A stretch of DNA of 27,217 bases, from the IMG/VR virus record IMGVR_UViG_3300046011_002526, positions 1-27,217 of that record; one strand, written 5' to 3'. Positions 1 through 27,217 of this stretch are shown here, piece by piece. Under the pieces are notes generated by a model. That model did not search any database and was not told the origin of the DNA. It worked only from the letters and a program-made list of their open reading frames with translations. The translations under genes and the position numbers were made by a program. The stretch's first letter is position 1; each line of letters begins with the position of its first letter. This DNA comes from a virus.

Positions 1-103
1 AGATGGGAGGTGGCTGCGGGGTATCCAGCGCTAAAAACACATGTACTTTTAGGCCATACCATACCACCCGTTGGTACCCTATGGGATTTATTATAACAAA
101 TTG

Positions 104-415
104 TTATTCAGGACTGGAAGAGCCTTTGCTGCTGTTGCATCGTCTACATAGAACCTGAAGATTGGATTCAACTGTGAGACCACCACTCGATAACGGGATT
201 ATGTGATCCACAGTTAAATCGTTGGTTGCTTTACAAATAGAACAATAAGGTTGCAATAGTCTTAGTTGTTTTGATAACCTTTTCCAATTTGCATCGTAAC
301 CCCTATCAGCACGTGAAGGACGAGAGGTTGCTTTAAACTTCTGATACTTCTTATTGCAGATAGGACATCTTGGTTTATCTGCTAACACACCACAATCTAA
401 GCATGGTTTATTCAT
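104..415 (-). CDS. HNH endonuclease
   Basis: A 103-residue protein with two zinc-binding parts. The N-terminus carries CLDC and CPIC pairs (residues 5-21), a small zinc ribbon. The C-terminal half is a classic HNH nuclease: YCSIC, then TVDHIIPLSSGG with the paired D-H, an Asn in ESNLQ, and a closing CRRCN. HNH proteins of this size often sit beside the terminase genes in tailed phages and help packaging. This is the last complete leftward gene in the window, so terminase genes may follow past the edge (inference). The Shine-Dalgarno signal before the ATG is weak (a GGAC 5 bases upstream). The HNH assignment is sure; the packaging role is not. Confidence 0.9.
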   Translation of the reverse strand: MNKPCLDCGVLADKPRCPICNKKYQKFKATSRPSRADRGYDANWKRLSKQLRLLQPYCSICKATNDLTVDHIIPLSSGGLTVESNLQVLCRRCNSSKGSSSPE

Positions 416-469
416 TAGCGTCCGATTTTTTAGATAGCTGTAGTTCGGTGATTCCTATTATAAATTACA

Positions 470-1084
470 TCACTGTGATTGTACAGAGGTTTCTACCATC
501 AACTTAGCCAACCTCGACCACTGTTCATATGCCCATTGGTGTGTGTTGTCATGTAAACAATGGACATCACCATTAGGTTCTAATCTTAAACTACCAATGC
601 AGTCTTGTACAGGACACTTCACTGCTTTAGGTGGTTTTCTCTCACCATAGATGATAGCTCTTAATGTTGTCCATGGTTCTTTAATCTCATTGTAGTAATC
701 AGTCCACAGTTCACCATCAGCTATCCAATCATTATGAGTATCCAATAGATGATGCAAGATATGTAGTTTGTTTGTTTCTTTAGTAGACTTAAGGCAATCA
801 GTGTTTAAGCTTCTCATTTCTACTACATACTCACACCATGCTTGAAGCACACTTTGAACACCTGTTTTAGCAATAAGATCTACAATCTGGACATTGATTA
901 CTGATCTATCAGATAATGAACCTCTACCTTCTTGTTTAGAAGATACTTGTTGTCTAAGGGAAGGACTTGCAATAAGTAGATCTATAAATGCAATTAACTC
1001 ATTCAGCATTTTTTTTAATCTTCTTCTGCAATGTGGACAAGCACCTTTCTCGCTTACCCCTCTACAACTAAGGCATTTATCCAT
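470..1084 (-). CDS. Zinc-ribbon protein of unknown function
   Basis: 204 residues with a cysteine pair motif at each end: CLSC/CPHC within the first 19 residues, and CPVQDC...HCLHDNTHQW near residues 157-184. The middle is helical and predicted soluble. The C-terminal Cys-Cys-His ribbon followed by a Trp-rich helix (HQWAYEQWSRL) resembles small nucleic-acid-associated proteins seen in actinophages, but I do not recognise a named family. The start is supported by AAGGAAG 4 bases before the ATG, and the ATG overlaps the end of the upstream HTH gene by 8 bases. That places it in the replication operon with SSB and WhiB. Its function is unknown; binding to DNA or RNA is a guess from the zinc ribbons. 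Confidence 0.7.
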   Translation of the reverse strand: MDKCLSCRGVSEKGACPHCRRRLKKMLNELIAFIDLLIASPSLRQQVSSKQEGRGSLSDRSVINVQIVDLIAKTGVQSVLQAWCEYVVEMRSLNTDCLKSTKETNKLHILHHLLDTHNDWIADGELWTDYYNEIKEPWTTLRAIIYGERKPPKAVKCPVQDCIGSLRLEPNGDVHCLHDNTHQWAYEQWSRLAKLMVETSVQSQ

Positions 1085-1538
1085 TTTTCTTCCTTAGCTT
1101 TTCCATTAACAATTTAACTTCTTCTGGTGGACCTTTTCTCTGGTGATTATTGATGGTTATATGATGATTAGGGTGGCCACCAGCTTGACCTCTACCGCTG
1201 GCCACAGCTGTGACCTCAGCCGCAGGACGTTCAGGGTCGTCATTATGCGTGGACAGGACATCAGTGACCTGCGGCTTTTTGTATAACAATCTGTAACGAT
1301 TATTAGAAATACCAGCTCTAGAGTGCTGTTCTATAAACAAATAGTTATCAGAAATCATTTGGTGAATGATTCTGCGGATTTGCCTCACACTGATCTTGCA
1401 CTTATCTGCCAAATATTGTTGACTTGGCCAACAAATACCTTGGTCATCACAATGATCTGCCAATGCTAAATGGACAATTAAAGCATTGCCATTGTAAGGA
1501 GAGTTTTCCCATACATAGGTCATCGCTTTAACTGACAT
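1077..1538 (-). CDS. Winged-helix replication-initiator-like protein
   Basis: 153 residues starting at the ATG that shares its A with the SSB stop codon (TAATG); a longer reading from 1565 would run into ssb and is less likely. Residues 1-75 match the HTH domain found at the N-terminus of phage replication initiators and replisome organisers: a short leading helix, then 'DHCDDQGICWPSQQYLA' (a hallmark run), then a recognition helix with VRQIRRIIHQM and a wing. The C-terminal part (about 85-153) is low-complexity and charged, ending KLRKKNG. Its place directly after ssb supports a role at the phage origin or in helicase loading. The HTH domain is clear; the initiator role is inferred. Confidence 0.75.
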   Translation of the reverse strand: MSVKAMTYVWENSPYNGNALIVHLALADHCDDQGICWPSQQYLADKCKISVRQIRRIIHQMISDNYLFIEQHSRAGISNNRYRLLYKKPQVTDVLSTHNDDPERPAAEVTAVASGRGQAGGHPNHHITINNHQRKGPPEEVKLLMEKLRKKNG

Positions 1539-1936
1539 TAGAACACCGCTTCTGTAGGATCCCAAGCAACTGGATCTGGATTCTTAGTTCTTGGTGTGCC
1601 ATGATATTTTTGCACAACAATTTGCTTAGCAATAGTATCAACCAGAACCTCATATGACGAGCGCTTATTTCCGTCTTTGTCAATCCATGTCGTTTGCTTA
1701 ATTGTTCCTGTAATGGTTACCAGATCGCCTCGTTTGATGTTATCTACAAGAGCCTCCGCGTAGCCTCCAAAAGCTTTGCATTCCCACCAACTTGTATCTG
1801 CATCTACCCATTCATCATTGACTTTCTTTCGTGTATTAGACACAACGCTGAATGGAACATACGCTTTACCTTGCTGCGTAAACTTAATGTCCATATCTTT
1901 GCCAATACGACCTTTGATGGTTATTGCTGCACTCAT
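1538..1936 (-). CDS. ssb: Single-stranded DNA-binding protein
   Basis: 132 residues with an OB fold. The start MSAAITIKGRIGKD, the core PFSVVSNTRKK, the aromatic strand TSWWECKAFGG, and GDLVTITGTIKQTTW are diagnostic of bacterial and phage SSB. It coats single-stranded DNA during replication and recombination. The C-terminus is short (PVAWDPTEAVF) and lacks the usual glycine-rich linker and DDDIPF tip that recruits host partners, so protein contacts may differ from host SSB. AAAGGAGC 5 bases before the ATG is a good ribosome site. It overlaps whiB upstream (ATGA) and the HTH gene downstream (TAATG), so translation is probably coupled. Confidence 0.93.
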   Translation of the reverse strand: MSAAITIKGRIGKDMDIKFTQQGKAYVPFSVVSNTRKKVNDEWVDADTSWWECKAFGGYAEALVDNIKRGDLVTITGTIKQTTWIDKDGNKRSSYEVLVDTIAKQIVVQKYHGTPRTKNPDPVAWDPTEAVF

Positions 1937-2211
1937 TTTTGCTCCTTTAGTTGTCGGACTAGATCTTTTATATCTTTATTTTTCATGCCACCCCATACTC
2001 CATACACTGGCCAATGCTTGATTGCATAACCTAAGCAATTCATTTGCACTGGACAGTTCTTGCATATACTTAAAGCTGCTCTTTGTTCTAAATTCGTTGG
2101 ATGTTCACTATCAGGAAAGAACCAATCAGGATCTATGCTTGGATCAGTGCAATTGGCATTTTTAGTCCATTCTGCTGCTTCAACCTTAAAATCTAAATCT
2201 CTAATCGTCAC
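1933..2211 (-). CDS. WhiB-family iron-sulfur regulator
   Basis: With the GTG start at 2211 (GTGA overlap with the upstream nuclease gene) the protein has 92 residues, the usual WhiB size; a start at 2271 would overlap that gene by 64 bases. The four Fe-S cysteines fall at about 21, 50, 53 and 59 (NCTDP...CKNCPVQMNC), followed by the GVWGG turn at 71-75 and a basic tail, as in all WhiB proteins. WhiB proteins are restricted to Actinobacteria and their phages, and bind the principal sigma factor to alter transcription. The phage TM4 homologue interferes with septation and superinfection. This gene is the strongest host clue in the window. Confidence 0.92.
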   Translation of the reverse strand: MTIRDLDFKVEAAEWTKNANCTDPSIDPDWFFPDSEHPTNLEQRAALSICKNCPVQMNCLGYAIKHWPVYGVWGGMKNKDIKDLVRQLKEQK

Positions 2212-2546
2212 AAGTATCCCGCTTCTTTCAGTAGTTGTATCATTACGCTTACTGGAACACAAGCTGGCCAATTTTCTATATCAGCTTCGCCTTGTCCATT
2301 CTGTCTTAAGACAGCGATGGGGATAACGCCTTCTTTAATTCTTTTTGCTTGTTGTTTCATTGCTGATTTAGGATCGAAGTCTGCTCTAGCCTTCAATTCC
2401 CAATCAACTCCGATAACTCCTTTTATATCTGTGCCTGCAGCTGAAGAACTACTTGCTTCAGCATAAACCCAACCTTCTCGTTTAAGGTATTCAGCAAAGA
2501 TCAATTCAGTCTCTCGACCTCTACGTTTTCTAGATAGGTTTGTCAT
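2208..2546 (-). CDS. PD-(D/E)XK nuclease, Holliday-junction-resolvase-like
   Basis: 112 residues from the ATG at 2546, chosen because GGGAGG sits 6 bases upstream and the ATG overlaps the previous stop (ATGA); another ATG 15 bases earlier lacks this. The catalytic core is visible: GRETELIFAEYL (Glu near 12), the GTDIKG turn with Asp about 40, and WELKAR giving the E-x-K at 50-52. This layout matches the small archaeal-Hjc/VRR-type nucleases that many actinophages encode next to replication genes, where they resolve branched DNA or trim flaps. The fold is clear; the exact substrate is not. Confidence 0.8.
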   Translation of the reverse strand: MTNLSRKRRGRETELIFAEYLKREGWVYAEASSSSAAGTDIKGVIGVDWELKARADFDPKSAMKQQAKRIKEGVIPIAVLRQNGQGEADIENWPACVPVSVMIQLLKEAGYL

Positions 2547-2710
2547 TCTTTGCCTCCCCATCCGTTACCTTTGAAAATAGCGGGTATAGCGGTAAAAATC
2601 TTTTGCATAACCTCTCCACAATCACATCTAGGACCGTGCTCTGATACTGAGTGGCTGACTTCAACGGTGATTCCACATCTTTGGCATTTGTAGTCATAAG
2701 TTGGCATCAT
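2543..2710 (-). CDS. FmdB-type zinc-ribbon mini-protein
   Basis: A 55-residue gene. It begins MMPTYDYKCQRCG, has a second pair CDCG about residues 29-32, and ends IFKGNGWGGKE. This is the FmdB/CxxC_CxxC_SSSS zinc-ribbon pattern (MPxYxYxC..CG ... CxCG ... FKGxGW). The first ATG overlaps the stop of the upstream HNH gene (ATGA) and the stop overlaps the next ATG (ATGA), so it is an integral operon member. The function of FmdB-like proteins is unsettled; a regulatory role was proposed from the fmd operon of Methylophilus. A second ATG at 2707 is an equally possible start. Confidence 0.8.
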   Translation of the reverse strand: MMPTYDYKCQRCGITVEVSHSVSEHGPRCDCGEVMQKIFTAIPAIFKGNGWGGKE

Positions 2711-2973
2711 TTATCCCAGGAATTCTTTAACCAACCTGTTTTAAGAGCTTCCGCAGGATTGGTTGTAATCCAAAAATGGCAGTTATGGCAAAGAGCTCGG
2801 CAGTTTTCGACTTCTAGAATAGATCCTCCACGCGCTCTACTTTTAACTTCATGCACTTCTTCTGAGGCTTTTACATGACAACGTTGGCACATTGGATAAG
2901 TTTCTAGCATATATCTAACTAGAATTCTTCTTTGAATGTACTTGTTTGCCATTTTTTTACTTCTCGCTCTCAT
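2707..2973 (-). CDS. Small HNH endonuclease
   Basis: 88 residues. The HNH motif runs CQRC (29-32), EVHEVKSRARGGS with the catalytic His, EVENCRALC with Asn, and CHNCHFW. It is a second, different HNH protein from the one at the left edge, and shorter. The ATG at 2973 overlaps the upstream stop as ATGA, which favours it over the internal ATG at 2952. Possible roles are a free-standing homing-type endonuclease or a recombination/packaging nuclease. Being fully integrated by overlaps on both sides argues that it is a resident operon gene, not a recent insertion. Confidence 0.85.
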   Translation of the reverse strand: MRARSKKMANKYIQRRILVRYMLETYPMCQRCHVKASEEVHEVKSRARGGSILEVENCRALCHNCHFWITTNPAEALKTGWLKNSWDK

Positions 2974-3323
2974 GTATATTGACCGACACCTTCTGCACTG
3001 AACTGTTGTCTAATTGCGGCTGAAAGTGATTGCCCGATAGATATTTGAGATCTTAAAGTGTTTATTCGTTCTTTAATTGCTCTTACTTCTGCCTCTGCAA
3101 TTTCCATTGCTAGACGTAAATCAGCACAAGCCAAAATTGCTTCTTGTCTTCTGACGTCCATCGATCCATTTGATTGCAAAAAAGATCTTGCATAGGCAAC
3201 CTCATAAGAACCTTTTGCTCTTACTGCTTTATCGTCACTAATAGCAATTTCATCTGTTGCAGAGTCTAACATACGAGAAAGTTCGCTAAGTCGCTTGACT
3301 ACTTCAGCTTGATTAGGCAACAC
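2970..3323 (-). CDS. Helical protein of unknown function
   Basis: 117 residues from a GTG at 3323, chosen for AAAGGA 8 bases upstream; an ATG at 3356 would overlap the preceding gene further. The sequence is strongly helical and charged: KRLSELSRMLDSATDEIAI, then ALACADLRLAMEIAEAEVRAIKERINTLRSQI, probably a two-helix coiled coil. No catalytic motif or membrane segment is visible. Proteins of this shape recur in actinophage replication operons without a known role. It lies between two zinc-binding proteins and is coupled to the HNH gene by an ATGA overlap. Confidence 0.65.
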   Translation of the reverse strand: MLPNQAEVVKRLSELSRMLDSATDEIAISDDKAVRAKGSYEVAYARSFLQSNGSMDVRRQEAILACADLRLAMEIAEAEVRAIKERINTLRSQISIGQSLSAAIRQQFSAEGVGQYT

Positions 3324-3447
3324 GGCGTTTTCCTTTCTGCTTTGCTTTACAATCAATGCAAAAATGAGGATTACCCATAAGTTTATCTAAAGCATAGAGA
3401 TAAGTCCATGCTCCGCATGCTTCACATCTAGCAACTGGCTCAGTCAT
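3313..3447 (-). CDS. 44-residue zinc-ribbon protein
   Basis: A very short gene beginning MTEPVARCEACGAW and containing CxxC at 8-11 and CIDC near 30-33, with a basic tail KQKGKRRVA. Four cysteines in two CxxC pairs predict one zinc ribbon. It overlaps the end of the thymidylate-synthase-like gene by 8 bases and the following GTG start by 11 bases, the same coupling used elsewhere in this operon. The function is unknown; such mini zinc ribbons are common in actinophage early operons. The clean fit between two genes and the paired cysteines are the main support. Confidence 0.65.
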   Translation of the reverse strand: MTEPVARCEACGAWTYLYALDKLMGNPHFCIDCKAKQKGKRRVA

Positions 3448-4249
3448 TGATTTTACCTGCCAAGAATCTTTCAAAGCGAGTTAAATGATCCGGAATGTTG
3501 CCTTTTAGTATAGATCTAGCAGTGTGACTGATCTCGCCAATTGTATTTCCAGTCCACATTGGTTCGTAATCCTTAAATGAGCCATTAAAATATGCCTTAA
3601 TCCATTGAGCTTGTGGAATGTGTTCATCGTAAATGTGTAAACTACCTACAACATGTACATATTGACCCATTTCAACATCTAAAGCTTTGGCAATTGCACC
3701 TTGTAATGCAATAAATTGAGTCAGGTCATATGGAAGACCTAAAAATACGTCATTGCTTCTCATGTTTGTTCTAGCAATTAACTTATTGTCTCTGATGAAG
3801 TACTGTAGGTTTAATGTACAAGGAACATCTTTTACATCAACATTTAGATCTTTATTTGAGTCAAATATAGTCAAAACTGCTTGTCTTGTAGAGTAATCTT
3901 TCTTTAATTGATCTACAACCTTATTGAGATTACCGTGAATGCGTGGACCATAAGCACCATGAAGTATTCCATTATCCATGTACTTTCCAAACACTTGACT
4001 GGTATCTGTCATTGCTTCTGGATCAGTAACTTGTCCAACAAGTTGTAATGCTTCTTTAATACCAATATTATGGTTAAGTTTACGGTTTTCCATAGATACA
4101 GGTATGTTCCATGGCTTTTCAACTTGTAAAGTGACGTTAAGCAGCTCTCTAGTGACCATACCACGAGGAGATATTGCTTCACCATGCTCAATTACATATT
4201 GAGTTGCTAACTCTAAAGCTTCGCTTGGATTTTCTGTAATTATATGCAT
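3440..4249 (-). CDS. Thymidylate-synthase-fold enzyme, predicted dCMP hydroxymethylase
   Basis: 269 residues with the thymidylate-synthase fold: HGAYGPRIHG (97-106), STRQAVLTIFD with phosphate-binding Arg 122, the nucleophile Cys 144 in DVPCTLNLQ, RSNDVFLGLPYDL (164-176), and GSLHIYDEH (202-210). In thymidylate synthase the loop reads LGLPFN, and that Asn (E. coli N177) selects dUMP. Here the position is Asp 175. Asp there is the known determinant for dCMP in T4 hydroxymethylase and in TS mutants. I therefore predict that it adds hydroxymethyl (or methyl) to dCMP using folate, acting on free nucleotides before replication. It heads a cassette with a kinase and PLP, glycosylase-like and SGNH-like genes. 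Substrate choice is inferred from one residue; plain thymidylate synthesis is the alternative. Confidence 0.75.
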   Translation of the reverse strand: MHIITENPSEALELATQYVIEHGEAISPRGMVTRELLNVTLQVEKPWNIPVSMENRKLNHNIGIKEALQLVGQVTDPEAMTDTSQVFGKYMDNGILHGAYGPRIHGNLNKVVDQLKKDYSTRQAVLTIFDSNKDLNVDVKDVPCTLNLQYFIRDNKLIARTNMRSNDVFLGLPYDLTQFIALQGAIAKALDVEMGQYVHVVGSLHIYDEHIPQAQWIKAYFNGSFKDYEPMWTGNTIGEISHTARSILKGNIPDHLTRFERFLAGKIND

Positions 4250-4692
4250 TACCTGACCACCTCACTATGGATTATTGTTTTGTCTAAATATTTTACTTGT
4301 CTAAAAGCTTCTACAAATAAAGATCTTGAATGTAGAACAAAATCGATCTCTAGTTCTTCACCTCGTCTTAACAATTCTTCAGCTATCGCATCTTCTGATC
4401 TTGTTAATAGGATTAACCTAGCTCCTAGTTTAGCAAGTTCCCAATTGCAATAATCAAATGTTGTTTCATCAAACAATGATACTCTTCCATAGATCTTTGG
4501 CCATACAACTTCACCTAAATGCCATCGATCTAATACCATGTTGTTAGAAGTTAACGGTCGAATGTATTCATCGGACCATAACCTTGTTCTAGGTTGTTGA
4601 GCATGTAAATATTGTGCATTGTATCGTTCAGTTAACTTTTGAGCGTAAGTTGTTTTACCTGTTCCATCAGAACCTTCGATGATTGTAATCAT
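4249..4692 (-). CDS. Deoxynucleoside monophosphate kinase-like P-loop protein
   Basis: 147 residues with a Walker A at 7-15 (GSDGTGKTT), the DRWHLGE segment at 55-61 in the position of the thymidylate-kinase DR motif, and a C-terminal lid-like stretch LLRRGEELEIDF. Family knowledge: phage members phosphorylate dNMPs, including modified ones, to feed the replisome. Directly following the predicted hydroxymethylase (single-base overlap, TAATG type), it is well placed to lift a 5-substituted dNMP to the diphosphate. A kinase acting on hydroxymethyl bases already in DNA is possible, but the helical domain usual for those enzymes is absent. Confidence 0.75.
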   Translation of the reverse strand: MITIIEGSDGTGKTTYAQKLTERYNAQYLHAQQPRTRLWSDEYIRPLTSNNMVLDRWHLGEVVWPKIYGRVSLFDETTFDYCNWELAKLGARLILLTRSEDAIAEELLRRGEELEIDFVLHSRSLFVEAFRQVKYLDKTIIHSEVVR

Positions 4693-5576
4693 CTAATTTC
4701 ACCCCATTCTCTGAAACTATCAACTTGTGAATGGTCCATTATAACTGGTTTTACGTCACCTGCCACATTCCACAATAAAGTTGAAGGTGTTTTAGGAGCA
4801 GATGTTTTGTCCAACATAAATCTTTCTAGACCTTTGCAATCATATGTTGGTGCGGAGTTAATTTCCTCATTGATCTTGTCTGCATACTCAGCTTTTTCTC
4901 TGAAAGCTTTATGGTAAGTTGTAACGTCCGCTCTTCCGATCTCTCCTGGATGTAGGTTTCTTGCAACTGCAATTCCGTGGAAGGTTGCATTTGGCCAAGC
5001 AATTTGGAGAGTTCTCGTGAGAACTCCTGTACTAATAACTGATACAACATCTCTTGGTTCATCTCGGTCTCCCCATTGTTGGATTGTAGATTTGACTCCA
5101 GCCGCAACAACTAGGGGATGATCTAAACCAAATGGCACAAATTGAGCATTATTTTGTTCTGCCCAATCTTTGGCATACTTGTTGAGAACTGGCATTGCTG
5201 CAATTCTTCGAAAGATTGGATTTGCTCCTCTTTCAATGCAGACTAATTGATGGTCGCTGACCACTTTTGAGGAAGGCATAAACAATGTTAACTTTTTGTT
5301 ATATTTCTTTGCAAGAGCAGCTAATGAAACTCCTGCCCAGCCGACTCTTGGTTGTACATAAACTAAATGATCTGATTCCATTGTTTTGACCAATAGATCT
5401 CCCCATCGACCTTTTGTGCCAACTCCAGTCACAGAATCATCCCAAATTGTTGCTCCATGAAATGTACCTATATTTGGCGCTTGTGTTTCATCAGTCCAAT
5501 CACCAGCAAGATCTAACCACTGATCTCTATGCCGATGTGAATACTTACTTGACGAATCTGTAGTTATCTTAAACAT
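4689..5576 (-). CDS. PLP fold-type-II enzyme homologue
   Basis: 295 residues related to ACC deaminase, D-cysteine desulfhydrase and cysteine synthase. The candidate PLP lysine is Lys 55 in VGTKGRWGDLL, the counterpart of GGNKxRKLE. RVGWAGVSLAALAKK (77-91) fits the helix that follows the substrate loop; IERGANPIF and FGLDHPLVVAAG follow in family order; STGVLTRTLQIAW (182-194) sits where the PLP-phosphate glycine loop is expected but is less glycine-rich. The strong SD GGAGG is 6 bases before the ATG. Such enzymes do beta-replacement or elimination on amino acids and are rare in phages. Being wedged between a nucleotide kinase and a glycosylase-like protein, it may attach or process an amino-acid-derived group on a DNA base (inference). 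Confidence 0.6.
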   Translation of the reverse strand: MFKITTDSSSKYSHRHRDQWLDLAGDWTDETQAPNIGTFHGATIWDDSVTGVGTKGRWGDLLVKTMESDHLVYVQPRVGWAGVSLAALAKKYNKKLTLFMPSSKVVSDHQLVCIERGANPIFRRIAAMPVLNKYAKDWAEQNNAQFVPFGLDHPLVVAAGVKSTIQQWGDRDEPRDVVSVISTGVLTRTLQIAWPNATFHGIAVARNLHPGEIGRADVTTYHKAFREKAEYADKINEEINSAPTYDCKGLERFMLDKTSAPKTPSTLLWNVAGDVKPVIMDHSQVDSFREWGEIR

Positions 5577-6621
5577 TGTGAGCCTCCAAATGTTTATTGT
5601 AAGTCCAATGTTTTGTGTGATGAGGTATAAGTGATTTGTTTGTCACTTGCCATGGTTTGAGATGTTCATAACCTTTTGGCACATAACATTCAACGTATCG
5701 GACATAATCACAAGCAACATCTTCTAAACTTAGACCTTTACCTAGATTTCTTTCATGGTCACGAGAATCGTACGGTGATCTGAATTCATCACAAATGCGA
5801 TCCATTGCAGCATCTAGAAAGTCTTTTTGCTTATAACCTTCATTCTTGAAGATTAAGTTCAATGCTTGAATAGCATTAGAACCATAGTTAACTCTGCTCC
5901 ATGGATCTATTAAATCAGGAAAATATTGAGCAACGTCCATTACAAATGCAGTCATAACAAAATGAAAGCATTTTAGACCTTGAGCTTTGTGCCATTCATT
6001 TATCCAATCTACTCCATCTCGTATTGACATGGACAAAGGATTGTAACTTAAATGAGTATAAAAATCTTTTACTAGATGAGGCATATACTCTGCTATATAG
6101 AGCTGAGATCCACGAGGATATTGCTCATTTGGCTTTGGAAACTGTGGTATCTGATTACCAATACTAGTAAATATTGGTCTACCAGACTTCATTTGACTCA
6201 ATACAAAGTTTCGCATGTGAATCATGTTATCAGCTTCTAATGCCATATCAGAAAGAATGCTGTTCCTAAATCCATGGTCATATGAAAATGAAGCACCTGA
6301 ACCAGTTACTCGGTGAATCATGAATAAAAACATCCAGTCCATTGGATGTAACTTGTAACTATCAAAGCGCTTATCGATTTGCCATTTTTTAGGATTGTCA
6401 CTGCCATGCCAAATCTGCTGGATAGCATTACTAAATCCAGCAAACTCACGATCTACCGTGTCATAGATTGTGATGTGATGTTGCAACGGATCATCTACGT
6501 GAAGATCTTCAGATGTATCACGACCGTTTTCACTAGCAATGTTAATTGTTTGCAAAACAACAGCCTTCTCGTAATACTTCTTAAAGTCTTCCCAATAAAT
6601 AGTTTCAGTTATTTTAGACAT
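5569..6621 (-). CDS. Putative base-hypermodification protein, glycosylase-derived helical fold
   Basis: 350 residues, almost all helical. Two segments stand out: MDWMFLFMIHRVTGSGASF (94-112) and LKCFHFVMTAFVMDVAQYF (216-234), the latter followed by PDLIDPWSRVNYGSNAIQAL (235-254). The pattern of a helix pair, a short turn, then 'D..S.V.YGSNAI.AL..IF' recalls the conserved core of proteins derived from DNA glycosylases that are predicted to act in phage thymine hypermodification (alpha-glutamyl/putrescinyl-thymine pyrophosphorylase-type clades). This is pattern recognition, not an alignment. It overlaps its neighbours by 8 bases on each side, so the cassette is translationally coupled. If the call is wrong it is simply a conserved phage protein of unknown role. 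Confidence 0.45.
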   Translation of the reverse strand: MSKITETIYWEDFKKYYEKAVVLQTINIASENGRDTSEDLHVDDPLQHHITIYDTVDREFAGFSNAIQQIWHGSDNPKKWQIDKRFDSYKLHPMDWMFLFMIHRVTGSGASFSYDHGFRNSILSDMALEADNMIHMRNFVLSQMKSGRPIFTSIGNQIPQFPKPNEQYPRGSQLYIAEYMPHLVKDFYTHLSYNPLSMSIRDGVDWINEWHKAQGLKCFHFVMTAFVMDVAQYFPDLIDPWSRVNYGSNAIQALNLIFKNEGYKQKDFLDAAMDRICDEFRSPYDSRDHERNLGKGLSLEDVACDYVRYVECYVPKGYEHLKPWQVTNKSLIPHHTKHWTYNKHLEAHNV

Positions 6622-7648
6622 CTAATAACTTCCCTGGATATACTTCAGGAGAAAAGTTTTCATAGTTATTAACTAAATCCCATTCATAAAACTCAGGAGA
6701 TAAATGGACAGACCCAGGTTTTTCCATATAAGTTTTAGCATAATCTTCTGGATCTATCATGTACCAATTTGTTGGCCATTGATGAACATTCTCAAATTGG
6801 TATTTCATTTCATTAGTAATAATGCCCATAAGTCTATCTCGTGTTGTCCAAGATCCATAAAATGGTGTGCCTTTGTAAAATCCAGTTTTAGGTATTTTTC
6901 TTTCTTCGTGCTCAATCGGATATGGAGCAGTTACCTCAAAAGTTCCTATTTTACCGCTTTGTTGTAACCACTCAAGTTGAATCTTAAGTGTTGTAACTAG
7001 TTTTCTAGCTGATCCTTCTGGATCTAATTGGCGGCATAAATGATGACGAATGTCAACGTTGCCGGCATAAATAACTAGATGAGGTACAAAATAGTCAGGC
7101 AAATATGAACTAACTCCTCTTTCAGTTAATCCATGAAGTGTCAAACCATCATGACGATAGACAACGGTGTTTGCTCTATATCTAGAAATTGAATGTGAGT
7201 CACCAATAACTACTCGCTGAATATCTAAAACTAGATCTTCATGCTTAATAACTTCACATTTCATTAGATCACGAATCTTAGTCCATTCTGATTCTGTAAA
7301 ATCAAAATCAGTCTTTGCGGCACGTGGACGTAGAATTCTTTCAATATCACCTATAGGCATATCCAAAGCTTTGATATTTGCAAGATCCATATCTAAAACT
7401 CTGGCAATTCTGTCTCTTGTTTCTCTAGTATAACCACCAAATAGATTAAAGACTTCACCTTTGAACTCCATAGGAGTTGATACTAACCATGTGCCTTCTT
7501 TGACAAGTTGGTCATTGCCAAAAGCAACTTCAGATTTAGTATTAAAAGCATTATCGACCATGCACTTTTGCATTCTCGGCCATGCAGATCTATGACTAGC
7601 AATTCGATCTGTAAATGAGGTAACTACATCATCTAGTATGTATTTCAT
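6614..7648 (-). CDS. SGNH/GDSL-like protein in the modification cassette
   Basis: 344 residues. After about 140 residues of unassigned N-terminus, residues 146-152 read VVIGDSH, the block I Gly-Asp-Ser of SGNH hydrolases. Next come a glycine in LHGLTERG (171-178) and YAGNVDIRHHL (194-204), matching the 'GxIDxRxH' block III of SGNH proteins found in sugar-modification loci. A convincing block V Asp-x-x-His is not evident, so catalysis is uncertain. SGNH enzymes hydrolyse or transfer acyl groups. Within a run of base-modification candidates it might act on a decorated base or serve as a transferase-like subunit (inference). It is coupled to the MazG-like gene upstream by an ATGA-type overlap. 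Confidence 0.5.
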   Translation of the reverse strand: MKYILDDVVTSFTDRIASHRSAWPRMQKCMVDNAFNTKSEVAFGNDQLVKEGTWLVSTPMEFKGEVFNLFGGYTRETRDRIARVLDMDLANIKALDMPIGDIERILRPRAAKTDFDFTESEWTKIRDLMKCEVIKHEDLVLDIQRVVIGDSHSISRYRANTVVYRHDGLTLHGLTERGVSSYLPDYFVPHLVIYAGNVDIRHHLCRQLDPEGSARKLVTTLKIQLEWLQQSGKIGTFEVTAPYPIEHEERKIPKTGFYKGTPFYGSWTTRDRLMGIITNEMKYQFENVHQWPTNWYMIDPEDYAKTYMEKPGSVHLSPEFYEWDLVNNYENFSPEVYPGKLLDV

Positions 7649-8076
7649 TCTATGTGCTCACAAGCAATTGGAGTACATAGAACAGCTGCATCATCAAATG
7701 CTCGTCCACAAGTTTTGCACTTTCCTTCTACGCCATCGTAACCTAAAAGCTGACGCTTGGCATTTTTATCTGCTTTTTCAAAGTAAAGATCTAGAATGGA
7801 CTGTTCATTAACACCTGCGACTAAGACTAAATTAGCCCAGAAATGAAGTACATCTATCATCTCTCCAACAAAAGCAGCACGATTAAAATGCCGACTAGTA
7901 GCCCATGGCTTCCAACCAGTCTCATTCAATGCTTCATGTAATTCATCTGTTAAGGCCAAAGACATGTCACGAATGTATTGAGCTCGTTGTTCTTCATCAA
8001 GAGTAGTAACATCCACTCCGTATGACTTAAGTTGTAGTCTTCTTTGATTATCTAAAATCATTTGTAAAGCACTCAC
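7645..8076 (-). CDS. MazG-like dNTP pyrophosphatase (dimeric dUTPase type) with zinc ribbon
   Basis: 143 residues from a GTG with GAGGT 6 bases upstream. The all-alpha NTP pyrophosphatase motif is visible: ALTDELHEALNETGWKPW (41-58, metal-binding Glu 45 and 48), GEMIDVLHFWANL (71-83, Glu 72 and Asp 75), and FEKADKNAKRQ (99-109). This arrangement is typical of phage dimeric dUTPase/dCTPase proteins, which hydrolyse a dNTP to the dNMP. An added C-terminal segment, CKTCGRAFDD...CTPIACEH, looks like a zinc ribbon. Beside dCMP deaminase and the predicted dCMP hydroxymethylase, it could remove normal dCTP and supply dCMP, as T4 does with its dCTPase (inference). Confidence 0.8.
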   Translation of the reverse strand: MSALQMILDNQRRLQLKSYGVDVTTLDEEQRAQYIRDMSLALTDELHEALNETGWKPWATSRHFNRAAFVGEMIDVLHFWANLVLVAGVNEQSILDLYFEKADKNAKRQLLGYDGVEGKCKTCGRAFDDAAVLCTPIACEHIE

Positions 8077-8498
8077 GGTTTTACCTCCTGTTTTAATGAA
8101 ATGTTAAATGATCTTGCTAACTCAGCAATGGCACCCAGATCGTAAATCGTTCCATCTATTAAATCAGAATACATGACAGAAGTAATTCCATAACTAGCAA
8201 TTACTTTTATACATTCAGAACATGGATGATGAGTACAATACATATAGCCATTTTTTGTTTGATCTGGTGTGCAATAACGCAATGCGTTCACCTCTGCGTG
8301 TATCACAAAACCACGCCTAGCGTCTCTATCCTCCCACGGAATCGTGACGCCAGGCGCAGCCCCATTGTAGCCGATGCTAATTATGCTTCTATCCCCGCGT
8401 AGAACACATGCACCAACTTTTAGATATGGATCTTCGCTGCGATAGGAGGCTGCTTTCGCAATCTCCAATCCATATTTGTCCCAAGACATTCGAGTCAT
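8073..8498 (-). CDS. Deoxycytidylate deaminase
   Basis: 141 residues with the zinc-dependent deaminase signature: IHAEVNAL (His 67, catalytic Glu 69) and HPCSECIKVI (Cys 93 and 96). GYNGAAPGV (43-51) is the usual dCMP-deaminase substrate loop. The enzyme converts dCMP to dUMP in the cytosol, feeding thymidylate pools or lowering dCMP. The ATG overlaps the upstream stop (ATGACTC). The gene sits upstream in the same operon as the TS-fold enzyme. If that enzyme uses dCMP, the two compete for the substrate; if it uses dUMP, they form a chain. Confidence 0.9.
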   Translation of the reverse strand: MTRMSWDKYGLEIAKAASYRSEDPYLKVGACVLRGDRSIISIGYNGAAPGVTIPWEDRDARRGFVIHAEVNALRYCTPDQTKNGYMYCTHHPCSECIKVIASYGITSVMYSDLIDGTIYDLGAIAELARSFNISLKQEVKP

Positions 8499-9046
8499 GA
8501 CTCAACAACCGCCAGGTGTTTAACGATAAGAGCAATCTCATCATCAGTTAAGTCACTACTCGAACTTATTTCACGGCTTACTAAGCCGCGTACTGCCGCT
8601 AGGATGGCATCCTTCTCCGTGATGCCTTGCGTTCCTAGCAACTCTACTATTTGCTTCAAACCAGGATTTGCACGTTTCATCATGACTTTATCTGGTTTGT
8701 TGCGTTCAATTGCAAGTTCTACTTCTTCTTTGCTTGCAATTGCTTTATCGATGCCAATACCTAAAGCGCCAATGGCTCTACCCCAGCAACTTGTTTCAAG
8801 GTTCTGTATTTCACTACCTCGAGTGAAGTTAGTTTTACCAGGTAAATATTCTTGAGCAGTACCAACACCAGGTTTCTCATCTTGTGGATTGCGATAAGCA
8901 TAAGCTCTACCTATTACAATTACTTGATCTCCAACTGTCTGGAACTGCAAATCAGGATCCATTTGCAATGAACCTTCTGGATACTTCTCATAGAATAGTT
9001 TAATTCTGTGAGGTACATCTACATAATTTTCAAGACGCTTGTCCAT
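8495..9046 (-). CDS. Phage recombination-associated protein, possible ssDNA annealing factor
   Basis: 183 residues. The conserved part is residues 1-115: YVDVPHRIKLFYEKYPEGSLQ, a strand IVIGRAYAYRN, then ETSCWGRAIGALGIGID (84-100). The RAIGALG run, preceded by Glu/Thr and a Trp, is reminiscent of phage annealing proteins (Rad52/Erf-like 'GRAL' region), and this family regularly sits next to a Cas4/RecB-like exonuclease, as here. An exonuclease plus annealing pair would parallel lambda Exo/Beta. The rest (about 120-183) is a charged helical tail. The good SD AGGGGG precedes the ATG. The assignment rests on context and a loose motif. Confidence 0.5.
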   Translation of the reverse strand: MDKRLENYVDVPHRIKLFYEKYPEGSLQMDPDLQFQTVGDQVIVIGRAYAYRNPQDEKPGVGTAQEYLPGKTNFTRGSEIQNLETSCWGRAIGALGIGIDKAIASKEEVELAIERNKPDKVMMKRANPGLKQIVELLGTQGITEKDAILAAVRGLVSREISSSSDLTDDEIALIVKHLAVVES

Positions 9047-9800
9047 TTAATCCCCCTATTTGTGTCAATAAACTTTCAATGTGTTCTAATCTGTTTGCCA
9101 AATCAATAACAGTTAGAAAAGAATCCCATGCTAAATCTGCATCTGTAACCTCATGGAAAGTTGTTCCGTTAACAGATACATGAACAATGCCTAAACCATC
9201 TAGTACAGGCAAAGATTGTTCATTGCCTTCTTCATCAAGATAGAAATCAGCATTTGCGTATGCTGCAATTTGCATTGCCATTTCGCCATAGACTCCAGCG
9301 CTGGTTTTCCAATCACAAAGATAAGTCTTACCAGCTAATGGACCATTGCCAAACTTAAGAATTGCATCAAAAGTACCAGCATAACCGTGAACTCTGTTTG
9401 CTACAACTTTCTCGGTCAATACAGGAATTACTTCCCATTGATCTAGCCATTCTACGTAGCCGTTGACGTATTCAGCAAACTCTCCAGCAACTTCTGCTTC
9501 TCCACCATGAATGATAGTTTCAGCAATTGAATGGATCTCTGTTCCTCGTGCTCCAGCTTTGTCTCTTTGATTCCAAGGAATCATTTTTAAGAACTTGACA
9601 GCTTCTTCACGTTCACGGTTAATTAGATTAGGAAGATTTGCAAAATTATCATAGACATATTCTGCAACTAGTTTTGCACTCCAATATGGAAGTGCAGGTT
9701 TAGGCATACCAGATCCAATGAGAGTGGTAACACCTTTGACGGGTTGGCCATCAAGAACATACTTGTGACCACGCTTTGTTTCAATGCGTTCTAGTCCCAT
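9030..9800 (-). CDS. Cas4/RecB-like PD-(D/E)XK exonuclease
   Basis: 256 residues. Motifs in order: GARGTEIHSIAE with His 90, Glu 130, GYAGTFDAIL with Asp 145, LCDWKTSAG with Asp 163 and Lys 165, and QIAAYANA with Gln 177 and Tyr 181. This H-D-DxK-QxxxY series is the RecB nuclease signature. The iron-sulfur cysteines of true Cas4 are not obvious. Actinophage members are annotated as Cas4-family or RecB-like exonucleases and probably resect DNA ends for recombination. It overlaps the putative annealing gene by 17 bases, suggesting a two-protein recombination unit. Confidence 0.85.
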   Translation of the reverse strand: MGLERIETKRGHKYVLDGQPVKGVTTLIGSGMPKPALPYWSAKLVAEYVYDNFANLPNLINREREEAVKFLKMIPWNQRDKAGARGTEIHSIAETIIHGGEAEVAGEFAEYVNGYVEWLDQWEVIPVLTEKVVANRVHGYAGTFDAILKFGNGPLAGKTYLCDWKTSAGVYGEMAMQIAAYANADFYLDEEGNEQSLPVLDGLGIVHVSVNGTTFHEVTDADLAWDSFLTVIDLANRLEHIESLLTQIGGLNGQAS

Positions 9801-10126
9801 GAGCTCTTCAAAGTTCTCTTGGTAAAGAAGTTAGCAAGTCCTTTTTCGTTTGCCTCAATTAGTCTTGAGTATCGACTTGCATAATTATTCGAAATGGCAA
9901 ATTGGTCCCCCGAAGATCTAATACCAATTTCCCATCGTAACTTGTTAATTAGCAAATCAATAGAACAGATATCGTGACCTGCTGATTTCCATTGATAAGC
10001 AAGATCAACTAATTGACGATAGATGTGTGGATTCTCATGATGAAACTTGTTGAACTGTTCATCAATCGGATCTGCCAATAAAGATAATTGCTTTGGTTCA
10101 AACCATTCCCTGGCGGTTTCTGACAT
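9791..10126 (-). CDS. Conserved phage protein of unknown function
   Basis: 111 residues. The central block FNKFHHENPHIYRQLVDLA, then QWKSAGHDICSIDLLINKL, RWEIG and NNYASRYSRLIEAN is a pattern I recognise from small proteins common in tailed phages of many hosts (FHxxNPHVYxxF...RWExxxxT...NNxxxRYARL). They have no assigned role; a DNA-linked function is suspected because of their place in replication and recombination operons. AAAGG before the ATG supports the start. It overlaps the Cas4-like gene by 10 bases. Confidence 0.75.
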   Translation of the reverse strand: MSETAREWFEPKQLSLLADPIDEQFNKFHHENPHIYRQLVDLAYQWKSAGHDICSIDLLINKLRWEIGIRSSGDQFAISNNYASRYSRLIEANEKGLANFFTKRTLKSSWD

Positions 10127-10127
10127 T

Positions 10128-10568
10128 TTATGCCTTTCGTTTTAGTTGAGTTGGTACTAGTTCATTGCATTTTGAGTTGACTGCCCAATGTGTCCAACCG
10201 GACCAATGGTATTTTGCATTCAACGCTGCTACAAATCCTACATCTTGGTAGATAGGTTCCCATTGATCTATGGACTTTGATTGCAGGTGTTTCACCAGCT
10301 TCTTAGTCTTAGACTTCGGCATTCCATAATCTACTAATCTGTTTGCAACCATAAAAGATAAACCATGTCGCCATTGCTTATCTAAGAATTGCCATCGTCC
10401 TCTGGCTGAAGACTGATCTCCTACTGCTTTGTAGTTACCTCTAGATTCATGATGGCTTACACATTTTGCGTAAGCAACCTGATCTTTTGGAACTCTTGCT
10501 GCTGCTGTTTTATAGTCCACCGCATTCGCATTTGGTGATACTAATAAAAAGGCTACAGCGATTGCCAT
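10128..10568 (-). CDS. Secreted lysozyme/transglycosylase-like protein
   Basis: 146 residues. Residues 3-16 form a hydrophobic stretch ending in ANA, a signal-peptide-like cleavage site. It is followed by CVSHHESRGNYKAVG (36-50), with Glu 41 in the place of the catalytic Glu of soluble transglycosylase/Rpf-type domains, and SSARGRWQFLDKQWR (53-67), the usual G.wQf.. motif. It would cleave cell-wall glycan. Its site in the early operon, far from the CHAP endolysin and holins, is odd. The annotated N-terminus lacks the positive charges a signal peptide needs; a CTG 9 bases upstream, or a frameshift in the preceding 17-codon frame, would supply basic residues. Confidence 0.65.
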   Translation of the reverse strand: MAIAVAFLLVSPNANAVDYKTAAARVPKDQVAYAKCVSHHESRGNYKAVGDQSSARGRWQFLDKQWRHGLSFMVANRLVDYGMPKSKTKKLVKHLQSKSIDQWEPIYQDVGFVAALNAKYHWSGWTHWAVNSKCNELVPTQLKRKA

Positions 10569-10573
10569 GACCT

Positions 10574-10627
10574 TCAGACATCGTTCCTCTGACGGCGGAC
10601 AGATACAGCATAAATAAACACAAACAT
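10574..10627 (-). CDS. Possible 17-codon leader peptide
   Basis: AGGAGG, the best-looking ribosome site in this stretch, lies 5 bases before an ATG that opens a frame of only 17 codons (MFVFIYAVSVRRQRNDV), stopping 5 bases before the lysozyme-like ATG. It may be a translated leader that couples ribosomes into the lysozyme gene. Alternatively it is the real N-terminus of that protein, separated by a one- or two-base shift: its RRQR would make a sensible signal-peptide n-region in front of the hydrophobic stretch. Confidence 0.35.
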   Translation of the reverse strand: MFVFIYAVSVRRQRNDV

Positions 10628-10652
10628 AGTTGCCTCCTAGTCGTTGTGTTAG

Positions 10653-10835
10653 TTAGCTTTTGGTTCCATTCATCAATGCATCTAATGCATCTTGATAAAC
10701 GTAACGTAAGTTCGAAGGTGTTTTGTAACCTTCAACTTTTCCAAGATCAACCCAACGTCGTACTGTTCGTGAGTTGCGTCCAATGAGCTTTGCGGCTTGC
10801 CCTGTTGTTAGGGACTTTCTACTTTCATTTGTCAT
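10653..10835 (-). CDS. Excisionase/MerR-type HTH DNA-binding protein
   Basis: 60 residues from the ATG at 10835, chosen because AGGA lies 7 bases upstream; the ATG 6 bases earlier is too close to it. LTTGQAAKLIGRNSRTVRRWVDLGKVEGYKTPSNLRYVYQDAL is the HTH_17/excisionase winged-helix domain over nearly the full length. Such proteins bind DNA as excisionases or as small regulators. No integrase is visible, so a transcriptional role is more likely. A candidate promoter lies directly upstream (10901-10929), and the TGTCCG/CGGACA inverted repeat at 10851-10901 in its leader might be its own operator (inference). Confidence 0.8.
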   Translation of the reverse strand: MTNESRKSLTTGQAAKLIGRNSRTVRRWVDLGKVEGYKTPSNLRYVYQDALDALMNGTKS

Positions 10836-10900
10836 ATGCATATCCTAAACTGTCCGTAGTGACCATGCGACCATTGCCGCGCAGTGTTTTATCAGCGGAC

Positions 10901-10929
10901 ATAACATAAATCTATTTTATGCTATACAA
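10901..10929 (-). promoter_or_regulatory. Candidate leftward promoter
   Basis: On the minus strand, TTGTAT (-35 like) and TGTTAT (-10 like) are separated by exactly 17 bases, with each box matching consensus at four of six positions. A start near 10894 would give a leader of about 60 bases before the HTH gene. The pair follows the hairpin at 10938-10975, where the previous transcript could end. Confidence 0.35.
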
Positions 10930-10937
10930 TCCGCTAG

Positions 10938-10975
10938 CGATTAACCGGTTTACCTGGCGGTTCTCCGGTTAATCG
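10938..10975 (-). terminator. Perfect 11-bp inverted repeat over a stop codon
   Basis: CGATTAACCGG (10938-10948) and CCGGTTAATCG (10965-10975) are exact complements with a 16-base loop. The right arm contains the stop codon of the small membrane-protein gene. There is no T-run after it, so it is not a standard intrinsic terminator; a protein-binding site or mRNA-end hairpin is possible. The loop carries AACCGCCAGG in minus orientation, the same core that precedes four start codons in this region. Confidence 0.45.
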
Positions 10976-11157
10976 TCCAACATACATTCAACCATAGTTC
11001 CCCAGCAATAACCACCATCCGTCCACCATAGATTCATGGACACTTGCCAAATTGCCCACAAACCAATTAAGATGAATATTGCTCTAACTCGTTTGCCACG
11101 TTTAGTTAGTTTCATTACTAGTCTCCTTAGTTTGTTGACAAGAACAGACTTCGACAT
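10969..11157 (-). CDS. Small single-pass membrane protein
   Basis: 62 residues from the ATG at 11157, which has AGGAGG 6 bases upstream. A later ATG at 11115 also has a strong SD (AAGGAG, 7 bases), so two starts may be used. A basic N-terminus (KLTKRGKRVR) is followed by one hydrophobic helix (AIFILIGLWAIWQVSMNLWW) and a short outer tail with three cysteines or acidic residues (YCWGTMVECMLDD). The charge pattern predicts the N-terminus inside. The function is unknown; phage early operons often carry such proteins, some acting in superinfection exclusion. Confidence 0.6.
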   Translation of the reverse strand: MSKSVLVNKLRRLVMKLTKRGKRVRAIFILIGLWAIWQVSMNLWWTDGGYCWGTMVECMLDD

Positions 11158-11207
11158 CATATTCCTCCTGATAAGAGTGATAGATATATCCTTTTCCATA
11201 ACATAGA

Positions 11208-11366
11208 TTACAAGTCATTGGATTCATCCAAATCCCAAGCAATCTCAGAGTTTATGCATATTGGAACAACACAAACCCATCGCGGCATTCCACTGTATGC
11301 TCTACTAGAAAGCATGACATCAGATCCACATGCGGCACACTTTAATCTTCCTGTTTTTACGGTCAT
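11208..11366 (-). CDS. 52-residue zinc-ribbon protein
   Basis: Starts at the ATG at 11366, which forms an ATGA overlap with the previous stop and has GGAG 6 bases upstream. MTVKTGRLKCAACGSDV gives a CxxC pair at 10-13, and WVCVVPIC gives a second pair further on. The protein probably folds around one zinc. No family is recognised. It lies between the papain-like gene and the membrane-protein gene in the early leftward operon. Confidence 0.6.
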   Translation of the reverse strand: MTVKTGRLKCAACGSDVMLSSRAYSGMPRWVCVVPICINSEIAWDLDESNDL

Positions 11367-11788
11367 GGCAATCTCCAATATCCATAGACACATCTAGTTT
11401 CATTTCTTGACGGATCATGAGTGTCATATATGACACCGTCAATTACCGCCACAACATGTTTTGAGACATTGGCGATGATTCGTCCGTTAGGTAACTCATC
11501 TGCTTTGAGATGGACTTTGCAACCTGAACCAATAGTCATAGTTGGTATCCATTTAAAGCCAAGATCTTTCATGATCTTTTTAGTCGTATTGTTTCTGATA
11601 CCAGTACGACTAGATGACTTTGTGCGCTTTTTTGACTTACGTTCAAAACCTACATACTTATTTACATAGTCATAGATTTCTTGATACGGCCGATCTGTAG
11701 CAATGCAGATGGCACGGACGACACAGTCTGAAGCAGATCCTTTATAACCTGCTGCAGCTCGTCCACCATCATTAAATTGAACTTCCAT
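11363..11788 (-). CDS. Papain-like-fold cysteine protease homologue
   Basis: 141 residues starting MEVQFNDGGRAAAGYKG. The segment SASDCVVRAICIATDRPYQEIYDYV (18-42) places a cysteine at the start of a helix, as in papain-like and C39-like peptidases. SKHVVAVIDGVIYDTHDPS (108-126) then supplies the His and a likely Asp. This small family is spread over phages and bacteria; the 'DCVVRAIAIAT' signature is its hallmark. Catalytic activity and target are not established. The start has the AACCGCCAGGAGG leader shared with other genes of this region. Confidence 0.65.
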   Translation of the reverse strand: MEVQFNDGGRAAAGYKGSASDCVVRAICIATDRPYQEIYDYVNKYVGFERKSKKRTKSSSRTGIRNNTTKKIMKDLGFKWIPTMTIGSGCKVHLKADELPNGRIIANVSKHVVAVIDGVIYDTHDPSRNETRCVYGYWRLP

Positions 11789-11820
11789 TTTTCCTCCTGG
11801 CGGTTAGTGGTACTGGACCA

Positions 11821-11973
11821 TTATACACTGCGGACTTTTTGAGTCGAAAGTTTTTTATGCAATTCAGCACAATTTGTGCATATACTCGCAATGAAACGCT
11901 GACCGTTGTCATATTGATACCAACGATTTTGCATATTGTTGGTTTCCCAACCACACATGTGGCAAACTTTCAT
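11821..11973 (-). CDS. 50-residue CxxC-CxxC protein
   Basis: The gene runs from an ATG that overlaps the previous stop (ATGA), with GAGG 8 bases upstream. It reads MKVCHMCGWETNN at the start and SICTNCAELHKKL toward the end. The two CxxC pairs frame about 27 residues, the spacing of a treble-clef or rubredoxin-like zinc site. Its role is unknown. The coupling to the upstream small gene and the paired cysteines make it a real gene in my view. Confidence 0.6.
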   Translation of the reverse strand: MKVCHMCGWETNNMQNRWYQYDNGQRFIASICTNCAELHKKLSTQKVRSV

Positions 11974-12146
11974 GATTCAGATCCTCTCATAAGTCTACCC
12001 CATACTGCAAGCATTTCAATTTCTGATTCGAAACGTCCATCAGCTTTTGCGCGGTCAATAATTTCATTGACGCTAGATAGTTCAGGATAATCTGAACGAA
12101 GTTTTGCAGCAAACTGAGTTGCCCATTCTTTAGTTAAGTGAGTCAT
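11970..12146 (-). CDS. 58-residue helical protein of unknown function
   Basis: An unbroken frame starting at the ATG that shares one base with the preceding stop (TAATG) and ending in an ATGA overlap with the next gene. It reads MTHLTKEWATQFAAKLRSD at the start and EIEMLAVWGRLMRGSES at the end: amphipathic, charged, with no cysteines and no membrane segment. No family is recognised. The tight overlaps at both ends support it as the second gene of the early leftward operon. Confidence 0.6.
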   Translation of the reverse strand: MTHLTKEWATQFAAKLRSDYPELSSVNEIIDRAKADGRFESEIEMLAVWGRLMRGSES

Positions 12147-12361
12147 TACTTCATCTCCTTTGATGTTGCAACTGCAATTTCCATCAAAAGATCATCAGCA
12201 AATTGTTTTTCTTCTTTTGTCCATGTTAAATAGTACTCGTTATATTCATCTGCAGTAACACTTAGATCTGCATAACCAAGTACTTTCTTTTGTACTTCGA
12301 ATTTACGTGGCAATCCACAAGAATAGTTCCAGCGAATTTGCTCTTTTGACATTGTGTTCAT
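12146..12361 (-). CDS. 71-residue early protein of unknown function
   Basis: The first gene of the leftward early operon, just inside the divergent regulatory region. The start is well defined: AACCGCCAGGAGG followed by seven A residues and ATG. The protein is acidic and helical at the C-terminus (TKEEKQFADDLLMEIAVATSKEMK), with aromatic residues in the middle (YNEYYLTW). Nothing catalytic is visible. First-position early phage genes often modify host functions, but nothing in the sequence shows that here. Confidence 0.65.
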   Translation of the reverse strand: MNTMSKEQIRWNYSCGLPRKFEVQKKVLGYADLSVTADEYNEYYLTWTKEEKQFADDLLMEIAVATSKEMK

Positions 12362-12384
12362 TTTTTTTCCTCCTGGCGGTTAGT

Positions 12385-12400
12385 ATGAGCGGTCGCTCAT
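12385..12400. promoter_or_regulatory. 16-bp operator-like dyad
   Basis: ATGAGCG and CGCTCAT are perfect inverted repeats separated by two bases. The site lies 24 bases upstream of the first leftward early gene, overlapping the likely 5' leader, a position suited to repression. Confidence 0.45.
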
Positions 12401-12472
12401 AGGATCAATATACACTGATTGTGGACATATATCCACCATTTGTGGAAATGTTTCTAAAAGATCTTATTTACT

Positions 12473-12486
12473 AGAACATCTGTTCT
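12473..12486. promoter_or_regulatory. LexA-type SOS box (GAAC-N4-GTTC)
   Basis: AGAACATCTGTTCT is a perfect dyad with a two-base spacer and contains GAACATCTGTTC, matching the GAAC-N4-GTTC core of LexA boxes in Actinobacteria and Bacillus. It lies centrally between the divergent genes, where host LexA could repress one or both directions and DNA damage would release them. Expected chance occurrence of the eight fixed bases is below one per window. Confidence 0.5.
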
Positions 12487-12550
12487 GGCCGGTGGCACAT
12501 AAGTTAACCAGAGCCATCAGGATCCACCAGGACGCGGGTTCATTTGTGGT

Positions 12551-12566
12551 GAGTATAAATATACTC
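12551..12566. promoter_or_regulatory. 16-bp dyad with back-to-back -10-like boxes
   Basis: GAGTATA and TATACTC flank two A residues. TATACT occurs on both strands (12560-12565 on plus, 12557-12552 on minus), so the dyad may hold -10 boxes for both directions or an operator covering one. A rightward start 6-7 bases after the plus box would fall at about 12572, where the foldable element begins. The plus -35 candidate TTCATT (12539-12544) has a short 15-base spacer. Confidence 0.35.
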
Positions 12567-12571
12567 GGATC

Positions 12572-12621
12572 GATATGTCCGTGGTCCTGGGACGAACCTG
12601 GCCGCTCGATCTGGACATATC
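12572..12621 (+). ncRNA. 50-nt structured element in the rightward leader
   Basis: A 9-bp perfect stem GATATGTCC (12572-12580) with GGACATATC (12613-12621) encloses a second 6-bp stem GUGGUC (12581-12586) with GGCCGC (12600-12605) that includes two G-U pairs, and a short GGG/CCU stem with loop ACGAA. The wobble pairs form only in plus-strand RNA, favouring a rightward transcript. It may be a 5' stabiliser, a regulatory leader or a protein site. It does not match a known class by eye. Confidence 0.4.
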
Positions 12622-12747
12622 AAGATCTAAAATGTTCCAAAAGGATCTAAAAAGATCTTTTCCAATGAAGTGTACAAAGGACGGTGGACAGTATTGAATG
12701 TACCTATGAGCAACCAACCGGTTGCCATAAACCGCCAGGAGTAAAAA

Positions 12748-12930
12748 ATGGGAATAGCAATCGGAACTACAATCACAGTTACATTCGATGCAAAGCAAAT
12801 CGCACAACTTGATTGTGTATTGCAAGAGTTTGAAATGAAAAACTACATGCAAGAAACTGAACACCAAAAAATTAACGTTGAGCGTGTAAATAATATTTTC
12901 AAAGCTTTACACGAAGCAGGATATCGCTAA
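12748..12930 (+). CDS. 60-residue protein upstream of the ribozyme
   Basis: Rightward gene with start leader AACCGCCAGGAG and a six-base spacer to ATG. The protein begins with a beta-like stretch MGIAIGTTITVTFDAKQIAQL and continues as a helix-rich charged tail with VERVNNIFKALHEAGYR. No cysteines, membrane segment or known motif are seen. It is the first gene of the only rightward unit. Its stop codon is followed without a gap by the hammerhead ribozyme, so its mRNA would acquire a defined 3' end about 26 nt past the stop if the ribozyme cuts. Confidence 0.7.
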   Translation: MGIAIGTTITVTFDAKQIAQLDCVLQEFEMKNYMQETEHQKINVERVNNIFKALHEAGYR

Positions 12931-12985
12931 GGACGAAACACTCCGTAAGGAGTGTCCAGTGTTAAATGACACTGCTGATGAGTCC
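12931..12985 (+). ncRNA. Type II hammerhead ribozyme
   Basis: All universally conserved hammerhead elements are present in order, with the ends in stem II. Stem II 5' strand GGAC (12931-12934); core GAAA (12935-12938; its last A pairs with U12955); stem III ACACUCC (12938-12944) with GGAGUGU (12949-12955) closed by a GUAA tetraloop; H17 is C12956, so cleavage is predicted between 12956 and 12957; stem I CAGUG (12957-12961) with CACUG (12970-12974) and an 8-nt loop; core CUGAUGA (12975-12981); stem II 3' strand GUCC (12982-12985). Stem II is only 4 bp. Hammerheads are known from bacterial and phage genomes. Cleavage would separate the 60-residue gene from the DUF932 gene. Confidence 0.93.
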
Positions 12986-13012
12986 ATCAGAATAAATCGC
13001 CAGGAGGAAAAA

Positions 13013-13981
13013 ATGTCAGTACAAATCCAAAACGCAGCACGTCGCAAGGCACCATGGATCAGCACAGCAACATGGGTAAATTCAAGTGACGAGCAAATCT
13101 CTGCAGCTCAAGTTCTTGAGAATGCAAATCTTGATTGGGAAGTTCAACACACTCCACTTTCAACTACAGCAATTAACAATGACGGTGTGACAGTCGTTAA
13201 ACTCGAAGACAAAGTTGCTACAACTCGTGTGAATAAGGACGGATCAGCTTCTGTTCTAGGTATCACTTCTCCTACATATACAATTGTCCAGAACAACGAC
13301 ATTGTCAACATTGTGGATTCTGTTATGTACGAAGCCGGTGCAATTTATCAGTCAGCTGGTGAACTACGCGGTGGCAAGAAGATCTTCATGGCTGCAAAGC
13401 TTCCAGACACTTTAGATCTTACTCTTAAGAATATCGATCCAATCGAATCCTTCTTAGTTGCTTCAAACACTCACGATGGAACAGATTCACTTCGCTTTGA
13501 AATCAAGTATCTTCGCTTGATCTGCACAAACGGAATGACACGTTGGACTAATGCTTCTTCTATCTCTTTCCGCCACTCAGCTCGTATGAGTGTCAAGATC
13601 GAAGATGTTCGTGAGACTCTAGGAGTTGTTCTTAAGTCAAATCAAGAGTTTAACCTTCTATCTTCTGCTCTTCTCGAGAAGAAAGTTGCTAACTCTGACT
13701 TCTGGTCAATTGTCAAAGATGTTCTTCCACTAGATGAAAACAACATGACTGAGCGTCAACAGAACAATGTTCGTGAGCGTCAGCAGACTCTTCTAGGTAT
13801 CTGGAACGGACCAACTCAGGAGAACATCAAAGGAACTGCATGGGGAATTGTTAATGCTTTTACAGAGTACGAACAATGGACCCGCACAACTCGTTCAGCT
13901 AATGATTTTGCGGCTGGTGAGCGATTCATGATGAATCAAGGAACATCTCTTTCAGATCGAGTCTTGGAGATGGTTCGCTAA
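13013..13981 (+). CDS. DUF932 phage/plasmid-like protein
   Basis: 322 residues from the ATG at 13013, chosen because CCAGGAGG lies 5 bases upstream; an upstream GTG at 12959 falls inside the ribozyme. The sequence has DUF932 (phage/plasmid-like protein) features: the N-terminal RRKAPWISTATW, the central FEIKYLRLICTNGMTRW (about 167-183), then FRHSARMSVKIEDVRETLG, and the C-terminal WGIVNAFTEYEQWTRTTR. DUF932 proteins are widespread on plasmids and phages without proven function; a link to DNA metabolism is suspected. It is the only large gene on the plus strand, so it is expressed separately from all others. Its mRNA would begin with a 5'-hydroxyl and a 56-nt leader after ribozyme cleavage. 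Confidence 0.88.
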   Translation: MSVQIQNAARRKAPWISTATWVNSSDEQISAAQVLENANLDWEVQHTPLSTTAINNDGVTVVKLEDKVATTRVNKDGSASVLGITSPTYTIVQNNDIVNIVDSVMYEAGAIYQSAGELRGGKKIFMAAKLPDTLDLTLKNIDPIESFLVASNTHDGTDSLRFEIKYLRLICTNGMTRWTNASSISFRHSARMSVKIEDVRETLGVVLKSNQEFNLLSSALLEKKVANSDFWSIVKDVLPLDENNMTERQQNNVRERQQTLLGIWNGPTQENIKGTAWGIVNAFTEYEQWTRTTRSANDFAAGERFMMNQGTSLSDRVLEMVR

Positions 13982-13996
13982 GACAAAAAGAAAAAG

Positions 13997-14027
13997 GCCC
14001 CTGCCGAAAGGCAGGGGCTTCTTTTTT
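13997..14027. terminator. Bidirectional intrinsic terminator
   Basis: GCCCCTGCC (13997-14005), GAAA loop, GGCAGGGGC (14010-14018), then TTCTTTTTT. The left flank is A-rich (AAAAAGAAAAAG), giving a U-run on the opposite strand as well. It lies between the convergent ends of the DUF932 and proteasome-like genes and serves both. Confidence 0.92.
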
Positions 14028-14033
14028 GCTATT

Positions 14034-14630
14034 TTAATCTAAGAATGCAATGTGATTCTTTCCAGCTTTTGTTTGTAATGCTACTTGTACTTGTCCACCA
14101 CTATTGATATCGAATCGGATTGCAGTTTTAACCGCTTGTTCTAAGATCTCAATTGCATCTTCGTATTCATCTACTTCGTCAATTCCTAGCGCGTGAGCAG
14201 CTCCAAGAGCAAGTTTGGCACCTGTTCCTGTGGTGTAGACCTTATCTTTTGTCTTTTCTAGTCCATACACTTCATCGATAAAGTAGATAGTTCCATTGAC
14301 TGCAACTATGAAATCATTCTCAAAAGATGATGGATAGCCTTCAGATTTGATGTCATAACCTGAGATTCCAAATGTTTTACGTAGATTTGGCACAAACTGA
14401 GTGACCATAAACTTGTCTAGATTCTTTGCTCTAGGAGGAGCTGGTGGATTAAAAGCATGTTGGATCAGATTCATGCCTCGGACTAAACCTGCAGCAGAAA
14501 CTAAATACTTGCCATTCTCTGCAATTTTGCCCATAGGAGAACAATCAGCTCGCATGTCATAACCGGTTGTTTGAGTATCTGCGGCAATGATGCAATAGTC
14601 ATCATGCTGAAATGCAATGAGTGTTGTCAT
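14034..14630 (-). CDS. Proteasome beta/HslV-like Ntn hydrolase
   Basis: 198 residues. After removal of Met the chain starts TTLIAF, exposing the Thr nucleophile. Asp 17 (IIAADTQTT), Lys 34 (MGKIAENG; Lys 33 in the family) and Gly 47 (SAAGLVRG) match the catalytic set of proteasome beta subunits and HslV. The C-terminal part has AIRFDINSGGQVQVALQ, the conserved D...SGG of the family. There is no propeptide, so maturation needs only methionine removal, as in HslV. A self-assembling protease ring is plausible, perhaps with host ATPases. It is the last gene of the late leftward unit, coupled to the DUF6378-like gene. SD GGAGG is present. Confidence 0.82.
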   Translation of the reverse strand: MTTLIAFQHDDYCIIAADTQTTGYDMRADCSPMGKIAENGKYLVSAAGLVRGMNLIQHAFNPPAPPRAKNLDKFMVTQFVPNLRKTFGISGYDIKSEGYPSSFENDFIVAVNGTIYFIDEVYGLEKTKDKVYTTGTGAKLALGAAHALGIDEVDEYEDAIEILEQAVKTAIRFDINSGGQVQVALQTKAGKNHIAFLD

Positions 14631-14896
14631 TTTTCCTCCGTAGCCAGTTCTCCGCCAATAGCCATATAAGCTGCTCCATCAATCCAACCATCTAATTTCT
14701 CAGGTGATTGAACTAGTCTAGCAACCTTTACTTGATTCATGCATAAAGCAACTTGCCAAGGTTCTACGGTAATGCCTAAAACTACACTCCAAAGCTTTGC
14801 AATGCGGTCATGGTTTTCTTGTGGAGTTCCATAATCTGCTTGCCTGTCGTTATAAATTAAACGTGTTGCTTCATCTAAGATCTCTTTGCGATTCAT
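14627..14896 (-). CDS. DUF6378-like phage protein
   Basis: 89 residues from the ATG at 14896, which overlaps the upstream stop (TAATG). The pattern RLIYNDRQADYGTPQENHDRIAKLW...VALCMNQVKVARL...LDGWIDGAAYMAIGGELA matches a small helical family common in phages, with conserved R..YG..N, LW, K.aR and D..GY positions. Function is unproven; its all-helical pattern has been compared with MazG-type nucleotide hydrolases. It is coupled to the metallophosphoesterase upstream and the proteasome-like gene downstream. Confidence 0.75.
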   Translation of the reverse strand: MNRKEILDEATRLIYNDRQADYGTPQENHDRIAKLWSVVLGITVEPWQVALCMNQVKVARLVQSPEKLDGWIDGAAYMAIGGELATEEK

Positions 14897-15945
14897 TAGT
14901 CTAGCCAAACTTGATAACAAGCAGTGACACGACCTCGTTCGGGATCAATGAAGTGGAGTCTTTGAGAAGGAACACCTGAGGCGGCCATAGAGTCGCGCGC
15001 GTACCTATTATCGGACTCTGTTGAACCGGTCCAATATACTGATCCAAGACCATCTGAAAGCGGTTCTTGTGCATGACGATGGTAATGACCCAAGTATATG
15101 TCTTGAAAGTTCCAGTCGTAAGCTCCAGCTTTCCATCTGTTTCCTGCTGCTTGCCATCCGGCCGGAGAAGCAAAACCAGATCTACCAACTTCATCGCCAT
15201 GCATAAGAAGAGCTCGATAATTGCCGATCTCAATGCGCTGAATATCTTCAACACCATGGCGTGGATCCCATGTCAGTCTTTTAGCAGTCGCTTCTTCAGA
15301 ACATAATAACTGACGAGCCAACTCATAACACATACGGTCAAAATTATCAGACTTCGGTACGTCCGCTCTTTTGTTTCCGATTCGGCCATGATTTCCCCAT
15401 TCTGCAATAACAGTTACATGATGGTAAACTGCTAATGCTTGTCGTACAACATCTACTATTAAACGGCTAACTGTTATGTATTGGTCGTATAAACTAAGAT
15501 CTATTTCCCATAGTTGAGCAGGATAGTTAAAAAGACCTTCGACCATATCTCCGCCAAAGCAAATTACTGCATCATTCACTGGATGATCTTGTCTTTGTAT
15601 TTCGGTAATTTTTGTTGCTTTAGTTGTAAAGTCCATAACTCTAGTTCTCATGATTTCTGAGTTATAACTAGGAGTTACTTTTGCTCCTTGCCAATCAGTA
15701 AGATGCCATAAAGCAACTTCTGCTCTTTTGCGGCGTTTATCTACCTTTGGACCTTCAATTGGCTTCATTGGTCCTAAAGCCAAAGTTGCATCTTTACATG
15801 CTTGGATTGTGGCTTCTACTAATTCTTCTGTACGTTGTTTTGCTTTGGACAATTCTTTTTGTGTCCGTACAAGAGTCTGACGAAGTTCTGAAACTGATTC
15901 GTCTACTTCTAGTTGCAGTTTCTTGGCGTCGTCAGATAAAGTCAT
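14896..15945 (-). CDS. Calcineurin-like metallophosphoesterase
   Basis: 349 residues. Residues 1-70 form a charged coiled-coil leader. The metal-binding motifs follow: LTDWQG (82-87) in place of the usual DxH, CFGGDMVEG (129-137), EWGNHGRIG (182-190), LMHGDEVG (247-254) and LGHYHRH (285-291). The first motif has Gln where His is standard, a variation that may alter metal 1 binding; the other four are intact. Related phage proteins are predicted DNA or nucleotide phosphoesterases of the SbcD/Mre11 superfamily. It lies between lysis genes and the proteasome-like gene, coupled by an ATGA overlap. Confidence 0.82.
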   Translation of the reverse strand: MTLSDDAKKLQLEVDESVSELRQTLVRTQKELSKAKQRTEELVEATIQACKDATLALGPMKPIEGPKVDKRRKRAEVALWHLTDWQGAKVTPSYNSEIMRTRVMDFTTKATKITEIQRQDHPVNDAVICFGGDMVEGLFNYPAQLWEIDLSLYDQYITVSRLIVDVVRQALAVYHHVTVIAEWGNHGRIGNKRADVPKSDNFDRMCYELARQLLCSEEATAKRLTWDPRHGVEDIQRIEIGNYRALLMHGDEVGRSGFASPAGWQAAGNRWKAGAYDWNFQDIYLGHYHRHAQEPLSDGLGSVYWTGSTESDNRYARDSMAASGVPSQRLHFIDPERGRVTACYQVWLD

Positions 15946-16193
15946 GGGGTCCTAAAACACGGGCATTGTTTTTTGCGATGGACTGTAAGTGCAGTATTTC
16001 CTAGTTGAAAACCATGCGCTCTTAGTAAATTAACAATTTGCAGAATAGTAACTTTAGATTGGATTAAGTTTTCTAAAGCATCTGAATCAGATGGCAATAG
16101 TTGAGATTTAATTTTGCCAACCACACAGAGTGGTTTACTTTGTTCGTTCAAAAGATCATTTATAGCTTTTGATAAGTCCCCCGAACTCATCAT
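15942..16193 (-). CDS. Small HTH-like protein preceding the phosphoesterase
   Basis: 83 residues. The start shares a base with the holin stop (TAATG), with AGGAAG 6 bases upstream. ALENLIQSKVTILQIVNLLRAHGFQLGNTALTVHRKKQC resembles a simple DNA-binding HTH (helix, turn, recognition helix, basic end). The C-terminus is short with two cysteines (CPCFRTP). Proteins of this type precede the metallophosphoesterase in other actinophages in my experience; their role is unknown. Confidence 0.6.
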   Translation of the reverse strand: MMSSGDLSKAINDLLNEQSKPLCVVGKIKSQLLPSDSDALENLIQSKVTILQIVNLLRAHGFQLGNTALTVHRKKQCPCFRTP

Positions 16194-16387
16194 TACTTAC
16201 TTCCTAATCCGTATTCTTTTTCTTTTGGATCAAGTGACTTAACAATTGGAGCAATAATAGATCCAAGTAGTACTGCATATTCAGGGCGCATATCTGCTGC
16301 GATTGCAAGAATTACGGTAATACCAGATGCTGCGACTGCTCTTAAATAAGATTTAATTGCTGCTTTATGCTTCGGTTTGAGTTTCAT
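16193..16387 (-). CDS. Small holin-like membrane protein
   Basis: 64 residues with AAGGAG 5 bases before the ATG. A basic N-terminus (MKLKPKHKAAIKSY) precedes one or two hydrophobic helices (VAASGITVILAIAA; YAVLLGSIIAPIV) and a charged tail SLDPKEKEYGLGSK. This size, charge pattern and place directly after the endolysin are typical of actinophage holins, which form pores to release the endolysin. A second membrane protein lies on the other side of the endolysin, so either may be the holin and the other an antiholin or accessory. Confidence 0.65.
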   Translation of the reverse strand: MKLKPKHKAAIKSYLRAVAASGITVILAIAADMRPEYAVLLGSIIAPIVKSLDPKEKEYGLGSK

Positions 16388-16396
16388 AACACTCCT

Positions 16397-16864
16397 TTAG
16401 TTCTTTGGACGTGCAATTGCCATAATTGTATCGTATTTTCTGCGTTTTAGATAGAACCCGTCACCATTAGATTGGCTACCGGCTTTATTGTCCGACGTAT
16501 TACCTTCCCATACATTTACGTATTTTAAGGTTGTATTGTGATACTGGACAATTCCTACATGGTCTGGTTGAGCATCTGTATCAAACTGGAAGAATACAAG
16601 ATCTCCACGTTTTGCTTGACCAATTGGTACTAACTGATTGCTTTTTGTTAAATACTTAAGCCATTCATCACAAGAAGCATAGCCTTTTGGTTTGCTTTTT
16701 GGTGCAACTTTGCTTAATAAACCTGCTTCATGATAAACTTTTGATGCTGCCATTGCACACCACGGTTGGTTATTAAGTCCATACCACTTGCCAAAAACTG
16801 TATCGTTGTTCTTGCCTTCGGTATAACCGATATAACTATCTGCTATTTCTTTTAGGTTTTTCAC
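16397..16864 (-). CDS. CHAP-domain endolysin
   Basis: 155 residues from a GTG with AGGGG 5 bases upstream. It is a single-domain CHAP amidase/endopeptidase: catalytic Cys 36 in NNQPWCAMAASKV, His 102 in QPDHVGIVQ, and a third residue Glu 120/Asn 122 in WEGNTSD. It would cut peptide cross-links or amide bonds of peptidoglycan. No separate cell-wall-binding domain is present, making it among the smaller endolysins. There is no signal peptide, which fits holin-dependent release. Confidence 0.88.
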   Translation of the reverse strand: MKNLKEIADSYIGYTEGKNNDTVFGKWYGLNNQPWCAMAASKVYHEAGLLSKVAPKSKPKGYASCDEWLKYLTKSNQLVPIGQAKRGDLVFFQFDTDAQPDHVGIVQYHNTTLKYVNVWEGNTSDNKAGSQSNGDGFYLKRRKYDTIMAIARPKN

Positions 16865-17063
16865 TTTTACCCCTATCAGTTAGCATTGTTATTACTAACT
16901 CCATTTGTGTTTCTAATCTAGTTACAGAGTCTTTAAGACTAGATCCGCCATTTGGCTTTAATTCATTTAGGAAATGTTTAACTAGCCACCTTACGGCCAC
17001 TACAAACGAACCTAGTATCGATATGACCGCAAGTATTAACGCAGCCCAGTCATTCACAGTCAT
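16836..17063 (-). CDS. Holin-like protein with one TM helix and coiled coil
   Basis: 75 residues: hydrophobic helix WAALILAVISILGSFVVAV (6-24), basic WLVKHFLNELK, then a short coiled coil SLKDSVTRLETQMELVITML and a basic tail. This matches the single-TM actinophage holin type (DUF2746-like). AAGGAG lies 5 bases before the ATG. Its end overlaps the endolysin start by 29 bases, so both are co-translated. Confidence 0.65.
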   Translation of the reverse strand: MTVNDWAALILAVISILGSFVVAVRWLVKHFLNELKPNGGSSLKDSVTRLETQMELVITMLTDRGKSEKPKRNSR

Positions 17064-17196
17064 TCTTCTCCTTGAGTTTTGCTTCGAGATCCCCCACTCT
17101 AGCTGTCAACATTGCTTTGTCCAGAGCTAGCAGACCAATCTGCTCTCTTAGTACAGCAATAACAACATTGATGTCTAGTTCTGTTTTTTCGTCCAT
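17050..17196 (-). CDS. 48-residue coiled-coil protein
   Basis: Frame starting at an ATG with AAGGGG 7 bases upstream, overlapping the previous stop (TAATG) and ending 14 bases into the holin-like gene. The protein is a single charged helix: LDINVVIAVLREQIGLLALDKAML, then VGDLEAKLKEKND. Small coiled-coil proteins before the lysis genes are common in actinophages. The function is unknown. Confidence 0.6.
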   Translation of the reverse strand: MDEKTELDINVVIAVLREQIGLLALDKAMLTARVGDLEAKLKEKNDCE

Positions 17197-17343
17197 TAGT
17201 CGTCCCCTTGTTTTGTTAATTTAACTAATATAATATTTAAGTCAGGATGAAGTGGTTGTGCTTTTATTTTAGCTTCATCTTTATCAATTGCCGTAATAGG
17301 TTCTAATATAAGAATACCATCATTATTAAATCCAACTGCATAA

Positions 17344-17351
<8 letters not shown>
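17196..17351 (-). CDS. 51-residue protein after the tail fibre
   Basis: Starts 8 bases inside the end of the fibre gene (ATGAATAG overlap) and ends in TAATG with the next gene. It reads MNSYAVGFNNDGILILEPI, then KIKAQPLHPDLNIILVKLTKQGDD. The likely fold is two beta strands, then a helix and a strand. A role as a small fibre-associated factor or fibre chaperone is possible from position alone. Not a recognised family. Confidence 0.55.
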
Positions 17352-19185
<1,834 letters not shown>

Positions 19186-19193
19186 TACTCCCC

Positions 19194-20282
19194 CTAAATG
19201 GTAATCGTGTAAGGGTCAACTACGGATGTAAAATAACTAACTCTCCAATTATCTGAAGTTATAGAATGAGCTAATCCTTCTACAACACAGTTAATTGTAA
19301 TATTTCGTCCATCATAAGTTAAACGCTTTACTTGGACAAGATCATTTAGTTCTGTTTCTAGCATATCGGTTGCAAGCGCTCCAATACCGATTGCTGTAAA
19401 ATCTATTTGTTCTGCTAATACAACTGCATCAGCGTCTTTTCTTGCAGCATATAAAGCAAGATTTGCAGCACTAGTTTCATTTAAGATAGGTGCATCTAGT
19501 TTTTTTGACTTAAGTCCATATGTAGAAACACTAGATGTAAACTTTGCTGTCTTTTGAGCTTTTTTTGGACCTCTAAATACTATTGCTTCATTGTAAACAT
19601 AATCAGTTCCAGGATTAGTAATAATGCCATCGTAACCAACACTATTTGCATCGCCTTGGTCACTGAATAATAATCTAGTTGGACGGCTAAACTTATCGGC
19701 TAATGGAACAAGAGTTGCAACTCCTGATCGACTTACATAGAATCGTCCACCAACACAATTAGCACATTGTTCTAGCATTTCAAGACAACTCATATTTTGT
19801 TTTGTCTTTTGCATAACTGTTGTTCCGGTAAGACTACGCCCACCAGTCCATTCAGCAAGATCAAGTGCTCTAGTTGCTCTAGCGGAAGCTGCTTCTGAAA
19901 AATTACTAGTTGCCAATGCTGGTGCAATTGCTTTGGCAATTTGTGCAAGACCATCAACAAATGTCAATGACACGGTAGGATAAATACCTTGATTAACTTC
20001 GTTGTTCTCTAAATAACCTGTATAAATTGTTGTAGAATTGCCTTGGATTCTTACTTGCATTCCTGCAATTAAAATTCCATACCACGGACTTGATGTGTTG
20101 CTTGGATCAAAAGCACCTGACTGATTGTTAAGTACAACATCAGCAGTTCCAGCTTCTAAAAAGTCATTTTGATATTGCCTACCTCGACGGATCTCAACAG
20201 ATAACAAAAGATCAGCACTGACAGCTGTAAAAGCTCCACCATTACTAAATGAAACTGTAAGTGAAGGTGCATTTGCTGGCAT
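19194..20282 (-). CDS. Minor tail protein, distal-tail/hub type
   Basis: 362 residues. The N-terminus has SVEIRRGRQYQNDFLEAG, TADVVLNNQSGAFDP and GMQVRIQGNSTTIYTGYLEN (about 28-95), an OB-like strand pattern recognised in tail proteins that follow the tape measure in actinophage siphoviruses. The middle includes MSCLEMLEQCANCVGGRFYVSRSGVATLVPL, the usual 'baseplate hub' segment. It lies between the tape measure (TAATG overlap) and the fibre, the expected place for a distal tail or hub protein. Confidence 0.75.
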   Translation of the reverse strand: MPANAPSLTVSFSNGGAFTAVSADLLLSVEIRRGRQYQNDFLEAGTADVVLNNQSGAFDPSNTSSPWYGILIAGMQVRIQGNSTTIYTGYLENNEVNQGIYPTVSLTFVDGLAQIAKAIAPALATSNFSEAASARATRALDLAEWTGGRSLTGTTVMQKTKQNMSCLEMLEQCANCVGGRFYVSRSGVATLVPLADKFSRPTRLLFSDQGDANSVGYDGIITNPGTDYVYNEAIVFRGPKKAQKTAKFTSSVSTYGLKSKKLDAPILNETSAANLALYAARKDADAVVLAEQIDFTAIGIGALATDMLETELNDLVQVKRLTYDGRNITINCVVEGLAHSITSDNWRVSYFTSVVDPYTITI

Positions 20283-21847
20283 TACAGCACCGCAAACTGA
20301 CTGCCACCACGTCGGCGCATAAGAGTTGCAAGACCATTCTTAATACCATTTACAAGATCACCTTGTGAAACAACAGAACCGGCCACGTTTACCGTGATGT
20401 TTCCACCGTTCATTGTTGTATTTTTAGCAATGTTTCCATGTCCAGCAGATGCTAGCAATGAGATCGTTGGACTGGAAATACCAAGTTTTGCTTGCTTAAT
20501 TTGATTTTTCCTAATTGCTTCAAGAGTAATTGGATCAGTTTCTTTAAGTCCTTTTAATCCGAATTTATTGCGTAGTTTAAGTAACAATTCAGTTGCTTGT
20601 ATTTCGCCTTTAGTTGCTGCAGTTACTTTATTTGTTGCTGATGTAATTTTATCTAGACCCTTAGTGTAATCATCTGCTTCAACACTAAGACCTTTAAGAT
20701 CTACGCCAAACTTACCAAGTGCATCTGTTGCTTTATCAGAATCGCTATTAAACTTCTTTGCAGCAAGACCCATACCAACTAAAGCAACACCAAATGCTGC
20801 GGCACCAGCGGCTGCTGAAACTCCACCTGTAGCAAGAGCAGTAGCGGCAGCAGATGCTAGAGAGACTGTACGTAAAGCTTTCATGACAGTAATAATTGCT
20901 TTAATACCACCGATAAGAGCAGTTGTAGCAGCTGCAACTTTGCCACCAAAAAAAGCAGCAACAATTATTGCGCCTAGAGTTGCAAATACTTTTGCATTAC
21001 GTGCTACAAAACTAAAAAGATCAAAAGTAAGTTGGAAGAAAGCAACACCGTAGGCAATTGCCGTCTTAAAGGCTCCAGCAAGTTTTGCACCATTTTGTTC
21101 AATCCAAGCAGAAAGTGCCGGAAGTACTTTATCTCTAATAACGCCAGCTAGTTTTTCTAAGAAAGGAATTAGTGCATAACCAATTTGATCTAAAATCTGA
21201 TTAAATGCAAGTTGCAATCGGACTAACTGGAACTCAAAAGTTTTAGCTCTTTCATTTGCTTGACCACCAAAAGTATCACCAAGTGATTTCAGAATAGCGG
21301 TCAAGTCTTTGGCTTTAACTGCATCTGCATCAAGTGGAACACCCAGTCGAGTTAAAGCTGTAACATTTCCACCAACAGCTTTTGCAAGTGCAATAGAAAC
21401 TGCTTGTAAGTCCTTGCCAGTCGCAGCAGAAACATCTAAAGCTAATGCTTGAAGTGTTTGCGCTTGTGTTACATCTCTAGTAGCTTGAGTTAAAATCTGA
21501 AGAGATGGAATCAATTCTTTATTATCAACGCCAACCATTAACTCAAGTTTGTCTAAGTATAATTGAGTTGCAGCAATTGCACCATCAGTTGCTCCGGTAA
21601 CATTACGTAAAGCTGTTGCTAGTGCTGTCTGTTGCTTTTGATCTTCCATTGCACCACGGACAGCGTCTTTTCCAATTTTTGCTGCAAATGCTGCTGCGGC
21701 TAAAGTGGCTACACCAAAAACTTTTGCGGTCTTGTTGGCAAAGTCGTTAAACTTCTTTTCCATCTTGCCAATATCTTTAATTGCTGACTTTGTGCCTTTA
21801 TCAGAGTATTGGGTAAGAATGCGGGCAACTACTGCACCAACTGCCAT
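20282..21847 (-). CDS. Tape measure protein
   Basis: 521 residues, the longest protein of the tail block after the fibre. Coiled-coil N-terminus (KSAIKDIGKMEKKFNDFANK), then LQILTQATRDVTQAQTLQAL and VSIALAKAVGGN, typical of phage tape measures. A hydrophobic region (about 270-370: LFSFVARNAKVFATLGAIIV, then ALIGGIKAIITV and AAAGAAAFGVALVGM) probably crosses the host membrane at DNA entry. At about 1.5 angstrom per residue the tail would be about 80 nm, short for a siphovirus. The ATG lies one base after the preceding gene. Confidence 0.88.
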   Translation of the reverse strand: MAVGAVVARILTQYSDKGTKSAIKDIGKMEKKFNDFANKTAKVFGVATLAAAAFAAKIGKDAVRGAMEDQKQQTALATALRNVTGATDGAIAATQLYLDKLELMVGVDNKELIPSLQILTQATRDVTQAQTLQALALDVSAATGKDLQAVSIALAKAVGGNVTALTRLGVPLDADAVKAKDLTAILKSLGDTFGGQANERAKTFEFQLVRLQLAFNQILDQIGYALIPFLEKLAGVIRDKVLPALSAWIEQNGAKLAGAFKTAIAYGVAFFQLTFDLFSFVARNAKVFATLGAIIVAAFFGGKVAAATTALIGGIKAIITVMKALRTVSLASAAATALATGGVSAAAGAAAFGVALVGMGLAAKKFNSDSDKATDALGKFGVDLKGLSVEADDYTKGLDKITSATNKVTAATKGEIQATELLLKLRNKFGLKGLKETDPITLEAIRKNQIKQAKLGISSPTISLLASAGHGNIAKNTTMNGGNITVNVAGSVVSQGDLVNGIKNGLATLMRRRGGSQFAVL

Positions 21848-21848
21848 A

Positions 21849-22406
21849 TTAGTTTACCTTTCCCGCTGAATCAAGATGATTTTGTAATTCACGTTTTGCG
21901 TCTTCTAAAGCTTTTACTACTACTTTTTCAATACGTGGTCTTTCTTTATCTACGACTTTCCAGACAAGACGAGAAGCTTTACCAAACCAATTAAGTCTTT
22001 CAATAAACGATCCACTTTTTTTATTACGTCCTGAAAGTTCAAATACTTTACCAGCATCAGATGTATTTAACAAAGCACCAGCACTTGTTGTGTAATCTTT
22101 ACGAGTACGTCTTTGTGCTTTAGAAACAGTAATTCCTGCTTTAATTGTTGACTGATCCCAAGCAGGCCAACCAGAACCACCCCAAGTTCGTCCACTTACA
22201 GCTGCTGTTGGTCTCCAATTACGCATTGGAGTATTGGTTGTTCTACTCTGAATGCTATCTACTAAACGATGAGCAGCACCTTCAGCATTATTTAATTCAG
22301 TATTGACTATTTTGTTAAACTTAGCGACAGCTTTTTTATCAAACTCTTTCAGAGCTTTGATAGTTGGTTCTATACCAGTCAAAATGATTCTTGTATCGTC
22401 TTCCAC
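21849..22406 (-). CDS. Tail component between chaperone and tape measure
   Basis: 185 residues from a GTG immediately after the stop of the chaperone extension, with AAGG 7 bases upstream. Charged and helical at both ends (TIKALKEFDKKAVAKFNKIV; KALEDAKRELQNHLDSAGK), with a strand-rich middle including SGRTWGGSGWPAWDQ and FIERLNWFGKASRLVWK. The overall layout resembles HK97 gp10-like tail components, though these usually precede the tube protein. It may help join the tape measure or initiate tube assembly. Confidence 0.5.
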   Translation of the reverse strand: MEDDTRIILTGIEPTIKALKEFDKKAVAKFNKIVNTELNNAEGAAHRLVDSIQSRTTNTPMRNWRPTAAVSGRTWGGSGWPAWDQSTIKAGITVSKAQRRTRKDYTTSAGALLNTSDAGKVFELSGRNKKSGSFIERLNWFGKASRLVWKVVDKERPRIEKVVVKALEDAKRELQNHLDSAGKVN

Positions 22407-22807
22407 TTATTTACCTTTTGCTCGCTCTTTAAGATAAATAGTAATAGCCTCAAGTATGCCTTCAGGCGCATCTATTAGATCTATTGGTGAAATACCAGTT
22501 TCCACCGAGATAGCTGCTACGTTATACGTTAAGCTGTCTCGGTGGATCCGAAAGAATCATCTGAGTCCAATTCAGCCGATACAATTGTATCTAAGAATTC
22601 TGGACCAAATGGTTTTACAATAACTCCGTTAGATTGCATACACTTCCATGCTAACCAATAAATATGCTCGACTTTTTGTTCTTCACCAAGCAGTTTAGGC
22701 ATTCCCTTGCCATATTGTTGCTCGAATGCAACTATGACACGAGGAGTTAGTTTGTAAGTTATCTGATTGCCATCTGTTGTTTTTACTTTGATTCCAAGAC
22801 CGTCCAT
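22407..22807 (-). CDS. Tail assembly chaperone, frameshifted long form (G-T-like)
   Basis: A second frame, in the -1 position, is open from about 22556 to its stop at 22409-22407 and overlaps the end of the G-like gene. It encodes NVAAISVETGISPIDLIDA, then PEGILEAITIYLKERAKGK, the typical T-part ('tGisp.dLl...p....a....l.eR'). It has no start codon or ribosome site of its own, so it is probably reached by -1 slippage, as in lambda G-T. The best slip candidate is TTCTTTC (22556-22550, read T-TCT-TTC), not a canonical heptamer. The long product would have about 133 residues. Confidence 0.75.
22529..22807 (-). CDS. Tail assembly chaperone, short form (G-like)
   Basis: 92 residues with AGGGGG 5 bases before the ATG. 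It reads GIKVKTTDGNQITYKLTPR, VIVAFEQQYGKGM and IYWLAWKCMQSNG, then the acidic end VSAELDSDDSFGSTETA. This is the usual G-protein pattern (strand-rich start, 'FE...G', 'lawla...'). It chaperones the tape measure during tail assembly together with the longer frameshift product. Confidence 0.85.
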   Translation of the reverse strand: MDGLGIKVKTTDGNQITYKLTPRVIVAFEQQYGKGMPKLLGEEQKVEHIYWLAWKCMQSNGVIVKPFGPEFLDTIVSAELDSDDSFGSTETA

Positions 22808-22825
22808 GATTTCCCCCTTGTTAGA

Positions 22826-23215
22826 TTAGGATTTGGTGATTGTACCACTGATTGGCCAAGTTACTGATGCAGTTGCAAGTTCACCAACGGCACCATTTAG
22901 TGGTGTCCATTCTGAAACTAAAGCTGTAAAACTATACGCAGGTGACGTACCAGCAACCGGGCGCACAGTCATTGAGACTCCAGTACCAAGTGTTGGGTAA
23001 ATAACTGCTTCTAAAGCTCCTGCAGCATAATCTTGATTAAACTCAACAGCAACGCTGTTATCAGCAAGTCCAGCCACACGTGTGCGTGCGGTATTGCCAA
23101 AAGCTGTAGTTTCTACAACATCATAAGTAGATCCTAATGTCACAGAAGTAACATAAGATGAAATATCTGTTGTTCCGAAAGTAACTGCTACGTTAGTTAA
23201 TACAATACGTGCCAT
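22826..23215 (-). CDS. Major tail tube protein paralogue 2
   Basis: 129 residues. Beta-rich throughout and closely related to the gene just upstream: both share VVETTAFG, TARTR, DNSVAVEF or DNSVAIEF, QDYA, and an identical C-terminal run FTALVSEWTPLNGAVG then ELATASVTWPISG. Tube proteins form stacked hexameric rings. The ATG overlaps the preceding stop. Its ribosome site lies inside the first copy's end, so the two are likely made at coupled rates. Confidence 0.8.
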   Translation of the reverse strand: MARIVLTNVAVTFGTTDISSYVTSVTLGSTYDVVETTAFGNTARTRVAGLADNSVAVEFNQDYAAGALEAVIYPTLGTGVSMTVRPVAGTSPAYSFTALVSEWTPLNGAVGELATASVTWPISGTITKS

Positions 23216-23622
23216 TAGATTACCGCCTTAGTTACTTCGCCGCTGATTGGCCAGGTTACAGATGCAGTTGCTAATTCTCCAACTGCTCCATTCAATGGAG
23301 TCCACTCTGAAACTAAAGCCGTGAATGTGTAAGATGGATTATCAGCTGCTGTTGTCGAACCATTTGGCTTAACTACAACTGCTGTTGTAGCTCCAAGTAG
23401 TGGATAAATTGTTGCTTCAACATTGCTTGTTGCATAATCCTGATGGAATTCAATTGCTACTGAATTATCACCAAGTCCACCAATACGTGTACGTGCGGTT
23501 GAACCGAATGCAGTTGTTTCTACAACATCGTCATTTGTTGTTAGAGTAACACTTGCAATATGATCAGAAAGATTAACTGCATTGATAGTAATATATGCGT
23601 TGGTAAGAACTAAACGGGCCAT
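23215..23622 (-). CDS. Major tail tube protein paralogue 1
   Basis: 135 residues, first of a tandem pair. MARLVLTNAYITINAVNLSD, then VVETTAFGSTARTRIGG and the C-terminal block shared with paralogue 2. It differs by a longer loop (PNGSTTAADNPSY against PVAGTSPAY). Position after the tail terminator and before the chaperones is exactly that of the tail-tube gene. Whether both copies enter the tube, or one caps it or forms a specialised ring, cannot be told from sequence. Confidence 0.85.
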   Translation of the reverse strand: MARLVLTNAYITINAVNLSDHIASVTLTTNDDVVETTAFGSTARTRIGGLGDNSVAIEFHQDYATSNVEATIYPLLGATTAVVVKPNGSTTAADNPSYTFTALVSEWTPLNGAVGELATASVTWPISGEVTKAVI

Positions 23623-23798
23623 TATTCGTCCGCTCCTTTTTCTATTGCTGGTTTGGTTGGTGTATTACTTGATAGATGTTCACCCTTGACTAGTGCTTCT
23701 GGGTTACAACCTGCATCGAGTAATTCTTTTTCGGTGATTTGTTCACCTTTTTTCTTGTCTCCGAATACAAAATTATCGGATTTTATTGTATATGACAT
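23622..23798 (-). CDS. 58-residue protein between tail terminator and tube
   Basis: A clear frame whose ATG overlaps the terminator's stop (TAATG) and whose stop overlaps the tube ATG. It reads MSYTIKSDNFVFGDKKKGEQ, then ITEKELLDAGCNPEALVKGEHL and a charged tail. Similar small proteins ('...G..v...el...n...Li..ghl') sit in this position in many actinophages. The function is unknown; a virion or assembly role is inferred from place. Confidence 0.65.
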   Translation of the reverse strand: MSYTIKSDNFVFGDKKKGEQITEKELLDAGCNPEALVKGEHLSSNTPTKPAIEKGADE

Positions 23799-24205
23799 TA
23801 TGCTCCATCTCCATATATGGTTACTTGGTATCGGTATGATAAATATTCAACATCAGCAGCTTGATAAACTCCTGATTGAGCCGCAGTAACTCTAAGCGTA
23901 TCGACTTCTCCACCGAGAGTACGATCTGATTCAATTGCTGCTTTTATTGAATAATCTCCTGAACCAGAAAGATATTTATCGAGCTTGTCTTGGCCTGTTC
24001 TTTCAGAGAATCTCTGGACAATAACCATTACATCTACATTTGCTTGATCTAAACCACGAGCATTGTTAAGATCAAATGTAAGATCTAATTGACCAATTAT
24101 TGCACATGGTGGAACAATTACGTCAGGGACTAAATCATAAACTCTAAGTCCATCTATTTCTTGTAAATTGTTTTTTAATCCTTCTCGGACTTTACTTGGT
24201 AGCAT
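23798..24205 (-). CDS. Tail terminator protein
   Basis: 135 residues with the small alpha-beta pattern of tail terminators: helix MLPSKVREGLKNNLQ, strand VYDLVPDVIVPPCAIIG, strand-rich middle (LDQANVDVMVIVQRF), helix RTGQDKLDKYL, and strand LSYRYQVTIYGDGA. Such proteins end tail-tube growth and join it to the head. Location between connector and tube genes supports this. Confidence 0.7.
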   Translation of the reverse strand: MLPSKVREGLKNNLQEIDGLRVYDLVPDVIVPPCAIIGQLDLTFDLNNARGLDQANVDVMVIVQRFSERTGQDKLDKYLSGSGDYSIKAAIESDRTLGGEVDTLRVTAAQSGVYQAADVEYLSYRYQVTIYGDGA

Positions 24206-24813
24206 TAGTATGCAACTCCGTTTAACTTCTTAAGTGGACGGATCAATGCTTCAACATCAGGATCGAGTCTAGAAGTTAATCTTACAGTTCCCATATCAAC
24301 AGAACCGGCAACTCCAAACGGTGATTGCTTGCGGATAAACAATCTAGATGCTTGCAAACGTGCGGCCAAATTGATCTCTGAAGGTACTGCAGACCATCCC
24401 CATACTCCTGTTACTTTTACAGTTTGAGGATATAAACGAGGGAAAAGATATCGATCAACGGCTAAAATTCGTGTATAAGGCCAACCTCTACGTGGATTGT
24501 TAATTGGTTCTATCATGTAATCTGTTGCGGACCAAATTGTTGTGTAATTGCGGTCAAAGTTATCATCTGTTGCAATTTCGCTAAGCGAAATAAAGTCATC
24601 TGTATTACAGACCCACCAATCGTTTGGTGTGTAATAACGAACTACAGGTGCGGCAGTTGTGCCATCTTTGTAAAAAAATCTACCGGTGTAATCATCAATC
24701 ATTCTACATGCAGCAGCAATTGCAGCTTCTATAGCTAAATCGTCATTGATGTCCTCGATTGCAAGAGCATTCTTGACATCCGACAGGGTGCAATAGGCGT
24801 TTGTTAGTGCCAT
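24205..24813 (-). CDS. Head-tail connector (adaptor) protein
   Basis: 202 residues. MALTNAYCTLSDVKNALAIE, DDLAIEAAIAAACRMIDDYTG and RFF (up to about residue 47) form the helical start of gp6/gp15-like adaptors; later YPQTVKVTGVWGWSAVPSEI, then NLAARLQASRLFIRKQSPFG is the standard 'tG.yGw..vP..i..A....a.rl..R..sp.g' block. It joins the portal ring to the neck. AAAAGGA lies 5 bases before the ATG. A glycosyltransferase-like gene separates it from the capsid gene. Confidence 0.85.
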   Translation of the reverse strand: MALTNAYCTLSDVKNALAIEDINDDLAIEAAIAAACRMIDDYTGRFFYKDGTTAAPVVRYYTPNDWWVCNTDDFISLSEIATDDNFDRNYTTIWSATDYMIEPINNPRRGWPYTRILAVDRYLFPRLYPQTVKVTGVWGWSAVPSEINLAARLQASRLFIRKQSPFGVAGSVDMGTVRLTSRLDPDVEALIRPLKKLNGVAY

Positions 24814-24887
24814 GCGTTATCCTTTTCTCTAATTTAGGCTGCATTGCTCGTTCTAAATCGGGCAAAGCTGTTGCTGTTTGTTTTTTC

Positions 24888-25583
24888 TTAAATATCTTCA
24901 TTACTTTGCCGTTCAGTATGATGTCCTTCATGTAACCAGTATCTTTTCTGATGCGGCAATATGGCACCTGTATTGGCATAAATAGGGAAACCTAAATGCT
25001 TGATTTTACGGCAGAATAGTAAGTCTTCACTTATCCATTCACCATTTATAGGTCCATCCCAAAACCAACACCAGTTCGTGCCTTGGTTTGGATCTGCTGT
25101 TTCGCGCATTTTCTCAAGTACACTACGATGGACTAATATGCAACCAGTACCGGCAGCATCAATCTCAAAAACCGCATTACGTTTGTAGTCATTTATAGGC
25201 GCAAAGCCTTTATTAGTATCATTAAAAATCAATGGAACAGGAACAGGATATAGGTTTTCATTTGCGTCCCAAGCTGCAAAATAAAGTCCTGCTACAACTG
25301 GTCTATCTTTATCATGAGCTGTTTCAATCAACTTATCAAATGCTTGGACACTTAATTGCTCATCTGTGTCTATCATGAGCAACCAATCAGACTTTGTATT
25401 ATCTAAAAAAGTTGCAACTACACGATTACGTAACTTACTTAATAAACCAGATCCTTCAATTCTTATAAACGGACCTAATCTTGAACTTCTAGCTTGTGTC
25501 AATTGAATCATTGTATATGCCCAAGCAGCATTAACTGAACCTGGATCACATGCGCCAATTGAAACTTTATGTGACGATTTCAT
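24888..25583 (-). CDS. Glycosyltransferase-like (GT-A) protein in the head block
   Basis: 231 residues from the ATG at 25583, which has GGGGG 5 bases upstream. WLLMIDTDEQL (67-77) is a DxD-type motif for a nucleotide-sugar and metal; IDAAGTGCILVHRSVLEKM follows, then GEWISEDLLFCRKIKHLG and FPIYANTGAILPHQ, the ED.lfc...g...y......H pattern of GT2-type enzymes. It probably transfers a sugar, perhaps to capsid or tail proteins: virion glycosylation by phage enzymes is known in mycobacteriophages. An insertion between capsid and connector genes is unusual and suggests a virion target (inference). Confidence 0.7.
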   Translation of the reverse strand: MKSSHKVSIGACDPGSVNAAWAYTMIQLTQARSSRLGPFIRIEGSGLLSKLRNRVVATFLDNTKSDWLLMIDTDEQLSVQAFDKLIETAHDKDRPVVAGLYFAAWDANENLYPVPVPLIFNDTNKGFAPINDYKRNAVFEIDAAGTGCILVHRSVLEKMRETADPNQGTNWCWFWDGPINGEWISEDLLFCRKIKHLGFPIYANTGAILPHQKRYWLHEGHHTERQSNEDI

Positions 25584-25600
25584 ACTTACCCCCATTAAAG

Positions 25601-25642
25601 GTGTAGAGCCGATAAGTCGGGGGAGTCTTACCGGCTCTACAC
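25601..25642 (-). terminator. 16-bp hairpin after the capsid gene
   Basis: On the minus-strand RNA, 25642-25627 pairs with 25616-25601 over 16 bp with a single G-U, closed by a 10-nt loop (ACUCCCCCGA). The G-U pair fits minus-strand RNA but not plus. The T-run after it is weak (CTTTAAT), so it is likely a partial terminator, attenuator or mRNA-end stabiliser for the abundant capsid message. The C5 loop could pair with the GGGGG ribosome site of the glycosyltransferase gene 13 nt downstream (speculative). Confidence 0.7.
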
Positions 25643-25660
25643 TATTGTTCTAAGCTTTGC

Positions 25661-27004
25661 TTAGAATGTTGGAGCTACCAAACCGGTGCCTGAGATAATC
25701 GAGGCAGCTGCTGGGTAACGACCTGCTGAGAAGGCTGCGTAGCCATAAACAACAGACTTGATTGTCAAACTACCAGCAGTAGTTGCATCAAAGTTCAATG
25801 CAAATGGTGTTCCTGGTTGTTCCCAAAGGTGCATTTCAGGTGCTGCAACGCAATAGATCTTGTCTTGATTTGTTGCTGCGCCGAAAGTTGTTCCGACATT
25901 TGCATCAGTGATGATTGGAAGACCCATCAATGAGTAACCTGAGTTACCATATGATGTTGCTCCTGCACCAGATGCAATTGTGTTCATTGGACCGCCTGCT
26001 GTTGGTACAACAAGTGGACGGTTTGATGAATCCACTGCTGCAATTAGATAAGCTAAGCGGCGTGGGTGCATGATCCAGTGTGTTGGTTGCTGGAATGCAG
26101 TTGTCTGAACCTGCTGTACAGCATCAGCGAGCTTAGGATAAAGAAGCTGAACTGTTGGAGCAGTTGATGTGTAAGTGATTGCATTTCCACCAGAATTATC
26201 AAGACCAAGAACTGTTCCTGATGTGCCATCACCGTTTAGGCATTGGCTATCTAGTGTTGTGTGCCATGAACGAATTAGGTCTGCAAGAATGAATGAATCA
26301 ATTCCTGTACCGCGCTCAATTGCTTGGCGTGAGATGTCTTGCTGTCCTGCAACTGTACGCACATTGATAGTCAATAGTGTGTCATCTGCATCAGTGTTTG
26401 ACACTGCTGAGTTTTGTGTTGCTTGGATTGCAGTTGTTGTACCTGTTGTCATGCGGCTGATATTTAGTGTCATTCCGCTTGCAGGTAGTGTGTGCTTGTT
26501 TGTAGCAGCATCCAAGAATGGACGGCCAGCACGTGCAAATGGTGCAGCTAGATCTGTTAGGTACTGTGGTACCACAAGACCATCGAAGTTGCCAGTAGCA
26601 ACTGCACGATTTTCAACTTTTTCTTCACGCATGTGGCGTGCAAGACGCTCAGATGCAGCAAAATCATTCTTAAATTGTGCGTTGTACGCATCTTTTACGA
26701 ATGAAACGTCTGCTTCTGGTGTGTATGTACGAGCTTCAGAGATAACGCGAGCGCCACCTACTGGTGTTGCAACTGGTGCAACTGCTGAACGGATTTCTGC
26801 AGCTTTTGCATCTGCATCAGCTTGTGTCTTTAGCTTTTCGATTTTTGTATCGAGTGAACGTGACTCTTCTACAAGAGCGTCAACCTTCTCGGTCTCCTCT
26901 GCAGTAAGGTCGGTACGGTTCTCTTCGGCAACTGCCTCAAGAACTGCATCCATTTCTGCCTTAACTGCATCACGGCGCTCGATTACTTTGTCAAGGTATG
27001 ACAT
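25661..27004 (-). CDS. HK97-fold major capsid protein
   Basis: 447 residues. Residues 1-75 are a coiled-coil scaffold (delta) domain: LDKVIERRDAVKAEMDAVLE, then EETEKVDALVEESRSLDTKI. A linker rich in Ala/Val/Pro follows. From about 130 the mature fold starts: GNFDGLVVPQYLTDLAAPFA, LNISRMTTGTTTA, VRTVAGQQDISRQAIERG, DSQCLNGDGTSG, THWIMHPRRLAYLIA, then the P-domain and the C-terminal VVYGYAAFSAGRYPAAASII. The delta domain is normally removed by the prohead protease, whose gene may end at the right edge. AAGGAG lies 9 bases before the ATG. Confidence 0.95.
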   Translation of the reverse strand: MSYLDKVIERRDAVKAEMDAVLEAVAEENRTDLTAEETEKVDALVEESRSLDTKIEKLKTQADADAKAAEIRSAVAPVATPVGGARVISEARTYTPEADVSFVKDAYNAQFKNDFAASERLARHMREEKVENRAVATGNFDGLVVPQYLTDLAAPFARAGRPFLDAATNKHTLPASGMTLNISRMTTGTTTAIQATQNSAVSNTDADDTLLTINVRTVAGQQDISRQAIERGTGIDSFILADLIRSWHTTLDSQCLNGDGTSGTVLGLDNSGGNAITYTSTAPTVQLLYPKLADAVQQVQTTAFQQPTHWIMHPRRLAYLIAAVDSSNRPLVVPTAGGPMNTIASGAGATSYGNSGYSLMGLPIITDANVGTTFGAATNQDKIYCVAAPEMHLWEQPGTPFALNFDATTAGSLTIKSVVYGYAAFSAGRYPAAASIISGTGLVAPTF

Positions 27005-27118
27005 TGTATTCTGCTCCTTATGAGTTTAATCGAGGTGGTGGCGATAAGCATCACGGCGCTTTTGGGGTGTGAGTCTCGCTCCGACTTCGGTATCTGTTAA
27101 CTATTTGCTAACAGAATA
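27005..27118 (-). promoter_or_regulatory. 114-base leader before the capsid gene
   Basis: Unlike most junctions here, there is a real gap before the capsid gene. It holds a 7-bp hairpin TCTGTTA/TAACAGA (27093-27115) and a small CCGA/TCGG dyad (27081-27090). In the frame of the upstream gene, after two stops, a run LTDTEVGARLTPQKRRDAYR then HHLD is open to a third stop at 27025-27023, which looks protein-like and may be decayed coding sequence. No clear promoter was found. Confidence 0.4.
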
Positions 27119-27217
27119 TTATTTTGTGTTGTTTACTATTGCTTTTGCTAGACGAAGAGATATAGATCTTGGTACAGAAACTTCTTCAATCAAGTCTTTG
27201 TTTTCTTCATCTTCTCT
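27119..27217 (-). CDS. C-terminus of the gene upstream of the capsid gene (partial)
   Basis: The last 32 codons of a leftward gene: acidic REDEENKDLIEEVSVPRSIS, then LRLAKAIVNNTK and TAA. The gene immediately upstream of an HK97-type capsid gene with its own scaffold domain is usually the prohead protease; the acidic-then-basic tail fits that but is not diagnostic. The gene continues past the right edge, so no catalytic residues are visible. Confidence 0.5.
   Translation of the reverse strand, partial: REDEENKDLIEEVSVPRSISLRLAKAIVNNTK

Follow-up and report, generated by a model that had tools for sequence, protein, structure and literature searches.

The window analysed here, a whole virus record of 27,217 bases (~40% GC), possesses a LexA-like dyad (AGAACATCTGTTCT) in the control region between two divergent transcription units. 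This dyad is conserved in related phages, its core motif is found in front of the lexA genes of candidate hosts, and neither a phage repressor nor a tyrosine integrase was detected. The dyad may well be an operator for the LexA protein of the host, in a phage-type variant with A/T instead of C/G outside GAAC-N4-GTTC; the predicted binding has, in our judgement, an even chance of being real. Phages that infect freshwater actinobacteria with small genomes are abundant but little understood, also as regards their ability to persist quietly in the cell. A conserved LexA-like operator in a phage without recognisable repressor or integrase would link DNA damage of the host (e.g., by sunlight) to phage expression in a testable way.

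The record belongs to a tailed phage with terminase, portal and capsid genes. Its left half is a leftward operon encoding a replication initiator, SSB, RusA, a WhiB protein, a thymidylate synthase homologue, dUTPase, dCMP deaminase, a RecT-like protein and an exonuclease; there are also several small early ORFs without any family match. The right half comprises the late genes, which are leftward as well. Between the halves lies a rightward island consisting of a small ORF, a hammerhead-type RNA and a DUF932 gene, ended by a hairpin terminator. A relative of 37,204 bases (G003, locus L016) starts at nearly the same place and continues via prohead protease, portal, fibre genes and terminase; its glycine-rich, fibre-like protein matched no phage record. 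The features used below are the following.

1077-1565: replication initiator gene.
1933-2271, minus strand: WhiB-family protein, marker of an actinobacterial host (family match).
10653-10841, minus strand: HTH_17 (excisionase/MerR-like) protein of 62 amino acids, a candidate phage-encoded binder (family match).
12146-12361, minus strand: first gene of the leftward early operon, 71 amino acids, no assigned function (ORF and family search).
12407-12435, minus strand: leftward promoter-like site P1, TGGATA-17-TATATT, conserved (promoter search).
12473-12486, no strand: LexA-like dyad, candidate operator, conserved (sequence reading and motif scan).
12552-12581, minus strand: second leftward promoter-like site P2, CGGACA-18-TATACT, upstream of the box, weak (promoter search).
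12671-12699, plus strand: rightward promoter-like site, TGTACA-17-TTGAAT, before the cargo gene (reading by eye).
12748-12930, plus strand: ORF of 60 amino acids, variable slot of the rightward transcript (ORF list and comparison with relatives).
12931-12996, plus strand: predicted type II hammerhead ribozyme (Rfam, covariation and folding).
13013-13981, plus strand: DUF932 gene, 322 amino acids (family match).
13995-14020, both strands: terminator-like hairpin.

The initial annotation, made from the sequence alone, had described the box as an exact GAAC-N4-GTTC and a perfect dyad. The exact motif at this position was confirmed, and it is the sole zero-mismatch match (GAACNNNNGTTC) in the 27,217 bases; the symmetry holds for the arms (AGAACA/TGTTCT), but not for the central TC. 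The box lies inside the 386 bases separating the first leftward gene (ATG at 12361) from the first rightward ORF (12748). Its distance to this ATG is 112 bases, as annotated, and the nearest -10-like hexamers, one on each side (12407-12412 and 12552-12557), are ~61-66 bases off (about 65-80 in the annotation). The frequency of the motif says little. An exact 12-mer of this kind is expected ~0.4 times per 27 kb by arithmetic (27,217/4^8), which makes a single match unremarkable genome-wide and would suit a chance origin, and at the two-mismatch level the window does not exceed its shuffles (103 matches vs. a mean of 106). Within the 386-base control region, by contrast, the match is remarkable, since the exact motif arises in just 13 of 2000 dinucleotide shuffles of this region. 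The decisive support for the box is its conservation, not its frequency.

A search with the DUF932 protein returned 40 viral loci, 33 of which were scanned upstream, the other seven (L033, L035, L040-L044) being cut at the contig end. After omission of L036 (45 bases upstream), 32 readable regions were left, and 30 of them contain the exact box; in L016 and L034, one half-site has a G to A change and the box is otherwise present. Four further distant loci were retrieved with an alignment query (L248, L251, L252, L253). Three of these four have the exact motif, with L251 and L252 identical upstream and sharing one region, and the box of L248 has one change. Altogether, exact copies are present in 33 of 36 readable upstream regions, usually as one copy per genome (one in the window, one exact in G007, none exact in G003, whose box in L016 differs by one base). 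Another kin contig, L339, has CCAGAACATTTGTTCTGG. The damaged half-sites of L016, L034 and L248 (AAAAC or GTTTT) resemble what operator mutants might have.

Seven representatives with 60-100% identity in the neighbouring DUF932 protein (the window, L034, L037, L038, L248, L251, L253) were aligned on the box without gaps. The mean pair identity is 0.94 over the ten half-site positions vs. 0.34 in the flanks, and the box is the best of 91 placements for half-site identity. Its arms are close to invariant and its centre is variable; in L253 the box is kept in an otherwise different control region. The box is a true phylogenetic footprint, and fixed arms around a free centre are the evolutionary pattern of an operator for a dimeric protein. 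Conservation in relatives, which the initial annotation had proposed as a check, was borne out, and it is of the operator type expected for a host LexA (SOS) operator. A chance match without function is barely credible, as the box is kept amid deeply diverged flanks; the seven-sequence footprint contradicts a chance origin.

To judge by its genes, the phage infects an actinobacterium, since it carries a WhiB gene and its capsid, exonuclease and DUF932 proteins have relatives in actinophages. All 57 records matching the capsid are Mycobacterium phages, and the relatives of the exonuclease and the DUF932 protein are mostly actinophages. Window positions 10500-17500 gave no DNA match among phage records, and no relative of the DUF932 protein was found in the genome collection. 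Tetranucleotide correlation with candidate hosts is weak (best value 0.47, with 0.43 for a genome of 66% GC) and does not fix the host genus. The absence of an evident repressor or integrase, remarked on in the initial annotation, was upheld for the two families searched: the tyrosine integrase family PF00589 was matched in 0 of 11 records and the HTH_3 repressor family PF01381 in 0 of 8. With both unmatched, a lysogeny module of the lambda CI/integrase type was rejected. There is no match to the LexA domain PF01726 within the 27-kb window.

LexA itself is widespread in candidate hosts, with matches in 385 of 394 genomes of the class. We sampled 32 small genomes (1.2-1.5 Mb) of this class and then the whole family of one of them, G168; in this candidate host family, which we take to be Nanopelagicales on grounds of genome size and GC, LexA was found in 102 of 121 genomes. 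Among 54 lexA loci, 36 were readable by the box pattern and 18 were not. As 35 of these 36 loci of small-genome actinobacteria have an exact GAAC-N4-GTTC upstream, mostly in the form GAACA-NN-TGTTC, the phage core matches the host LexA box at the sequence level. The next inner base is A in 39 of 48 host half-sites, as in the phages, and the lexA box of G168 (TTCGAACATCTGTTCTAT) has 13 consecutive bases in common with the phage box (GAACATCTGTTCT). Furthermore, MGAACANNTGTTCK is present in 60 of 61 host-family genomes, usually at 2-5 sites vs. 0-2 for the control, and CGAAC...GTTCG boxes precede recA in G168 (L282) and a DnaE-type polymerase gene in G138 (L281). The core GAACA-NN-TGTTC is thus common to the phage and to actinobacterial SOS boxes (lexA, recA and dnaE2 promoters).

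The difference lies in the outer positions. Host boxes prefer C/G next to the core (35 of 48 half-sites, with A/T in 12) and T/A beyond, whereas every intact phage copy has A/T next to the core on both sides, often with C/G beyond. In Streptomyces venezuelae, the LexA motif is tCGAAC-N4-GNNCGa (PMC9380542); the phage box has the inverted repeat GAAC-N4-GTTC of an actinobacterial LexA operator, but not the outer consensus TCGAAC...GTTCGA. Because of these outer positions, a matrix scan with actinobacterial LexA boxes, also proposed in the initial annotation, went against its reading: with the full 18-base host matrix, the window box scores 9.5, under all 22 host boxes (15.0-27.8), and this value is reached by 211 of 500 shuffled windows. 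The boxes of L251 and L253 reach 17.9 with the same matrix. Nor does the host family show enrichment of the A/T-flanked form AGAACANNTGTTCT: its 121 genomes have 6 sites, vs. 7 for the reversed control, and five of the six are inside ORFs. The sixth, TTAGAACAAATGTTCTAA (L221 in G442), is the one case of the phage-type form before a host DnaE2-like gene: it precedes an operon with a PHP/DNA_pol3_alpha protein, a DnaE2-like gene of SOS type, and the A/T-flanked box may for this reason serve an SOS promoter in the host family. At the level of the phylum, AGAACANNTGTTCT occurs in 29 of 396 genomes with no clear enrichment; some of these sites, perhaps in members of other classes, precede a helicase gene. 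Dyads of the type TAGAACANNTGTTCT were seen in high-GC members of the phylum (L322, L323, L325, L327, L328), those of L325, L327 and L328 lying close to where a helicase-like gene starts (Pfam search for L325 only). From the proposal that the site is a LexA operator, there thus remains a conserved dyad in a divergent control region with a core like that of host lexA-promoter boxes; a fit to the full host matrix and enrichment of the A/T form in the host family do not.

The A/T-flanked form is found in other viruses as well. In the viral collection, TTAGAACANNTGTTCTAA occurs in 64 stretches vs. 22 for the reversed control; 46 of the 64 are outside ORFs (of at least 100 amino acids) and 17 have a WhiB-like gene in the fetched stretch, compared with 0 of 22 on both counts for the control. 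For the host-type TTCGAACANNTGTTCGAA, among the matches listed, 43 of 80 are outside ORFs and 1 of 80 has a WhiB-like gene. Grouping of the 64 stretches with tblastx resulted in one group of 27 (26 outside ORFs), which was built by single linkage and could comprise several families, one of 6 (all outside ORFs), and smaller ones, of which some coding-only groups look like chance. By eye, the box stands straight after TATAAT in L341 and after TTGACA in L383, where a repressor would sit. In the WhiB-encoding viral contigs L340, L342 and L369, the A/T-flanked dyad is located where an early gene ends; in L340, this gene is RusA.

The occurrence of the motif in unrelated phages of similar hosts favours a host factor, and the near absence of this form from host genomes favours LexA acting at a phage-type variant of its site over an unknown regulator with a regulon of its own. 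From this sharing and this rarity, we infer LexA rather than another host regulator. More tentatively, several unrelated groups of WhiB-encoding actinophages, this freshwater family without a detected integrase among them, might have independently adopted AGAACA-NN-TGTTCT, with host LexA as a shared early repressor and lysis coupled to DNA damage; we hold this to be possible, but doubtful. If true, the changed bases outside the core would set the affinity lower than for the boxes of the host itself, and DNA damage would be tied to the lysis of bacteria that are among the most abundant in fresh water. The A/T-flanked motif is a simple search key for such phages.

In the control region, three promoter-like sites were found where shuffles give 1.4, and for this reason neither P1 nor P2 is proven. 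P1 is the best of the leftward sites, and its transcript would start near 12400. P2 is weak, its TATA element being conserved to the eye in aligned relatives. The box is situated between P2 and P1 and overlaps neither. The rightward promoter-like site (GTGTACAAA) is invariant in 25 aligned sequences and was missed by the promoter-pattern search. Another dyad, which lies over the -35 element (GTGGACATATATCCAC, ~12421-12436), was considered as the true operator and rejected: distant relatives keep just the TGTACA-like -35, and it was read as promoter. Note also that several genes share a common leader, in which a short hairpin is followed by ACCGCCAGGAGG ahead of the start codon (12363-12402, 12703-12745, 11785-11815).

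With this layout, a LexA dimer would be placed between P2 (upstream) and P1 (downstream). In the undamaged cell, the dimer would halt transcripts being elongated from P2 and reduce the activity of P1; alternatively, it could disturb P1 from upstream. Cleavage of LexA by RecA, after DNA damage or in response to single-stranded phage DNA, would then allow expression of the leftward early operon at full rate, i.e. of the exonuclease, RecT-like protein, dCMP deaminase, dUTPase, thymidylate synthase homologue, SSB, RusA and replication initiator. A LexA dimer that stops polymerase coming from P2 would be comparable to the arrangement in Bacillus thuringiensis phage GIL01, whose dinBox1 sits downstream of its P1 (PMC6182141).

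The same dyad could be the operator of a dimeric regulator encoded by the phage itself (for instance, the 62-amino-acid HTH_17 protein, or some small early protein that went unrecognised) that autoregulates the leftward operon, the likeness to LexA being due to convergence. We regard this as rather unlikely, although the HTH_17 protein is present in all seven other records covering its place, the outer A/T is uniform in the phages, unlike the host preference, and the motif is common to other viral groups. Viral contigs with the motif have no match to the HTH_17 query (E 1e-6), except for the kin of the window, and host LexA boxes have the same inner positions (GAACA-NN-TGTTC); moreover, proteins of the HTH_17/excisionase type usually bind direct repeats. 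Binding of another host regulator, acting as an activator or an architectural protein upstream of P1, is distinctly unlikely in our view. It would agree with a site placed upstream of P1 and not over it, and with the distances between the box centre and the -10 element of P1 (67 bases in the window, L037 and L251, 64 in L253, 76 in L038, 77 in L034, 79 in L248), which form two groups about one helical turn apart (64-67 and 76-79) and resemble class I activator sites. However, independent spacings are few, the -10 assignments are our own, and hardly any intergenic AGAACANNTGTTCT exists in candidate hosts, so that no such regulon is visible.

It is very unlikely that the region serves mainly as a replication origin or packaging signal, with the dyad as one of its protein sites. 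The sequence GATC occurs eight times in the 386 bases (12362-12747), a density ~4-fold that of the remaining window; a count of 8 was reached in 1 of 2000 shuffles. It is also dense in four of five distant relatives (L037, L038, L251, L253; hardly in L248). But the replication initiator gene is located elsewhere (1077-1565), the repeats found are not iteron-like, and two divergent gene starts with promoter-like sites already account for a control region.

For the preferred reading, an operator of host LexA, GIL01 is one of the close comparisons. Like the window, it has a LexA-type dyad near early promoters in its early control region, with host LexA at dinBox1/1b of P1 (PMC4551915). GIL01 is a small tectivirus with several dinBoxes, the helper gp7 and a phage LexA homologue, whereas the window comes from a tailed phage with one exact box, not a series of boxes at early and late promoters, and has no PF01726 match in its 27 kb. 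The Planktophila phages E7 and F5 (genomes of ~39 kb) and the G2 actinophages are freshwater and WhiB-encoding, like the window phage, and the accessible part of their description has no mention of a LexA box (PMC10202952). The Streptomyces tectiviruses WheeHeim and Forthebois are actinobacterial phages that were scanned for LexA sites by their authors, who, in the portion available, did not find any (PMC6950372). No report of a LexA box in a freshwater actinophage was found in the literature as judged by titles and the beginnings of abstracts, a body in which subscription journals are mostly outside the scope.

The rightward island has a predicted ribozyme beside a slot with exchangeable content. 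A search of the window against Rfam gave no match at the gathering score; a laxer search revealed a type II hammerhead before the DUF932 gene (28.6 bits, below the gathering score of 37; E 0.0012). Its core, CTGATGAG, is found 35-39 bases ahead of the DUF932 start in all 33 loci scanned. Across seven distinct hammerhead sequences, there are paired changes in all three stems (e.g., GGAC/GTCC to GAGC/GCTC and CAGTGT/ACACTG to TGACGT/ACGTCA). The fold is stable (z -4.2), and the minimum-energy structure closes stems I and III, but not stem II. Cleavage by the predicted ribozyme would separate the small ORF from the DUF932 gene on the transcript. The ORF at 12748-12930 is exchanged between close relatives (L002, L003, L004). 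The ribozyme core is missing from L248, and so is the small ORF preceding it; the two may therefore travel as a unit, and the slot may be regarded as a cargo slot.

Within the leftward operon, genes for the thymidylate synthase homologue, a thymidylate-kinase-like P-loop protein and a threonine-dehydratase-like protein follow each other in a row (3440-7648), beside those for dUTPase and dCMP deaminase. This arrangement is reminiscent of the thymidine hypermodification pathways of other phages.
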